Assembly: GCF_000378965.1 (NCBI RefSeq)
Contig: NZ_KB900536.1
Coordinates: forward strand, 3,163,407 to 3,227,406
From: Thioalkalivibrio thiocyanodenitrificans ARhD 1
GTDB taxonomy: Bacteria; Pseudomonadota; Gammaproteobacteria; Ectothiorhodospirales; Ectothiorhodospiraceae
Length of the DNA: 64,000 nucleotides
Reading direction: 5' to 3'
Shown: positions 1 to 64,000 of the stretch, one piece after another
Position numbering within the stretch: position 1 is the first letter of the stretch
Layout: each line of letters begins with the position of its first letter
The notes under the pieces: generated by a model
Database searches by the model: none
Seen by the model: the letters and a program-made list of their open reading frames with translations, nothing else
Told to the model about the DNA's origin: nothing
Made by a program: the position numbers and the translations under genes

Positions 1-798
1 ACCCGCCTGTTCGACCGGACCCACAACCGGGTCAGCCTCACGGAGGCGGGCCGCAAGGTCTACGAGTACGCGGAGCGCATCTTCGAGATGTATGCGGAGA
101 TGGAGAACGCGATACGGGAACTGACCGGGGACGTGAGCGGCGCCCTGACCCTGGGCGCCAGTACCACCATCGCGGAGTACATGCTTCCGTCCCTGCTCGG
201 GGATTTCAAACGCAAGTACCCGGAAATCAACATCCGTCTGAAGGTATCCAATTCCGAAGGCATCGTGTCGATGGTGGAGAACAACATCATCGACCTGGGG
301 GTGGTGGAGGCGCCGGTCACCAATCGCAACCTGCTGGTCGAGGTCTGCCGCGTGGATCAACTCGTATTGATCGTGCCGCCGGGACACCCTCTGGCGGAAC
401 GCGAATCGGTGCGCATGGAGGATATCCTGCCCTTTCCGTTTATCTGTCGGGAGGAGGGCTCGGGCACCCGCGAGGTGATCGTGGAGCACATGGCCAGCGA
501 GGGGATCGACAAGAATGCCCTGGGCGTGTGTCTGGAACTGGGCAGCCCGGAGGCCATCAAGGGGGCCGTGGAGGCCGGCATGGGGCTTTCCATCCTGTCG
601 CGGGCGACCATCGACAAGGAGCTGGAGCTCCGGCGGCTCGTGGCCGTTCCGCTGGATCCGCCGCTGGAGCGGCCCTTCGCGTTCGTGCGCCAGCGCCAGA
701 AGTTCCGGCTGCGGGCCATGGAGGAACTGCTGGATTTCGCACGCAATTATTGTCACATCCATTCAGGTGAAGATGCGCAAACCGAGGCAGCATCCTAG
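1..798 (+). CDS. LysR-family transcriptional regulator, CysL-like (5' end missing)
   Basis: The reading frame is open from the first base, so the start and most of the DNA-binding helix-turn-helix lie outside the window. The visible start, TRLFDRTHNRVSLTEAGRKV, is the end of a LysR winged helix. It is followed by a linker helix and a complete two-lobed substrate-binding domain with the typical LTLGASTTIAEYMLP and GMGLSILSR segments. Family knowledge: the closest subgroup is CysL/CbbR-like, which controls sulfur or carbon assimilation genes. The target here is unknown because the divergent neighbour is not visible. 265 residues are present, ending TAG at 796-798. Subfamily assignment is moderate; LysR assignment is firm. 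Confidence 0.9.
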   Translation, partial: TRLFDRTHNRVSLTEAGRKVYEYAERIFEMYAEMENAIRELTGDVSGALTLGASTTIAEYMLPSLLGDFKRKYPEINIRLKVSNSEGIVSMVENNIIDLGVVEAPVTNRNLLVEVCRVDQLVLIVPPGHPLAERESVRMEDILPFPFICREEGSGTREVIVEHMASEGIDKNALGVCLELGSPEAIKGAVEAGMGLSILSRATIDKELELRRLVAVPLDPPLERPFAFVRQRQKFRLRAMEELLDFARNYCHIHSGEDAQTEAAS

Positions 799-965
799 CG
801 AGCGGTCCCGTCAGTCTCTTGCCCGCCGGTGTATTAGACGGGCGCCTGCCGCATGGCTCCGGTCGATGCTGCGCTGCCCGATGAGCAAGTCCACGGACTG
901 ACAGAGGTTCGCGCTCCGATCCGTGATGCACCCCTGATACGGAGTTTGCAGATGGTGGATACACA

Positions 966-1337
966 GTGATTCCCGTATCTTCCCCAGGCGGCACGGGCGC
1001 GCAGGGCAAGGAGTTGTTGCGTCTGTTCAGGGATCTGCCGGAGGAGCATCGGCGTACCCTCCTGGCCTTCGCCCGGTTCCTGGCCGCGGAGGATGTGGCG
1101 ACGCCCGCGGAGATCCCCGAACCCGAACACATCCCGCGGCCCGACGAGGAAAGCGTGGTAAGGGCCATGAAGCGGCTTTCCGCCAGCTACCACATGCTCG
1201 ACAAGTCAAAGCTGCTCAACGAGACCTCCGCGCTCATGGCCCAGCACGTGATGCAGGGCCGTCCGGCGCAGGAGGTGATCGACGAGTTGGAAGCGGTCTT
1301 CGAGGCGCATTATCGGCAAATGGCAGGCAGGGAATAA
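966..1337 (+). CDS. Conserved small protein of unknown function
   Basis: A 123-residue, charged, mostly helical protein with no signal peptide or membrane segment. I do not recognise a domain. The first 60 residues contain a helix (LLRLFRDLPEEHRRTLLAFARFL) resembling those of small proteins involved in protein-protein contacts. The rest is acidic and ends HYRQMAGRE. The start is GTG at 966, preceded by a weak ribosome site; no ATG lies nearby. It ends 12 bases before the permease at 1350, so the two are probably co-transcribed. Codon use matches neighbouring genes, so the gene looks real. Function unknown. Confidence 0.7.
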   Translation: MIPVSSPGGTGAQGKELLRLFRDLPEEHRRTLLAFARFLAAEDVATPAEIPEPEHIPRPDEESVVRAMKRLSASYHMLDKSKLLNETSALMAQHVMQGRPAQEVIDELEAVFEAHYRQMAGRE

Positions 1338-1349
1338 GGAGCGGATGGC

Positions 1350-2429
1350 GTGATCGGACCGCTGCGCAAATGGTACGACCGGCATTTTTCGGACCCTCAG
1401 GTGGTGATTCTCGCCCTGATTCTCATTTTCGGCACGGCCATCGTGCTGCTGGCGGGCCGACTGATTGCCCCGTTGCTGGCCAGCATCATCCTGGCCTACC
1501 TGCTGGACGGGGCGGTGGAGAAACTGCAGCGCTGGCACATGCCCAGGCTGCCGGCCGTTGTCCTGGTATTCGTGGTGTTTTTCACCGTCTTCATCATCAC
1601 GCTGCTCGGGCTGATCCCGCTGCTGTCTCAGCAGATCGCCCAACTGGTGCGTGAACTGCCCGGCATGGTGGCCCAGGGGCAGAACGTGCTGCTACAGCTG
1701 CCCGAGCGTTATCCCCAGTTCATCTCGGAAGAGCAGGTGCGCGACATGATGGGCGCCATTCGTACCGAGGTGACCCTGTTCGGCCAGCGGATGGTGAGCC
1801 TTTCACTGGCGTCCGCCATGCACCTGGTGACATTCCTCGTGTATCTCATCGTGGTCCCGCTGATGGTGTTCTTCCTGCTCAAGGACAGGGATGCCATCCT
1901 CCGCTGGTTCACCGGTTTCCTGCCCCGCGACCGTGGGCTGGCCAGCGAGGTCTGGGCGGAGGTGAACGAGAAGATCGCCAGTTACGTGCGCGGCAAGTTC
2001 GTGGAGATCCTGATCGTTTGGGCGGTCACCTATGTGACCTTCACGCTGTTCGGTCTCAACTACGCCATGCTGCTTTCCGTGATGGTGGGTCTGTCGGTGA
2101 TCATCCCTTACGTGGGTGCGGCGGTGGTCACCCTGCCCGTGGCGCTGGTGGCGTACTTTCAGTGGGGCCTATCGGCCGAACTCGCGTGGGTGCTGGTGGC
2201 CTATGGGATCATCCAGTTTCTGGACGGCAACATCCTCGTGCCGCTGCTGTTCTCCGAGGTGGTCAATCTGCACCCGGTGGCCATCATCGCCGCGGTGCTC
2301 GTCTTCGGAGGTATCTGGGGGTTATTGGGCGTATTCTTCGCCATACCGCTGGCCACGCTCATCCAGGCGGTCATCCGTTCCTGGCCCCGTTACGAAGACA
2401 TGCCGGGGAGTGAAGGCGCGTCGGGCTGA
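1350..2429 (+). CDS. AI-2E family transporter (PerM/TqsA-type permease)
   Basis: A 359-residue polytopic inner-membrane protein. Hydrophobic segments lie near residues 15-45, 60-90, 145-175 and in a cluster at 205-345, matching the eight-helix AI-2E exporter family (PerM, YdiK, TqsA). The family-typical central motif YVRGKFVEILIVWAVTY and the C-terminal VPLLFSEVVNLHPVAI are visible. Members export small molecules or act as Na+/H+ antiporters; the substrate here cannot be told from sequence. GTG start at 1350, coupled to the small protein upstream. Confidence 0.9.
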   Translation: MIGPLRKWYDRHFSDPQVVILALILIFGTAIVLLAGRLIAPLLASIILAYLLDGAVEKLQRWHMPRLPAVVLVFVVFFTVFIITLLGLIPLLSQQIAQLVRELPGMVAQGQNVLLQLPERYPQFISEEQVRDMMGAIRTEVTLFGQRMVSLSLASAMHLVTFLVYLIVVPLMVFFLLKDRDAILRWFTGFLPRDRGLASEVWAEVNEKIASYVRGKFVEILIVWAVTYVTFTLFGLNYAMLLSVMVGLSVIIPYVGAAVVTLPVALVAYFQWGLSAELAWVLVAYGIIQFLDGNILVPLLFSEVVNLHPVAIIAAVLVFGGIWGLLGVFFAIPLATLIQAVIRSWPRYEDMPGSEGASG

Positions 2430-2546
2430 ATCCGGCCGATTCCCTCTCCATGCGCTCCTGTAGGACTATTGAGCGGGTTCCGGAGAACGGATTGCGCGCC
2501 GGTCGCCGGCCGGCCCGATCCAATCAGATGACGGCGTTTCCAGTTG

Positions 2547-5282
2547 ATGAGAATTGAATCTGCATCCGCCCAGGCTCCTCCGTTGGTCGAGATACTCGAA
2601 ACCTGGACCATCTGTGGATACCTCCATGAGTTCGATGTGCCCGGCATCCATTTCGGCCTGCGAATCCGCCGTGGTGACCGAGCAGATTGCGCAGCGCTTC
2701 GGGAGCGCATCCTCCGGGATCTGCGCGCACAGTCCCGGCTGTTCGACAAGACACCGGATATGGAATTCTCCCCGAATCCGGACGAGCGGATCGGTCAGCA
2801 GTTTGGTGAACTGGTGCTCTTGTTTCAGCGCGCGGTCGATGCCGAGGTGAGTCATGCCAAAGTTGTTGCCGGGCATGACAGCGGCCGCCTTGCGGTACTG
2901 ATCGAGAAAGAGGACACGGAAACCGCTGTCCGGGCCGGCGAGATCGTAGCCCGCCTGATGAATATGGCGGCGCTGGGCGGCCGGCTCGATGAAACCTGGC
3001 TGAATGATGAACTCGAGGGGTTCTTCAACTATGCCGCCGAGCGGATCCTCGACGACAACGCGCGGCTTGTCCTTGACGCGGCCAGGAGGCAGGGTCTGCC
3101 GGCACTGGACATTGACCAGCCCCCCTTCGACGCAACCCGCAAGGGCTTCACTGTCAGGCATGGGCTTGTGCAGGTCGGCATGTGTGCGCGGCAGCAGCGC
3201 TTCTTCTCGTCCATGCCGCAGGCGTACGCGGCTCGCGTGGCGCCCTGGATGTACAAGCGTGACGCGATCATGCGCAGGCTGCAGGCGCGGGGCATACCGA
3301 TCCCCGCACAGGAGCTTGAGTTTCCCAACAAGAACCGGTTTGGCAGGGTGCTGCGCGCCGCGCGACAGATCGGCTTTCCGGTGGTTCTGAAATCGCCTGA
3401 ATCCGGTGCCTTTCACGATGTGCTGCCCGGAAGCGGAGTCATAGGGCCTATTCGTGATGCCGATGAGCTGGAGAAGGCATTCGCGTGCGGTTTCGGTTCT
3501 CCCCGTTCTGCCTGGGTGGAGTCGTATGTGGCCGGCGCCACGTACCGCTTCCTTGTCATTGATTCCCGGGTGGTGTCCGTCGCACGGCGCCGTGCCCCCG
3601 GGGTCGTGGGTGACGGCAGAAGCACGGTGCGGTCTCTCGTGGAGCGTGAATGTGCGGGATCCGCCTCGTTCCGTGAACGCCTGGCGTGGCGCCGGGTACT
3701 GGAGATACGGTCAACCGCCTGTCGGCTGAGCCTGGCGGGCATGACCCTGGACTCCGTGCCCGACGCCGGCGTGCCGGTACAGATCGACTTCGATGGCTGT
3801 GCCGGCATCGGAGCCTGGGGTGACGAGGTGCTGGACGTGGTACCGGCAGACTTTCACCGGGTGGCATTGGAGGCCGTGGCCGCCTGCGGACTGGATTACG
3901 CGGGTGTCGATATGGTCATCAATGAGTTTGGAGGCGGGGCAGTCTACCCCAATGCGGCCGTCATCTCGGTGAGGGCCGAACCGGACCTGCTGATCCATGA
4001 TCGTCCGGGCACCGGACCGGCACGCGATGCAGCCGGCCTGCTGGTCGGGAAACACTTCTCGAGCCGGCAGGAAGCGGTGGTGCCCATTGTTGCCGTCACA
4101 GGGACCAACGGCAAGACGACGACCAGCCGGATGATCGCCAGCCTGTTTCGTCATGCCGGAAGGTCGACCGGTCTCGCCTGTTCGGACGGCATCTATGTCG
4201 ATGACAGGCTGTTGCTGAGTCATGATCTCGCCGGGGCGCCGGGAAGCCTCATTCTGCATGCCGAATCCGGGGTGGAGACCCTGGTGCTGGAAACGGCACG
4301 CGGCGGCCTGATCAGGCTGGGGCGGCCGTTCGAGATCGCGGACGTTGGCGTATGTCTGAATGTCGCGGCGGATCATCTGGGTCATGACGGTATTCGGACA
4401 CTCGACGAGATGGCCCTGGCCAAACGGTGCGTCATCGAGAACACGAAGGGCACGGCGGTTCTGAATGCGGAAGATCCCCGTTGTGTTGCGATGGCCCGGT
4501 ATTCTCCGGCCCGGGATCTGATCCTGTTCTCGGCGACGCCCGGGTCGCCCCGGATCGATGAGCAGATCTCTTCAGGCGGCAAAGCCGTCCATGTGCTGGA
4601 ACATGAGGGTGCGGAGCACATCTTCTATTTCAACGGCGCCCGGAACCTGCCGGTCGTCGCGGTGAGTGAGGTGCCGGCGACCTTCAATGGCAGGGCGAGA
4701 CACAACGTGGAGAACGCCGCGGCGGCGATCGCGGCAGCGTGCGCATCCGGGTTGCCTATCACGGAGATCGGGGCCGGTATGAAGCGGTTTCGGATGGGTT
4801 TCGAGACGACGCCCAGCCGGCTGAATGAGTTGCCCGGCCTGCCGTACCGGGTGATCATGGACGCGGCCCACAACCTTCATGGCATGGCGGCCCTCATGCA
4901 TTACCTGGATCAGGAAGCCGTGGAGGGACGGCGAATCCTGGTGTTCTCCGCCTCTGCCAGGTTTCCCGAGTCCTATGTGCGCGAGATGGCGCGTCTGGTC
5001 GCGGCAAGATTCGATCGGTTCATTTGCAAGAAGTACCGCGAGCAGGAGCCCTATCATGACAGCGAGGATCCGTGGCTGATTCTGCGCGATGAACTCCTCC
5101 GGAACCACGTCGCCGCGGATGCGGTGTCCGTCGTGCCCGATCCGAAGGAGGCGATTGCGGCCGCCGTGGATATGGCCGGGCCCGGTGACCTGGTGGTGTT
5201 GCTTGTGCCTGCCGGTAATTCGCTGGAGCCGGGGTTCTGGCAGGAACTGGAGCGGGTGACCGGATTGAAGGCAGCGGTGTGA
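2547..5282 (+). CDS. Cyanophycin synthetase-like protein (ATP-grasp + Mur ligase)
   Basis: 911 residues in the order of CphA: an N-terminal domain (about 1-215), an ATP-grasp-like domain (about 235-500) and a Mur-ligase domain (about 512-905). The Mur half is intact: the P-loop GTNGKTT lies at about 519-525, followed by TARGGLIRLG, NVAADHLGHDG and LNAEDPR, all typical of CphA. The ATP-grasp half is not. The CphA-family metal-binding stretch EVNAAPG aligns here with SVRAEPD (about 474-480), and the glycine-rich loop after KSPESG is altered. The CphA motif GGPGDRRDED is replaced by FSASARFPES. CphA makes multi-L-arginyl-poly-aspartate; with these changes I infer a different ligase or single-step activity. 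No cyanophycinase is adjacent. ATG at 2547 is chosen over a TTG three bases upstream. Confidence 0.8.
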   Translation: MRIESASAQAPPLVEILETWTICGYLHEFDVPGIHFGLRIRRGDRADCAALRERILRDLRAQSRLFDKTPDMEFSPNPDERIGQQFGELVLLFQRAVDAEVSHAKVVAGHDSGRLAVLIEKEDTETAVRAGEIVARLMNMAALGGRLDETWLNDELEGFFNYAAERILDDNARLVLDAARRQGLPALDIDQPPFDATRKGFTVRHGLVQVGMCARQQRFFSSMPQAYAARVAPWMYKRDAIMRRLQARGIPIPAQELEFPNKNRFGRVLRAARQIGFPVVLKSPESGAFHDVLPGSGVIGPIRDADELEKAFACGFGSPRSAWVESYVAGATYRFLVIDSRVVSVARRRAPGVVGDGRSTVRSLVERECAGSASFRERLAWRRVLEIRSTACRLSLAGMTLDSVPDAGVPVQIDFDGCAGIGAWGDEVLDVVPADFHRVALEAVAACGLDYAGVDMVINEFGGGAVYPNAAVISVRAEPDLLIHDRPGTGPARDAAGLLVGKHFSSRQEAVVPIVAVTGTNGKTTTSRMIASLFRHAGRSTGLACSDGIYVDDRLLLSHDLAGAPGSLILHAESGVETLVLETARGGLIRLGRPFEIADVGVCLNVAADHLGHDGIRTLDEMALAKRCVIENTKGTAVLNAEDPRCVAMARYSPARDLILFSATPGSPRIDEQISSGGKAVHVLEHEGAEHIFYFNGARNLPVVAVSEVPATFNGRARHNVENAAAAIAAACASGLPITEIGAGMKRFRMGFETTPSRLNELPGLPYRVIMDAAHNLHGMAALMHYLDQEAVEGRRILVFSASARFPESYVREMARLVAARFDRFICKKYREQEPYHDSEDPWLILRDELLRNHVAADAVSVVPDPKEAIAAAVDMAGPGDLVVLLVPAGNSLEPGFWQELERVTGLKAAV

Positions 5283-5478
5283 CGGGCCTCCACATGCCGT
5301 GCCCGGCGTTGCTGGTGGATGCGTCCGCCCTGCCCGTGTCGGGAGTGCCGCAGATGATCCGGATCGGGCCGTGTGTCACGTCAGGGCGCGTCAGTCGGGC
5401 CGCAAGGGCCGGTGTAACAACCGGCGGTCACGACCGGCATTGGTGCTTCTCGCCCTTCGTGTTGCGGGGCGGAGGCCT

Positions 5479-6891
5479 TCAGAGTGTCGCCGAGGCGTAA
5501 TCCGCAAGCCGCGAGCGTTCGCCGCGGGTCAGCGTGATATGCCCGCTGTGCTCCCAGTGCTTGAACCGGTCCACCACGAAGGTGAGCCCGGAAGTGGTCT
5601 CGGTCAGGTAGGGCGTGTCGATCTGGGCGATATTGCCGAGGCATACCACCTTGGTGCCGGGCCCGGCCCGGGTGATCAGCGTCTTCATCTGCTTGGACGT
5701 GAGATTCTGCGCCTCGTCCAGGATGATAAAGCGGTTGAGAAAGGTGCGCCCGCGCATGAAGTTCAGCGAGCGGATCTTGATGCGGCTCTTCAGCAGGTCG
5801 TTTGTGGCGGCGCGCCCCCAGTCCCCGCCGATGTCGGACTTGGTGAGCACCTCCAGGTTGTCCATCAGCGCGCCCATCCAGGGGGTCATCTTCTCCTCCT
5901 CGGTGCCGGGCAGGAAACCGATGTCCTCGCCCACCGGCACTGTCACCCGGGTCATGATGATCTCCTTGTAGACGTTCTCCTCCAGTGTCTGGGCGAGTCC
6001 GGCCGCCAGGGTGAGCAGGGTCTTGCCCGTGCCGGCGGCGCCGACCAGGCTCACGAAATCTATCTGCGGATCCATGAGCAGGTTCAGGGCGAAGTTCTGT
6101 TCCCGGTTGCGCGCATTGATCCCCCAGACGGTATGCCGCGGGCTGAGATAGTCCACAGGGGTCTCGATCTCGGCGGTGTCGTGGTCGAGGCGGCGCACCA
6201 GCGCGGTGAACGGCTGTTCGCCATCGAGATGCAGAAACTGGTTGGGAAACCACTCCTGGACCATGGGACCATGAAGGCGGTAGAACGTATGCCCGCTCTC
6301 CTGCCAGGACTCCATGGCCTTGCCATGGGATTCCCAGAAGTCGCCGGACAGTTCGCAACGTCCGCTGTAAAGCAGATTGACGTCATCGAGTACCTGGTCG
6401 TTGAAGTAGTCTTCCGCGTGGATACCCAGCACCGCCGCCTTGATGCGCAGGTTGATGTCCTTGGAGACCAGGGTGATGTCCACGTCCGGACGCTCCTGCT
6501 GAAGGGCCATGGCCGTGCCGAGGATGGTGTTGTCCGGCGTATTGCCGGGCAGGCTGTCGGGCAGGTGGGCTGGCATGACCCGGGTCTGGAAATAGAGGCG
6601 GCCCGTGCCGCCAAAGGCCGTGTCGGAGAGGCTCTCGCTCGACAGAAGCAAGCCCTGTGCAATCTCCGCGTGGCTCGCGTCGCTCATCATCTCGTCGATG
6701 AACCGGCTGACCTGGCGCACGTTGCGCGCCACCTCGGAGACGCCTTTCTTGCCCCGGTCCAGTTCCTCCAGAACCACCATGGGCAGGTAGATGTCGTGTT
6801 CCTGAAATCGGAACAGCGCGGTCGGGTCGTGCATGAGCACATTGGTGTCCAGCACGAAAAGACGCTTGCCGCGGATGTCTTTCTTCACCAT
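5479..6891 (-). CDS. PIN domain + PhoH-type ATPase (PhoH2-like)
   Basis: 470 residues. The N-terminal PIN nuclease domain begins with LFVLDTNVLMHDP and has ELDRGKKG, giving the acidic metal-binding residues. A PhoH P-loop ATPase domain follows, with LVGAAGTGKTLLTLAAG (Walker A) and RFIILDEAQNLTSKQMKTL (Walker B). Family knowledge: PIN-PhoH proteins are ATP-dependent RNA helicase/RNases, often linked to toxin-antitoxin-like or stress RNA decay. Start at 6891, because AGGAG sits 7 bases upstream; an in-frame ATG 33 bases earlier has no such site. No antitoxin gene is adjacent. Confidence 0.92.
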   Translation of the reverse strand: MVKKDIRGKRLFVLDTNVLMHDPTALFRFQEHDIYLPMVVLEELDRGKKGVSEVARNVRQVSRFIDEMMSDASHAEIAQGLLLSSESLSDTAFGGTGRLYFQTRVMPAHLPDSLPGNTPDNTILGTAMALQQERPDVDITLVSKDINLRIKAAVLGIHAEDYFNDQVLDDVNLLYSGRCELSGDFWESHGKAMESWQESGHTFYRLHGPMVQEWFPNQFLHLDGEQPFTALVRRLDHDTAEIETPVDYLSPRHTVWGINARNREQNFALNLLMDPQIDFVSLVGAAGTGKTLLTLAAGLAQTLEENVYKEIIMTRVTVPVGEDIGFLPGTEEEKMTPWMGALMDNLEVLTKSDIGGDWGRAATNDLLKSRIKIRSLNFMRGRTFLNRFIILDEAQNLTSKQMKTLITRAGPGTKVVCLGNIAQIDTPYLTETTSGLTFVVDRFKHWEHSGHITLTRGERSRLADYASATL

Positions 6892-6922
6892 GAAATAGCT
6901 CCTGGTCGTGCATGACAGGGAC

Positions 6923-6957
6923 AAAAAACGCCGCAGCCCCCGTACGGGAGCGCGGCG
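6923..6957 (-). terminator. Intrinsic terminator of bcp
   Basis: Read on the minus strand, CGCCGC pairs with GCGGCG around an inner CCCGTACGGG palindrome, followed by six T residues. It lies between the end of bcp (7011) and the start of the PhoH gene (6891), so it should end bcp transcription. Confidence 0.8.
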
Positions 6958-7010
6958 CGGGAATTCTGTTGCCGGGTATCGGGGCGCGCAGGTCGCGGCA
7001 TGGGCGGATT

Positions 7011-7481
7011 CTACAGTTCGCTGATCGCCCCCAGGACCTCATCCACGTGGCCCGGGACTTTCACCTTGCGCCACTCCCTGCGCAGAATCCCGTCCCGATC
7101 GATGAGGAACGTGCTGCGCTCGATGCCCATGACCTGCCTGCCGTACATGTTCTTCATCCGGATGACGTCGAACAGCCTGCACAGGCTTTCGTCCTCGTCA
7201 GACAGCAGGTCGAATGGAAAGCCGTACTTCTCCTTGAACTTCTCATGGGACCTGATGCTGTCACGCGATACCCCGAGCACGGCCACGCCCTTGTTCTTCA
7301 GCTTAGCGTACTGTTCGGAGAAGTCCCTGCCTTCCGTGGTGCAGCCGGAGGTGTCGTCCTTCGGATAGAAGTACAGTACCACGTGCTGCTTTCCCTTGAA
7401 GTCCGACAGCCGGACAGACTTGTCGCCGGTGGCGGGGCGCTCGAAGTCGGGGACGGGGGAGTCGAGGGTGACTTTGGACAT
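7011..7481 (-). CDS. bcp: Thioredoxin-dependent peroxiredoxin (Bcp/PrxQ)
   Basis: 156 residues, usual Bcp length. The peroxidatic cysteine is Cys47 in FYPKDDTSGCTTEGRDF, with the family Thr two positions before and Arg further on. It reduces hydrogen and organic peroxides in the cytoplasm using thioredoxin. E. coli Bcp has a second cysteine five residues after the first; here that position is not Cys (CTTEGR), so this is a 1-Cys-type or uses another resolving Cys such as the one in SLCRLF. Transcribed alone, with a terminator downstream. Confidence 0.95.
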   Translation of the reverse strand: MSKVTLDSPVPDFERPATGDKSVRLSDFKGKQHVVLYFYPKDDTSGCTTEGRDFSEQYAKLKNKGVAVLGVSRDSIRSHEKFKEKYGFPFDLLSDEDESLCRLFDVIRMKNMYGRQVMGIERSTFLIDRDGILRREWRKVKVPGHVDEVLGAISEL

Positions 7482-7524
7482 GGAGGCGGGTCTCTATGCT
7501 TTCAGGTTGTTCCGAGGGACAGCT

Positions 7525-7611
7525 GATAAGTGCGAAGTGTGAATTGGGAAGTGGGAAGTGGGAATGCAGTGCCTCTACTTCGCACTTCCCAATTCACACT
7601 TCGCACTTATC
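7525..7611. repeat. Heptamer-based inverted repeat, family A copy 1
   Basis: The left arm begins GATAAGTGCGAAGTGTGAAT and the right arm is its reverse complement for 29 consecutive bases, with five more matches after one mismatch. Each arm is a run of heptamers: AAGTGCG, AAGTGTG, AATTGGG, AAGTGGG. It lies between bcp and the gcvR-like gene, and the gcvR-like stop codon TAA is inside the right arm. Similar copies lie at 11274-11354 and 59969-60045. Confidence 0.9.
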
Positions 7612-8161
7612 CTTTGATCGGCTCTATCACCCCATCCAGATTCAACTCGTCGCAGAAATCCAGGAAGTCGTCCCGGAGGGTTGCGATGTGCTCGTTGGCC
7701 GGAATCTCCACCGTGAGATGCGCGGCAAACATGGGCGTGGCCGTGTGGGCCGCGTTGTAGGCATGGGTGCTCATTTCCTGGATGTTGATGCCGCGGGCGG
7801 AGAAGAATCCGGCCAACTGATGCACGATCCCCGGCTGGTCCAGGGCCACCACGTCGACCCCGTATGGCATGGCACGTTCGGCGAGCTTCCGGGGGCCGGT
7901 CCGCTGGGAGATGACCTCCAGTCCCGCCTGGCCGCGCAGGGTGTTCAGGGCCGTGTCCAGACGGCTCAGGGTGTTCCAGTTGCCGGCGGCTAGCATGATG
8001 ATGGCGAAACTGCCGCCCAGCACGGTCATGCGGCTGTCCTCGATGCTGCAGCCGCTCTCCAGCACGGCCCGGGAAATGCCCTCGACCAGCCCCGGGCGAT
8101 CCTCGCCGATGGCGGAGATGACCATGTGGGTACTGCGGTTCTGGTTCGACTTGGGGGTCAT
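7607..8161 (-). CDS. GcvR-like ACT-domain protein
   Basis: 184 residues made of two ACT domains: about 12-85 (VISAIGEDRPGLVEGIS) and about 97-175 (VVALDQPGIVHQLAGFFSARGIN). This is the layout of GcvR, the glycine-sensing accessory repressor that binds GcvA and controls glycine cleavage genes in E. coli. In many gammaproteobacteria this gene sits beside dapA and bamC, as here (divergent). The glycine-response role is by family; a more general amino-acid sensor is possible. Its TAA stop lies in the repeat at 7525-7611. Confidence 0.85.
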   Translation of the reverse strand: MTPKSNQNRSTHMVISAIGEDRPGLVEGISRAVLESGCSIEDSRMTVLGGSFAIIMLAAGNWNTLSRLDTALNTLRGQAGLEVISQRTGPRKLAERAMPYGVDVVALDQPGIVHQLAGFFSARGINIQEMSTHAYNAAHTATPMFAAHLTVEIPANEHIATLRDDFLDFCDELNLDGVIEPIKG

Positions 8162-8306
8162 GGGGGGGCCGTCTCCGGCGGGGAATCAGGGTCAAGCGTA
8201 CCAGCTACCGGAGCCCTCGCGCTACGCCTGCCGGGCGCGGCGTGTTGCTTGATCCCGGGGGGGCGCGGTGAGTAACATGTCTCACTTGTCTCCTGCGGAG
8301 GTTCGG

Positions 8307-9191
8307 ATGTTTCACGGCAGTATGGTGGCCCTCGTGACGCCCATGGACGAGGACGGTGCGGTGTCGGAGGCGTCTCTGGCGGGTCTGATCGAGTTCCACC
8401 TGGAACGCGGTACAGACGCCATTGTCGCCGTGGGGACGACCGGGGAATCCGCCACCCTGGATTTCGACGAGCATTGCCAGGTGATTCGCCGGGTGGTGCG
8501 GATGGTCGCGGGACGCATTCCGGTGATCGCCGGCACAGGCGCCAACTCCACCTCCGAGGCCATTGAACTGACCCGTTGCGCCATGCAGGCGGGCGCCGAT
8601 GCCTGTCTGCTGGTCACGCCCTACTACAACAAGCCCACCCAGGAAGGGCTTTACCTTCACCACCGGGCCGTGGCCGAGGCCGTGCCCATCCCGCAGATCC
8701 TGTATAATGTGCCCGGGCGCACGGCGGTGGACATGCACAACGACACCGTGGTGCGTCTGGCCGAGATCTCCAATATCGTGGGGCTGAAGGACGCCACCGG
8801 TGATCTGGATCGAGTCCCGGACCTGGTGGCCCGGTGCGGGGACCGGATCGACCTGTACAGCGGGGACGACGCCACCGGCATGGAATTCATGCTGGCCGGA
8901 GGCAGGGGCGTGATCTCGGTGACGGCCAACGTCGTCCCTGCGGAGATGCATGCCATGTGCGAGGCCGCGTTGCGTGGTGACCGTGCCGAAGCCGAGGTGG
9001 TCAACGCGCGTGTGGATCCCCTGCACCAGGCACTGTTCCTGGAAGCGAACCCCATACCGGTGAAATGGGCCCTGTACGAGATGGGCCTGATACCCGCAGG
9101 CATCCGTCTGCCACTGACCCCCTTGTCGGAACATTGCCGGGCGCCGCTCAGGCAGGCCCTCCAGGCGGCCGGCGTCACCCTCAACACCTGA
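8307..9191 (+). CDS. dapA: 4-hydroxy-tetrahydrodipicolinate synthase
   Basis: 294 residues, normal length. It condenses pyruvate with aspartate semialdehyde, the first committed step to lysine and meso-diaminopimelate for peptidoglycan. The pyruvate-binding TTGES, the catalytic Tyr in YNVPGRT and the Schiff-base Lys in VGLKDATGD are all present. GGAGG lies 5 bases before ATG 8307, so the upstream in-frame ATG at 8268 is rejected. Followed after 11 bases by bamC, the usual gammaproteobacterial dapA-bamC order. Confidence 0.97.
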
Positions 9192-9202
9192 TACCCGAAT
9201 CC

Positions 9203-10351
9203 ATGACAGCCAAACGCATGTCTACAACGTCCCTTGCGGGGATTGTCGTCCCCGTGCTCGTGATTGCGCTCTCCGGTTGCGGCCTGCTGGGCGACCGTCG
9301 CGATGCCGCCCATGAACGCGCAACCGGCGGGCGTGCCCTGGAGGTGCCCCCCGACCTGCTGCCACCGGAGCTGGATGCCACGTACCGGGTGCCGGCCCGT
9401 GAGGATGGCCGGGTCAGTGCCGTAGAGGCCGAACGGCGCGAGCAGCGGCCGTCCGGCATCCTCGGTGCGGGCCCTGTGCCCGAATCGACCCGGGTGGCGC
9501 TTCGCGAAGTGGATGACATGACCGTGCGGCGCGAGGGAAATGTCCGCTGGCTGGAGTTGCGTGCCGTGCCCGACGGGCTGTGGCCGGCGCTCCGGGCGTT
9601 CTGGCGTGATCAGGGTTTCGAGCTGAGCCGGGACGAACCCGCTGTCGGCATCATGGAAACGGAATGGAAAGAAAGCCAGGCGGGTATCTCCACGGGAGCA
9701 TTTCGCGCGGCGCTGACCCGGGTCCTGGGTACCCAGCATGACGCGGGGTACCAGGACAGGTACCGCGTGCGTCTTGAACGGGAAGACGGCGATGTGACCA
9801 ATCTGTATCTGTCGCACCGGGGCGTGGAGCAGGTTGTGGAGGATCCTGCGGTGGGCGGCATCCGGTGGGTCATGCGCCCCTCCGACCCGGATCTCGAGGC
9901 GGAGATGCTGACCCGCCTGATGGTCTTCCTGGGCCGTGAGGAGGGGGATGCCCGCGACATTGTGGACTTCGCTGCCGATGCGGCTCCAACCGTGCGTGAG
10001 CGTGAGGTGGATGGCAAGCCGGGCCTGGAACTGCGGGGTGAATTCGGCCAGGTGTGGCGGCAGGTGGGGCTGAGCCTGGACCGGGCCGGTCTGCTGGTGG
10101 ATGACCAGGACCGTGGGGCCGGCGTGTTCCATGTGACCTACAGCCGGGAAGCCGCGGAGGCCGGCTCCGGTGGCGGATTCTTCAGCCGGTTGTTCCGCCG
10201 TGACCCTGTCAGCGGGGACGGGCGCTATCAGATCCTCGTGGTTCAGGAAGGGGACTGGGTGCGTATCACGGCCCTGGGCCGCGAGGGCGAGGCTCTGAGG
10301 GCGAGTGATGCGCGCAATGTCCTGGAACTGCTGCGCGACGAGATCTACTGA
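9203..10351 (+). CDS. bamC: Outer membrane assembly lipoprotein BamC
   Basis: 382 residues. The N-terminal signal ends in a lipobox (ALSGC, Cys about residue 29), so the mature protein is lipid-anchored. An unstructured stretch follows, then two helix-grip domains (about 95-215 and 270-380), as in BamC/NlpB of the BAM beta-barrel assembly machine. A short Gly/Ser linker lies near GSGGGFF. It follows dapA by 11 bases, and the conserved pairing supports the assignment. ATG at 9203 is the start just before the signal peptide. Confidence 0.92.
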   Translation: MTAKRMSTTSLAGIVVPVLVIALSGCGLLGDRRDAAHERATGGRALEVPPDLLPPELDATYRVPAREDGRVSAVEAERREQRPSGILGAGPVPESTRVALREVDDMTVRREGNVRWLELRAVPDGLWPALRAFWRDQGFELSRDEPAVGIMETEWKESQAGISTGAFRAALTRVLGTQHDAGYQDRYRVRLEREDGDVTNLYLSHRGVEQVVEDPAVGGIRWVMRPSDPDLEAEMLTRLMVFLGREEGDARDIVDFAADAAPTVREREVDGKPGLELRGEFGQVWRQVGLSLDRAGLLVDDQDRGAGVFHVTYSREAAEAGSGGGFFSRLFRRDPVSGDGRYQILVVQEGDWVRITALGREGEALRASDARNVLELLRDEIY

Positions 10352-10451
10352 GAGCCGGTGACCGTATCCTTCGCCCGACGGCCGCCCCGGATTCACTGCA
10401 CTTCGCCCCGGCCGTTGGCGGATGTTCCCGCCACGACGGGGAAACCGTTCA

Positions 10452-11261
10452 ATGACCTTTCAGGGCGCAATGAGCGTGGCTGATAAAAACCCGGTGCGGG
10501 GGATCCGCTTCGCTGCGCTGGGCAGCGGCAGCCGCGGTAATTGCCTGGTGGTGTGTGCCGGGGAGACCCGGGTGATGGTGGATTGCGGCTTCTCGGTGTC
10601 CGAGACCGCCCGGCGGCTTGCGAGACTGTCGCTGACCCCTCAGGACATTGATGCCGTGCTCGTCACCCACGAACACACCGACCACATCGGCAGCGCGGCC
10701 GCTTTCTCACGTCGATACCGCAAGCCCGTATGGCTGACCGCCGGCACCCTGGAGGTTCTGCGCGATACGGGCTTCCATGCCACGCGGATCTTCCATGCCC
10801 ACGAGCACCTGGCGATCGGTGACCTTCAGATCGAACCCTATCCCGTGCCCCATGATGCCCGTGAACCCTGCCAGTTCCTGTTCAGCGACGGCGACCGGCG
10901 TCTGGGACTGCTCACGGATGCGGGTTCGGTGACGCCTCACATGCGCCGTACCCTGGATGGCTGCGATGCCCTGCTGCTGGAATGCAATCACGACCGGGAC
11001 ATGCTGGCCGCCGGGCCCTATCCGGAGTCGCTCAAGCGGAGGGTGGGCGGTGAACGCGGGCACCTGGGCAATCATCAGGCCGAGGCCATGCTCGCGGGCC
11101 TCGACACCTCGCGGCTCAGGCATGTGATCGGCATGCACCTGTCGGAGAAGAACAACACCGAGGCGCTTGCCCTGGAGAGTCTTTCCCGTGCCCTGGGCTG
11201 TACACCGGATTGGGTGAACGTGGCGCGGCAGGACGAGGGGTTCGGTTGGCGCGAAGTGTAA
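10452..11261 (+). CDS. MBL-fold metallo-hydrolase, YycJ/WalJ-like
   Basis: About 269 residues. The metal motif THEHTDH and the start GSGSRGNCLVV identify the YycJ (WalJ) branch of metallo-beta-lactamase-fold proteins, which in Bacillus has 5'-exonuclease activity. Later ligands are in HDAREPC, LLTDAG and GMHLSEKN. Start uncertain: ATG 10452 has GGGGA 9 bases upstream, with alternatives at 10422 and 10470. The stop codon region (GAAGTGTAATTGGAGG) resembles the repeat just downstream, so the last codons may have been remodelled by the repeat. Confidence 0.88.
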   Translation: MTFQGAMSVADKNPVRGIRFAALGSGSRGNCLVVCAGETRVMVDCGFSVSETARRLARLSLTPQDIDAVLVTHEHTDHIGSAAAFSRRYRKPVWLTAGTLEVLRDTGFHATRIFHAHEHLAIGDLQIEPYPVPHDAREPCQFLFSDGDRRLGLLTDAGSVTPHMRRTLDGCDALLLECNHDRDMLAAGPYPESLKRRVGGERGHLGNHQAEAMLAGLDTSRLRHVIGMHLSEKNNTEALALESLSRALGCTPDWVNVARQDEGFGWREV

Positions 11262-11273
11262 TTGGAGGGGGGG

Positions 11274-11354
11274 GATGAAGTGAGAAGTGTGAATCGGGAA
11301 GTGCGAAGTAAAGGCCTTTGATTCCCACCTCCCAATTCACACTTCTCACTTCTC
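11274..11354. repeat. Heptamer-based inverted repeat, family A copy 2
   Basis: The left arm has GAAGTGAGAAGTGTGAATC and the right arm its near-exact reverse complement, with GGGAAGTG heptamers inside. It fills the convergent gap between the YycJ-like gene and folE2. The folE2 stop codon TGA lies within the right arm. It could serve as a two-way terminator. Confidence 0.88.
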
Positions 11355-12164
11355 CTCTTCCTTGTCCTTCTGGATAAGCGCATACGCCGAATGGTTGTGG
11401 ATGGATTCGAAATTCTCCGATTCCACTGCGTAGGCGCCGATGCGGTCGTCCGCATTCAGCCTTGCAGCCACGTCGCGGACCATGTCCTCCACGAACTTGG
11501 GATTGTTGTAGGCGCGCTCGGTGACGTGCTTCTCGTCGGGTCGCTTGAGCAGACCATAGAGTTCGCAGGAGGCCTCGCTTTCCACCAGATCGATCAGTTC
11601 CTCGATCCATACAAAATCGCGCACCCTGGCGTTGACGGTCACGTGTGAACGCTGGTTGTGGGCGCCGTAGTCGGAGATCTTCTTGGAGCATGGACACAGG
11701 CTGGTCACCGGGACCACCACCTTGATGTTCATCTCGGCGGTGCCGTCATGGATCTCTCCGATGAAGGTGACGTCGTAGTCCATGAGGCTCATGACACCGG
11801 AGACGGGCGCCTGCTTGTTCACGAAATAGGGGAAATTCATCTCGATGTGGCCGGAGCCCGCCTCCAGGCGCTCGGCCATCTCATGGAGCATCTGCTTGAA
11901 GGACTGCACCGTGATCTCGCGCTCGTGGTTGTTGAGGATCTCCACGAAGCGGGACATGTGTGTGCCCTTGAAGTTGTGGGGCAGGTTCACGTACATGTTG
12001 AAGCGTGCAACGGTGTGCTGCTCGCCACCGTCGCGGTCGCTTACGCGCACCGGATGGCGGATGTCCTTGATGCCCACCTTGTTGATGGGAATCTGTCGGG
12101 TGTCGGCGCTGGCCTGTACGTCAGGCATGCCGCCGGGGATGATCTTGGGTACCACGGTGCTCAT
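11346..12164 (-). CDS. folE2: GTP cyclohydrolase I type 2 (FolE2/GCYH-IB)
   Basis: 272 residues. It converts GTP to 7,8-dihydroneopterin triphosphate, the entry to folate and queuosine. The FolE2 cysteine motif SLCPCSK and the preceding VVVPVT are present, followed by GAHNQRSHV and the C-terminal [13 protein letters not shown]. The family is not zinc-dependent, unlike FolE. It overlaps queD by 4 bases (ATGA), so translation is coupled; the pair suggests use for 7-deazaguanine (queuosine) synthesis. The stop lies in the downstream repeat. Confidence 0.95.
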
Positions 12165-12571
12165 GAATTGATCCGGTTCTCGATGTCGGTTTCTTCTTCA
12201 GTGTAACGGACACAGGCGCGCTCGGTCTCCCATAGCGTGATTGAGTGCACCCGCACGTGGGGGCCGTTCAGCTTGTCCACCATCTCCCGGTAGAACCAGG
12301 CGGCGATGTTCTCGGCCGTCGGATTGATGTCCCGAAACGGATCCAGGTCATTGAGGTAGCGGTGATCCAGCCGCCCGGCAATCTCCCGCGCCGCCCGCTT
12401 GATATCGCGGAAATCCAGGCCCATGCCCACATCATCCAGCCGTGTGGCCACCACCTCCGCCTCCACCTTCCAGTTGTGGCCATGCATGCGGCTGCATGCC
12501 CCCGGGTACTCGCGGAGGGTGTGGGCGGAGGCAAAATCGGTGACGACCCGAAGCGTGTACTTGGCGGCCAT
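12161..12571 (-). CDS. queD: 6-carboxy-tetrahydropterin synthase (QueD/PTPS family)
   Basis: 136 residues. It uses dihydroneopterin triphosphate, the product of its neighbour FolE2, to make 6-carboxy-tetrahydropterin for queuosine. The zinc ligands are the His in FASAHTL and the pair in MHGHNW; Cys in GACSRMHGH is the catalytic thiol, and the Glu in WETE is the usual pterin-binding residue. It is upstream of folE2 and shares ATGA with it. Confidence 0.92.
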
Positions 12572-12588
12572 GTCTATAACTTAGTAAA

Positions 12589-14505
12589 TTACTGGGATAT
12601 TACCCGGGTGCGGGCTTCGCCGCAATCCCGGTCTTTGGCGCCCGGAACGGTCAGACGTTGCCGTACCGCGGCCAGGATGCCCGCAGTGTCGAGTCCCGCT
12701 TCGCTCAGGAGTTCCTCGCGGCTGCCGTGATCCTGGAAGCGGTCGGGAAGCCCCAGGTTGAGCACCGCCACCGGCAGGCCGAGCCGCGACAGCGTCTCGT
12801 TGACGCCGCTTCCCGCGCCGCCGGCCACGGCGTTGTCCTCGAGGGTGACCAGCAGGTCGTGGTTGCGGGCGGTCTCTTCGATCAGCGTCTCGTCCAGCGG
12901 CTTGACGAAGCGCATGTTGATCACGGTGGCATCCAGCGCCTCGCCGGCTTGCAGCGCCGCGGACAGTACCGCCCCGAAACACAGCAGGGCAACGCCGCGG
13001 CCCTCCCGGCGCCGTTCGCCGCGGCCCACGGGCAGCGCGTCCAGCTCGGGCTGTACGGCCACGCCCGGACCCTTGCCTCGCGGGTAACGCACCGCCGCCG
13101 GCCCGTCGAGACGGAAGCCCGTGGTGAGCATGCGCCGGCATTCATTCTCGTCGGCGGGTGCCATGATGGTCAGATTGGGCAGGCAGCGCAGGTAGCTCAG
13201 GTCAAAGCTGCCCGCGTGGGTGGGCCCGTCCGGGCCCACCAGGCCGGCCCGGTCGATGGCCAGCAGCACCGGCAGGTTCTGGATGGCGATATCGTGAATC
13301 AGCTGGTCATAGGCCCGCTGGAGGAAGGTGGAATAGATGGCCACCACCGGTTTCATACCCTCGCAGGCAAGCCCCGCCGCCACGGTCAGGGCATGCTGCT
13401 CGGCAATGCCCACATCGAAATACCGGGCCGGAAAACGTTCCGAGAAGGTCACCAGGCCCGAGCCCTCGCGCATCGCCGGGGTGATGGCCATGAGGTTCGG
13501 GTCCGCTTCGGCCATGTCGCACAGCCACTGCCCGAACACCTGGGTGTAACTGGGCCCGCCGGAGCCTCCGGAAGGCGCCAGGCCCACCTCGGGGTCAAAC
13601 TTGCCCACCCCGTGGTAACCGCAGGGGTCCTGTTCGGCAGGCGTGTAGCCGTGGCCCTTGCGGGTCACCACGTGGAGCAGTCGCGGGCCGGGCAGGGCCT
13701 TGAGATTCCTCAGGGTCTTCACCAGGGAGGGCAGGTCGTGACCGTCGATGGGCCCGTAGTAGTTGAAACCCATCTCCTCGAACAGGGTCCCCGGCACGAT
13801 CATGCCCTTCATGTGCTCTTCCGCCCGACGCATGAACTCGCGCATGGGCGGCATGTGATCCAGTACCCGCTTGCTGCCTTCGCGCACCGTGGCGTACAGG
13901 GATCCGGAGAGCATGCGGGCCAGGTAGTTGTTCATGGCGCCCACGTTGGGGGAGATGGACATCTCGTTGTCATTGAGCACCACCAGCAGGTCGGCCTTCT
14001 CGTCGCCGGCGTGGTTCAGGGCCTCGAAGGCCATGCCGGCGGTCATGGCGCCGTCGCCGATGATCGCCACCGCGTGCCGGGATTCCCCCCGCTGGCGGGC
14101 GGCCAGCGACATGCCGAGCGCCGCACTGATGGAGGTGCTGGAATGGCCCACCCCGAAGGTGTCGTAGGGGCTCTCGGTACGCTTGGGGAAGCCTGCCAGG
14201 CCGCCTTTCGTTCGCAGGCCCGACATGGCCTCGCGCCGGCCGGTGAGGATCTTGTGCGGGTAGCTCTGGTGGCCCACGTCCCAGACCAGCCGGTCCTCGG
14301 GCGTATCGAATACGTAGTGCAGGGCGATGGTCAGCTCAACGCTGCCCAGGTTGGAGGCCAGATGACCGCCGGTGCTGGAGACGGAGTCCAGCAGGAACGC
14401 CCGCAGTTCCCCGGCCAGCGCCGTCAGATCCGAGGCAGGCAGTGCCCGCAGGTCGGACGGCGCATGGATGCGGGACAGCAGGGGATACGGCTCATGTTGG
14501 GTCAT
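12589..14505 (-). CDS. dxs: 1-deoxy-D-xylulose-5-phosphate synthase
   Basis: 638 residues. It joins pyruvate and glyceraldehyde 3-phosphate, the first step of the MEP isoprenoid pathway, using thiamine diphosphate. The TPP motif starts [32 protein letters not shown] and the transketolase-like [15 protein letters not shown] are typical. ATG 14505 is chosen; a TTG at 14526 is possible, and neither has a good ribosome site. It lies downstream of xseB-ispA, as usual, but about 360 bases of repeats separate it from ispA. Confidence 0.96.
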
Positions 14506-14862
14506 GGGGGACTGGACGCACGGCAAAGGGGAGAATTATCGACCCCCGGAGCGGGGCATGCAAGAAAGCGCCGGGCGAGGAGTGATCTGTAGGATGGGTC
14601 AAGCAAAGCGGACCCATGCTGAACGGACGGTGACGAGTGACCAACAAGGCGCGACACAAAGGCCGTGACACGCTTGTTCCCCGACAAGGAGCTTAACCCC
14701 TCCCCGTCACTTGTCACTCGTTACTGACCCCCTCATTCCTGACACAGCGGTCCGCATGGGCACGCTTCGCTTTGCCCATCCTACGGTCTACGGCTGACTT
14801 CCCGCTCGGCATAGGTCCGCTGAGCTTGACCTATCCTGCCGAAACCTCACTCCTCTCCACAT
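14506..14862. repeat. Composite repeat block between ispA and dxs
   Basis: No gene. Three related hairpin arms of a REP-like unit are seen: 14589-14619 (GTAGGATGGGTCAAGC...), its inverse at 14754-14784, and a degenerate inverse at 14810-14840. Nested inside is a second inverted pair made of heptamers, TGACGAGTGAC near 14630-14641 against GTCACTTGTCACTCGTTAC at 14706-14724. The block interrupts the usually tight ispA-dxs operon. Confidence 0.8.
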
Positions 14863-15753
14863 CTAATGAATCCGCTCGACGATGTATCTCGCGATCCAGC
14901 GCAGCAGGTCGGCCTCGGAGCCGAAGTCCTCCACGGCGGCGAGCGCCTGGTCCACCAGGGCACGGGCCTCTTCCCGGGAGGCGTCCAGTCCGATGACTGC
15001 CGGGTAGGTGGGCTTGTTGAGCGCCCGGTCCGCGCCCTGGGTCTTGCCCAGGATCGCGGTGTCGCTCTCTTCGTCCAGGATATCGTCGCGGATCTGGAAC
15101 GCGAGCCCCACGTGCTTGGCAAAACGGTCCAGCTGCTCCAGGCGGCCTTCATCCAGTTCGTCGGCGCTGAGCGCGCCCATCAGCACGCTGGCTCGGATGA
15201 GCGCGCCGGTCTTGTGGACGTGCATGTCCTCCAGTTGGGCGATGTCCAGGACCTGACCCACGGCGCCCAGATCGATGGCCTGGCCACCGGCCATGCCACG
15301 GGAACCGGCGGCACGGGCCAGCAGTTCGATCATACGCAGGCGGCGGGCGGGGTCGGGGATCATGTCCGGGTCGACGGTCAGGATCTGAAAGGCCAGCGCC
15401 TGCATGGCATCACCCGCCAGAATCGCCATGGCCTCATCGAAGGCCTTGTGGCAGGTGGGCTTCCCCCGGCGCAGGTCGTCGTCGTCCATGGCCGGCAGGT
15501 CGTCGTGGATCAGCGAATAGACATGGATAAGTTCCACCGCGCACGCGGGGCCGTCCAGTCGCGGGGTATCCGCCCCCATGGCGAGGCCGCCTGCATGCAC
15601 CAGGACCGGGCGCACCCGTTTGCCGCCCCCCAGCGCGGAATAGCGCATGGCCTCGTGGAGCCGGGCGGGGTGGGTGCGGGCGGAGGGAATCCAGCGGTCC
15701 AGGGCCCGTTCCGTGCGTTCCCTCAAGGCGGTGACATGATCTTCCATGCTCAT
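14863..15753 (-). CDS. ispA: Farnesyl/geranyl diphosphate synthase
   Basis: 296 residues. It builds C15 prenyl diphosphate from IPP and DMAPP. The first aspartate-rich motif is [14 protein letters not shown], and the second is DDILD in RDDILDEES. It overlaps the xseB stop by 4 bases (ATGA), giving coupled translation, and dxs follows, so this is the usual xseB-ispA-dxs cluster. Confidence 0.96.
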
Positions 15754-16013
15754 GCTTCCTCGCCGCCGTCGTCTTCCGGGTCGGGGTTGTCCAAGGGTGT
15801 CTCTTCACCCTCTTCGGTCAGCATGCGCACTTTCTGCTCCGCCTGCTGCAGGGCCTGCTGGCACTGGCGGGCCAGGGCGATGCCCCGCTCGAACTCTTTC
15901 AGGGAGGTCTCCAGGCTCAACTCGCCCTGCTCCATGCGTTCCACCAGCGATTCCAGCTCGCTGAGGGCCTTCTCAAAATCCGCCGGAGCGGCGGGCGGGA
16001 TTTTCTTGGGCAC
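15750..16013 (-). CDS. xseB: Exodeoxyribonuclease VII small subunit
   Basis: 87 residues, normal size. The motif [20 protein letters not shown] and the following helical pair with [17 protein letters not shown] identify XseB, the small helical subunit that coats the large XseA subunit of the single-strand exonuclease. The start is GTG at 16013 with GGAG 7 bases upstream. The C-terminus is acidic (PEDDGGEEA). First gene of the xseB-ispA-dxs unit. Confidence 0.95.
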
Positions 16014-16245
16014 GTTCTTTCTCCGCGAAAGGGGTCTAAAGTATAAGGAATCAACATCCCCCTGCTAAGGTCCCCGGACCATATGGCTTCGCAGGCGCGC
16101 GCGGGCCGGGCCTGACGTCGGCACCGGTGACCGCGTGGTGCCTTGAAAAGGGCATCCAGTGTCACCATGACAATGTCTGGAGACATAGGAAACCGCCAAT
16201 CGCAGGGATTGACCAACGACAGACCAGGGGCCGGCCATGCGCCCG

Positions 16246-16274
16246 TTGACATAGATTTAGACTTGGTCTAAATT
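16246..16274 (+). promoter_or_regulatory. Sigma-70 promoter of rubrerythrin
   Basis: A consensus -35 TTGACA (16246-16251) is followed, after 17 bases, by TAAATT (16269-16274), matching TATAAT at four of six positions. Transcription would begin near 16281. The two operators overlap the spacer/-10 and the start region, which fits repression. Confidence 0.7.
16256..16272. promoter_or_regulatory. Fur-superfamily (PerR/Irr-type) operator 1
   Basis: A perfect dyad TTTAGAC-TTG-GTCTAAA, 7-3-7, between the -35 and -10 elements. The layout resembles boxes of peroxide- or iron-sensing Fur-family repressors (PerR, Irr). The regulator itself is not in the window. Confidence 0.6.
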
Positions 16275-16284
16275 GTCCGGACGT

Positions 16285-16301
16285 TTTAGAAACATTCTAA
16301 A
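16285..16301. promoter_or_regulatory. Fur-superfamily (PerR/Irr-type) operator 2
   Basis: A second perfect 7-3-7 dyad, TTTAGAA-ACA-TTCTAAA, centred 29 bases after the first and just past the expected transcription start. It shares TTTAGA/TCTAAA with operator 1, so one repressor probably binds both. Confidence 0.65.
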
Positions 16302-16346
16302 TCGTACGTTTCCCGCTTAACCCACAGTTGAAGATGGAGAACCACT

Positions 16347-16766
16347 ATGGAACTCAAAGGCAGCAAGACCGAGCAGAGCCTGAAGGAAGCCTTTTCCGGT
16401 GAATCCCAGGCCAACCGCCGTTACCTCTACTTCGCCGCCAAGGCCGATGTGGAAGGCTACAACGACGTGGCCACCGTGTTTCGTTCCACCGCCGAAGGCG
16501 AGACCGGTCATGCCCATGGCCACCTGGAGTACCTGGAGACCTGCGGTGATCCCGCCACCGGGCTGCCCTTCGGAGGTACCGAGGCCAACCTGAAGACCGC
16601 CATCGCCGGCGAGACCCACGAGTACACCGACATGTACCCGGGCATGGCCAAGACCGCCCGCGAAGAAGGTTTCGACGAGGTGGCCGACTGGTTCGAGACG
16701 CTGGCCAAGGCCGAGCGCTCCCACGCCAACCGCTTCCAGAAGGCCCTGGACGCCCTGGACTCCTGA
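16347..16766 (+). CDS. Rubrerythrin (diiron domain only)
   Basis: 139 residues forming the four-helix diiron domain. Metal-ligand motifs are [27 protein letters not shown] and [10 protein letters not shown]. It reduces hydrogen peroxide and other oxidants. The C-terminal rubredoxin domain of classical rubrerythrin is absent, so electrons must come from another protein, possibly the Fe-S protein downstream. GGAG lies upstream of ATG 16347. A strong terminator follows, so much of the transcript is monocistronic. Two PerR/Irr-type operators overlap its promoter. Confidence 0.93.
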
Positions 16767-16774
16767 GCGGTACC

Positions 16775-16808
16775 CGCCAGGGCCGGTTCACCGGCCCTGG
16801 CGCTTTTT
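16775..16808 (+). terminator. Intrinsic terminator after rubrerythrin
   Basis: Perfect 12-bp stem CGCCAGGGCCGG / CCGGCCCTGGCG with a TTCA loop, followed by CTTTTT. It separates rubrerythrin from the Fe-S protein gene; the latter probably depends on read-through or its own promoter. Confidence 0.88.
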
Positions 16809-16849
16809 CCCCACCGAATCATCCAAGGCAGCCAGCAAGAGAGGCCGAG

Positions 16850-18193
16850 ATGTCCGCACCCGTAGAAGGTCAGAGAGAAGGCAATCTGGAAGCGCCGACC
16901 CGGCACCCCCTCGACTGGCGCTCCCCGGATTTCTACAACGAAGAATCCCTGATGCAGGAGCTGGAGCGTGTCTACGACATCTGCCATGGCTGCCGCCGTT
17001 GCGTGAGTCTTTGCAACTCGTTTCCCACACTGTTCGACCTGGTGGACGAATCCGAGACCATGGAAGTGGACGGGGTCGCCAAACAGGACTACTGGAAGGT
17101 CGTGGATCACTGCTATCTCTGCGATCTCTGTTACATGACGAAGTGCCCCTATGTGCCGCCTCATCCCTGGAATGTCGACTTCCCGCACCTGATGCTGCGG
17201 GCCAAGGCCGTGCGCTTCAGCAAAGAAGGCGCCAAGGCGAGTCACAAGCTCATGTCCTCGACCGATACGGTCGGCAGGCTGGCCGGTATTCCCGTCGTGG
17301 CCCAGGCGGTCAATGCGGCCAACAGGATGAAGCCCGTTCGCAAGGTGCTCGACAAGGTGATGGGCGTGCATCCGGACGCCATTCTGCCCGAGTACCACAG
17401 CAATACCGGCCGCAAGCGCCTGAAGAATCACCGCTCCTCCGCCAGTGCGGAGACGGCCGGCCGCACCCGCGGCCAGGTGGCCCTGTTCGCCACCTGTTAC
17501 GGCAACTACAACGAGCCCCATATCGTCGAGGATCTCGCCAAGGTCTTTGAGCACAACGGGATCCCCGTGACGCTCGCCGAGAAGGAACGTTGCTGCGGCA
17601 TGCCCAAGCTCGAACTGGGCGATCTGGAGGCCGTGGAAAAGGCCAAGGAACACAACATCCCGGTGCTGGTGAAGGCCATCGATGCGGGCTACGACATTGT
17701 TGCCCCCGTGCCCTCCTGCGTGCTCATGTTCAAGCAGGAACTGCCCCTCATGTACCCGGATGACCCGGACGTGCAGAAGGTCAAGGCGCACATCTTCGAC
17801 CCCTTCGAGTACCTGATGCTGCGCCACAGGGAAGGCAGGCTGAACACGGAGTTCAAGGAAAGGCTCGGCAAGATCGCCTACCATGCCTCCTGCCACCTGC
17901 GGGTGCAGAACATCGGTCTGAAGACACGCGAGCTGCTGGAACTGGTGCCCGACACCGAGATCGACGTGATCGAACGCTGCTCCGGGCACGACGGCACCTA
18001 CGCGGTGAAGAGCGAGTTCCACGAGATTTCCATGAAGATCTGCCGCCCCGTGGTGAGCCGGGTGCAGAAGGCGGAGGCGGATCATTACTCCAGTGACTGC
18101 CCCATGGCCGGCCACCAGATTGAGAACGGCCTGAAGGACGACAGGACCCCGGAACACCCGTTGACCCTGCTCCGTAGGGCCTACGGGCTGTAG
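16850..18193 (+). CDS. CCG-domain Fe-S oxidoreductase (HdrD/GlpC-like)
   Basis: 447 residues, soluble. Two ferredoxin-like clusters come first: [11 protein letters not shown] (about 44-54) and [13 protein letters not shown] (about 88-100). Two CCG domains follow: the first is complete (ATCYGNYNE ... ERCCGMPK), while the second has CSG where CCG is expected ([10 protein letters not shown]), so its cofactor site is probably changed. Related proteins are heterodisulfide reductase subunit D and the glycerol-3-phosphate dehydrogenase C subunit. Known context: genes of this type recur with rubrerythrin and DUF3501, as here. I infer an electron-transfer partner for rubrerythrin. ATG at 16850. Confidence 0.88.
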
Positions 18194-18234
18194 GGCGGCA
18201 CGCACCGTACCGGCAACAGCCGAGGAGAACCGAG

Positions 18235-18540
18235 ATGGCGAATGAAGGCTACCACGAGCCCCATGAGGAACTGAGCGACGAGACCCGTGACATGCACCGG
18301 GCGATCATCTCCCTGATGGAGGAGCTCGAGGCGGTGGACTGGTATCAGCAGCGGGTGGATGCCTGCAAGGACGAGGAACTCAGGGCCATCCTCGCCCACA
18401 ATCGCGACGAGGAGAAGGAGCATGCGGCCATGGTGCTGGAGTGGATCCGCCGGCGCGACAAGACCTTCGACAAGGAACTGCGCGACTACCTGTTCACCGA
18501 CAAGCCCATCGCCAGCCTGGAACATGAACACAAGGGCTGA
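18235..18540 (+). CDS. EncFtn-like ferritin protein, no encapsulin tag
   Basis: 101 residues with the two-helix encapsulated-ferritin (EncFtn) sequence: [18 protein letters not shown], then [19 protein letters not shown]. The Glu of the first helix and the Glu/His of EEKEH are the ferroxidase ligands in the Rhodospirillum rubrum protein. Known EncFtn proteins end in a short tail that targets them into an encapsulin shell; here the tail is [12 protein letters not shown], without a recognisable tag, and no encapsulin gene is next door. It may store or oxidise iron outside a shell. It sits 41 bases after the Fe-S gene and before DUF3501. RBS GAGGAG precedes the ATG. Confidence 0.88.
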
Positions 18541-18575
18541 ATGCCCGGTAATCTGCGAGACGAGGTGAAGCTGTA

Positions 18576-19160
18576 ATGTCCAAGTTGACCCGAGATGATC
18601 TGTATTCTCTGGAAAAGTATGCCGAGGTGCGGCCGCAGTTCCGTGCCGACGTGATGAAGCACAAGCGTGACCGCGTCGTGCCCGTCGGGCCCAACGTGAC
18701 GCTGCACTTCGAGGACCGGCTGACCATGCAGTACCAGATCCAGGAGATGCTGCGGGTGGAGCGCATCTACGAAGCCGAGGGCATCGAGGACGAGCTGGAC
18801 GCCTACAACCCCCTCATTCCGGATGGCTCGAACTTCAAGGCCACCATGATGGTGGAGTTCGACGATGTCGAGGAGCGCAAGCAGGCACTGGCCCGGCTCA
18901 TCGGCATCGAGGACAAGACCTGGGTTCAGGTGAGCGGTTTCGACAAGGTCTACGCCATCGCCGACGAGGACATGGAACGCGACACCGAGGAGAAGACCTC
19001 ATCGGTGCACTTCATGCGCTTCGAACTGTCCCCCGAGATGGTCGCGGCGGTGAAATCGGGTGCGGCCGTCAGCGTGGGTGTCGACCATGAGAACTACCGC
19101 CATCAGGTGGAGCCGCTTCCCCGGAGCGTTCGGGATTCGCTGGCCAACGACCTGGCATGA
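18576..19160 (+). CDS. DUF3501 family protein
   Basis: 194 residues, soluble, no Cys motifs. The start SKLTRDDLYSLEKYAEVRPQFRADVMKHKR and the segment LHFEDRLTMQYQIQEMLRVERI are typical of DUF3501, whose function is unknown. It has a repeated association with rubrerythrin and CCG-domain Fe-S proteins. GAGGTG precedes ATG 18576. It is the last gene of the plus-strand cluster and is followed by a bidirectional terminator. I infer a role in the same peroxide or iron pathway, on context only. Confidence 0.85.
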   Translation: MSKLTRDDLYSLEKYAEVRPQFRADVMKHKRDRVVPVGPNVTLHFEDRLTMQYQIQEMLRVERIYEAEGIEDELDAYNPLIPDGSNFKATMMVEFDDVEERKQALARLIGIEDKTWVQVSGFDKVYAIADEDMERDTEEKTSSVHFMRFELSPEMVAAVKSGAAVSVGVDHENYRHQVEPLPRSVRDSLANDLA

Positions 19161-19183
19161 GTCCTGACCGCATGAACGGGTAA

Positions 19184-19215
19184 GAAGAAAGGGGGCCGCG
19201 CGGCCCCCTTTCTTC
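19184..19215. terminator. Bidirectional terminator, DUF3501 / truncated hemoglobin
   Basis: A symmetric stem, GAAGAAAGGGGGCCG against CGGCCCCCTTTCTTC, joined by CG. It lies in the gap between the convergent DUF3501 and truncated hemoglobin genes, with A-rich and T-rich flanks on opposite strands. Confidence 0.85.
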
Positions 19216-19239
19216 GTTGTGGACCCGGGCGGCCGGCCT

Positions 19240-19635
19240 TCAGAGGCCCACGATCTCCGGTTTCAATGCATAGCCGATGGCGAGGATATCCTTGCGGGTC
19301 TGCCCGTCGATGCCGTGCCGGTCCAGCGTCTCCAGGATGTCGTCGAGGGCGGCCATGAACTCCGCCTCGCTGACGTTCATCCCCCGATGGGCCTCCGTCA
19401 TGCTGCGCCCGGCATAGCGCTCCGGACCGCCGCTGCCGGCACCGAGAAACTGGCACAGATGCGCCTTGACCTCCGCCAGGTGTTCGGGCGTGTTCTTCAG
19501 GGGCAGGTAGCGTGCGCGGATGACCGGATTGCGCATGTGGGCCTCGACGATGTCGTCCACCAGCGCGGCGATTCCGTCCGCCCGGCCGAGGCGTTCATAG
19601 AGTGATGCGGTGTCGATGGATGATGCGGTCTGCAT
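19240..19635 (-). CDS. Group 1 truncated hemoglobin
   Basis: 131 residues, TrHb1 size. The heme proximal histidine is His83 in TEAHRGMNVSEAEF; the glycine-containing RLGRADGIAALVDDIV start and the FLGAGSGGPERYAGRSM pre-F region match the family. TrHb1 proteins bind O2 or NO, often acting in NO dioxygenation. It lies next to nor genes. A TetR-type operator 77 bases upstream (19712-19727) matches one at the TetR gene, so it is probably controlled by that regulator. Confidence 0.93.
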   Translation of the reverse strand: MQTASSIDTASLYERLGRADGIAALVDDIVEAHMRNPVIRARYLPLKNTPEHLAEVKAHLCQFLGAGSGGPERYAGRSMTEAHRGMNVSEAEFMAALDDILETLDRHGIDGQTRKDILAIGYALKPEIVGL

Positions 19636-19711
19636 GGCAGTCTCTCCTCTCGATGGGGGTGGGTTGGTGCTCCGTGATGTCGGTTTCGCAGGTTCCGTTA
19701 CATGAAACGAA

Positions 19712-19727
19712 TAGACCGGTCGGTTTA
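19712..19727. promoter_or_regulatory. TetR-type operator upstream of truncated hemoglobin
   Basis: TAGACCGGTCGGTTTA, two bases away from the palindrome TAGACCGATCGGTCTA. A second near-copy lies at 20346-20361. The pattern resembles boxes reported for NemR/AcuR-type TetR repressors. Confidence 0.7.
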
Positions 19728-19755
19728 CTCTCCGGGCAGCAGAAAGACAGAGACA

Positions 19756-20334
19756 TCAGCAAACGGCCGCCGAGCGGAAGTAGAAATCGAGCATGGCATT
19801 CAGCGGCGCCGGGTCCCGCCGCAGGCGGCTGCGCAATGCCGCGCCCTCCCAGCAGTCGAGCAGCAGCCCCGCCATGTGCTCCGGGTCGGCGTCCGGGGAG
19901 ATGTCACCCCGCCGCCGGGCTTCCTCCAGGCAATCGGTGAGACGTCCGGCGATCTCGGTGAAGCACGCCTCGATCCTGTTGCGGAACACCTCGCTGACCC
20001 CCGACAGTTCCTGTCCGAGTCCGCCCAGCAGGCAGCCCATGTACCCGTCCTTCTGATACTTCCGCCGCGATGCCTCGAAGAAGCAGCGCACCCGATCGAG
20101 CGGGGGCTGTTCCTTGCTCCCGAGGCAGGCGTCCAGGCCCGCATGTACTTCGCGCATGTACTCGTCGATGACCTGTAGCGCGAAGTCTTCCTTGTTTCGG
20201 AAGTGATGGTAGAAAGAGCCCTTTGGGATCCCCGCGGCCGCGAGCAGGGTCTGGATACCCAGGTCGTTGTACCCGTGCTCGAGGAGCATGGACAGGCCCG
20301 AGTTGAGTAGGCGTTGCTTCGTTGAATGTGTCAT
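19756..20334 (-). CDS. TetR-family regulator (AcuR/NemR-like)
   Basis: 192 residues. The N-terminal helix-turn-helix includes YNDLGIQTLLAAAGIPKGSFYHHFRNKEDF (about 22-50), typical of TetR. The C-terminal ligand domain contains cysteines (GYMGCLLGG, RIEACFTE, LTDCLEE, LLLDCWEG), which could allow thiol-based sensing as in NemR, an inference. Its own promoter and the truncated-hemoglobin promoter carry near-identical 16-base operators. Transcribed in the same direction as the hemoglobin gene. Confidence 0.9.
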   Translation of the reverse strand: MTHSTKQRLLNSGLSMLLEHGYNDLGIQTLLAAAGIPKGSFYHHFRNKEDFALQVIDEYMREVHAGLDACLGSKEQPPLDRVRCFFEASRRKYQKDGYMGCLLGGLGQELSGVSEVFRNRIEACFTEIAGRLTDCLEEARRRGDISPDADPEHMAGLLLDCWEGAALRSRLRRDPAPLNAMLDFYFRSAAVC

Positions 20335-20345
20335 GGGCCCCGGAT

Positions 20346-20361
20346 TAGACTGATCGGTCTA
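20346..20361. promoter_or_regulatory. TetR-type operator at the tetR promoter
   Basis: TAGACTGATCGGTCTA, one base from the perfect palindrome TAGACCGATCGGTCTA. It is 12 bases upstream of the tetR start, so it fits autorepression. Confidence 0.72.
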
Positions 20362-20560
20362 CATCTAAACCATAGACGCCCCCCGGAATCTGTCAAGGGC
20401 CAGACCCGCGGCTCTTCGCCGGCTTATCCGGAATAGTGTGATCACCTTCTCCCTTGGGCCGTTCCGGTGCTCCGCCGGCTTGTGCCCGCGGACACGGTTG
20501 TTGCAGCGTAGACGCGGGATCGCCGGGATCTCGCATGCGCCCGGCACCTCGTGCATCCAA

Positions 20561-20574
20561 TTGACCGAGATCAA
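20561..20574 (+). promoter_or_regulatory. FNR/DNR-type box for norCB
   Basis: TTGACCGAGATCAA, matching TTGAT-N4-ATCAA at nine of ten defined positions. The -10-like TATACT at 20595-20600 lies 20 bases downstream, near the spacing of an FNR-activated class II promoter. It suggests activation under low oxygen or NO. Confidence 0.75.
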
Positions 20575-20594
20575 CACGATGACATCTTCCGGCC

Positions 20595-20600
20595 TATACT
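20595..20600 (+). promoter_or_regulatory. -10 element of norC promoter
   Basis: TATACT, five of six to TATAAT. With the FNR box acting in place of a -35, transcription would start near 20607, giving a leader of about 125 bases. Confidence 0.6.
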
Positions 20601-20735
20601 CTTTTTCTCAACATGCATCGGTAATACATGTTCAGGGTGCACGGAACCTGTTCCGACGGTCCTTGAGGGCGACCGCTGGTCGAACCGATCGGGGGCGGAA
20701 CTGCAACTGCCACTTAAGAGTAAGGGGGTACGCAA

Positions 20736-21188
20736 ATGACCGAGGGCCTCACCAAGGCAGCGGCGCGCAACATCTTTTATGGGGGATCCCTGTTCTTCTT
20801 CCTCATATTTGCTGCGCTGACCGCGCATAGCCATTTGTATATCGTGAATGTTTCCACCGACAGTGCGGGCCTTACGGATTCCGTAAAGCTGGGCAAGGAG
20901 GTGTGGGAGGAACACAACTGCATCAATTGCCATTCGATCATCGGTGAAGGCGCCTACTTCGCCCCCGAGATCGGCAATGTCTGGACCCGTTTCGGCGGGC
21001 GGGAGAATCCCGAGGGGGCACGTGCCGCACTTGCGGCCTGGATGCGTGCCATGCCCACCGGCGTTCCCGGGCGGCGCCAGATGCCTTATTTCGACATCAA
21101 CGATGAAGAGATGGATGCGCTCATCGATTTCTTCCAGTGGACCGATTCCATCGACACCCAGAACTGGCCACCCCATCCGTCGGGCTGA
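20736..21188 (+). CDS. norC: Nitric oxide reductase subunit C (cytochrome c)
   Basis: 150 residues. An N-terminal membrane anchor (about 13-35) is followed by a periplasmic cytochrome c domain with the heme motif CINCH and an axial Met in the RRQMPYF region. It passes electrons to NorB for reduction of NO to N2O. RBS AAGGGGG lies before ATG 20736. The FNR-type promoter upstream and norB 51 bases downstream complete the unit. Confidence 0.97.
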   Translation: MTEGLTKAAARNIFYGGSLFFFLIFAALTAHSHLYIVNVSTDSAGLTDSVKLGKEVWEEHNCINCHSIIGEGAYFAPEIGNVWTRFGGRENPEGARAALAAWMRAMPTGVPGRRQMPYFDINDEEMDALIDFFQWTDSIDTQNWPPHPSG

Positions 21189-21239
21189 CGCGGATGTGTG
21201 CGTTGAAATTGGGCTAACGATCCGAGGAGAAAGAGACCG

Positions 21240-22586
21240 ATGAAATATGAAACGCAAAAGGTGGCATTGCCATTCTTCATGGTTGCCATGGCGCTGTTCG
21301 CGCTGCAGTTGATTTTCGGGCTGCTGGGGGCGATTGCATACGTGGCACCGAACTTCCTGGCTGAAGCGATGCCGTTCAACATCATGCGCACCAGCCATAC
21401 CAATCTGTTGCTGGTGTGGCTGCTGATCGGCTTCATGGGCTGTACCTATTACCTGATGCCGGAGGAGGCGGAACACGAGATCTACAGTCCGAAGATCGCC
21501 TATATCCAGCTGGCCATTTTCGCCTTCGCCGGCGCGGCCGCGCTGATCGGCTACCAGTTCGGCATCCACGAGGGCCGCCACTATCTGGAACAGCCCCTGT
21601 GGGTGAAGGTGCTGATCACCATCTCGTTCCTGATGTTCCTGTTCAATACCAGCATGACCATGATCAATGGCCGCAGGACCGCCATAAACATGGTCCTGAT
21701 GCTCGGGTTGTGGCTGGCGGCCATCTTCTGGCTGTTCGCGTTCTTCAATCCGGCCAACCTGGCCCTGGACAAGCTCTACTGGTGGTGGATCGTGCACATC
21801 TGGGTGGAGGGTGTCTGGGAACTGATCATGGCGTCCCTGCTGGGTTACCTGCTGATCAAGATGACCGGGGTTGACCGCGAGATCATCGAGAAGTGGCTGT
21901 ACGTCATTGTGGGCCTCTCGCTGTTCTCGGGCCTGCTGGGCACCGGTCATCACTACTACTGGATCGGCACGCCCGGCTACTGGCAGCCCATCGGCAGCAT
22001 CTTCTCGACGCTGGAGGTGATCCCGTTCTTCGCCATGGTCGTGTTTGCCTTCTACATGTTCTGGAAGGGCAGTCGCAACCATCCCAATCAGGCGGCCATG
22101 CTCTGGACCCTGGGCTGCGCGACCATCGCCTTCTTCGGCGCCGGGGTGTGGGGCTTCATGCACACGCTGTCGTTCATCAACTACTACACTCACGGCACGC
22201 AGATCACCGCCGCCCATGGCCACCTGGCCTTCTACGGCGCCTACGTGATGCTGGTACTGGCGATCATCACCTATGCCATGCCGCAACTCCGTCGTGTCCA
22301 GCCCTATAATCAGGTGTTGAACATGTGGGCGTTCTGGATCATGACCTCGGCCATGGCCTTCATGACCTTCACCCTGACCTTCGCGGGTGTGGTGCAGACC
22401 CACCTGCAGCGGGTGATGGGCATGAACTTCATGGAGGTGCAAAGCCAGATCGAGATGTTCTATGTCATGCGTCTGGGTGCCGGCGTGTTCGTGATCATCG
22501 CGGCCCTGATGTTCTTCTATGCGGTCTTTGGCCCCGCCCGAGAGCAGGTGCCGGCCTATGCCAAGGCCTCGGCGACTGCCGAGTGA
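21240..22586 (+). CDS. norB: Nitric oxide reductase subunit B
   Basis: 448 residues, about 12 membrane helices. It is the catalytic heme-copper-oxidase-like subunit with heme b, heme b3 and non-heme iron FeB. Conserved His residues are in HTNLLLVWL, WIVHIWVEG, GTGHHYYWIG and AAHGHLAFYG; the Glu-rich helix WVEGVWELIM carries the FeB-site glutamate. Family: short-chain cNorB partner of NorC. An RBS GAGGAG precedes ATG 21240. Confidence 0.98.
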   Translation: MKYETQKVALPFFMVAMALFALQLIFGLLGAIAYVAPNFLAEAMPFNIMRTSHTNLLLVWLLIGFMGCTYYLMPEEAEHEIYSPKIAYIQLAIFAFAGAAALIGYQFGIHEGRHYLEQPLWVKVLITISFLMFLFNTSMTMINGRRTAINMVLMLGLWLAAIFWLFAFFNPANLALDKLYWWWIVHIWVEGVWELIMASLLGYLLIKMTGVDREIIEKWLYVIVGLSLFSGLLGTGHHYYWIGTPGYWQPIGSIFSTLEVIPFFAMVVFAFYMFWKGSRNHPNQAAMLWTLGCATIAFFGAGVWGFMHTLSFINYYTHGTQITAAHGHLAFYGAYVMLVLAIITYAMPQLRRVQPYNQVLNMWAFWIMTSAMAFMTFTLTFAGVVQTHLQRVMGMNFMEVQSQIEMFYVMRLGAGVFVIIAALMFFYAVFGPAREQVPAYAKASATAE

Positions 22587-22596
22587 TCGAGCCGCG

Positions 22597-22631
22597 GCCC
22601 GGGTTGCGGCGTCACTGGCCGCAACCCGGGC
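22597..22631 (+). terminator. Perfect hairpin between norB and norQ
   Basis: A 14-bp perfect stem GCCCGGGTTGCGGC / GCCGCAACCCGGGC with a 7-base loop. It lacks a clear U-run, so it may stabilise the norCB message 3' end or partly terminate, lowering norQD relative to norCB. Confidence 0.65.
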
Positions 22632-22652
22632 ACCGTTTCCTGGAGGATCGTG

Positions 22653-23462
22653 ATGCCGTTGACTGCAACCCATGCTGAACTCGACCGGGAAACGCCCTTT
22701 TACCAGGCCGTCGGTCACGAATGTGACCTCTTCGAGCGGGCCTTCCGGCAGCGGCTGCCGCTGTTGCTCAAGGGGCCCACCGGCTGCGGAAAGACCCGTT
22801 TTGTGAGCCATATGGCGGCCCGTCTGGGCCGCCCCCTTTTCACGGTATCCTGTCACGATGACCTGACCGCCGCCGATCTGACGGGGCGTTTCCTCCTGCA
22901 GGGCGGCGAGACCCGCTGGGTGGACGGGCCGCTGACCCGGGCCGTGCGCGAGGGAGGCATCTGCTACCTCGATGAGGTGGTGGAGGCCCGAAAGGATGTG
23001 ACCGTGGTCCTGCATCCGCTCACCGATGATCGGCGCATGCTGCCGCTGGAGCGCACGGGCGAGATGCTCGATGCGCCTGACGATTTCATGCTGGTGGTGT
23101 CCTACAACCCCGGTTACCAGCACATCCTCAAGTCCCTGAAGCCCAGCACCCGTCAGCGCTTCGTGGCCATGTCCTTCGGTTTCCCGCCCCCTGAACTGGA
23201 GCGCGATATCGTCGCCCGCGAAAGCGGGCTGGCGCGTGACAAGTGCGCTGCCCTGGTCAACCTGGCGACACGGTTGCGTGAGATGAAGGGCCAGGATCTG
23301 GAGGAAGGTGTTTCCACGCGTCTCCTGGTCTACTGCGCGACCCTGATCGCCTCGGGCATGCCCATCCTGGAGGCGACCCGCGCCACCCTGGTGGAACCGC
23401 TCACCGACGATGACGACGTCCAGGAAGGTCTGCTGGAAGCGATCCAGGCGACATTCGGCTGA
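22653..23462 (+). CDS. norQ: NorQ/CbbQ-type AAA+ ATPase
   Basis: 269 residues. MoxR-type AAA+ protein with Walker A GPTGCGKTRF (about 40) and Walker B ICYLDEVVEARKD. NorQ works with NorD to insert or activate the non-heme iron of NorB. ATG at 22653 has GGAGG 6 bases upstream, better than the GTG just before. Order norC-norB-norQ-norD is the common one. Confidence 0.95.
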   Translation: MPLTATHAELDRETPFYQAVGHECDLFERAFRQRLPLLLKGPTGCGKTRFVSHMAARLGRPLFTVSCHDDLTAADLTGRFLLQGGETRWVDGPLTRAVREGGICYLDEVVEARKDVTVVLHPLTDDRRMLPLERTGEMLDAPDDFMLVVSYNPGYQHILKSLKPSTRQRFVAMSFGFPPPELERDIVARESGLARDKCAALVNLATRLREMKGQDLEEGVSTRLLVYCATLIASGMPILEATRATLVEPLTDDDDVQEGLLEAIQATFG

Positions 23463-23489
23463 ACCCGACGGCGCGACACGGGAGAACCC

Positions 23490-25430
23490 ATGTTCCAGTT
23501 CCTGGAGGTCGAGGAGTTCGTCGGGCGCTATTGGCACCGGTGGGCCGCCGGTGCGGCCAGTTACCCGCGCCACCCCGAGGCCGCTGTCTCTCTGGATGAC
23601 CTTCGCCATGTGCTCAGCGTGTTCTTTCGTGCCAGTGGCGGCGAGAAGGGGTTGGAGGTGGCCGCCATCGTGGCGCGCAGCTCGGCCCATCGCCTGACCC
23701 TGCGCCAGCGGCTGGGCCTGGACGAGGAGTCGGTGGACCTGGCGCGCCGTGACGAGGAGAACCTGCTCCTACCGCCGCGTATCGACATCTTTTCCGACCG
23801 GATCCTCAACCGGGATCTCTACTTCTGGCTGACCGCCTTTCTGGCGGTGGCGCAGCGTCCCGAATCTCATGACGATCCACTGCGACACGATATTGCCCAG
23901 TTGCGCCAGGCGGTGCGGGCCCGTGAGGCGGCGCTGGCGCAGTTCCCCGGGCTGGAGGCGCGCCATGCGCGGCTTTGCCGTGCACTGCTCAAGGCGCGGC
24001 CGACCCGCCGTCTGCCCGCCGCGGAGGCGCTGGTGGAAGACACCATCCGTGCGCTGCTGGGCGATGCCCGGCCGCTGTCCCCGCAGGCCCGGGCCCTGCT
24101 GGAGGTGGTGACCTCGCCGGAACCCGCGGCGCTGGACGACTACCGTGCCCCCCGCGATTATAGGCCGCCCCTGCCGGTGCCCCTGTGGGGCCAGGTGGTG
24201 GCACTGGGCACGGGCAAGGGACGCGAAGCGGATGACGAGGCGGAGGAAGGCGGCGGGGCCGGGAGTCCCCAGTCCGCCAGCGAAGGTAAGCGCCAGGCCG
24301 AACGGCGCCACCAGGATCAGAGCGAGCGCGATGACCCGCTGGTGCTCAACCGTTTCGAGAAGATGCTGTCCTGGACCGAGATGGTCAATCTCAACCGGCT
24401 GGTGGAGGATGAGGAGGACGAAGAGGCCAAGCGCGCCGCCGAGCAGATCGAGGAGATCACCATCAGCCCTCACAAACGGCGCGCCGCCACCCGCCTCAAG
24501 GTGGACCTGGACCTGCCGCCCGACGAGGTGGTGGGCGGCCGCCTGCGGGGGATTCACACCTACCCGGAGTGGAACCACCGCAAGCAGGTCTATCTGCCGG
24601 ACCACTGCGTGGTGCATACGGATGTACAAAGCGAGGAAGGGGACGACTGGGTGCCGGACGAGGAGACCCGCCGGCGCATCCGCAGGGTGAGGCGCGAGTT
24701 CGAGGCTCTGCGGCCGCGGCGCGAGTTGCTGCGTGCCCAGATCGACGGCAACGAGCTCGATACCGACGCCCTGATCCGATCCCGTTGCGACCTGGCCGCC
24801 ACCGGCGAAACCCGCGATCGCTTCTACCTGTCCACCCGGCAACAGGCCCGGGATCTGGCCGTGTCCATCCTGGTGGATGTCTCCCTGTCCACCGATGCCT
24901 GGCTGGAGGATCGCCGCGTGCTGGATGTGGAAAAGGAAGCGCTGCTGGTGCTGGGTCACGGTCTGGCCGGTTGCGGCGACGACTATGCCATCCACTGCTT
25001 CACCTCGCACCGTCGCCAGCGTGTGTGGGTGAATGTCCTCAAGGGGTTCGAGGAACCGATGGGCGACCGGGTGGGGCGCCGCATCGCGGCGCTCAAGCCC
25101 GGTCATTACACCCGCATGGGGCCCGCCATCCGTCATGTGACCGGTGAACTGGCCAAGCGTCCGAACCGGTATCGCCTGCTGCTGGTGCTCTCCGATGGCA
25201 AGCCCAATGACACGGACTACTACGAGGGACGCTACGCTATCGAGGACACCCGCAAGGCCGTGCTTGAGGCCCGCCGGCAGGAGGTGCGGGTGTTCGGGGT
25301 GACCATCGACCGGGAGGCCCGGCAGTATATCCCTCACCTGTTCGGCCGCGGCAGCTATGCCATCGTCAACCGCCCCGAACATCTGGCCATGGCGCTCCCG
25401 GGCATTTATCGTCAGATCATCGGCGTCTGA
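23490..25430 (+). CDS. norD: NorD, VWA-domain activation protein
   Basis: 646 residues. The C-terminal von Willebrand A domain has the MIDAS start LVDVSLSTDAW (about 465) and LVLSDGKPNDTDYYEG. The middle is charged and flexible (EEGGGAGSPQSASEGKR; EEDEEAKRAAEQIEE). NorD binds NorQ and delivers it to the NorBC complex. It starts 27 bases after norQ. Longer than some NorD because of the central linker. Confidence 0.95.
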   Translation: MFQFLEVEEFVGRYWHRWAAGAASYPRHPEAAVSLDDLRHVLSVFFRASGGEKGLEVAAIVARSSAHRLTLRQRLGLDEESVDLARRDEENLLLPPRIDIFSDRILNRDLYFWLTAFLAVAQRPESHDDPLRHDIAQLRQAVRAREAALAQFPGLEARHARLCRALLKARPTRRLPAAEALVEDTIRALLGDARPLSPQARALLEVVTSPEPAALDDYRAPRDYRPPLPVPLWGQVVALGTGKGREADDEAEEGGGAGSPQSASEGKRQAERRHQDQSERDDPLVLNRFEKMLSWTEMVNLNRLVEDEEDEEAKRAAEQIEEITISPHKRRAATRLKVDLDLPPDEVVGGRLRGIHTYPEWNHRKQVYLPDHCVVHTDVQSEEGDDWVPDEETRRRIRRVRREFEALRPRRELLRAQIDGNELDTDALIRSRCDLAATGETRDRFYLSTRQQARDLAVSILVDVSLSTDAWLEDRRVLDVEKEALLVLGHGLAGCGDDYAIHCFTSHRRQRVWVNVLKGFEEPMGDRVGRRIAALKPGHYTRMGPAIRHVTGELAKRPNRYRLLLVLSDGKPNDTDYYEGRYAIEDTRKAVLEARRQEVRVFGVTIDREARQYIPHLFGRGSYAIVNRPEHLAMALPGIYRQIIGV

Positions 25431-25448
25431 GCCGGTCCGGGAGGTTCC

Positions 25449-25685
25449 ATGCAAGTGTCACGCGCCAGTATCGCCGTCGTCATCGGGCTGTTGATCGCCC
25501 TGGCCGTGGTGGTGCCGCTCGTCTGGCTCATCAATACCCGTGACTGGGGCGTCGCCCTGATGCTCCTGGCGCCCTTCATCGTCTACGGACTGATACGCAT
25601 GGCGCGCATGCTCGCGGAATGGGCGGATCCGCCCCCGGAACTGCCGACACGGACACCGAAGGGTGGCCCTTCATCGGACCGGTAG
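25449..25685 (+). CDS. Small two-helix membrane protein
   Basis: 78 residues with two hydrophobic stretches, about 8-30 (AVVIGLLIALAVVVPLVWLI) and 34-55, then a polar tail (PPPELPTRTPKGG). RBS GGGAGG lies directly before the ATG, 18 bases after norD, so it is likely part of the nor operon. No family recognised. Confidence 0.7.
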   Translation: MQVSRASIAVVIGLLIALAVVVPLVWLINTRDWGVALMLLAPFIVYGLIRMARMLAEWADPPPELPTRTPKGGPSSDR

Positions 25686-25740
25686 AGCGGCTTGTGCGGG
25701 GTGCGGTTTGCTCCCGCTCTTCATCATCGCGCGATGCCAG

Positions 25741-26040
25741 TCAGCCGGCGAAGCGGGCCATCACGTATCCTGAACCGATCACCGCCAGGGTCACCACGGC
25801 CAATCCGATGAAGGTCCCCTTCCATGCCGCTGTGGACGTACGCAGGTTGAGGTACACCATCAGCACCTGATGGGCCTTGAAGCCCGTGCTCAGCAGGAGC
25901 AGCAGCGCCGACCACAGGGGCAGCGCCTGGAGTCGGGCCTCGCCGCCGAGCTGCGCGGACAGCATCGACACCAGGGTCAGCCCCATGAGGACGGCCCAGG
26001 TGATCAGCAGACGGCGTGTACCGGGCAGGGCGTTACGCAT
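25741..26040 (-). CDS. NorF-like / cytochrome oxidase subunit IV-type protein
   Basis: 99 residues with three membrane helices and the motif STGFKAHQVLMVYLNLR, as in the small prokaryotic cytochrome oxidase subunit IV and NorF families. NorF is needed for full Nor activity in Paracoccus. It starts three bases after NorE ends and is the last gene of a minus-strand operon convergent to norD. Confidence 0.78.
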   Translation of the reverse strand: MRNALPGTRRLLITWAVLMGLTLVSMLSAQLGGEARLQALPLWSALLLLLSTGFKAHQVLMVYLNLRTSTAAWKGTFIGLAVVTLAVIGSGYVMARFAG

Positions 26041-26042
26041 GG

Positions 26043-26633
26043 TCACCTCAACAGGTAGATCAGCGGGTAGAGCAGGATCCAGATCAGGTCGACCATGTGC
26101 CAGAACGCCGTGGCGGTCTCCACGTTGACGTGGGAGATGCGCCACGCCACCAGTGCGATCAGGCCCAGGCCGAACAGCACGTGGGCGAAATGGAACCCGG
26201 TGAGCAGGTAGTAGTAGGTGAAGAAGGTATTGGTCTCGGGCATCAGACCGGCGCCGAGCTTGTCCACATACTCGATCACCTTGACCACGCAGAACACCAC
26301 CCCGAGCCCCAGCGCCGCCATCAGCCACTGGCGGCAGCGGCGCACGCGCCCCTCGGCGATGGCCCCCACCGCGAAGGCGGCGCACAGTCCGCTGGTGAGC
26401 AGCACCATGGTGTTGATGCCGCCGAGCACCGGATCTAGCAGCTGTTGCGAAGCGTCGAAGACGTCGCGCTCGGCGGCCCGCTGCCAGGCGAACAGCCCGA
26501 AGAACGCGGCGAATACCACCATCTCGCTGAGGATCAGCACCCACATCAGCGGGTTGCCGGGCAGGGCCGACAGTGGACCCCAGCCGTCCTCCTGCCGCGC
26601 CGGGTGGCGGCCCGGGGTGCCCGGCTCTGGCAT
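26043..26633 (-). CDS. norE: NorE-like / cytochrome oxidase subunit III family
   Basis: 196 residues with five membrane helices. MWVLILSEMVVFAAFFGLF and the C-terminal HFAHVLFGLGLIALVAWR, ATAFWHMVDLIWILLYPLIY are typical of subunit III/NorE proteins. NorE supports nitric oxide reductase assembly or function. Followed by the NorF-like gene. A catalytic oxidase is not nearby, so linkage to nor is preferred. Confidence 0.88.
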   Translation of the reverse strand: MPEPGTPGRHPARQEDGWGPLSALPGNPLMWVLILSEMVVFAAFFGLFAWQRAAERDVFDASQQLLDPVLGGINTMVLLTSGLCAAFAVGAIAEGRVRRCRQWLMAALGLGVVFCVVKVIEYVDKLGAGLMPETNTFFTYYYLLTGFHFAHVLFGLGLIALVAWRISHVNVETATAFWHMVDLIWILLYPLIYLLR

Positions 26634-26636
26634 CTC

Positions 26637-27233
26637 TCAGCCTTCCGCTTCGACCGGGTTGGATTCGAACTCGGCGCGCACGGCGGGGCGGGTCAGCTTC
26701 CATGCCACCCAGGAAAACAGCGCTGTGAGCGCGGTGGCCGTGATGATCAGCGCCCCGAGCAGCCCCACCAGACCGGCCATCGGCTGATCGGGATCGACGG
26801 CTGCTGCCGCGGCCTCATCCGGGAGCAGGGCGAAGGCCAGGGGCGTCACCGCGGCGCCGCCCACGGTCGCCACGAAACCGAAGGCCATCAGGGCAAGAAA
26901 GGCCCGGCGGGCCCAGTGGCGGCGCCGCAGCAGCGCGACGGCCAGCCACAGGGTGAGCAGACCGCCGGCCATCAGGAGTCCCATGAGGGCATGCCCGCGC
27001 TCGAGTACCCAGGCGACGCCCGCGATCAATCCGCCTGCCCCCCGGTCGGCGACGGCCACCGAGGGCACTTCTCCGGACAGGAGCCGCGCGCCCACGAACA
27101 CCAGGGTTGCCACGGAGGCCAGAATGAAAACCCAAGCCAGCCCGGTGACCGCCCCGGAGCGCCCCCGCGCGGGTTCAGAGGGCAGCGGGGCCGTGGGTCG
27201 ATGCGCGTGCACGTCCATATCCGAGTCAATCAT
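26637..27233 (-). CDS. Unknown four-helix membrane protein in the nor operon
   Basis: 198 residues with four hydrophobic segments (about 30-50, 75-100, 110-135, 150-175). A polar N-terminus with His (MDVHAHRP) precedes. I recognise no domain. It overlaps the upstream gene by 8 bases and ends 3 bases before NorE, so the four genes form one transcript. A role with NO reductase is inferred from context only. Confidence 0.75.
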   Translation of the reverse strand: MIDSDMDVHAHRPTAPLPSEPARGRSGAVTGLAWVFILASVATLVFVGARLLSGEVPSVAVADRGAGGLIAGVAWVLERGHALMGLLMAGGLLTLWLAVALLRRRHWARRAFLALMAFGFVATVGGAAVTPLAFALLPDEAAAAAVDPDQPMAGLVGLLGALIITATALTALFSWVAWKLTRPAVRAEFESNPVEAEG

Positions 27234-27636
27234 TCAGGGTGACCCGTGCCCCGCCGAACCACAGGCTGCGTGGTTCCTCGATGGGGCGGTTGTCCATCAG
27301 GCGGTGTATACCCACGCCGCAGCGGCCGATGGCCCAGACCACCCAGGCGGTGATAATCAGGTAGCCGGACAGGTTCCAGGCCAGCAGCAGCCCGACGGTC
27401 AGCGCCGGCAGCCCCAGCCAGAAGGTGCGGATCTGGAACAGCAGGTGGCTGTCCACCCATGCGCCGACCCGGCCGCGCTTCAGGTGTGCGATCAGCACCC
27501 CGATGAACGCGGTGAACACCATCATGATGCCGCCCAGAAAGAGGATGTAAACGGTCATGGCGACGCCCTTTCCCCGCAGGCGCTCTGCCATGCTGGTGTC
27601 GGGTGCTTCGCTGTCGGCTGTGCGTGCGGCTTGCAT
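27226..27636 (-). CDS. Membrane protein, DUF4870-like
   Basis: 136 residues (start at ATG 27636, with a GAGG upstream; an earlier ATG at 27705 is possible). About three membrane helices and the segment HLLFQIRTFWLGLPALT followed by RCGVGIHRLMDNRPIEEP, resembling DUF4870-type small membrane proteins. First gene of the minus-strand nor-accessory operon. An FNR-like box with class II spacing lies upstream (27746-27759). Confidence 0.7.
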   Translation of the reverse strand: MQAARTADSEAPDTSMAERLRGKGVAMTVYILFLGGIMMVFTAFIGVLIAHLKRGRVGAWVDSHLLFQIRTFWLGLPALTVGLLLAWNLSGYLIITAWVVWAIGRCGVGIHRLMDNRPIEEPRSLWFGGARVTLND

Positions 27637-27745
27637 AGGGACTGACCTCGCTCGGACGACTGGGTGTGGGGCGTGAGGGCCGATCACGCTGAAAACATAG
27701 CCCATGAATACATCTTAAGTATGGCAGGGGCAAGCCCGTTGGGAA

Positions 27746-27759
27746 TTGTCCGGGATCAA
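27746..27759 (-). promoter_or_regulatory. FNR/DNR-like box for the norE/norF operon
   Basis: On the minus strand TTGATCCCGGACAA, a full left half TTGAT and a three-of-five right half. After exactly 22 bases comes CATACT, the position expected for a -10 at a class II FNR promoter. The box overlaps the stop codon of the upstream unknown gene (27756). Confidence 0.55.
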
Positions 27760-28676
27760 GGCCACGCCGGTTCCTCGCCACGCGCCTGCAGGGCCACCTG
27801 GTTTTCGTACTCACGCAGTTTTTGTGCCAGGTAGGTGTCCCGATCCATTTCCCGGAGCTGCTCCGGATGGCGTTCGGTGAGGTCGAACCAATGGGCCAGA
27901 CGTATCTCCAGCCGGTCGTGGTCGGGCTCGCGCAGATAGGCCTTGAGGGCAAAATAGAAGCGCACGGTGTTGCGTTCGATCATGCCGCGTATCCCGTCCA
28001 CGTGGACCGGTCTGCCCTCCGGATCCCGGTCCACTATGGTGAACCCGATGCGGTCCCGGCCGCCGAACGCAAAGTACAGGCCCATGGCCATCCGGGCCAG
28101 CGCCCCGTAGCCGACGGTGTAATGCAAGTGCAGAAGACTCCGGTTTTCATCCAGTGGGACCGCCTGCAGGTCCAGGCGGACATCCCGGATGCCCTGGGGT
28201 CCCCGGTCGGCCTGTAATCGAACCGCCACAAGGCCTTCGCCCGCCTGGTCCCGGTAAAAGTCGAGGCGCATCTGCTCCACCACTTCCGCGTCCTGATAGC
28301 TCTTGCGGCCCATGTAGAGGGTCAAGCCGGGGCCGTCAGGCTCGTCCCCGTACACGCAGGCCTTGACGTTGAGATGCAGAAACAGGATGCCGCACCAGTC
28401 CTCCACGTTTCCCAGAGTGTCGGCAAGGGTCGCCAGCGGGGCATCCAGGATGGCATGGATGTCACCTCGGACCTCGCGCTCCCCTTCCGCGGAGGTCAGA
28501 TGGACCGGCTCGTGGAAGGGGCTTGCCGCGATGGCATCGAGGATCCCGGCCCGGTCGGCCCCCCCGGTGCCGGCCGATTGCCCTGCCCCTGCTGGCAGGA
28601 GCAGCAACAGGGTGATCAGGCCCGTGAGGTACGGGAGCAACGGATACCGATGTGTCACACTGTCGCTACCCTGCAT
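27756..28676 (-). CDS. Exported protein of unknown function
   Basis: About 306 residues. A signal peptide-like N-terminus (LLPYLTGLITLLLLLPAGAG) suggests export. The rest is a mixed alpha/beta protein with WCGILFLHLNVKACVY, in which two cysteines could form a disulfide, and a C-terminal helix KAYLREPDHDRLEIRLAHWFDLTERH. No domain recognised with confidence. Directly downstream of radA on the same strand, so probably co-transcribed. Start uncertain between 28676 and GTG 28688. Confidence 0.7.
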   Translation of the reverse strand: MQGSDSVTHRYPLLPYLTGLITLLLLLPAGAGQSAGTGGADRAGILDAIAASPFHEPVHLTSAEGEREVRGDIHAILDAPLATLADTLGNVEDWCGILFLHLNVKACVYGDEPDGPGLTLYMGRKSYQDAEVVEQMRLDFYRDQAGEGLVAVRLQADRGPQGIRDVRLDLQAVPLDENRSLLHLHYTVGYGALARMAMGLYFAFGGRDRIGFTIVDRDPEGRPVHVDGIRGMIERNTVRFYFALKAYLREPDHDRLEIRLAHWFDLTERHPEQLREMDRDTYLAQKLREYENQVALQARGEEPAWP

Positions 28677-28688
28677 TGCCTGTTCCAC

Positions 28689-30071
28689 CTACAGCGCGTC
28701 CAGCACCTGGGCCAGGCGAGAGACCGCCACCACCTCGATACCCTTGATGGATTTGCGCGGGGCATTGCCGGCGGGGACGATGGCGCGGGTGTAGCCGTGC
28801 TTTGCGGCTTCGCGCAGGCGTTCCTCGCCGTTGGGCACCGGCCGGATCTCGCCGGCCAGGCCCACCTCGCCGAAGATCACCAGCTCCCGCGGGAGCGGGC
28901 GATCCCGGAAGCTCGAAAGGGCGGCGGCCAGCATGGGCAGATCGGCGGCGGTCTCGGTCACGCGCACGCCGCCCACCACATTGACGAACACGTCCTGGTC
29001 GAACAGCGCGATACCGCCATGGCGGTGCAGCACCGCCAGCAGCATGGTGAGCCGGTTCTGTTCCAGGCCCACGGTGATGCGCCGGGGCTGGGAGGCGTGG
29101 CTCTCCGACACCAGGGCCTGTACCTCCACCAGCAGTGGGCGGGTGCCTTCGCGGGTGACCATCACCACGCTGCCGGGAACCGGGTCCTCGTGGCGGGAGA
29201 GGAAAATGGCGGACGGGTTGCTGACGGGCTTGAGGCCGGTGTCCGCCATGGCGAACACGCCCAGCTCGTTCACCGCGCCGAAGCGGTTCTTCACTGCGCG
29301 CAGGACCCGGTAGCGCCCGCCGGGATCGCCCTCGAAATAGAGCACCGTGTCCACCATGTGTTCCAGCACCCGGGGTCCGGCCAGCTGGCCCTCCTTGGTC
29401 ACGTGGCCGACGATGAACAGCGACGTGCCCGTCTGCTTGGCAAAGCGCACCAGTTGCGCGGCGGATTCGCGCACCTGGGCGACGGAGCCGGGGGCGGACT
29501 GCAGTTGCTCCGTGTACAGGGTCTGGATGGAATCCACCACCATGACGTCCGGGCGCGACTGCTGTGCATGCTGGAGGATGCGTTCGGCACAGGTTTCGGT
29601 GAGCAGCCGCAGGTCCTCGTAGGGCAGGCCCAGACGCCGGGCGCGCAGGCTCACCTGTTGAGGCGATTCCTCGCCGGTGACGTACAGTCCGGACAGCGCT
29701 GCGCTGTGTCCGCCCTTCGTACCTGTCAGGATGGCGAGAGACTGCAACAGCAGCGTGGACTTGCCGATGCCCGGGTCGCCGCCGATGAGCACCACGGAGC
29801 CGTGCACCAGTCCGCCGCCCAGCACCCGGTCCAGTTCCGAAAGCCCGGTAGCCGTGCGCGGCTCGGCCTCCACCACCACATCGCCCAGGCGGCGGATCTT
29901 CGCCGCTTCGCCCGCGTAGCCCGCAAAGCGTGCGCTCGTGGCGGCCTGTCCGTCCGACGCGACGGTTTCCTCGAGCGTATTCCAGGCGCCGCAGTCGGCG
30001 CACTGGCCGCCCCACTTGGGATGAACGGCGCCGCAGGCGGTGCAGTGAAACCGGGTCTTTGCTCGGGCCAT
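28689..30071 (-). CDS. radA: DNA repair protein RadA
   Basis: 460 residues. N-terminal zinc finger FHCTACGAVHPKWGGQCADC, then a RecA-like ATPase with GGDPGIGKSTLLLQ, the RadA signature KNRFG and a C-terminal Lon-like domain. It drives branch migration in recombination. ATG 30071 begins MARAKTRFHC; a TTG 6 bases upstream is weaker. The next gene upstream is the CNNM/CorC protein. Confidence 0.97.
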   Translation of the reverse strand: MARAKTRFHCTACGAVHPKWGGQCADCGAWNTLEETVASDGQAATSARFAGYAGEAAKIRRLGDVVVEAEPRTATGLSELDRVLGGGLVHGSVVLIGGDPGIGKSTLLLQSLAILTGTKGGHSAALSGLYVTGEESPQQVSLRARRLGLPYEDLRLLTETCAERILQHAQQSRPDVMVVDSIQTLYTEQLQSAPGSVAQVRESAAQLVRFAKQTGTSLFIVGHVTKEGQLAGPRVLEHMVDTVLYFEGDPGGRYRVLRAVKNRFGAVNELGVFAMADTGLKPVSNPSAIFLSRHEDPVPGSVVMVTREGTRPLLVEVQALVSESHASQPRRITVGLEQNRLTMLLAVLHRHGGIALFDQDVFVNVVGGVRVTETAADLPMLAAALSSFRDRPLPRELVIFGEVGLAGEIRPVPNGEERLREAAKHGYTRAIVPAGNAPRKSIKGIEVVAVSRLAQVLDAL

Positions 30072-30077
30072 GGGCAA

Positions 30078-31370
30078 TCAGGGACCGCTCTGTCTGTCAA
30101 TGGAGGCCACGGAGGTCAGGCGCCGGCCGATGCGCGCGGCCTTCACTGCGTTGTTTTTCACCTGCACGATCTCGATGGGGTAGCCGTCGATGAGTACGCT
30201 GGTGCTGGCCTCGGGGATGGTCTCCAGGTGCTCGATGATCAGTCCGTTCAGCGTGCGGGGGCCGTCGAGCCGGAAGTGGGCGCCGATCATGCGGTTGAGT
30301 TCCCGGAGATGCACACCGCCGTCCACCACCCAGCTGCCGTCCTCCTGGGGCATGACGTCCGGGGACAATGCCGCAGGGTCGGTGGTGAACTCGCCGACGA
30401 TCTCTTCGAGCAGGTCCTCCAGGGTGACGAGCCCCTGGATGTCCCCGTACTCGTCCACCACCAGCCCGATGCGCCGGCGCTCGCGCTGAAAGTTCAGCAG
30501 CTGGCGGTTCAGCGCCGTGCCCTCGGGAATGAAGTAGGCGTCGCGCAGGTTCTCGCGCAGGGTCTCCCGATTGAGCTCGCCCTGGTAGATCAGGGGCAGC
30601 ACGTTGCGCACATGGATAAAGCCCTGTATCTGATCGATGTTGCCGTGATAGACAGGCATGCGCGTGTAGCTGCCCATGAAGAGCTGCTGCTCGATGTCGT
30701 CCCAGTCGTCCTCCAGATCGAGACCCTGGATCTCGTGGCGCGGCACCATGATGTCCTCCACCGTGGCCTTTTCCAGGTCCAGGATGTTGATCAGCATCTT
30801 CTGGTGCTTGCCGGGGATCAGGCTGCCGGCCTCGTTGACCACGCTGCGCAGTTCATCGGAACTGAGGGCATGATGGTCGATATCCCGGGTGCGCACGCCC
30901 AGGGCCCTGAGCAGGCCGTTGGCGATCAGGTTGATGACCCAGACCAGCGGATACAGGAGACGCAGCAGGGGGGTGTAGATCCGGGCGGCCGGGTAGGCGA
31001 AGCGCTCCGAATGCAGGGCGCCCAGGGTCTTGGGCGTGACCTCGGCGAACAGCAGCAGCGTCAGGGTCAGCAGCCCGGTGGCGATGGCGATGCCCACGTC
31101 GCCGTAGATGCGGTAACCCAGATAGGTGGCCAGCTGTGTGGCGAGAATATTGACGAAATTGTTGCCCAGCAGGATCAGGCCGATGAGCCGGTCGGGCTTT
31201 TCCAGCAGCCGCTGGGCCCGGCGTGCGCCCGGGTGTCCTGACTCGGCCATGTGCCGCATCCGGTAGCGGTTGAGCGCCATGAGCGCCGTTTCGGAGCCCG
31301 AGAAGAACGCCGAGCACGCCAGCAACGCGACCAGGACGACGAACAATGCCGTGAGGGGGATGTCAGCCAA
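30078..31370 (-). CDS. CNNM/CorC-type membrane protein with CBS domains
   Basis: 430 residues. An N-terminal CNNM (DUF21) membrane domain of about four helices (SGSETALMALN motif), a CBS pair (about 205-330, including MVPRHEIQGLDL and TRMPVYHGN) and a C-terminal CorC/HlyC transporter-associated domain (GVHLRELNRMIG). Such proteins (YfjD/CorB) affect Mg2+/Co2+ handling. The start appears to be TTG at 31370 (LADIPLTAL), so start confidence is lower. Confidence 0.9.
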   Translation of the reverse strand: MADIPLTALFVVLVALLACSAFFSGSETALMALNRYRMRHMAESGHPGARRAQRLLEKPDRLIGLILLGNNFVNILATQLATYLGYRIYGDVGIAIATGLLTLTLLLFAEVTPKTLGALHSERFAYPAARIYTPLLRLLYPLVWVINLIANGLLRALGVRTRDIDHHALSSDELRSVVNEAGSLIPGKHQKMLINILDLEKATVEDIMVPRHEIQGLDLEDDWDDIEQQLFMGSYTRMPVYHGNIDQIQGFIHVRNVLPLIYQGELNRETLRENLRDAYFIPEGTALNRQLLNFQRERRRIGLVVDEYGDIQGLVTLEDLLEEIVGEFTTDPAALSPDVMPQEDGSWVVDGGVHLRELNRMIGAHFRLDGPRTLNGLIIEHLETIPEASTSVLIDGYPIEIVQVKNNAVKAARIGRRLTSVASIDRQSGP

Positions 31371-31410
31371 GAAGGGGCCGGGGGCAATGGGCTAGGCGGT
31401 TCATTAGAGC

Positions 31411-31534
31411 GATTCAAGGTTCAAAGTTCAAGGTTCAAAGTTCAATGGGAAAGACCGCCCGGACAACGCGCTGTGCCCGGCAGGATCACCCCTGTGAACC
31501 TTGAACCTTGAACTTTGAACTTTGAACCTTGAGT
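31411..31534. repeat. Heptamer-based inverted repeat, family B copy 1
   Basis: The left arm 31411-31446 consists of TTCAAGG/TTCAAAG units and the right arm 31494-31534 is their reverse complement (CTTGAAC, TTTGAAC). The spacer between is about 47 bases. It lies between ypjD and the CNNM gene and ends six bases before the ypjD stop codon. Confidence 0.9.
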
Positions 31535-31539
31535 CGCCC

Positions 31540-32352
31540 CTATCGCCCCAGCATCAGTTCAAGCACAAGCTTGCTGCCGAAGTAGGCGAGTGCCAGTGCC
31601 AGGAATCCGCCCAGGGTCCAGCGAACGGCGATACGCCCGCGCCAGCCGAATCGCCAGCGGCCGAACAGTACGCCCGCAAATAGGCCCCAGGCGAAGATCG
31701 AGAGTACCGTCTTGTGGGCCACGTGCTGACCGAAGAGATCATCCAGGAAGATGAACCCGGTGATCAGGCTTGCGCTCAGGAACAGGAATCCCAACCCGAT
31801 GATCTGGAACAGGAGGCCTTCCATGATGGCCAGCGGCGGCAGGGCGCGGATAAACCCGCCGGGGTGATGGTGATGCAGGTGATGATTCTGTACCGCCAGG
31901 AGGATGGCCTGAATGGCGCCGATGGCCAGCAGGCTGTAGGCCAGCAGGGACAACAGGATATGGATCTGCAGCCCCGGGGGCAGGGTGGTGGCCGTGCCGG
32001 GTCCGCTGAACACAATCTCCAGAGCCAGGGCAACCGCCGCGAAGGGAAGCAGGACGATGCCCAGCAGTTCGAGCGGGTGGCGCAGACTCGCGACCAGCAG
32101 CAACAGGGCGATGAGCCAGGCCGCCAGGGACAGGGCATTGAAGAATCCCATATCGATGCCTGCGGCGGTAAATGCGTCCCCGTAGATGGCCACCGCATGG
32201 AGAACCACGGCCAATGCCCACCCCGTGAGCAGCGGGGCGCGCCAGACGGGCGTAGCGGCGCTGTAGGTGTCACCGTGCCAGAGCCGCCTGGCCAGCAGGG
32301 CGCTGCCGCTCAGATAGAGCAGGATGGCGATCAGTGCGAAAATCGTGGGCAT
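31540..32352 (-). CDS. ypjD: Cytochrome c assembly-type membrane protein YpjD
   Basis: 270 residues and eight hydrophobic segments. The CcsA/CcmC-like fold is indicated by LQIHILLSLLAYSLLAIGAIQAI and the His in GQHVAHKTVLSIFAWGLFAGVL. A His-rich loop HHLHHHH is notable. YpjD lies next to ffh in many gammaproteobacteria, as here (divergent from the MBL and ffh genes). Confidence 0.9.
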   Translation of the reverse strand: MPTIFALIAILLYLSGSALLARRLWHGDTYSAATPVWRAPLLTGWALAVVLHAVAIYGDAFTAAGIDMGFFNALSLAAWLIALLLLVASLRHPLELLGIVLLPFAAVALALEIVFSGPGTATTLPPGLQIHILLSLLAYSLLAIGAIQAILLAVQNHHLHHHHPGGFIRALPPLAIMEGLLFQIIGLGFLFLSASLITGFIFLDDLFGQHVAHKTVLSIFAWGLFAGVLFGRWRFGWRGRIAVRWTLGGFLALALAYFGSKLVLELMLGR

Positions 32353-32651
32353 GGGTGCGAGCGTTCCGGGTCAGCTTGGGATGATTGCACAGCCGGGTCC
32401 GCGGTTGAAGCCCGGCCGGCATATTCGCAACCGCTGTGCGCGGCGCGGCCCGCGGTGTGATTCCGGATCCGTGCTTCCTTGTCATATAGTACCCCGGAGC
32501 ATGGGCGACGCGCGTGCCGGTGCGGCGAGTGTCGAATCGCTCACAGTTGCCGGCGAGGATGGGGAAGGACGGGCGGTGCACGTGCTAGTGTACTCCATCA
32601 AAATCCCGGTGGCGGGATACAGGTGTCCTCTGCGCGAACGGGGAGTGGCTG

Positions 32652-33419
32652 ATGCAGATCGAGATCCTGGGTTGCAGCGGCGGTATCGGCGGGGCGCACC
32701 GCACCACGGCTGTGCGCGTGGATGACGACATCCTGCTGGATTGCGGCACCGGTGTAGGCGATCTGGACGAGGCCGCCCTTGCCCGTATCCGGCATGTGTT
32801 CCTGAGTCATCCCCACATGGACCATGTGGCCTGCCTGCCTCTGCTGGTGGACACCCTGTTCAATCAGTTGAAGGACAGTCCGCTGATCGTCCACGCCGTG
32901 CCCGGCTGCCTGGACATCCTTCGCAGCGACATCTTCAACTGGCGCATCTGGCCGGACTTTCTGGCGTTGCCCGATCCCGACCGTCCGGTGATGCGTTTCG
33001 AACCCATGGAGCCGGGCATGCGTCTGGAGGTGGACGGGCGGCGGATCGAGATGCTCCCGGTGCGGCACACGGTCCCCGCCGCCGGCTTTCGTATCGAGCA
33101 GGGCGGCGCGGCGTTCGCCTACAGCGGAGATTGCACCACCAACGATGAGCTCTGGGCTGCCCTCAATGCCCACGACCGGCTGGATCTGCTGATGGTGGAA
33201 TGCGCCTTCGGTGATGACGAGGAAGCCCTGGCCAGGCGTTCCGGGCACTATTGCCCGGGGCTTCTGGCGGCGGACCTGGAGAAGCTTGTCCACCGGCCGC
33301 GCATCGGCGTGACCCATTTCAAGCCCGGCGAGGAATCCCGGGTGCTGGAGGAACTCATGGCCCGGATGCCCGACCGGGAGCTGCATCGCCTCCGCAGCGG
33401 TGATGTTTTCCGGTTATAA
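32652..33419 (+). CDS. MBL-fold hydrolase with SHPHMDH motif
   Basis: 255 residues. Metal-binding motif SHPHMDH, then RHTVPAAGF, YSGDCTTNDE and the late GVTHFKPGEE, as in RNase Z/cyclic-nucleotide phosphodiesterase-like MBL proteins. Which substrate is used is not decided by sequence. GGGAG precedes ATG 32652. It lies just upstream of ffh (66 bases). Confidence 0.85.
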   Translation: MQIEILGCSGGIGGAHRTTAVRVDDDILLDCGTGVGDLDEAALARIRHVFLSHPHMDHVACLPLLVDTLFNQLKDSPLIVHAVPGCLDILRSDIFNWRIWPDFLALPDPDRPVMRFEPMEPGMRLEVDGRRIEMLPVRHTVPAAGFRIEQGGAAFAYSGDCTTNDELWAALNAHDRLDLLMVECAFGDDEEALARRSGHYCPGLLAADLEKLVHRPRIGVTHFKPGEESRVLEELMARMPDRELHRLRSGDVFRL

Positions 33420-33484
33420 TCGGCCGCTGATCCGAATCCCGTCCATGGCGGCCGCGGCGCGGACCGCCGACCCGGTACGATCCC

Positions 33485-34849
33485 ATGTTCGACAATCTCA
33501 CCGAGCGCCTGCAAGGCACCGTCAAGCGTCTGCGTGGCCAGGCGCGCATCACCGAGGACAACGTCCAGGAGACCCTGCGCGAGGTGCGCATGGCTCTGCT
33601 GGAGGCCGATGTGGCCCTGCCGGTCGTGCGGGAGTTCATCGCCCGCGTGAAGGAACGGGCCCTGGGCCGGGAGGTGCTGGGCAGCCTTACGCCGGGGCAG
33701 GCCCTGGTCAAGATCGTCAGCGACGAGCTGATCGCCGTCATGGGACAGGCCAACGAGGCCCTGCAGCTCAACGTGCAGCCGCCGGCGGTTGTGCTCCTGG
33801 CCGGCCTGCAGGGCTCGGGCAAGACCACCACAACCGCCAAGCTGGCGCGCCTGCTCAAGGAGCGCCACAAGAAGAATGTGGCGGTGGTCAGCTGTGACGT
33901 CTATCGTCCGGCGGCCATCCGGCAGCTGGAGACCCTGGCCGGCGAGGTGGGCGTGGGGTTCATGCCCAGCGCGGCAGGCGAGGACCCGGTGAGCATAGCC
34001 AGGCGTGCCCTGGAACAGGCCCGCAAGCAGTTTCTGGATGTGCTGATCGTCGACACCGCCGGCCGTCTGCACGTGGATGCGGACATGATGGCGGAGATTC
34101 AGCGTCTGCACACCGCCGTCTCGCCGGTGGAAACCCTGTTCGTGGTGGACAGCATGACGGGCCAGGATGCGGCCAATACCGCCAAGGCCTTCAACGACGC
34201 CCTGCCGCTCACCGGCGTCGTGCTCACCAAGGCCGATGGCGACGCCCGGGGCGGCGCGGCGCTGTCCGTGCGCCATATCACCGGCAAGCCCATCAAGTTT
34301 CTGGGCATGGGTGAGAAGACCGGCGCGCTGGAGCCCTTTCACCCGGAACGCGTGGCATCCAGGATCCTGGGCATGGGGGACGTGCTCAGCCTGGTGGAAG
34401 AGACCACACGGCAGGTGGACCAGACCAAGGCGGCCAAGCTCGCCCGGAAGCTCAAGACCGGCAAGGGCTTTAATCTGGAGGACCTGCGCGAGCAGCTCTC
34501 CCAGATGCAGAAGATGGGCGGCATGGCCTCGCTGATGGACAAGCTGCCGGGCATGGGTCAGATCCCGGAGGCCGCCAAGGGGCAGGCCAGCGACAGGGAG
34601 GTGGGCCGCATGATCGCCATCATCAACTCCATGACCCCGGGCGAGCGGCGCCATCCGGACCTGATCAAGGGCTCGCGCAAGCGCCGAATCGCCGCCGGCT
34701 CCGGGACCCAGGTCCAGGACGTGAACCGCCTGCTCAAGCAGCACATGCAGATGAGCAAGGCCATGAAGCAGTTCTCCAAGGGGGGCATGGGCAAGATGAT
34801 GCGCGCCATGAAGGGCCGCTTGCCCGGGGGTGGCGGACTGCCGTTCTAG
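33485..34849 (+). CDS. ffh: Signal recognition particle protein Ffh
   Basis: 454 residues. N-domain, then the GTPase with LQGSGKTTTTAKLA, DVYRPAAIRQL, DTAGRLHVD and TKADGDARGG, and a methionine-rich M domain (about 300-440) that binds 4.5S RNA and signal sequences. It carries nascent inner-membrane proteins to FtsY. Followed by repeats and then the rpsP operon. Confidence 0.98.
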   Translation: MFDNLTERLQGTVKRLRGQARITEDNVQETLREVRMALLEADVALPVVREFIARVKERALGREVLGSLTPGQALVKIVSDELIAVMGQANEALQLNVQPPAVVLLAGLQGSGKTTTTAKLARLLKERHKKNVAVVSCDVYRPAAIRQLETLAGEVGVGFMPSAAGEDPVSIARRALEQARKQFLDVLIVDTAGRLHVDADMMAEIQRLHTAVSPVETLFVVDSMTGQDAANTAKAFNDALPLTGVVLTKADGDARGGAALSVRHITGKPIKFLGMGEKTGALEPFHPERVASRILGMGDVLSLVEETTRQVDQTKAAKLARKLKTGKGFNLEDLREQLSQMQKMGGMASLMDKLPGMGQIPEAAKGQASDREVGRMIAIINSMTPGERRHPDLIKGSRKRRIAAGSGTQVQDVNRLLKQHMQMSKAMKQFSKGGMGKMMRAMKGRLPGGGGLPF

Positions 34850-34852
34850 ACG

Positions 34853-34977
34853 GATTCGGAATTCAAGATTCAAGATTCAAGATTCAAGACATCAATAGAT
34901 GAGAACCGGGGTACGGAGACCGGGTCTCCACGGTGGCCGGAGTTGTCCCCTCTTGTCGCGCGCATCTTGTATCTTGC
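34853..34977. repeat. Heptamer repeat, family B copy 2, degenerate inverse arm
   Basis: Left arm 34858-34889 has four tandem ATTCAAG units. The right side is degenerate: ATCTTGTATCTTG at 34964-34976. It lies four bases after the ffh stop codon. Between the arms no gene is visible. Confidence 0.8.
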
Positions 34978-35055
34978 CTCTCCAATCTGTATATTTGCGC
35001 GTTTCTCCGGGGGCCTGCGGCCCCGTGATTGTCAGACAATCCAAGGCAAAAACCG

Positions 35056-35310
35056 ATGGTAACGATTCGACTCGCCCGTGGCGGTGCCAAGAAGGTGCCC
35101 TTCTACCACATCGTGGTCACCGATTCCCGCCGCCCGCGGGACAGCGGTTACATCGAGCGGCTGGGCTATTTCAACCCCGTGGCCCGGGGCCAGGAAGTGC
35201 GTCTGCACCTGGACAGCGAGCGCATGGAGCACTGGCTCTCCAAGGGCGCCAGGACCTCCGAGCGCGCCGCCAAGCTGCTGGCTGAATTCAAGAAGCAGCA
35301 CCAGGCCTGA
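35056..35310 (+). CDS. rpsP: Ribosomal protein bS16
   Basis: 84 residues. [13 protein letters not shown] and the following [15 protein letters not shown] are the bS16 signature; IERLGYFNP also conserved. First gene of rpsP-rimM-trmD-rplS, about 150 bases downstream of the repeat that follows ffh. The real start is ATG 35056, not the upstream in-frame codon. Confidence 0.98.
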
Positions 35311-35335
35311 GGCCTGGTCGGCGCGGACGCCCGGC

Positions 35336-35842
35336 ATGGAGCGCCGCCGCATCGTGCTGGGCCGGATCTCCGGCCTGTTTGGCGTCCAGGGCTGGGTCAA
35401 GGTGTTCTCCGATACCCGGCCCCGCGATGAGATTGCCCGCTACAGCTCCGTCCAGCTTGGCCAGAGCGGGCAGTGGCGGGAAGCCGGCGTCGAGGCCGGC
35501 AGGGCCCACGGAAAGGGTGTGATCATGAAGTTCCAGGGGTGTGATGACCGTGACGCGGCCGCCGCCCTGATCGGTCAGGAGATCGCCGTATGGCGTGACC
35601 AGTTGGCCGCGCTGCCGGACGGCGAGTACTACTGGGCCGATCTGCTGGGCCTGGAGGTAGTTACCGTGGACGGTGTGCACCTCGGCGTGGTGGGTGACAT
35701 GCTGGAAACCGGCGCCAACGACGTGATCGTGGTGAACGGCGACCGGGAACGACTGATCCCCTATGTGCCCGGCGACGTGGTGCGCAATGTGGATCTCGAG
35801 ACGCGGACCATCACGGTGGACTGGGATCCGGAGTTCCAGTAG
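35336..35842 (+). CDS. rimM: Ribosome maturation factor RimM
   Basis: 168 residues. Two beta-barrel domains: the N-terminal VLGRISGLFGVQGWVKVFSDTRP and the PRC-barrel WADLLGLEVVTVDG. It assists 30S head assembly and binds uS19. Its ATG lies 26 bases after the rpsP stop. Order as in other gammaproteobacteria. Confidence 0.96.
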   Translation: MERRRIVLGRISGLFGVQGWVKVFSDTRPRDEIARYSSVQLGQSGQWREAGVEAGRAHGKGVIMKFQGCDDRDAAAALIGQEIAVWRDQLAALPDGEYYWADLLGLEVVTVDGVHLGVVGDMLETGANDVIVVNGDRERLIPYVPGDVVRNVDLETRTITVDWDPEFQ

Positions 35843-35857
35843 CTCTCGCCAGGACAC

Positions 35858-36622
<765 letters not shown>

Positions 36623-36640
36623 CTGACAGGGGTTCAAACC

Positions 36641-36994
36641 ATGAGCAACATCATTGAGCAGCTGGAAGCGGAGCAGATGAACCGCGAGGTGCCTGATTTC
36701 ACGCCCGGTGACACCGTGGTGGTGCAGGTGAAGGTGAAGGAAGGCAACCGCGAGCGCCTGCAGGCCTTCGAAGGCGTGGTGATCGCCAAGCGCAACCGGG
36801 GGCTCAACTCCGCGTTCACGGTGCGTAAGATCTCCCATGGCGAAGGTGTGGAGCGTGTGTTCCAGACCTATAGCCCGGCGGTGGCCGAGATCAAGGTCAA
36901 GCGCCGCGGCGCCGTGCGGCGCGCCAAGCTCTACTACCTGCGCGGCCTGACCGGAAAGGCGGCCCGCATCAAGGAAGACATCAAGCAATCCTGA
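36641..36994 (+). CDS. rplS: Ribosomal protein bL19
   Basis: 117 residues. [22 protein letters not shown] and the basic C-terminal [17 protein letters not shown] identify bL19 at the 30S-50S interface. Last gene of the rpsP operon and followed directly by an exceptional terminator hairpin. Confidence 0.98.
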
Positions 36995-36995
36995 G

Positions 36996-37066
36996 CCATT
37001 GTCCGGAATGCAAGAAGGGGCGCCGCGGATACACCGCGGCGCCCCTTCTTGCATTCCGGACAATGG
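36996..37066. terminator. Perfect 33-bp hairpin after rplS
   Basis: The 33 bases 36996-37028 are exactly complementary in reverse to 37034-37066, with a 5-base loop ATACA. The first arm begins 2 bases after the rplS stop codon. It is longer than typical intrinsic terminators and without a long U-run. Heptamer repeat B3 begins at its end. Confidence 0.92.
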
Positions 37067-37148
37067 ATTCAAAGTTCAAGATTCAAGATTCAAAGTGGGG
37101 TACCCTCACGCCTTGAACTTTGAATCTTGAATTTTGAATCTTGAACCT
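37066..37148. repeat. Heptamer-based inverted repeat, family B copy 3
   Basis: Left arm 37066-37095 of TTCAAAG/TTCAAGA units and right arm 37112-37148 of TTGAATC/TTGAACT units; the spacer is 16 bases. It reaches to 11 bases before the start of the next gene. Confidence 0.88.
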
Positions 37149-37158
37149 CGAATTGCTC

Positions 37159-38898
37159 ATGCCCCGCATCCTCCTGCTGATTCTCTGCCTGACCCTGGCG
37201 CCCCTGGCGGGTGCCGATCCCGTGGCGCAAGAGGCCATGTCTCTGGCCCGGCTGGGCGCGGCCGATCTTGCCCTCGCCACGCTGGATCGCCAGCCACCCG
37301 ACCGCCTCGCCCATCCGGAGCGCTGGATGGCGCGGGAACGCGCGCGGCTGGAGATCCTCGGCATGGAGGCCCGTTGGGAGGCTGTGGCGGATCGTGCCGC
37401 CCGTCTGCCGGCGGGCCTGTCCCATGATTTTCTCATCTGGGCCCGCACCCGTCAGGCCCACGCCCTGCTTGCGCTGGAGCGCCCGGGGGAAGCGCGTGAA
37501 CTGCTCAGGGATCTCATCTGGTTTTCCGGCGATGCCGTCTCTCCGGTGTGGCTCGACGCATGGCGGCGCATGCTGGCCGAGAGCTACCAGGCCGACGACA
37601 TGCCGGCCGACGCCCTGTCCACCCTGCGCCGCCTGCGCCAGGACCGGGGTGACGAGGCGGACATCCCCCTGCCCCTGGAGGCGCGCATCCTGATGGATCA
37701 GGCACGTGATGCCGAGGCCGCCCGACTCCTCCGGGGGGCCGCGGCGCCGGAGGCCCGCGCCCTGCGCGCCTTGGCCATGTATCGGGCCGGACTGGAGTCA
37801 CCCGATGCCCTGATCGCTGCCATGCAGACCGCGGCCGGCAGTGACGGGCTCGACGGCGAGGCGCGTGCCCGCTACCTGGCGGTGGCCGCCCTGGCATCGG
37901 AAAACGGCGAGGATCCGGCGGGTCGGGCGGCGGCGTTGGAGGCTGCCATGGCGCATCAGGGCCATTTGCCACCGGGTGACCGGTATTTCCGATTGCCGCC
38001 GGATGCCCTCTGGGAGGCTTACTTGGCCTTTGGCGAGGCGGCCGGCAATGAACGGCACCTGCTGATCGGGGATGACGAGGCCTGGTTCGCCGCCGTCGAT
38101 GAACTGGCACCGCCCCATGCCGTCACGGCACGTGGCCTGCTGAGCGTGGTGGCACTGCGTGGACAGGATCCCGCAGCCCGGGAAACCGCCCATCGCCGAC
38201 TGGGGGAGAGCCTCCTGGAGGAGACCGGAGGTGCGGACCTGGTGGATGCGCTTTATCTGGCCGGTCCGCGCTTCGATTCGCCGGAACGGGTTCCCGCGGC
38301 GGTGCGGCACCTGCTGGCGGAGCATGCCCTGGGGCGCGGTGACCTGGATACTGCGTCGGCCCTCATGGCGGATCTGGCCTCGCCGCCGGAGGGCGTCGAT
38401 CCCTTCGAGTGGGGGCTGCGCCGGTCCCGGCTGCTGATCCTCGGCGGGCAGGAGGAGGCGGGTATCGACGGGCTGTACGACCTGCTTTCCGCCGTGCGCC
38501 GCCTGGAACCCGAGGCCGCCGACCGGTTCATGCAGGTGCTGTTCGACCTGCAGACCGTGCGGCGACACGATGCGGCGATTCATCTGTTCCGGGCAGTCGC
38601 GACCCGGCTCGAGGACCCGCGGCAGCTCCGGGAGGTGCTCTACTGGGAGGCCGATTCCCACAAGGCCCTCGGAGATCATGAAGAGGCCGCGCGCCTGTAT
38701 CTCCGGTCGGCGTCCATGGGGCCGGGCGTCTCCGATCCCTGGGGCATGACCGCACGCTTCCAGGCGGCGGAGGCACTGGCCGGTGCCGGACTCGTCTCGG
38801 ATGCCCGGGCGCTCTACGCCGGGCTCCTCCGGGTCACCCGCGAACAGGAGCGCCGCGTGGTGCTGCGTCAGCGCCTGCAGGAACTGGAACTCCGGTAG
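37159..38898 (+). CDS. Exported helical-repeat (TPR-like) protein
   Basis: 579 residues. A signal peptide (MPRILLLILCLTLAPLAGA) points to the periplasm. The rest is Ala/Leu/Arg-rich helices in pairs; the C-terminal segment EADSHKALGDHEEAARLYLRSA is TPR-like, others are weaker. No catalytic motif. TPR-containing secreted proteins act as scaffolds, e.g. in envelope assembly; no specific role can be assigned. ATG 37159 lies right after the heptamer repeat, with no clear ribosome site. Confidence 0.75.
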   Translation: MPRILLLILCLTLAPLAGADPVAQEAMSLARLGAADLALATLDRQPPDRLAHPERWMARERARLEILGMEARWEAVADRAARLPAGLSHDFLIWARTRQAHALLALERPGEARELLRDLIWFSGDAVSPVWLDAWRRMLAESYQADDMPADALSTLRRLRQDRGDEADIPLPLEARILMDQARDAEAARLLRGAAAPEARALRALAMYRAGLESPDALIAAMQTAAGSDGLDGEARARYLAVAALASENGEDPAGRAAALEAAMAHQGHLPPGDRYFRLPPDALWEAYLAFGEAAGNERHLLIGDDEAWFAAVDELAPPHAVTARGLLSVVALRGQDPAARETAHRRLGESLLEETGGADLVDALYLAGPRFDSPERVPAAVRHLLAEHALGRGDLDTASALMADLASPPEGVDPFEWGLRRSRLLILGGQEEAGIDGLYDLLSAVRRLEPEAADRFMQVLFDLQTVRRHDAAIHLFRAVATRLEDPRQLREVLYWEADSHKALGDHEEAARLYLRSASMGPGVSDPWGMTARFQAAEALAGAGLVSDARALYAGLLRVTREQERRVVLRQRLQELELR

Positions 38899-39030
38899 CT
38901 GCCATCGCCCGTAACGGTGATTGCGGTGCCCGCGCAGCGTTCCGGCGCGGTTGCGCCGGCGAGATCGTGGCTGGCGGCCCTGCCGGGCATGGACTACAGT
39001 GACCGGACATCCCCGTCAGTGTGTGCCGCC

Positions 39031-39504
39031 ATGGACCATGATGCCGTGATCCCGAGTCCCGTGGGCCGTCTTGGCATTCGTTGCCGGGAGGGCCGTCTGC
39101 GGTCACTGGAATTCCTTCCCGAATCCGTCCCCCTGCGCCGGCCCGGCGGTCTGGCCGCCGAGGTGGCGCACCAGCTCGATCGTTATTTTGCGGACCCCGC
39201 CTTTCGCTTCGATCTTCCCCTGGATCCGGAAGGCACGCCCTTTCAGCGCAGGGTGTGGGCCGGCCTCACTGCCATCCCCAGCGGCGAACGGCGCAGCTAC
39301 GGCGACCTGGCACGTGAACTCGGTTCCGGTGCGCGCGCGGTGGGGGGCGCCTGTGCACATAATCCGCTGGTCATCGTGGTCCCCTGCCATCGGGTAGTGC
39401 CGGCCTCGGGCGGTACCGGAGGATACGGCGGCAGAACACGCGGTGCGCCCGTGGCCGTCAAGGCGTGGCTGCTGGCCCACGAGCAACGGGGAGACCGCCT
39501 CTGA
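39031..39504 (+). CDS. ogt: Methylated-DNA--protein-cysteine methyltransferase
   Basis: 157 residues. The active-site motif is VVPCHRVVP, with the Cys that accepts the alkyl group; TPFQRRVWAGLTAIPSGERRSYGDLA is the helix-turn-helix lead-in. It repairs O6-methylguanine in one turnover. ATG 39031 is chosen for a normal length; upstream in-frame GTG 38917 would add a non-conserved arm. Confidence 0.92.
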   Translation: MDHDAVIPSPVGRLGIRCREGRLRSLEFLPESVPLRRPGGLAAEVAHQLDRYFADPAFRFDLPLDPEGTPFQRRVWAGLTAIPSGERRSYGDLARELGSGARAVGGACAHNPLVIVVPCHRVVPASGGTGGYGGRTRGAPVAVKAWLLAHEQRGDRL

Positions 39505-40025
39505 CGCACACGACCCGGATCGCGGCGCTCACGCCCCCGGACGGCCCGGCGTGCCGCGACCCGTGTACCTGAATTGCGCCTGCGCCCGGGATGAGGGCAC
39601 CGAATTGTGCTGAATTCCGGGTGGGCAAAGCCCCGTGGGGCCTGGGCTCCGGGGTTCAGTAATATTAGAAAATCCTGTTATTTTTCTGTTTCTTGACAAT
39701 GCTAAGGCCCTTTATCAGGCTATACGACCAGTTTCGGGTGTGGGTTCAGGGAGCTTCGCGCACCCGAGGCTATTACAATAAAACCATCGCTTTGGGAGGT
39801 TGGTATGCAAGAAAGGGCTATGTCCGCGTGAGCGGTGACGCCACGCTGCGGTCCGGCCCGCCCGTTAGTAAAGTCACTTCCGTATTTGCCTTTACACAGT
39901 GGTCAATCTGACCCGAGTGCCCGTCCCGGGCTTGCCTGAAGGGGGTCCGGCCCGACCAGAGGGACGGCGCCTCGGGCGGTGCTCACCGCTACATAAAGTA
40001 GTCATTATCTATGATGGAGGTTTCA
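39505..40025. other. Long intergenic leader before the soxA operon
   Basis: No assigned gene. The stretch 39655-39850 is AT-richer than the surroundings. A small GC hairpin AAGCCCCGTGGGGC lies near 39628-39641, and TTGACA at 39693 could be a -35 but no good -10 follows at 17 bases. GGGAGG at 39794 precedes an 8-codon frame (39805-39831) overlapping a CCGC-GTGA-GCGG tetraloop hairpin (39822-39833). A 70-codon frame from 39699 to 39911 covers the same stretch but has weak codon bias. The soxA ribosome site GGAGG lies at the end. Confidence 0.5.
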
Positions 40026-40874
40026 ATGATTAGAAAAACCTTGCTGGCACTGCCAGTGGCCCTTGCCGTCGGGGTCACGGCCCACGCGGATCATATGGCC
40101 GAGAATCCGGCCGATATCCTCAGGTCGGTGATCAGTGAAGTCCCTGACTCACCCTATCTGACCCAGAGCCAACAGAACCTCATGATGATGGAGGACAACC
40201 CGAACCTGTGGACCGTGGAGGACGGCAAGGAGCTGTTCTATGCGGCACGCGGCCCGAACAACGTCTCCCTGGAGAGCTGCGACTTCGGCAAGGGTCCCGG
40301 CGTGCTGGAGGGTGCCTATGCCGAGATGCCCCGTTACTTTGAGGATACCGGCAGGGTCATGGACCTGGAGACCCGTCTGGTGCACTGCATGCAGACCATC
40401 CAGGGTTTCGCCTCCGACGATCCGGCGGTCAGCCGGCTTCACGGCTCCAACTCCGACCACATGAAGCTGCAGAGCTATATCGCCTCCCACTCCAACGGCA
40501 TGGCGTGGAACCCGCCGCTGGATCATCCCGTGGAAAAGGCCATGCGTGATGCGGGCGAGGTCCTGTTCTATCGTCGCGCCGGTTCGCTGGACATGAGCTG
40601 CCAGACCTGCCACTCCCAGACCGGCAAGCGGATCCGTGCCTCGGTGCTACCCAACGCGAATGTCCCGCAGGAGTGGACCAAGGCGATCTCGTGGCCGGCC
40701 TTCCGGGTGGGTCACCAGAACTCGCGTTCCACCCAGCATCGCGTGCGCGGCTGCTACTGGCAGATGCGTCAGGGCCGGATCGAAGCGGGTGGTGACGCCT
40801 CGATCGCGCTGATCTCCTACTGGACCGACCTGGCACGTGGTCAGCCCGCCATCCTGCCCGACCTGAAGCGCTGA
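40026..40874 (+). CDS. soxA: Sulfur-oxidation cytochrome SoxA (copy 1)
   Basis: 282 residues with a signal peptide (LLALPVALAVGVTAHA). SoxA is the periplasmic c-type cytochrome that, with SoxX, joins a sulfur substrate to the SoxY carrier. Only one heme motif is present, CQTCH (about 192-196), as in monoheme SoxA. The catalytic Cys ligand is in RVRGCYWQMR (about 243); a pair of cysteines (ESCDFGKG, LVHCMQT) probably bond at the position of the lost heme. GGAGG precedes ATG 40026. First of four genes. Confidence 0.92.
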   Translation: MIRKTLLALPVALAVGVTAHADHMAENPADILRSVISEVPDSPYLTQSQQNLMMMEDNPNLWTVEDGKELFYAARGPNNVSLESCDFGKGPGVLEGAYAEMPRYFEDTGRVMDLETRLVHCMQTIQGFASDDPAVSRLHGSNSDHMKLQSYIASHSNGMAWNPPLDHPVEKAMRDAGEVLFYRRAGSLDMSCQTCHSQTGKRIRASVLPNANVPQEWTKAISWPAFRVGHQNSRSTQHRVRGCYWQMRQGRIEAGGDASIALISYWTDLARGQPAILPDLKR

Positions 40875-40904
40875 TCCCGGACGCACAGCTTAGGAGACTC
40901 GATT

Positions 40905-41600
40905 ATGATGTTGAAGAAAAAGACCCGTTTTGCGGCCGGGCTCGCCGCACTCGCATCCATCCTTCTGATCGCGGGCGGTTGTGCCGCCACCGATGCCGGG
41001 GACCCCGGGAAGGCGGACTATACGAAGATGAGCGCCGAGGAACTGGCCGAGCACCTGATCTTCGCGCAGGGTGGTTTCCGTCTCAATCAGGAGACACAGG
41101 AAGGCGGTACAGTCCGTGATCGCCAGACCCAGGACGCCATGCAGAAGGTGTGTTCCGAGACCCGGAACGAGCCCTCACCCGAGCAGGCCGGTCAGATCAT
41201 CGCCGATGCCCGCGCCTCCATCCAGTACCCCGACGGCGGCATCCGCCTGGGTGACTGGCAAAAGGGCGGGGAGCTGTCCTGGTCCGGGTTCGGTTTCCGG
41301 GTGGGACACAACACCGACGACCACAGCCAGCGTGAGGTCGGCGGGAACTGCTACAACTGCCATACCATGGATCCGGCCCGTCCCGGCGGCAATCTGGGTC
41401 CGAGCCTGACCGGCTACGGCAAGCAGCGGGGCAACAACGAGGCCACCCGTCGCTTTGTCTACGAGATGATCTACAACGCCCACGCCTATTTCCCGTGTAC
41501 CGAAATGCCGCGGATGGGCGCCAACGGTCTGCTGAGCCAGGAGGCGATCGCGGACATCATGGCTTATGTGCTTCACCCGGATTCGCCGGTGAACCAGTAA
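40905..41600 (+). CDS. soxX: Sulfur-oxidation cytochrome SoxX (copy 1, lipoprotein-like)
   Basis: 231 residues. The heme motif is CYNCH (149-153) in GGNCYNCHTMD, with the axial Met in EMPRMG and a typical ending LHPDSPVNQ. It begins with a lipobox (LLIAGGC, Cys26), so it may be anchored to a membrane, unlike typical soluble SoxX. It forms the SoxAX complex with the gene 30 bases upstream. The order A-X is reversed from the common X-A. Confidence 0.92.
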   Translation: MMLKKKTRFAAGLAALASILLIAGGCAATDAGDPGKADYTKMSAEELAEHLIFAQGGFRLNQETQEGGTVRDRQTQDAMQKVCSETRNEPSPEQAGQIIADARASIQYPDGGIRLGDWQKGGELSWSGFGFRVGHNTDDHSQREVGGNCYNCHTMDPARPGGNLGPSLTGYGKQRGNNEATRRFVYEMIYNAHAYFPCTEMPRMGANGLLSQEAIADIMAYVLHPDSPVNQ

Positions 41601-41641
41601 GCGCTCCGGTGCCTCCGGCACCGTAGTCAGCAGTACGTCAT

Positions 41642-41675
41642 TGAAGGCCACCGGCGGCAACGCCGGTGGCCTTCA
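41642..41675. terminator. Hairpin between soxX1 and soxA2
   Basis: A 15-bp stem, core GAAGGCCACCGGCG / CGCCGGTGGCCTTC, with a GCAA tetraloop. No T-run follows. It could end or stabilise the first soxAX message, separating the two copies. Confidence 0.65.
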
Positions 41676-41789
41676 TCGGTTCCTTCATGACGCCAGATCG
41701 TCGCATGCGCGCGGTACTCGGCCTGCTGCCCGACGCGATTCGGGGTGGGCGTCCCGGTGGTCATGGCATCGTGATCCAACGTAGACTTG

Positions 41790-42620
41790 ATGTTGATGCC
41801 AAGCCCCCTGTTGCCGATCCTTGCCGTTTTGCTCCTGCTTGTTCCGCTGCCCGGCAGCGGACTTGCCCAGACTCCGGTGGTATCCGATGTGGCGGACAGC
41901 ATTGCGGAGTACCGCCGCATGCTGCGCGAGGGTAATCCGGGCGAGCTGTGGGTGGCCCGCGGCAAGCATCTCTACCATACCCCCCGGGGGCCCAACGGCG
42001 TCTCCCTTGACGCGTGCGATCTGGGTCTCGGGCCCGGTGAACTGGAGGGCGCGTTTGCGGCGTTGCCCCGTTACTTCGAGGACGCCGGGCGGGTGCAGGA
42101 TCTGGAATCCCGGCTCGTGTTCTGCATGACGCACCTGCAGGGATTCGATCGGGAGCCGTTGCTCCGGGAGGCGTTTTCCTCCGGTGAGCGCGAGTCGGAC
42201 CTGGAGGCCCTGGCAGCGTATGTGGCCTCCCGGTCCAACGGCTATCCCCTGGCGGTGGAACTGTCCCATCCGCGTGAACTGGAGATGTATCGCATCGGAG
42301 AAGGCCTGTTCCATCGGCGCAGCGGTCCCCTGGACCTGTCCTGCGCCACCTGTCACAGCCGCGAGCAACGGCGCATCCGGATGCACGGTCTGATGAACAT
42401 CCACAATCCCGCGCAGGTCAGGGACGTCATGGGCAGCTGGCCCACCTACCGTGTGTCCCAGGGCACGGTACGCACGCTCCAGCACCGCATGTGGGATTGC
42501 CACTGGCAGATGCGGTTGCCGGATGTGGGCTACGGGTCGGACGCCACGGTGGCGCTGATTCTGTTTCTCAAGGAACGGGCCCGGGGAGGGGAGGTGGATG
42601 TACCCGGTGTGCGTCGCTGA
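41790..42620 (+). CDS. soxA: SoxA-like cytochrome (copy 2)
   Basis: 276 residues, alignable with copy 1 over the whole length: a signal peptide (LLPILAVLLLLVPLPGSGLA), then GPNGVSLDACDLGLGPGELEG, LVFCMTHLQGF, LSCATCHSRE and MWDCHWQM. All SoxA landmarks are kept, including the heme site and catalytic Cys, but much sequence has diverged, which suggests an old duplication rather than a recent copy. Start choice between 41790 and 41796 is uncertain. The last 23 bases overlap the second soxX. Confidence 0.88.
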   Translation: MLMPSPLLPILAVLLLLVPLPGSGLAQTPVVSDVADSIAEYRRMLREGNPGELWVARGKHLYHTPRGPNGVSLDACDLGLGPGELEGAFAALPRYFEDAGRVQDLESRLVFCMTHLQGFDREPLLREAFSSGERESDLEALAAYVASRSNGYPLAVELSHPRELEMYRIGEGLFHRRSGPLDLSCATCHSREQRRIRMHGLMNIHNPAQVRDVMGSWPTYRVSQGTVRTLQHRMWDCHWQMRLPDVGYGSDATVALILFLKERARGGEVDVPGVRR

Positions 42621-43314
42621 GCGTTACGTGGGTTCCCTGCCTCCGTTGCTCCTGGGCGTGCTGCTGCTTGTCCTGAGCGGCACCGGCGGGCCTGCCCGGG
42701 CGCAGGGTCTCAGCGCCCTGGAGCGGCAGATGGAGGCCGTGGTTCGCGACAGCTGGGGGGATGCCTCCGGGGCCGAGGCCCGTCGTCTGGTTCAGGATGA
42801 CACGCAGCTGGAATGCAGCCGCGTGCGAAACGAGCCCGGTGATGCCCTGCGGGAGCGCATTCAGAAGCGCGAACTGGCGCGTATCAGTTATCCGGAAGGC
42901 GCACTTGTCCTCGGCGATCCGGTGGCGGGCGAGCGTTATGCCAAGGACGGCTACGGCGGGCGCGTGGGCCGCCTGCGGCCTGATGACCCGGCGCGCCCGC
43001 GGGGAGGCAACTGTCAGGCCTGCCATGTACTGGAGCCTCGGGATGGCATCGGCGGCACGCTGGGCCCTTCACTGGCCGGTTTCGGCATCGGACTGGGCAC
43101 CCGGCCGGTGGCGGTTCGCTACGTCTATGATCGCATCTACAATTCGCATGCCGTGAACCCCTGTTCGGAGATGCCCCGTTTCGGATATCACGGCTTCCTC
43201 ACCCGGCAGCAGATCCTGGATATCGCCGCCTACCTGCTGATGCCCGATTCGCCCGTCAATCGTATCGAGGCGCAGGGACCTGAGCCGGCCGGCACCGTGC
43301 GGCCCTTGCCTTGA
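42598..43314 (+). CDS. soxX: SoxX-like cytochrome (copy 2)
   Basis: 238 residues. GGNCQACHVLE is the heme motif, CSEMPRFGYHG the axial Met region, and LLMPDSPVN the family ending. The N-terminus has a hydrophobic segment (LPPLLLGVLLLVLSGTGG) without a clear lipobox, so this copy is predicted soluble or anchored by its signal. It overlaps soxA2 by 23 bases, giving coupled translation. The two copies may differ in location or partner. Confidence 0.87.
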   Translation: MYPVCVAERYVGSLPPLLLGVLLLVLSGTGGPARAQGLSALERQMEAVVRDSWGDASGAEARRLVQDDTQLECSRVRNEPGDALRERIQKRELARISYPEGALVLGDPVAGERYAKDGYGGRVGRLRPDDPARPRGGNCQACHVLEPRDGIGGTLGPSLAGFGIGLGTRPVAVRYVYDRIYNSHAVNPCSEMPRFGYHGFLTRQQILDIAAYLLMPDSPVNRIEAQGPEPAGTVRPLP

Positions 43315-43328
43315 GGCCGGGTCCGCCC

Positions 43329-44168
43329 GTGAACGATCGGCGCCCGGACGTGCCCGTCTACCGCCATCACCGGCACGCGGGCAACTTCGCCGACATCCAC
43401 AAGCACGTGGTGCTGGCATGGCTGGTGCGGGCGCTGACCCGTGCGGACGGGGCCTTGTGCGTACTGGACACCCACGCGGGCGATGGCCTCTATCGGCTGG
43501 ACGACGAGCGTCGGGCGAATCTCGCTTCCCTGCGGAGCGACGCGGGCCTGCCCGCCACGCTGGCGCCGTATCTGCATGTGCTGGATAGCCTGAACGGGCC
43601 GTCGTCGCTGGACGTGTACCCGGGTTCGCCGTGGCTCGTGCGGGCCCTCATGGGTCCGGACGACGCGCTGTTTCTGGCCGAGTCGCATCCCCGGGCCGCT
43701 GCGGCCCTGTCCGCACGGTTCCGGGACGAGCCGCGGGTCCGGGTGCTTGAGCGGGATGGCTGGGAGGTGTTGGGGCAATGGCAGCCCGCCGGATACTCCC
43801 GAGGGCTGGCGCTGCTGGATCCGCCCTATGCCGATGCCAGGGATTACGGTATTGCCCCGGACGCCCTGATCGACGCAGCCCGACGCCGGCCAGATGCCTG
43901 TTATTGCCTCTGGTATCCGCTGGTGGACGGATGCCACGAGCCGATGCTGAAGACCCTGAGCGCCGCGTTTGCCGGCAGCGCGTTGCGGGCGGAACTGTGG
44001 GTCGAACCCCTGGGACGTCCCGGGGTGATGGCCGGCTCCGGCCTGTTCGTGGTTCGCCCCCCTGCAGGCCTGCACGAGGTCCTGGAGCGTCTGCAGCCCT
44101 GGCTGCAGGCACAGCTCGCCCGCGCGCCCGGGGGCGGAGTGCGCCTGGTCCGGGCCGCGCACACTTGA
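43329..44168 (+). CDS. rlmJ: 23S rRNA (adenine-2030-N6)-methyltransferase RlmJ
   Basis: 279 residues. YRHHRHAGNFADIHKHVVL is the RlmJ N-terminal signature; SAM motif VLDTHAGDGLY; the N6-adenine methyltransferase catalytic motif is DPPY in ALLDPPYADARDY. GTG at 43329 is chosen; TTG 43311 would overlap soxX2 and is less likely. Directly after the sox genes but functionally unrelated. Confidence 0.9.
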   Translation: MNDRRPDVPVYRHHRHAGNFADIHKHVVLAWLVRALTRADGALCVLDTHAGDGLYRLDDERRANLASLRSDAGLPATLAPYLHVLDSLNGPSSLDVYPGSPWLVRALMGPDDALFLAESHPRAAAALSARFRDEPRVRVLERDGWEVLGQWQPAGYSRGLALLDPPYADARDYGIAPDALIDAARRRPDACYCLWYPLVDGCHEPMLKTLSAAFAGSALRAELWVEPLGRPGVMAGSGLFVVRPPAGLHEVLERLQPWLQAQLARAPGGGVRLVRAAHT

Positions 44169-44255
44169 AATCCCGGGCCTCGTCCCCATCACTAACAGCA
44201 ACTTTTTCTGCAAGTTGCGCAATTTCACGATGCCGGCGTCCGGGAGGAGGTACCC

Positions 44256-46142
44256 ATGTCCGTAGCGGGACACAAGGAGACCCTGAGTTTTCAGACAGAG
44301 GTGAGTCAGCTGTTGCACCTGATGGTCCACGCGCTGTACTCCAACAAGGAGATCTTCCTGCGCGAGTTGATCTCCAACGGCGCCGACGCCTGTGACAAGC
44401 TGCGGTTCGAATCGCTTGCCGATGACGCGCTCATGGAAGGAGATGGGGATCTGTCCATTGAAGTGGACTTCGACCCCGAGGCACGCACGGTGACCGTGCG
44501 CGACAACGGCATCGGCATGAGCCGCGAGGAGGTGATCGACAACATCGGCACCATTGCCAAGTCGGGCACCAAGGAGTTTCTCTCCCGCCTGACCGGGGAC
44601 CAGGCCAGGGATGCCCGCCTGATCGGCCAGTTCGGTGTGGGCTTCTACTCCGCGTTCATCGTGGCCGAACGGGTGGAACTCACCACCCGGCGTGCCGGCA
44701 TGGGGCCGGAGCACGGGGTGCGCTGGATCTCCGATGGTACCGGCGAGTACAGCATCGAGACCGTGGAGGCACCGCGCAGGGGCACCGAGATCGTGCTGCA
44801 ACTCAAGGCGGACGAGGACGAGTTCCTGGACGGTCACCGCCTGCGCCACATCATCGCCCGCTACTCCGACCACGTCCCCTTGCCCATCCGGATGCGCGCC
44901 ATGAACGAGAAGGGCGAGCCCGGGGAGGAACGGGAGACCGTCAACCGGGCCTCGGCCCTCTGGGCGCGGCCCCGTTCGGAGATCTCGGACGACGAGTACC
45001 GGGCCTTCTACAAGCATGTGGCCCATGACTTCGAGGACCCTCTGGCCTGGACCCACAACAGGGTGGAGGGCCGGCAGGAATACAACACGTTGCTCTACAT
45101 CCCCAAGCGGGCGCCCTTCGACCTGTGGGACCGGGACCGCCGCCATGGCATCAAGCTCTATGTGCGCCGGGTGTTCATCATGGACGATGCCGAGCAGCTC
45201 ATGCCCGGCTACCTGCGGTTCGTGCGCGGCGTGGTGGATTCCAATGACCTGCCGCTCAACATCTCCCGGGAGATCCTGCAGAACAACCGGCTGATCGACG
45301 GCATGCGCGCCGGCTCCGTGAAGAAGGTGCTGGGCCTGCTGGAGGAGATGGCGAAGGATCGGCCCGAGGACTACCAGGCCTTCTGGTCCGCGTTCGGGCA
45401 GGTGATGAAGGAGGGTCCCGCAGAAGACTACGCCAATCGGGAGCAGATCGCCGGTCTCCTGCGGTTCGCTTCCACCCACACGGGGGAGGCCGCGCAGCAC
45501 GTGTCGTTTGCCGACTACGTTTCGCGCATGAAGGAGGGTCAGAAGGCCATCTACTACATCACCGCCGACAGCCACGCCGCCGCCGCCCACAGCCCGCACC
45601 TGGAGGTGTTCCGCAAGCACGGCGTGGAGGTGCTTCTGCTTTCCGACCGGGTGGACGAATGGCTGGTGACTCACCTGACCGAGTTCGACGGCAAGCCGCT
45701 CAAGTCCGTGGCCAAGGGGGCGCTGGATCTTGGCGATCTGGAGACCGAGGAGGAGAAGCAGGCCGCGAAGGCAGCCGAGGACGAATCGAACGATGTCATC
45801 GAACGCCTGAAGAGCGCGCTGGGTGAAAAGGTGGAGGACGTGCGCGTCTCCCATCGCCTGACGAACTCCCCTGCCTGCATCGTGCTGAGCGAGCATGACA
45901 TGGCGCTCTACATGCAGCAGCTGCTTCGCCAGGCCGGGCAGAATCTGCCGGGCACCAGGCCGGTGCTGGAGATCAACCCGGGCCATGCGCTGATTCAGAA
46001 GCTGCGTGATGTGCCCGAGGAGCACGTGAGCGAATGGGCGGAGATCCTGTTCAACCAGGCCCTGCTGGCCGAAGGGGCGCAGCTGGAGGATCCGGCCGGA
46101 TTCGTGCGCCGGCTGAACAGCCTGATCCTCTCGCGGCTGTAG
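44256..46142 (+). CDS. htpG: Chaperone HtpG (Hsp90)
   Basis: 628 residues. ATP-binding GHKL domain with [33 protein letters not shown] and [14 protein letters not shown], then middle and C-terminal domains, no organelle signals. GGAGG precedes ATG 44256. No heat-shock operator was obvious upstream. Of normal length. Confidence 0.98.
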
Positions 46143-46620
46143 CGTTGGCCTGGCCGCTGCGTTTTCCGGCCACGAAGCACAGGCAGGGCGCGGGCGTTCT
46201 CCGCTCAAGGGAACAGGCGCCGCGCACCGCCCAAGGCATGCCAAGCGCCCCGAATGATTTTCTGCAGGGCGGGCCATGCCCGCCGCTCCGACCGGGCGCC
46301 CACTCGATGGAGCTCAAGGGGTGCCCTATGTCCCGGACCTTCCCTAGAGGGGCTTCGTACCCTTCGTGTGCTTTGTGGTTGAAAAAGGGCCGGGCATCCG
46401 CTTGCGTGCAACCCCGGATCGTGCTTCGCCTGGTCCGCGCCGTGCCTGCCCGGGTGGCGGGGTTGTGACCCCGCGGCGGGTGCGGTCGACACCCCTCGGT
46501 TTTCTTCCCGCGAGATTCTCCCCCCTGACTGACTCGATCATGCCCGGACCGGCCCATGTTTGACAATGCGAATCATTATCAGTAACAATCGCGTTCGTGT
46601 TGGGGCGGAACAACAGGCCG
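46143..46620. other. Intergenic region between htpG and tonB
   Basis: No gene supported. It has an inverted pair of short repeats: GCCACGAAGCACAG at 46169-46182 and TTCGTACCCTTCGTGTGCTT at 46354-46373, built from CACGAAG-like units, seen as repeats in related genomes (from memory). It also contains the Fur box of tonB at its end (separate entry). The rest shows nothing distinctive. Confidence 0.55.
46562..46580. promoter_or_regulatory. Fur box upstream of tonB
   Basis: GACAATGCGAATCATTATC matches the 19-base Fur consensus at 16 positions. It is 41 bases upstream of the tonB start. This predicts iron repression of tonB-exbBD-hemP and perhaps the receptor. Confidence 0.88.
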
Positions 46621-47481
<861 letters not shown>

Positions 47482-47482
47482 G

Positions 47483-48205
47483 ATGGATATTTCGCTGGTA
47501 TTTCAGGAAGGGGACTGGGTCCTCATCGGGGTCTTTCTGACCCTGCTGGTCATGTCCGTGGCCACCTGGGCGCTGATCATCGCCAAGACCGCGGCCGCGT
47601 GGCGTATCCGGCGGGACAACGCCGCCTTCCAGCGCAGATTCTGGGATGCCCGGGGCGACGGGCAGGCCCTTGCCATGGCGGAAGAATCGGCTTCGCCTCT
47701 TGCGGGTATCGCCCGCGCAGGTATCCGCGGGCTGAATCACTATCGAAGCCGCGACCCCCGGCGCCTGGGTGACGCCTGCAGCATCGACGAGTTCCTGGTG
47801 CGTACCATCCGCAACGCGCTCTCCCGCGAGCAGGCGGCCCGCCAGTCGGGCCTGACGATCCTCGCCTCGGTGGGCAGCACGGCACCGTTCGTGGGCCTGT
47901 TCGGCACGGTCTGGGGGATCTATCACGCCCTGATGGATATCGCCGCCGCGGGCCATGCCTCCATGGAGGTGGTCGCCGGCCCCCTGGGTGAGGCACTGGT
48001 GGCCACGGCCGCGGGCCTGGCCGCTGCGATCCCGGCGGTCCTGGCGTACAACGCCGTCAACCGGTTCAATCGCAGCCTGGCCGAGGAGATGGACGGCTTT
48101 GCCCACGACGTTCACGCCTACCTGACCACCGGCGCGATCGTCACGCAACGGGTTGGGGGCACGGACATGCCGGTGCCCGGCCATGTGGCCGCGGAGCCTG
48201 CCTGA
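47483..48205 (+). CDS. exbB: ExbB proton-channel subunit
   Basis: 240 residues with three membrane helices (about 14-36, 125-150, 165-190). LTILASVGSTAPFVGLFGTVWGIYHAL and EALVATAAGLAAAIPAVLAYN are the ExbB/TolQ/MotA signatures. With ExbD it powers TonB from the proton gradient. It begins 1 base after tonB and its TGA overlaps the exbD ATG. Confidence 0.96.
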   Translation: MDISLVFQEGDWVLIGVFLTLLVMSVATWALIIAKTAAAWRIRRDNAAFQRRFWDARGDGQALAMAEESASPLAGIARAGIRGLNHYRSRDPRRLGDACSIDEFLVRTIRNALSREQAARQSGLTILASVGSTAPFVGLFGTVWGIYHALMDIAAAGHASMEVVAGPLGEALVATAAGLAAAIPAVLAYNAVNRFNRSLAEEMDGFAHDVHAYLTTGAIVTQRVGGTDMPVPGHVAAEPA

Positions 48206-48621
48206 TGGCATTCGGAGGCTTCAGCCGCGACAGCGGGGGCGACATGGCGGAGATCAACGTGATTCCGCTGGTGGACATCATGCTGGTGCTGCTGGTGATT
48301 TTCATCATCACCGCCCCGGTGATGACCCACGCGGTGAATGTGGATCTGCCCCGGGCGAGTCATGAGGTCAACCATGTCACGCTGGAGACGGTGACGCTGT
48401 CCATCGACGCGCAGGGTGGACTCTACTGGGACAATGACCCTGTTCCCGTGGATCGTCTGGAAGCGCGGTTGGCACGTGCCGTGGCCGGGAACCCGGATCT
48501 GGAGCTGCACCTGCGTGCCGACCAGGCCACGGCCTACGAACGGGTGGCCTGGGTCCTGACGCGGGCCCGGTCGGCCGGCGTGGTCCGCATCGGGTTCATC
48601 ACGCAACCGGAAGGAGACTGA
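48205..48621 (+). CDS. exbD: ExbD proton-channel subunit
   Basis: 138 residues. One membrane helix near the N-terminus (about 17-40) with the essential aspartate in VIPLVDIMLVLLVIFIITAP, then a periplasmic domain. Overlaps exbB by one base. Likely stoichiometric partner of ExbB. Confidence 0.96.
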   Translation: MAFGGFSRDSGGDMAEINVIPLVDIMLVLLVIFIITAPVMTHAVNVDLPRASHEVNHVTLETVTLSIDAQGGLYWDNDPVPVDRLEARLARAVAGNPDLELHLRADQATAYERVAWVLTRARSAGVVRIGFITQPEGD

Positions 48622-48623
48622 AC

Positions 48624-48815
48624 ATGAACAAGCCATCGTCCGTCGGCCCGGGGACGGCACGCGAAGCCCGCGAATCGGCAGCTTCGCCTCAGTCGCCGGA
48701 AGTGTTGCCGAGCCACGTCCTGCTGGGCCGGCGGCGCCAGGTTCAGATTGAGCATCTGGGAGAACGATACACCCTGCGCGTCACCCGCCATGGGAAACTG
48801 ATTCTGACCAAGTAA
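48624..48815 (+). CDS. hemP: HemP family hemin uptake protein
   Basis: 63 residues. The C-terminal LLGRRRQVQIEHLGERYTLRVTRHGKLILTK is the HemP/HmuP signature; the N-terminus is Ser/Ala rich. HemP is a small regulator of heme/hemin receptor expression in other bacteria. GGAG precedes the ATG. Its presence suggests, but does not prove, that the next receptor takes up heme. Confidence 0.9.
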   Translation: MNKPSSVGPGTAREARESAASPQSPEVLPSHVLLGRRRQVQIEHLGERYTLRVTRHGKLILTK

Positions 48816-48950
48816 GAAGCAGGCCGATATCGTTGTGGGTATCGGAAGCATATAACCAGCCAGCCAGCAGGTCCCACGTCTGTCCATCGGGCGGACACTC
48901 CGGGGTCTTCAGCCAGCCAGACCACGTTGAAGCAACCCAGGGAGAATGTC

Positions 48951-51074
48951 ATGACCCGAACCCCCGTTTCTTCCTCGCGCGTCGCGCGAACCCCCTTTCG
49001 TCCCACCCTGCTGGCGCTCGCCGTCGGCCTGGCGGTATCCGGGATGGGCGGCACAGGCATTGCCATGGCGCAGGAGCGTGTCTTCAAGCTGCCGCGTATT
49101 GATGTGGTGGGCCAAACCGATACGGATGTTGCCCGGACTCCAGGCTCGGTGACGGTGGTCACCGAGGAGGAGATCAATGAGATTCAGCCGCGCTCCACCG
49201 AGGATGTGCTGCGCCGCGTACCCGGAATCTACATCAAGGGTGAAGAGGAAAGCGCGGTGGTGACCAACATCAGTGTGCGGGGCCTCACTGCCGGGGACTA
49301 CAAGACACTGGTGCTGGAGGATGGCGTGCCCGTACAACCCGGAATCTTTGTCGGAAACGCGCGCTACTACAACCCGCGTGTCCAGCGTCTGGAGGGTGTC
49401 GAGGTTCTCAAGGGCGCGGCATCACTGCGCTATGGTCCGAATACCATCGGTGGCGTGATCAACTATCTGACCAGGACCCCGGAAGACGGCGTCTCGGTCA
49501 TTGGTCGGGTCGGCTCATGGAATACCCGTGAGACCGCGGTCGAACTGGGCGGCAGTGCGCCCTCCGGTGATTCGCGCTTTGGCATCATCGCCACCCGTGC
49601 CGAGAGTGACGGATTCATGGGCAAGGGCTATGACATGACCGATGTGATGGTCAAGGCCGGAACCGCGATCGGGGATAATCAGTTTATTGGTGCGAAATTC
49701 TCGTACTACGAAAGCGAAGCCAATATCTCCTACCGTGGCCTCTTTCCAGACGCGTATGAGGCGGGCGCCAAGTTCAATCCCGCCCCTGATGACTGGTTCT
49801 TGAGCGGGCGCACGGCCTTCGACATCAACCACGAGTGGGAGATCAATCCGTCCATGCACTTGAAGACCCTGGTGTATTGGAGTGAGACGTATCGGGATTA
49901 CTGGCGGTATCGACTTGCAAGCGATACTGGAACCGGCCCGGCCACTACCACCAATGCTGATGGTTATACGGTATGGAACTACGGTGACGAAGTACAAGGC
50001 AATAACCGATCCTTCGAGCGTATAGGTGTGGATTCACGCCTGACCATGAATCACTCTGCGTTCGGCATTGGCAACGAGGCGGAGTTCGGCATGCGTCTGA
50101 TGCAGGAAGAGATGACAGACACCCGGCCTCGGGCAGATCGAGCGACGCCCCGGAACCCGAACGGGGCGCTGCATCGAAATAGACTCGATTCCGCCGACAG
50201 CCTGGCGGTCTTTGCCCAGAACCGTTTCGACATCAATGAGCGGTTGTCGGTCACTGCGGGCTTGCGCATGGAGACTTACGAGCAAAAGCGGGACAATCTG
50301 CAAAACACGAATCCCGCTGATACGTTCTCCAATACCGAGTATATGCCCGGTATCGGCGCAACCTACTGGCTCAATCCATCGGCGCAATTGTACGGCAGTG
50401 TCTACCGCGCATTTGCACCGCCACTGGTGGGCAGCGTGATCGGTTCGGGTGACACACCGACCGAATCCGAAAAATCGGTGAATATCGAGTTGGGCGTGCG
50501 TGGCAGTACCGGTCCGCTGAGGTACGAGGTCACCGCATTCCAGATGGACTTCTCCAACCAGGTGGACCCGGGTGTGTCAGGCATCAGGGATCCCAACGAG
50601 GGGAAAGCGTTACACCAGGGGCTTGAGGCCGCTCTGGGGTATGACTTCGGAAATGGCTTCAGAGTGGATGGCAATGTGACCTGGATACCGACAGCGGAAT
50701 ACCGTGAGGATCGTCCCGGTGAGGCGGTTAAAGGCAATCGTCTGGCTTATTCGCCCGAGTGGATGGCCAATCTCTCACTGGGGTATCAGTCCGGCCCCCT
50801 GCAAACGGCCTTGCTGCTGAACTATGTGGGTGAGCGTTATGGTGATGGGATGAATACCAAAGAACTGACCACTGAATCGACGGGCGTATGGGGTGGCTTG
50901 ATGCCGAGCCACGCCACGGTTGATCTGACGGGGCGATATGCTGTCAGTCCTCAGTTGAACGTGTTCGGTGCAGTCAAGAACCTCACGGATGAGCGCTATA
51001 TCGCGGGCTTGCGTCAGGGGATTTACGTAGGCCCTGAACGCAGCTTTGAGTTGGGCGTGAAGTATACGTTCTAG
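48951..51074 (+). CDS. TonB-dependent outer-membrane receptor (FecA-like)
   Basis: 707 residues. Signal peptide ends near GIAMAQ; the plug domain has PGSVTVVTEEEINEIQPRST, RVPGIYIK and VEVLKGAASLRYGPNTIGGVINY; a C-terminal beta-barrel ends ELGVKYTF with the terminal Phe. The best resemblance is to FecA-type ferric-siderophore/dicitrate receptors; no signalling domain. The barrel DNA (about 49.6-51.0 kb) is AT-richer than neighbours, which may reflect lateral transfer. ATG 48951 has GGGAG upstream. Confidence 0.92.
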   Translation: MTRTPVSSSRVARTPFRPTLLALAVGLAVSGMGGTGIAMAQERVFKLPRIDVVGQTDTDVARTPGSVTVVTEEEINEIQPRSTEDVLRRVPGIYIKGEEESAVVTNISVRGLTAGDYKTLVLEDGVPVQPGIFVGNARYYNPRVQRLEGVEVLKGAASLRYGPNTIGGVINYLTRTPEDGVSVIGRVGSWNTRETAVELGGSAPSGDSRFGIIATRAESDGFMGKGYDMTDVMVKAGTAIGDNQFIGAKFSYYESEANISYRGLFPDAYEAGAKFNPAPDDWFLSGRTAFDINHEWEINPSMHLKTLVYWSETYRDYWRYRLASDTGTGPATTTNADGYTVWNYGDEVQGNNRSFERIGVDSRLTMNHSAFGIGNEAEFGMRLMQEEMTDTRPRADRATPRNPNGALHRNRLDSADSLAVFAQNRFDINERLSVTAGLRMETYEQKRDNLQNTNPADTFSNTEYMPGIGATYWLNPSAQLYGSVYRAFAPPLVGSVIGSGDTPTESEKSVNIELGVRGSTGPLRYEVTAFQMDFSNQVDPGVSGIRDPNEGKALHQGLEAALGYDFGNGFRVDGNVTWIPTAEYREDRPGEAVKGNRLAYSPEWMANLSLGYQSGPLQTALLLNYVGERYGDGMNTKELTTESTGVWGGLMPSHATVDLTGRYAVSPQLNVFGAVKNLTDERYIAGLRQGIYVGPERSFELGVKYTF

Positions 51075-51129
51075 TCCCGCACGCATCGTGACAGGTCGCC
51101 AACCGGGGCCGGAACCATCTGTGGGTCTT

Positions 51130-51161
51130 GCCCGGGGTGCAGTGCCGCCCCGGGCTTTCTT
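51130..51161 (+). terminator. Intrinsic terminator after the receptor gene
   Basis: GCCCGGGG pairs with CCCCGGGC around a 10-base loop, followed by TTTCTT. Confidence 0.75.
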
Positions 51162-51207
51162 GTGTCCTCTCGCACTGAAGCGGGTGACGCCGGGTGATGC
51201 GCCCGGC

Positions 51208-51286
51208 CTCGTAGGGCGGATAAGCGAAGCGCATCCGCCCCCCCGTTGGTGTGCCGGATGCGGCTGCGCCTTATCCCGCCTACGAG
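51208..51286. repeat. REP-like inverted repeat (GTAGGGCGGATAAGCG family)
   Basis: Left arm 51208-51240 has CTCGTAGGGCGGATAAGCG and the right arm 51252-51286 is its imperfect inverse (TTATCCCGCCTACGAG). It belongs to the same hairpin type as the GTAGGATGGG units at 14589-14784, with changed internal bases. Located downstream of the receptor gene. Confidence 0.85.
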
Positions 51287-51429
51287 CCAGCGAGACAGGC
51301 CGAGGCGCCGCAAGCGTCGCGACAGGCCGCCAGGCGGGACCCCCATCCCTCGAAGCCCGGTGCGGTCGCGGGCGTCATCGGCTATCCTGAAGCAAATCCC
51401 CGCCTGTTCCTTTCCGCCAGGAGCGTGAC

Positions 51430-51555
51430 ATGACCGCGTCCCGATCTGCCCTCGGGCAGCCCAAGGATATCCTGCTGGCCACCGGGGCATCCCGCGACAG
51501 CCGTTCGGCGGAGGCCGCGGCGCGTGGCGCCGTGCGGGTGGCCGCCGCCGGCTGA
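51430..51555 (+). pseudogene. Possible remnant of a universal stress protein
   Basis: A 41-codon frame, with AGGAG upstream of ATG 51430. The product contains DILLATGASRDSRSAEAA, which resembles the start of UspA-fold proteins (ILVATDGS...S..A...A). It stops 41 bases before the permease start, and the rest of a Usp gene is missing. May be a truncated gene or a chance match. Confidence 0.4.
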
Positions 51556-51595
51556 TGTCGCCGCCACCCACCATGGTCGATGGACCGGCCGGGCC

Positions 51596-53446
51596 GTGAC
51601 TCCGGATCAATGGGCCCTGGCTGGCGTCCTGGCCGCCACGCTGGTGCTGTTTCTCTGGGGCCGCTGGCGCCATGATCTGGTCGCGGTGGCGGCGCTGCTC
51701 GCCTGCGTGGCCCTGGGGCTGGTGCCCTCCGCCGACGCCTTCGGGGGATTCGCCCATCCCGCGGTGATCACCGTGGCTTGCGTACTGGTGTTGAGTTACG
51801 GTCTGCAGACCTCCGGTGCGGTCGACGTCCTGGTGCGCACGGTCATGCCCACGGGGGCCGGGCCCTCCCTCACCATTGCCGCGCTCACCGGCACCGGCGC
51901 GCTGCTGTCCGGTTTCATGAACAATGTCGGCGCGCTCGCGCTGCTCATGCCCGTGGCGGTGCAGGTGGCCAGGCGCATGGGGCTTCCGCCCGGGCGGGTG
52001 CTCATGCCGCTGGCCTTCGGCACCATCCTGGGTGGCATGATCACCCTGGTGGGTACACCGCCCAACCTGATCGTCTCGGGCTTTCGGGCCGAGGCGGGTC
52101 CGGGTCCCTTCCTCATGTTCGATTTCACGCCCGTGGGTCTGGCGGTGGCGGTGGTTGGCGTGGGGTTCGTGGCGCTGGTGGGCTGGCATCTGGTGCCGGC
52201 GCGCAAGCCGGGAGTGGAGGGTTTCGAGACCGAGGCCTATCTCACCGAGGTGCGTGTGCACGAGGAGAGCAAGCTGGCGGGTCAGTGCCTGCGGGAGGTG
52301 GAGGACAGGCTCAAGGATCATGACGCCCAGGTGGTGGGCATGGTGCGCAACGAGATCCGCATGGTGGCGCCTCACCCGGGCCGGCGGGTGCGCGCCGGCG
52401 ATATCCTGGTGATCCAGGCGGATGCCGAGGCGCTGGCCGGCGTGCTGGGGAGCCTGGGGCTGAAACTGGAGGAGGCCGTGGAGCCGGAGGAGGACGCGGA
52501 GGCCGCGCTGGAGGAAGACGAGGCCGCCGTGCCCGATGAACCGTCGCAGGCCGGGGATGAAGCCGAGGCGGAGGAGGCCCCGCCGCCCGAGGACGAGATC
52601 TCCCTGGTGGAACTGGTGGTCCTGCCCCAGTCGGGGCTGGTGGGGCGCAGTGCCAGCGACATCGAGCTGCGCACCCGCTACGGCATCAACCTGCTGGCCA
52701 TCTCCCGCCGGGGGCAGCGTTCCATGCGCCGGCTGCGGGTCACCGCCCTGCAGGCCGGCGATGTGCTGCTCATGCAGGGGCAGCCCGACGCCATCGCCGA
52801 GTTTGCCGCGAACTCCGGCTGTGTGCCGCTGGCCGAGCGCGCACTCTCGATCCCGGACCGGCGCAATGCCCTGCTGGCCACGGGGATCATGGGTCTGGCG
52901 GTGGGCGCGGCCACCCTGGGTGTGCCGGCGGCCGTGGCCTTCATGGGCGGCGTGCTGGCGGCGCTGGTGTTGCGCACCGTCGCCGTGCGCCAGCTCTACC
53001 AGTCAGTGGACTGGCCGGTGGTGGTGCTGCTGGCGGCGCTCATCCCCGTGGCCGGCGCCATGGAGGCCACGGGGCTTGCCGGGCTGATTGCGGAGTTCCT
53101 GATCGACGGCGTGGCCCAGGGGCACGTGATTGCTGCACTGGTGGTGGTGCTGGTGGTCACCATGGTGCTCTCGGACCTGATGAACAACGCCGCCACGGCG
53201 GCGGTCATGTGCCCCGTCGCCATTGGCATCGCGGTGCAGTCGGGGGTGAGCGTGGACGCCTTTCTCATGGCGGTGGCAGTGGGGGCCTCCTGCGCCTTCC
53301 TGACGCCCATCGGCCATCAGAACAATACGCTTATCCTGGGCCCGGGCGGGTTCCGCTTCGGTGACTACTGGCGCCTGGGCCTGCCGCTGCAGGTGCTGGT
53401 GCTTCTGGCGGCGGTGCCCATGCTGCTGTGGGTATGGCCGTTGTAG
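51596..53446 (+). CDS. SLC13-type permease with two TrkA-C domains
   Basis: 616 residues. The membrane part is split: helices at about 10-200 and 445-615, with the family motifs MNNVGALALLMPVAV and LSDLMNNAATAAVMCPVAI. Between are two TrkA-C (RCK_C) regulatory domains (about 205-290 and 365-425) with a very acidic linker (AEAALEEDEAAVPDEPSQ) between them. Family members carry sulfate, phosphate or dicarboxylates; sulfate would fit, but the substrate is not established. GTG 51596 is chosen. Confidence 0.88.
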   Translation: MTPDQWALAGVLAATLVLFLWGRWRHDLVAVAALLACVALGLVPSADAFGGFAHPAVITVACVLVLSYGLQTSGAVDVLVRTVMPTGAGPSLTIAALTGTGALLSGFMNNVGALALLMPVAVQVARRMGLPPGRVLMPLAFGTILGGMITLVGTPPNLIVSGFRAEAGPGPFLMFDFTPVGLAVAVVGVGFVALVGWHLVPARKPGVEGFETEAYLTEVRVHEESKLAGQCLREVEDRLKDHDAQVVGMVRNEIRMVAPHPGRRVRAGDILVIQADAEALAGVLGSLGLKLEEAVEPEEDAEAALEEDEAAVPDEPSQAGDEAEAEEAPPPEDEISLVELVVLPQSGLVGRSASDIELRTRYGINLLAISRRGQRSMRRLRVTALQAGDVLLMQGQPDAIAEFAANSGCVPLAERALSIPDRRNALLATGIMGLAVGAATLGVPAAVAFMGGVLAALVLRTVAVRQLYQSVDWPVVVLLAALIPVAGAMEATGLAGLIAEFLIDGVAQGHVIAALVVVLVVTMVLSDLMNNAATAAVMCPVAIGIAVQSGVSVDAFLMAVAVGASCAFLTPIGHQNNTLILGPGGFRFGDYWRLGLPLQVLVLLAAVPMLLWVWPL

Positions 53447-53591
53447 CCGCAGCGGTACGGAGGGGCCTCTATGGTCGATACAGGGTTTCGTGAATTTCGG
53501 TGAATTTCGCAGCAGAATCGCGCATTTTATTTCGTGTTGCGCGACTTTCAGTGCTTCCTCCATTCGTCTTTCCCGGGTCGCCGATGTCCGC

Positions 53592-55247
53592 TCAGTCACC
53601 GCGCTCCGTCATGCGTCTGTATTGGTTGATCAGGCCGTTGGTGGATGCGTCGTGCGCCGTGGCCGGGGTATTGCCGTCCAGTTCCGGGAGGATCACGCCG
53701 GCCAGTTGCTTGCCCAGCTCCACGCCCCATTGATCGTAGGAATTCACGTTCCAGATGACCCCCTGCACGAAGATCCTGTGCTCGTAGAGTGCGATCAGGC
53801 TGCCCAGGGTGCGGGGGGTGAGCTTGCGGAAGAGGATGGAGTTGCTGGGCCGGTTGCCGGGAAACACCCGATGAGGTGCAACGCGCTCGATGTGCTCCGG
53901 GTCGAGCCCGGCCCGGTCCATCTCGGCGCGCACCTCGTCGAGGGTCCTGCCTCGCATCAGGGCCTCGCTCTGGGCGAAGAAGTTGGACAGCAGGATGCGG
54001 TGATGCGCGCCCAGGGGGTAGTGGCTTTCGCAGGGCGCCAGGAAGTCGCAGGGCACCAGCCGGGTACCCTGGTGAATCAACTGGTAGAAGGCGTGCTGGC
54101 CATTGGTACCGGGCTCGCCCCAGATGACGGGACCGGTCTGATAACCTACCCGGCGTCCCTGACGGTCCGCGGATTTGCCATTGCTTTCCATATCCGCCTG
54201 CTGGAGATAGGCCGGGAAGCGGTGCAGGGATTGATCGTAGGGCAGGATGGCATGGCTTTCCGCCTCGAAGAAGTTCACGTACCACACGCCCAGCAGGGCG
54301 AGAATCACCGGCATATTCTCAGCCAGGGGCGCCTCCCGGAAGTGGGTGTCCATGGCATGGGCGCCGTCCAGCAGTTCCTCGAAGCGGTCCATGCCCGCAT
54401 ACAGCGCGATGGGCAGGCCGATAGCGGACCACAGGGAATAGCGCCCGCCCACCCAGTCCCAGAAACCGAACATGTGTTCCGGGTCGATGCCGAAATTCAC
54501 CACCCCTTCCCGATTGGTGGAGACCGCCACGAAGTGGCGTGCGATGGCGGCGTCATCGCCCGCGTGCTCCAGCAGCCAGGCACGGGCCGTGTAGGCGTTG
54601 GTCAGCGTCTCCTGGGTGGTGAAGGTCTTGGAGGCGATGATGAACAGGGTGGTCTCCGGATCGACGCGCCTGAGTGTCTCCGCCATGTGGGCGCCGTCCA
54701 CGTTGGAGACGAAATGCATGGTGATCCGTTCATGGCCATAGGGCCGAAGGGCCTCGCAGACCATCACCGGGCCCAGGTCCGAGCCGCCGATGCCGATGTT
54801 GACCACGTGGCGGATGGGTTTGCCCGTATGGCCGGTCCACTCGCCGCTTCTGACCTTGTCGGTAAAGGCCGCCATGCGCTCCAGCACCGCGTTCACCGCG
54901 GGCATCACGTCCTTGCCGTCGAGTACGACCGGATCGCCGCCCCGATTGCGCAGCGCCACGTGCAGCACGGCCCGGTCTTCCGTGATATTGATCCGTTCCC
55001 CTGAGAACATGCGTTCCCGCCACCCTTCCACGTCGCAGCTGCGCGCAAGATCCAGCAGCAGGTCACGGGTTTCCCCGGTGATGCGGTTCTTGGAGTAGTC
55101 CAGCAGGATGTCCTCGAAGCGCAGCGTGAACCTGTCGAAGCGCTGCGGATCCTGTTCGAACAGGTCACGCATGTGCACGTCCTGGATCGCATCGAAATGG
55201 GACGCCAGCGCCTGCCATGCACGGGTCTTGTTCACCTGCATCGTCAT
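53592..55247 (-). CDS. pgi: Glucose-6-phosphate isomerase
   Basis: 551 residues. It interconverts glucose-6-P and fructose-6-P. Motifs: [37 protein letters not shown] and the C-terminal [21 protein letters not shown] at 55247 follows a Lys/Arg-rich in-frame extension that is not conserved. Divergent from glgA. Confidence 0.97.
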
Positions 55248-55448
55248 GTTCCGTTTCCGCTCCCGTGAGAAAGTTGCAAGGGCAAGGACATGTAGGCACA
55301 AGGGCCGGTCAGTGGATCCGGCGCACAATTGCACCTCACCCGGACTGCTTTATCATGGCCCCAGTGTACTGCTTCGCACCGGGAGACACATCGAGTGGCT
55401 CCCGCTCCATTCATGCATGTTCATGAAACACCGGGAGCAAGGCCCCCA

Positions 55449-56924
55449 ATGCGCATACTCTTTGCCAGCAGTGAGATTCACCCCCTGATGAAGACCGGGG
55501 GGCTGGCCGATGTCAGCGCAAGCCTGCCCGTGGCCCTGAAGCGCCTGCGTCACGACATTCGCCTGCTCATGCCGGCCTATCCTCAGGCGCTTGCCCGGGC
55601 GGGTAAGCTCGAGTCGATGGCCACGGTCACGCTGCCCGGTTTTCCCGATGATCCGGTCACCCTGCTCTCGGGCATGCTGCCGGGCACCAGGGTGCCTCTT
55701 CTCCTGGCCGATGCGCCGCGCTGTTTTCAGCGTGCCGGTGATCCGTACCGGGCCATGGACGGGCAGGACTGGCAGGACAACCACCTGCGTTTCGGGCTCT
55801 TCGCCCGGTTGATTGAACACCTGTCCCTGGAGCGCACGCCGCTGGGCTGGCGGCCGGAGGTGGTGCATTGCCATGACTGGCAGACGGGCCTCGCTCCGGT
55901 CATGCTGGGCATGCACGAGACGCGCCCGGTCACCGCATTCACCATTCATAACCTGGCCTACCAGGGCCTGTTTCCGCGACACGCGTTCGATGCGCTGAAC
56001 CTGCCGCCGGAGCTGTGGCATTACCAGGGGCTGGAATTCCACGGCCAGATGTCGTTCATCAAGGGCGGCATCGCCTATGCCGATCACGTGACCACCGTGA
56101 GCCCCACCTATGCCCGGGAGATCCGCACCCAGCAGTTGGGCAATGGGCTGGACGGCCTGCTCAATCATCGGGCCGAGTCTCTCACGGGCATCCTCAACGG
56201 GGTGGATTACAAGGAGTGGGATCCGGGCCGTGACCGGCACATTGCGGCCAACTATGGCCCGGAAGACTTCTCGGGCAAGGCGCTCTGCAAGACCGACCTG
56301 CAGGATCACTTCAAGCTGCGGGGCACGAGCGGGGTGCCCCTGCTGGGGCACGTGGGCCGCATGGTGCCGCAGAAGGGGGTGGATCTGCTGCTCAGGGCCG
56401 CCGAGCCGCTGCTGGCTGCCGGGGAGGCGCAACTGGTGGTGGTGGGTACCGGATCGTCCGCGCTCGAACAGGCAGCGAGGCGCCTGGCGGAGCGCCACCC
56501 CGGCCGCGTGGGTGTGCATATCGGTTACGACGAGGGTCTGGCCCACCGGGTGGAGGCGGGTGCGGACATCTTCGTCATGCCCTCGCGCTTCGAACCCTGC
56601 GGGCTGAACCAGATGTACAGCCTGCGCTACGGTACCGTGCCGGTGGTGCGCCGTACCGGAGGGCTTGCGGACACGGTGGTGGATGCGGACCCCGCCGGTC
56701 TGAAGGCCGGTGACGCCACGGGTATCTGCTTTGATGCTGCTCTTCCCGAAGCCCTGACCGATGCACTTACCCGTGCCCTGGCCCTCTACCATCAGCCCGA
56801 CTTGTGGCGGCGCCTGGTCCGGACGGCCATGGCGCAGGACTTCAGCTGGGCGCGCAGCGCCGAGGCATACGCGACACTCTACCGCGATCTGGTCGCCGCC
56901 CGGGTCCCGCCAGGCAAGCCCTGA
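55449..56924 (+). CDS. glgA: Glycogen synthase (ADP-glucose)
   Basis: 491 residues, GT5 family. ADP-glucose binding motif MKTGGLADVSASLP (KTGG at 15-18), then FTIHNLAYQGLF, and C-terminal motifs HVGRMVPQKGVDLLL and MPSRFEPCGLNQMYSLRYGT. Makes the alpha-1,4 chains of storage glycogen. ATG 55449 starts MRILFASSEIHPL, the family N-terminus. Other glg genes are not in the window. Confidence 0.97.
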   Translation: MRILFASSEIHPLMKTGGLADVSASLPVALKRLRHDIRLLMPAYPQALARAGKLESMATVTLPGFPDDPVTLLSGMLPGTRVPLLLADAPRCFQRAGDPYRAMDGQDWQDNHLRFGLFARLIEHLSLERTPLGWRPEVVHCHDWQTGLAPVMLGMHETRPVTAFTIHNLAYQGLFPRHAFDALNLPPELWHYQGLEFHGQMSFIKGGIAYADHVTTVSPTYAREIRTQQLGNGLDGLLNHRAESLTGILNGVDYKEWDPGRDRHIAANYGPEDFSGKALCKTDLQDHFKLRGTSGVPLLGHVGRMVPQKGVDLLLRAAEPLLAAGEAQLVVVGTGSSALEQAARRLAERHPGRVGVHIGYDEGLAHRVEAGADIFVMPSRFEPCGLNQMYSLRYGTVPVVRRTGGLADTVVDADPAGLKAGDATGICFDAALPEALTDALTRALALYHQPDLWRRLVRTAMAQDFSWARSAEAYATLYRDLVAARVPPGKP

Positions 56925-57128
56925 ACAGGTTCGGCAACCCGTCAGGCGTGTGCTTGTCAGTGGGCGCCCCATGGATGCGCCATGGCGGTGTGCCTCGGGG
57001 TGTTTGCGGCTGCGGGGACCTTTGCGGGTATAATGCGCGGCTGATTTACGCCAGGTGCCCATGCGGCGCCCCCATTCCGCCATGACGGTGGTGTCGGGTT
57101 TCATCCCCGGGAAGCCGTGCGACCCCCT

Positions 57129-59972
57129 ATGAATGAAGACCAGTTGATCCCCACCAAGCTGCCTCCCCGGGACAAGGAACTGCGCGCCCGGGTGAAACTG
57201 TTCGGCAACCTGCTCGGCCAGGTGCTCAAGCGCCTGGAGGGCCGCCGCCTGCTGGCCGCGGTGGAGAAATTGCGCAAGGGTTATATCGCGCTGCGCAGGC
57301 AGGATGATCCGGCCAGGCGCGCCAGGCTCATGGCCTTCATCGACAAGCTGGATGCCGAAAGCCTCGAGCTGATCATCCGCGCCTTCAGCACCTACTTCAG
57401 CCTGGCCAATATCGCGGAGGAGGACTTTCTCTACCGGGAGCGCAGGCGCCAGGTGAGCGAGGGCGGGCCCCTGTGGGTGGGGTCCTTCGACCATACCCTG
57501 CGTGAGTTTCACGAGCAGGGCGTGCCCGCGGACAAGCTGCAGACCCTGCTGGACCAGTTGGCCTACATCCCCGTGTTCACGGCGCATCCCACCGAAGCCC
57601 GGCGGCGCACGGTCATGGAGGCCCAGCGGCGCGTCTTCCTGGCCGCCGACCGGCTCAACGACCGCCGTATCGGACGTGAGGAGCGCGAGGAACTGACCCG
57701 GGAACTGGAAACCCGTATCCAGGTGCTGTGGCGCACAAACGAGGTCCGGGTAAAGAAACCCCAGGTGCAGGATGAGATCAAGTACGGCCTGTTCTACTTC
57801 GAGGAAAGCCTGTTCCAGGCAGTGCCCATCACCTACCGTTTGCTGGAGAAGGCCCTGCGGCGCACCTACGGCAACGACGAGGAGGGCCGGCCCCGGGTGT
57901 GTGTGCCCAGTTTCCTGCGCTTTGGCTCCTGGATCGGCGGTGACCGTGACGGCAATCCGAACGTGACCCCGGCCGTCACCGAACTGGCCTGCCGACTGGC
58001 CATGGAGCAGGTACTGTCGGAATATCTTCGCCGGGTGAGTGCGCTGCGCCATGAGCTGACCCACTCTCTGTACATGTGTCAGCCGTCCGAGGCCTTCATG
58101 GAGAGCCTGGATCGGGACAAGAGCATTGCCTCGGCCGTGTTTCAGGGCAGTGCCGACCGGTTCGAGACCGAGCCCTACCGGCGCAAGCTGTACATCATGC
58201 GCTACCGCATCGCGGAGACGCTGAACACCGTGCGGCGCCGGCTCAACGGCGAGCATGCGGTGCTTCCCGGCAGCTCCGCCTATGCAACCGCCGATGAACT
58301 GCATGCGGATCTTTGCCTGATTCGAGACTCTCTGATCAGCCATGGCGACGCCAGCGTCGCCGCGGGCAACCTCACCGATCTCATCCGTCTCGTGGAGACC
58401 TTCGGCTTTCATCTGTTTCGCCTGGACGTGCGCCAGGAGTCCACCGTGCACAGCCAGGCGGTGGGCGAGATCCTCCGCATCACGGAGCTGCACGAGGACT
58501 ACGAGGGATTGTCCGAGGCGGAGCGGCTGACCCTGCTCGCCGGCCTGACTGAAGCGGCGCAGCTGCCCGACATGGATATGGAGGCCCTGTCGGACGGCAC
58601 CCGCGAGACCCTGCAGGTGTTTCAGGTGATGCGGCGCATGCGCACCGAGGTGGGCCCGGAAGGCGTCGGCACCTATGTCATCTCCATGACCCATGCCGCA
58701 TCCCACGTGATGGAGGTCATGTTCCTGGCGCGGCTGGCCGGACTCACGGGCCATGACGAGAACGGCGAGGCCTTCTGCCAGATCCGTGTCTCGCCCCTGT
58801 TCGAGACCATCGAGGACCTGCGCCACATCGAGCAGGTGCTGGAACACCTGCTGAGCCAGCCCGTCTACGCGCACCTGCTCCAGGCCTCCGGAAACCTGCA
58901 GGAGGTGATGCTGGGTTATTCCGATTCGTGCAAGGACGGGGGCATCCTGGCTTCAAGCTGGAACCTCTACGAGGCGCAGCAGAAGGTGCTGCGCATCACC
59001 GGCGCCCATGACGTGGCGTGCCGCCTGTTCCATGGACGGGGCGGCACCATCGGCCGGGGCGGCGGCCCCACCCATGAATCCATCCTGGCACAACCGCCCG
59101 GCACGGTGCACGGGCAGATCAAGTTCACCGAGCAGGGCGAGGTGCTCTCGTACAAGTACTCCAACGCGGAAACCGCGGTCTACGAGCTCAGCATGGGCGC
59201 CACGGGGCTGATCAAGACCAGCCGCTGCCTGATCGACGAGCCGCCCCGGGACCGCAGGGATTATCTTGGCATCATGGACGAACTGGCCGCGCTCGGCGAG
59301 GACGCCTACCGGGATCTCACCGACCGCACGGAGGGGGTACTGGACTATTTCTACGAGATCACGCCGGTGCAGGAGATCGGCCAGCTCAACATCGGTTCGC
59401 GTCCGTCCCACCGGCGCAAGGCGGACCGCTCGAAGAGTTCCATTCGGGCCATCCCCTGGGTGTTCGGCTGGGCCCAGTCCCGCCACACGCTGCCGGCCTG
59501 GTACGGCATAGGCACTGCGCTGGAGCGCTGGCGTCAGAGCGATCCGAGCCGCCTCGCCAAGCTGCAGACCATGTACAACGAGTGGCCCTTCTTCCACTCG
59601 CTGCTGTCAAACTGTCAGATGGCGCTCACCAAGGCGGACATGCGCACGGCCGAGGAATACGCCCGGCTCTGCCACGATCCGGAGCTTGCCAGGCAGGTAT
59701 TCGCGCGTATTCGCGAGGAGTACGAGCGTACGGTGCAGCAGGTGCTCAACGTGGCGGGTACGCAGACGCTGCTGGACGAGAACCCCACGCTGGCCCTGTC
59801 GCTCATGCGCCGCAACCCCTACCTGGATCCCCTGAATCACATCCAGATCACGCTGCTGCGCCGCCACCGGGAACTGCACGCCGGCGAGGCCGGTGTGGAG
59901 GACGATCCCTGGATCCGACCGCTGCTGCGCTCGATCAATGCCATTGCGGCAGGGATGAGGAACACGGGGTGA
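57129..59972 (+). CDS. ppc: Phosphoenolpyruvate carboxylase
   Basis: 947 residues. Carboxylates PEP to oxaloacetate, feeding the TCA cycle. The catalytic His is in FTAHPTEARRRTV; GGDRDGNPNVTP, FHGRGGTIGRGGGPTHESIL and the C-terminal conserved region (RAIPWVFGWAQSRHTLPAWYG) are seen. The active-site loop reads YSDSCKDGG, where E. coli has YSDSAKDAG. The stop TGA at 59970-59972 is inside the repeat that follows. Confidence 0.98.
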   Translation: MNEDQLIPTKLPPRDKELRARVKLFGNLLGQVLKRLEGRRLLAAVEKLRKGYIALRRQDDPARRARLMAFIDKLDAESLELIIRAFSTYFSLANIAEEDFLYRERRRQVSEGGPLWVGSFDHTLREFHEQGVPADKLQTLLDQLAYIPVFTAHPTEARRRTVMEAQRRVFLAADRLNDRRIGREEREELTRELETRIQVLWRTNEVRVKKPQVQDEIKYGLFYFEESLFQAVPITYRLLEKALRRTYGNDEEGRPRVCVPSFLRFGSWIGGDRDGNPNVTPAVTELACRLAMEQVLSEYLRRVSALRHELTHSLYMCQPSEAFMESLDRDKSIASAVFQGSADRFETEPYRRKLYIMRYRIAETLNTVRRRLNGEHAVLPGSSAYATADELHADLCLIRDSLISHGDASVAAGNLTDLIRLVETFGFHLFRLDVRQESTVHSQAVGEILRITELHEDYEGLSEAERLTLLAGLTEAAQLPDMDMEALSDGTRETLQVFQVMRRMRTEVGPEGVGTYVISMTHAASHVMEVMFLARLAGLTGHDENGEAFCQIRVSPLFETIEDLRHIEQVLEHLLSQPVYAHLLQASGNLQEVMLGYSDSCKDGGILASSWNLYEAQQKVLRITGAHDVACRLFHGRGGTIGRGGGPTHESILAQPPGTVHGQIKFTEQGEVLSYKYSNAETAVYELSMGATGLIKTSRCLIDEPPRDRRDYLGIMDELAALGEDAYRDLTDRTEGVLDYFYEITPVQEIGQLNIGSRPSHRRKADRSKSSIRAIPWVFGWAQSRHTLPAWYGIGTALERWRQSDPSRLAKLQTMYNEWPFFHSLLSNCQMALTKADMRTAEEYARLCHDPELARQVFARIREEYERTVQQVLNVAGTQTLLDENPTLALSLMRRNPYLDPLNHIQITLLRRHRELHAGEAGVEDDPWIRPLLRSINAIAAGMRNTG

Positions 59973-60045
59973 AGTAGGAAGGGTGAATTGGGAAGTGGGA
60001 AGGTAGGATCCTAATTCCCACTTCCCAATTCACCCTTCTCACTTT
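59969..60045. repeat. Heptamer-based inverted repeat, family A copy 3
   Basis: Left arm from 59969 with GTGAATTGGGAAGTGGGAAG and a right arm, up to 60045, that reverses it (CTTCCCAATTCACCCTTCTC). It fills the whole gap between the convergent ppc and panD genes. The ppc stop codon is inside its edge; the panD stop is 2 bases away. Confidence 0.88.
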
Positions 60046-60047
60046 AG

Positions 60048-60428
60048 TCATGCTGCCTGTACAGGAATGTCGTCTCCCGTGCGAATGATGCGGTTGTCCC
60101 CGTCCAGGTACACGAGCCGGGGATGGAACTCCGCGGCGGCCTCCTCGGACATCTGGCCGTAGGCACAGATGATGACCCGGTCGCCGGGGCTCGCCTTGTG
60201 GGCGGCGGCGCCATTGATGGAGATCACGCGGCTGCCACTCTCGGCGCGAATGGCGTAGGTGGTGAAGCGCTCGCCGTTGTTGAGGTTGTAGATCTGGATC
60301 TGTTCGAAGGGCAGGATGCCCGCTGCCTGCATCAATTGCGCGTCAATGGCGCATGAACCCTCGTACTCCAGCTCGGAATGGGTCACGGTCGCCTGGTGAA
60401 GCTTGCATTTGAGTAGGGTGAGCTGCAT
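60048..60428 (-). CDS. panD: Aspartate 1-decarboxylase
   Basis: 126 residues. The pyruvoyl enzyme self-cleaves between Gly24 and Ser25 in YEGSC. It makes beta-alanine for pantothenate. ATG 60428 with GGGAGG upstream; the in-frame codon 42 bases upstream is rejected. Last gene of the minus-strand pantothenate unit. Confidence 0.97.
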
Positions 60429-60507
60429 GGCATTCCTCCCGGTCACCGGGATATCTGATAGGGGTTTCAAGGCCGGGACCTCGTTTCGGGCCCCACATTA
60501 TGCGGAA

Positions 60508-61368
60508 TCAGTCCCGGGGCGGCAAATCCGTCCGGATGTTGTCGATCAGGCGGGCCGGACCGCACCAGGCGGCTCCCAGGACCACCAGGGAACGCTCCCC
60601 GGCGTCAGGCGGCCCCAGGTCCTGCTGGCGGCGGATACTCACGTAGTCCGGCCGCAGGCCGGCGGCGGTCACCCGGGCCCGGGCGGCCTGTTCCAGCGCC
60701 GCATAGGCGGTATCACCCCATTGTAACGCGTCCACGCAGGCGGACAGGGCCCCGTGGAGTGCGGGTGCCCGCGCCCGGTCCGCCGCGTCCAGGTGGCTGT
60801 TGCGCGAACTCAGGGCCAGGCCGTCCGGTTCGCGTACCGTGGGTATGGCCATGATCTCCACGCCCAGGTCCAGGTCCTCGGTCATGCGCTGCACGATGAG
60901 CAGTTGCTGGTAGTCCTTCTCCCCGAATACCGCCACGTGGGGGCGGACCAGGGAGAAGAGCTTGCAGACCACCGTGGCGACGCCGACGAAATGCCCGGGC
61001 CGGTGTGCGCCCTCCAGGTCATCGCCTAGCACCGGAACCTCAACCCGGGTCACCCCGTCGCGCCCCCGTGGATAGACCTCGGCCTCCAGCGGGGCGAACA
61101 GCAGGTCCACGCCCGCCTCGCTCAGCGCACGGCTGTCGGTCTCCAGGCTCCGGGGGTAGGCGGCCAGATCCTCGGCCCGGTCAAACTGCAGCGGATTGAC
61201 GAAGATGGTCGCCACCACCCTGTCCCCATGACGGCGGGCCCGTTCCACCAGGGCCAGGTGCCCCTGGTGCAGGTGCCCCATGGTGGGCACCAGGGCGACC
61301 GTATCCCCCTGACGGCGCCACGGGGAGAGCGCCGCGGCCAGGTCTCCGCGGGTGTGTACCGTGCGCAT
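60508..61368 (-). CDS. panC: Pantothenate synthetase
   Basis: 286 residues. Condenses pantoate and beta-alanine with ATP. HIGH-type motif HLHQGHLALV near the N-terminus and KDYQQLLIVQRM later. Five bases downstream of panB. Confidence 0.97.
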   Translation of the reverse strand: MRTVHTRGDLAAALSPWRRQGDTVALVPTMGHLHQGHLALVERARRHGDRVVATIFVNPLQFDRAEDLAAYPRSLETDSRALSEAGVDLLFAPLEAEVYPRGRDGVTRVEVPVLGDDLEGAHRPGHFVGVATVVCKLFSLVRPHVAVFGEKDYQQLLIVQRMTEDLDLGVEIMAIPTVREPDGLALSSRNSHLDAADRARAPALHGALSACVDALQWGDTAYAALEQAARARVTAAGLRPDYVSIRRQQDLGPPDAGERSLVVLGAAWCGPARLIDNIRTDLPPRD

Positions 61369-61373
61369 GGGGT

Positions 61374-62189
61374 TCAGTCCTGGAAGCTGTGTTCGGGGCC
61401 GGGGAAGCGCCGCTCGCGCACCGCCGATACATAGGCGGCCAGGGCCGCCCGGATGTCGCCGGTCTCCGCCAGAAAGTCCGTGGCAAAGCGTGGCGGCCGC
61501 CCGGTCATGCCCAGCACGTCGTGCAGCACCAGGATCTGCCCGTCACAGTCGGCGCCGGCGCCGATGCCGATGACCGGAATATCCACGATCCCCCTGACCT
61601 CCGCGGCCAGCACTGCGGGCACGCATTCCAGCAGCAGCATGTCGGCGCCTGCATCCTGGAGCGCTACCGCGTCGCGCATCATGCGTTCGCCCGCGTGGAC
61701 CCCGCGCCCCTGGACCCGGTAGCCGCCCAGCTTGTGGATGGACTGGGGGCGAAGGCCCAGATGGGCGCACACGGGAATGCCGTGGCGGGCCAGCGCCGCG
61801 ACCACTTCGACCTGGCCGCCGTCGCCCTCGAGCTTCACCATCTGCGCGCCGCCTTCCTGCATCAGGCGCGCGGCGTTGGCCAGTGCCTGTGCGGGGCCCG
61901 TGTAACTCATGAAGGGCATGTCCGCCATGAGCAGCGCGCGCTCGCAACCACGGGCCGCCATGGAGGTGTGGTAGATCATGTGGTCGAGGGTCACCGGCAC
62001 CGTGGTGTCGTGGCCCTGCACCACCATTCCCAGTGAATCGCCCACCAGTATGACGTCCACGGCCGCTTCGTCCAGCAGGCGGGCGAAGCCGGCGTCGTAG
62101 GCGGTCAGGCAGACAATGGGTGAGCGCGCCTTGCGCATCTCCTGGAGGCGCCGGATGGTGGTGCGTGGCTGTTCGGTCTGTACACTCAT
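61374..62189 (-). CDS. panB: Ketopantoate hydroxymethyltransferase
   Basis: 271 residues. Makes ketopantoate from 2-ketoisovalerate with methylene-tetrahydrofolate. Mg2+ and substrate motifs VGDSLGMVVQGHDTT, KLEGDGG and IGAGADCDGQILVLHDVLG. ATG 62189 chosen; GTG 62198 possible. Upstream is a nucleoside kinase gene. Confidence 0.97.
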   Translation of the reverse strand: MSVQTEQPRTTIRRLQEMRKARSPIVCLTAYDAGFARLLDEAAVDVILVGDSLGMVVQGHDTTVPVTLDHMIYHTSMAARGCERALLMADMPFMSYTGPAQALANAARLMQEGGAQMVKLEGDGGQVEVVAALARHGIPVCAHLGLRPQSIHKLGGYRVQGRGVHAGERMMRDAVALQDAGADMLLLECVPAVLAAEVRGIVDIPVIGIGAGADCDGQILVLHDVLGMTGRPPRFATDFLAETGDIRAALAAYVSAVRERRFPGPEHSFQD

Positions 62190-62228
62190 GGGTAACACCC
62201 TCGCCGGCTCGTGGCGCCGACCTGACGA

Positions 62229-62879
62229 TCACATGGCAAAAGGCAGCGGATTGAAATAATGGCGACCGGCGCCCATGCCGCGCATGAAATCCAGCAGTTG
62301 CTGATAGTCGGCCTCGCGATTGACCCAGTCGATGCCGCTGGCATTGACGATCAGCAGCGGCGCATTCTCGTAATGATAGAAGAAGCCGGCATAGGCCTCA
62401 CTCAGGCGGTGGAGATAGGCGCTGTCCATGAGCCGCTCGTAACTGCGTCCGCGCCGCGCCACCCGCTCCAGCAGCACCTCCACCGGGGCCTGGAGATAGA
62501 TGACCAGGTCCGGCGTGGGGGCATCCAGGGTCAGTTGTTCGTAGACCTGCTCGTAGAGGCTGTGTTCCGCGTCGTCCAGGGTCACCTGGGCAAACAGGCG
62601 ATCCTTCTCCACCAGAAAATCCGCCACCCGCACCGGTTTGAAGATGTCCCCCTGGCGCAGGGCGGCCAGCTGACGTACCCGCTGCATGAGAAAAAACAGT
62701 TGGGTGGGCAGGGCGGCGCCCCTGGGGTCGTGGTAGAAACGCTCCAGGAACGGGTTGTCCTCCGGCGTCTCCAGGATCAGTTCGGCGTTGAAGGTGTCCG
62801 CCAGGCGCCGGGCAAGGCTCGTCTTGCCCACGCCGATGGGTCCCTCCACCGCGATATAGGACGGCGTCTCCCGGCTCAT
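62229..62879 (-). CDS. Deoxynucleoside kinase
   Basis: 216 residues. P-loop GPIGVGKTSLA (13-23) and the EKDRLFAQ motif of the dGK/dAK/dCK family, plus the LID segment RRGRSYERLMDSAYL. It salvages deoxynucleosides by 5'-phosphorylation; the preferred base is not known. It overlaps folK by 4 bases (ATGA), so translation is coupled. It sits between folK and panB, as seen in other proteobacteria. Confidence 0.93.
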   Translation of the reverse strand: MSRETPSYIAVEGPIGVGKTSLARRLADTFNAELILETPEDNPFLERFYHDPRGAALPTQLFFLMQRVRQLAALRQGDIFKPVRVADFLVEKDRLFAQVTLDDAEHSLYEQVYEQLTLDAPTPDLVIYLQAPVEVLLERVARRGRSYERLMDSAYLHRLSEAYAGFFYHYENAPLLIVNASGIDWVNREADYQQLLDFMRGMGAGRHYFNPLPFAM

Positions 62880-63382
62880 GCATCCCCCCCGAGTCGCTTC
62901 AGTTCCCCTCGCGGACAGCGGCGCAGCGAATCCGCCAGCAGTCCCAGACCCCGGATCTCCAGATCCGCCGGCGCAATCTCTGCCAGAGGGTACAGGACAA
63001 AGGCCCGCTCCGGGATGCCCGGATGCGGAATCCGGAGTTCCGGTGAGTCGATGCACGCGTCCCCGTAGGTCAGGATATCCAGATCCAGGGTGCGGGGGCC
63101 CCAGCGGGTGCCGTTACGCACCCGGCCATGGGTCTGTTCCACCGCCAGCAGGGCGTGCAGCAACTCCGGGGCGGCCAGTCCGGTGGCCAGGCAGGCCACC
63201 GCATTGACGTACTCGGGTTGGTCAGGCGGCCCCAGCGGGGGACTGGAATACAGGGATGAGCGGGCCGTGCAACGGGTGCGGGGCAGATGATCAAGGGCCT
63301 GAAGGGCCCGGGACACCTGACTCCGGGGGTCCTGCAGGTTGCTGCCCAGACCGATGTAGGCAATGACCTCAGTCACCGGCAT
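62876..63382 (-). CDS. folK: 2-amino-4-hydroxy-6-hydroxymethyl-dihydropteridine pyrophosphokinase
   Basis: 168 residues. IGLGSNLQDP at the N-terminus and RWGPRTLDLDIL, the FolK signature. Transfers pyrophosphate from ATP in folate synthesis. ATG 63382 (MPVTEVIAYIG) is the start; it lies inside the 3' end of pcnB. Confidence 0.96.
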   Translation of the reverse strand: MPVTEVIAYIGLGSNLQDPRSQVSRALQALDHLPRTRCTARSSLYSSPPLGPPDQPEYVNAVACLATGLAAPELLHALLAVEQTHGRVRNGTRWGPRTLDLDILTYGDACIDSPELRIPHPGIPERAFVLYPLAEIAPADLEIRGLGLLADSLRRCPRGELKRLGGDA

Positions 63383-64000
63383 CGGGCCGCCGGCGGCGGG
63401 GGCGTCGCCGGCGACGGCGGCCGCCGCCGGGACTGGCACCGGTTGCGTCGGGCGCGGAGATCATGCGCCGCTGCTCGTCGGCGCTGACCTCCTGGATCGT
63501 TGTCCACCACTGGCAGCCTTCTTCCAGGGCCTCACCGGAGGCGGCCCGCAGGCAGTAGAAATCATAGGCCGCACGGAAGCGCGGATGCCCCAGCAGGCGC
63601 AATGCGCGTCCGCCCCGGCGTTGCTCGAAACGCGGCTGCATCTCCCAGATCTCGCGCATGGGCAGACCGATGCGCTTGGGGATCGAGATATGCGCTGCCT
63701 GTTCCGCCAGCACGACGCCGCCCGCCTGCTGCAGGGCCTGAAGCCAGGGGGTATCCGATTCAATGAGTCGGTCCGCGATGCGGCGCACCGGCTCCCAGAG
63801 CATGACGGCGTACAGGAAGGCCGGGTTCACACCCTTGCCCTCGTGGATGCGCTCGTCCGTGTTCTTCAGGGCGTTGGCCACGAAGGTGATAGGGAATCCG
63901 TTCTCCTCGTGCGTCAGGGATTCCTCGGTGGCCGGGAACAGATAGCGGAACAGATCGTAGCGGCGCAGCATCTCGAAGGTCTGCAGGCCGTAGCCGCCGT
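63369..64000 (-). CDS. pcnB: Poly(A) polymerase I, C-terminal part
   Basis: The frame continues past the window end, so the catalytic nucleotidyltransferase head is missing. 210 residues are visible: YGLQTFEMLRRYDLFRYLFP, KRIGLPMREIWEMQPRFEQR, then an Arg-rich tail (RRRRRRPRRRR). This matches the C-terminal RNA-binding half of PcnB, which tags RNA for decay. pcnB-folK-panBC is a common gammaproteobacterial order; overlap with folK is 14 bases. Confidence 0.93.
   Translation of the reverse strand, partial: GGYGLQTFEMLRRYDLFRYLFPATEESLTHEENGFPITFVANALKNTDERIHEGKGVNPAFLYAVMLWEPVRRIADRLIESDTPWLQALQQAGGVVLAEQAAHISIPKRIGLPMREIWEMQPRFEQRRGGRALRLLGHPRFRAAYDFYCLRAASGEALEEGCQWWTTIQEVSADEQRRMISAPDATGASPGGGRRRRRRPRRRRPDAGD

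Follow-up and report, generated by a model that had tools for sequence, protein, structure and literature searches.

The window analysed here, a stretch of 64,000 nucleotides (G000:C1:3163407-3227406) from a 3.75-Mb Thioalkalivibrio genome, contains six AAGTGNG/AATTGGG heptamer arrays that form three inverted pairs, all located at gene 3′ ends (Table 1). Each arm of this type, which we refer to as family A, consists of tandem AAGTGNG units with AATTGGG usually in third place, and two inverted arms flank a short loop (6-11 bases in the window copies). Wherever two family-A arms are close, AAGTG comes first and CACTT last, so that both strands read alike. At each of the thresholds 12, 14 and 16, a heptamer-periodic scan of the window returned the same six family-A arms and no others. 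No arm appeared in 10 first-order Markov resamplings, and the three copies noted earlier in a sequence-only reading of this DNA are confirmed. The stems are very stable on both strands, with predicted folds of -44 to -66 kcal/mol and z-scores of -9 to -13 against dinucleotide shuffles. No part of the window matches an Rfam family at gathering thresholds.

Table 1. Heptamer arrays and associated features in the window (window coordinates)
Feature	Position	Strand	Remarks
Copy 1, left arm	7524-7565	+	five heptamers, AAGTGCG AAGTGTG AATTGGG AAGTGGG AAGTGGG; score 32.5; 0 arms in 10 resamplings
Copy 1, loop	7566-7576	.	with inner arm ends inverted in G043 (forward 18, reverse complement 39 of 39)
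Copy 1, right arm	7577-7608	-	inverted heptamers; overlaps gcvR-like TAA stop 7607-7609 (minus strand)
Heptamer remnant GAAGTGTAATTGGAGG	11252-11268	+	holds TAA stop 11259-11261 of metallo-beta-lactamase (YycJ-like) gene
Copy 2, left arm	11277-11309	+	period-7 scan score 26
Copy 2, loop	11310-11320	.	AAGGCCTTT type
Copy 2, right arm	11321-11354	-	contains folE2 TGA stop 11346-11348 (minus strand)
Copy 3, left arm	59969-60002	+	begins with ppc TGA stop 59970-59972, the TGA of TGAAGTA
Copy 3, right arm	60009-60044	-	stops 3 bases short of the panD (aspartate decarboxylase) gene end
Family-B (AAGGTTC) heptamer pair	arms 31408-31453, 31489-31538	.	in convergent gap
Family-B (AAGATTC) single array	34861-34889	+	behind a gene end
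Family-B (AAGATTC) heptamer pair	arms 37064-37098, 37109-37156	.	between divergent genes

The 15-base core GTGAATTGGGAAGTG that the earlier reading ascribed to all three copies is exact in four of the six arms and carries one mismatch in each arm of the folE2 copy. That reading also placed three stop codons inside the repeats: this holds for the TGA codons of ppc and folE2, while the TAA of the gcvR-like gene shares only two bases with the arm, at the arm's very end. The YycJ-like gene does end in repeat-like sequence as described, its stop codon lying within a heptamer remnant. Copy 1 is flanked by two genes on the same strand, the gcvR-like gene before it and a peroxiredoxin gene (AhpC/TSA type by Pfam) after it, and location in a convergent gap is therefore limited to copies 2 and 3. 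Directly before the second family-B pair, and fronting the divergent gene pair, there is a near-perfect long palindrome (~36996-37066, 33-base arms and a ~5-base centre).

The genomes are labelled G000 (that of the window), G042 (T. denitrificans ALJD), G043 (MAG CSSed162cmA_318), G045 (T. sulfidiphilus ALJ17) and G044, which we take to be T. sulfidiphilus HL-EbGR7. A search of the whole G000 genome on both strands with the family-A pattern AAGTGNGAAKTGNGAAKTG gave 55 + 56 matches, as compared to 6 + 0 for the same pattern read backwards (111 versus 6). The pattern is present in all five Thioalkalivibrio genomes, with 83-184 matches each, and in none of 42 other genomes of the family. In a collection of genome contigs that may leave out the window's own genome, a 27-base pattern retrieved 32 stretches, all from Thioalkalivibrio (T. 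denitrificans ALJD, T. sulfidiphilus ALJ17 and one MAG).

We assessed the placement of family-A elements in G000 using the first 100 of the 111 listed pattern matches plus seven regions from BLAST hits, with genes called by a small, purpose-written and uncurated caller. Among the sites listed, 67 had a called gene on both sides: 40 were in tandem gaps, 26 in convergent gaps and a single one in a divergent gap, a scarcity with P = 8e-9 when set against the fraction of intergenic bases that belong to divergent gaps. Gene 3′ ends facing a listed site lay within -12 to +4 bases of it in 58 of 88 cases, with the mode at -2 (23 of 88), and 5′ ends in 8 of 40. These results bear out the proposal that the element sits at gene ends. 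Three of the listed sites fall inside a called gene. The idea that the arms serve as a special supply of stop codons was rejected, since TGA accounts for 56 of the 88 stops at element ends, a share no higher than that among the called genes with a stop in these stretches (215 of 318). At one locus (L059), three single family-A arrays (2316-2353, 2984-3015 and 3510-3541) run in one direction, each near the start of a type IV pilin-like gene as judged by eye; one of them is within a called gene.

The seven-base period stands out in the genus as a whole. We examined 712 kb from four genus genomes, picked for synteny and with every contig already known to hold at least one repeat; the intergenic part of this DNA contains 88 period-7 segments versus 0-10 for each other period between 4 and 13, with 57 segments of period 14 and 2 of period 15, and the coding part contains six period-7 segments. 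In the sister genus g2 none was found in the 80 kb sampled, and in g4 (183 kb) there were two, every period from 4 to 15 having 2-4. A looser threshold yielded 108 arrays, which fall into families A (42), B (AAGATTC, 27), C (AAGTGGC, 17), E (TGAGGCG, 6), D (AAGGATG, 4), F (2) and G (2), with 8 others, so that a few unit families are scattered across a genome. All but five of the arrays in this looser set that have genes on both sides are in tandem or convergent gaps. Neighbouring arrays are inverted relative to each other in 30 of 33 pairs and direct in none, as compared to 21% and 18% of random pairs.

A gene missing from the earlier note alters the reading of these repeats. At junction 44a_4 of both T. 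sulfidiphilus strains, the loop between two family-B arms holds an open reading frame matching PF05635, the 23S rRNA intervening-sequence protein (IVP). The five genus genomes contain 21 PF05635 matches, all but one above the curated cut-off; 14 control genomes contain no match. Family A has its own gene-bearing copy, at G000:3004274-3004567 between family-A arms (L070 = L268). The window copies have the long-stem terminal inverted repeat of a 23S rRNA intervening sequence or IVP element, yet they sit between protein genes, not within a 23S rRNA gene, and a PF05635 frame is absent from their loops and present in those of other copies (L265, L268 and L269).

The association extends beyond the genus. 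PF05635 was detected in 57 of 274 genomes of the class, 52 of them over the cut-off, and we mapped 50 IVP loci, 21 in the genus and 29 that are the best-scoring matches from other genera rather than a random draw. A period-7 array lies within 350 bp of the gene at 47 of the 50 loci and on both sides at 31; the two-sided loci comprise 28 with inverted arms, 2 with direct arms and 1 tie. Outside the genus, 26 of the 29 loci have an array, 17 of them on both sides; L290, L291 and L298 have none at the threshold used, and 13 further loci have an array on one side or arms that are not inverted-like. Random 315-base placements in IVP-positive genomes met any array in 44 of 2000 trials and arrays on both sides in 1 of 2000, and none of 20 loci of Y1 transposase (PF01797) has a heptamer array. 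The genus loci are partly orthologues and hence do not represent 21 independent events; the family-A IVP gene occupies one locus in four genomes and therefore looks inherited rather than freshly moved, and L266 and L270, at two contig ends, are apparently one copy.

The unit also follows the protein. With unit labels given by eye and 12 of the 50 loci left unlabelled, the IVP tree requires 13 changes of unit, versus a mean of 26.3 for shuffled labels (0 of 200 as low); units A, B, C and E are clustered, helped by near-copies, unlike two small unit groups. In DNA away from the gene, 10 period-7 segments occur in 400 kb of 13 IVP-positive genomes (in 5 of the 13) compared with 0-1 for the other five periods, and 18 IVP-negative genomes have one in 333 kb (1 of 18). 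The difference is in the expected direction, but the counts are few and include at least one segment resembling GC-rich coding chance. Seventeen plasmid records carry an IVP gene; among the 13 examined (twelve cyanobacterial and one from Riemerella), period-7 arrays adjoin the gene in 12, of which L343 and L350 are low-complexity stretches of purines that would qualify for periods 6 or 8 too. On plasmids of Pseudanabaena, Anabaena, Picosynechococcus and Nostoc edaphicum (L346, L354, L351 and L347), IVP genes with repeat arms are embedded between cas6 and cas4 (twice), between cas10 and cmr3, and between two ribonucleotide reductase (nrd) genes; genes in such positions could be misread as components of a CRISPR system.

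The model of the family-A IVP protein has four helices (pLDDT 96) and matches 2RLD (TM 0.91, E 3e-6) and 2GSC (XCC0516 of Xanthomonas campestris; TM 0.88, E 2e-3). It also resembles Avd of a diversity-generating retroelement (4DWL), with a TM of 0.77-0.78 and a weak E of 0.2-0.5; a resemblance between PF05635 and Avd is noted in PMC10053308. A need for a resident reverse transcriptase was considered and rejected: T. denitrificans ALJD (G042) has six PF05635 matches as well as arrays, yet no PF00078 match, so a resident PF00078 reverse transcriptase is not needed to keep the elements and an Avd-like partnership with such an enzyme is not general. As a separate observation, G000 has nine PF00078 matches, several of identical score and length, versus 0-1 in its relatives, indicative of a recent expansion.

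Comparison of close relatives reveals what changes at these junctions. The proteins of the two T. sulfidiphilus strains (G044 and G045) are 95-100% identical, and 153 orthologous junctions were compared between them; at 23, at least one of the strains has an array. With families assigned by eye, five junctions differ in family (A/D, C/A, A/E, A/C and A/E), three have a family-A element in one strain and a GTAG REP doublet in the other, one has a family-B element versus a remnant, and the remaining junctions have like arrays in both strains or are ambiguous. The REP doublets are in G044, at 44a_24, 44a_70 (where heptamer remnants flank the REPs) and 44b_15 (L161, L163 and L242), with the family-A element in G045. 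Swaps are also seen between G000 and G043, which are ~95% identical: L054 2984 and L172 4867, again named by eye, are family A in G000 and family E in G043. The latter junction, 44a_89 in the T. sulfidiphilus comparison, carries A in G000 and G044 and E in their respective close relatives G043 and G045, a distribution that departs from the species tree. Insertion at gene ends, as suggested in the sequence-only reading, is plausible in that whole elements are swapped at orthologous junctions; however, neither the G000/G043 alignments shown, nor nine chosen pairs, nor the 23 G044/G045 junctions presented by eye a convincing clean empty site with a target duplication, such as a MITE would leave, and movement is on this account only inferred. 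The two arms of an element change together: within a site they are 0.743 identical, versus 0.714 for shuffled partners (51 sites, z 4.4, 0 of 2000 as high).

Arm co-change and the replacement of one hairpin by another (a different family or a REP doublet) at the same junction are both expected if the repeats are two-way terminators or mRNA 3′-end hairpins selected by the host, in which case the stem would be kept whatever its sequence and the heptamers would be just material. The location at gene 3′ ends, the near absence between divergent genes and the stability of the stems on both strands also agree with this explanation. We nevertheless consider it unlikely. A T-run does not follow the stem, as judged by a terminator scan of window positions 1-15000, which flags neither copy 1 nor copy 2, and from the sequence of copy 3; an intrinsic (Rho-independent) terminator was rejected on these grounds, and the two-way terminator proposed earlier has gained no positive evidence. 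Moreover, a classical terminator already lies beside the array at 44a_44 and 44a_69 (by eye), a terminator in a tandem gap, as at copy 1, would separate genes that share a strand, and neither period 7 nor the IVP gene is explained.

Loops and units change as well. Thirty-seven G000 sites have both flanks located in G043, and at 29 of these both arms are present in both genomes: the loop is inverted at 7, window copy 1 among them, collinear at 20 and unclear at 2. Several elements differ in length by multiples of seven between these genomes, and units change in concert, with GGCAAGT becoming GGCAAGC three times over at L043 4747. Between G044 and G045, scripted loop orientation covered four family-A junctions, of which 2 are inverted and 2 collinear, and a further inversion was seen by eye at 44a_7 (family C). 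Loop inversion and arm rewriting are fast enough to show between relatives of ~95% identity. Two orthologous single arrays of ~11 units just upstream of a start codon (L156 ~6146-6227, G045C6 46146-46227; L162 ~5502-5578, G044a 45502-45578) differ in every unit, TGACCAC versus TGACTCC, an extreme of concerted change.

Indels of 7n bases, concerted unit changes and loop inversions are what would be predicted if replication slippage and template switching at hairpins rewrote the arrays in the absence of any protein of their own, the IVP genes merely landing there or being tolerated. A polymerase-footprint idea for heptamers, cited in PMC4692102, fits with such a process, as does the fact that no movement is shown in this analysis. 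This explanation seems rather improbable to us, because it accounts neither for arrays following the IVP gene, nor for units tracking the IVP clade across families, nor for the dispersal of a few unit families genome-wide. The suggestion that these are REP/REPIN elements mobilised by a RAYT (Y1 transposase) draws on their being dispersed intergenic inverted pairs, on the Y1 transposases of the genus and on the REP doublets at the same kind of junction, but was rejected as highly improbable given that heptamer arms are within reach at 0 of 20 PF01797 loci, that the GTAG foot is missing and that the published REP of Thioalkalivibrio sp. HL-EbGR7 has a different sequence, GTAGGTCGGCCTTCAGGCCGAC (PMC2817692), which is seen as such at junction 44b_15.

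The reading we favour, with a probability of roughly 0.6, is that the three window repeats represent copies, lacking a gene, of a hairpin element. In its full form this element would carry an IVP (PF05635) gene in its loop, and it would be a free-standing counterpart of the 23S intervening sequences. The elements have inverted period-7 arms with a fixed polarity, arms of this kind enclose IVP genes, and the unit family tracks the IVP clade; the loops of the elements invert, their lengths change in steps of seven, their units change in concert and their arms together, families are swapped, and positions right after stop codons are strongly preferred. Since the window copies are without the gene and outside 23S rRNA, they would be gene-less relatives of intervening-sequence elements and not members of that group. 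Copies would spread as units through the action of IVP on the arms, with gene-less copies using the protein in trans. The arms may pair in vivo as a hairpin or cruciform; if replication then switched template, one arm could be rewritten from its partner and the loop turned round. The survival of copies at gene ends would reflect that a stem-loop in this position does no harm or, as a 3′-end hairpin, is of slight use. By analogy with what is reported for rRNA intervening sequences, the stem may be trimmed from the RNA by RNase III, and a copy behind a stop codon may be tolerated because its stem can be trimmed or ignored. A host role as a 3′-end hairpin could coexist with the intervening-sequence reading.

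A wider generalisation is tentative and, in our estimate, falls somewhat short of probable: heptamer-armed IVP hairpins may constitute one widespread selfish class in Pseudomonadota, Cyanobacteriota and Bacteroidota, in which an Avd-like IVP spreads, rewrites and flips its cognate arms, the rRNA intervening sequences being those copies that inserted into 23S genes, and the heptamers of Xanthomonas, Nostoc and Thioalkalivibrio being gene-less offspring. Heptamers are an over-represented repeat length in many bacteria, reported without a cause in the accessible text of PMC4692102, and the rRNA intervening sequence with an S23/IVP gene is a second puzzle, with origin and function left unexplained in the portion of PMC4990558 available to us. 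The heptamer-IVP link in three phyla gives both puzzles a common, testable origin and suggests an activity for genes annotated merely as ‘four helix bundle protein’. In a literature search that reached few subscription journals, no listed paper joined intergenic heptamer arrays with an IVP gene.

Similar to the elements described here, the intervening sequence of Coxiella burnetii has an inverted-repeat stem; its terminal stem is 28 bp long and is cleaved by RNase III in vitro, and the S23 frame is preceded by two or three tandem heptamers, depending on the strain (PMC4990558). Intervening sequences with an S23/IVP frame carry PF05635 in the loop, as do the full copies here (L268 in family A). 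However, they reside within the 23S gene, whereas the elements of Thioalkalivibrio are free-standing, intergenic and present in many copies, and those of the window lost the gene or never had it. Avd of diversity-generating retroelements (4DWL) shares the IVP fold (TM ~0.77), but, unlike in those systems, no template or variable repeat was seen. REP/REPIN elements with RAYT (PMC2817692, PMC3116915 and PMC3733652) are likewise dispersed, inverted and intergenic, and occur at the same junctions, but the elements here have period-7 arms and neither a GTAG foot nor a RAYT nearby. The TAACTGA repeats of Beggiatoaceae are also intergenic heptamer arrays, but are described as direct and just before start codons, with one inverted case only in the part of PMC4679880 available to us.

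A likeness in placement extends to the GGGAATC heptamers of Xanthomonas, with 70-75 inverted pairs per genome that lie near or over stop codons and are rare between divergent genes (PMC4692102). The elements here are likewise tandem 7-base units, inverted, intergenic, near stops and rare between divergent genes, but with a different unit, AAGTGNG/AATTGGG: three consecutive GGGAATC units have 0 matches in G000, and the GGGAATC pattern, sought beside the IVP gene, was found in none of the 274 genomes of the class sample. The accessible sections of PMC4692102 also cite Calothrix heptamers, read the Xanthomonas and Nostoc heptamers as formers of G-quadruplexes and mention neither S23 nor intervening sequences. 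The Xanthomonas GGGAATC and Nostoc GGGGA(C/T)T repeats (Rehm-type) vary in length and sequence between relatives (PMC4692102); beyond this, the elements of Thioalkalivibrio display several unit families, loop inversion and the swapping of one family for another.
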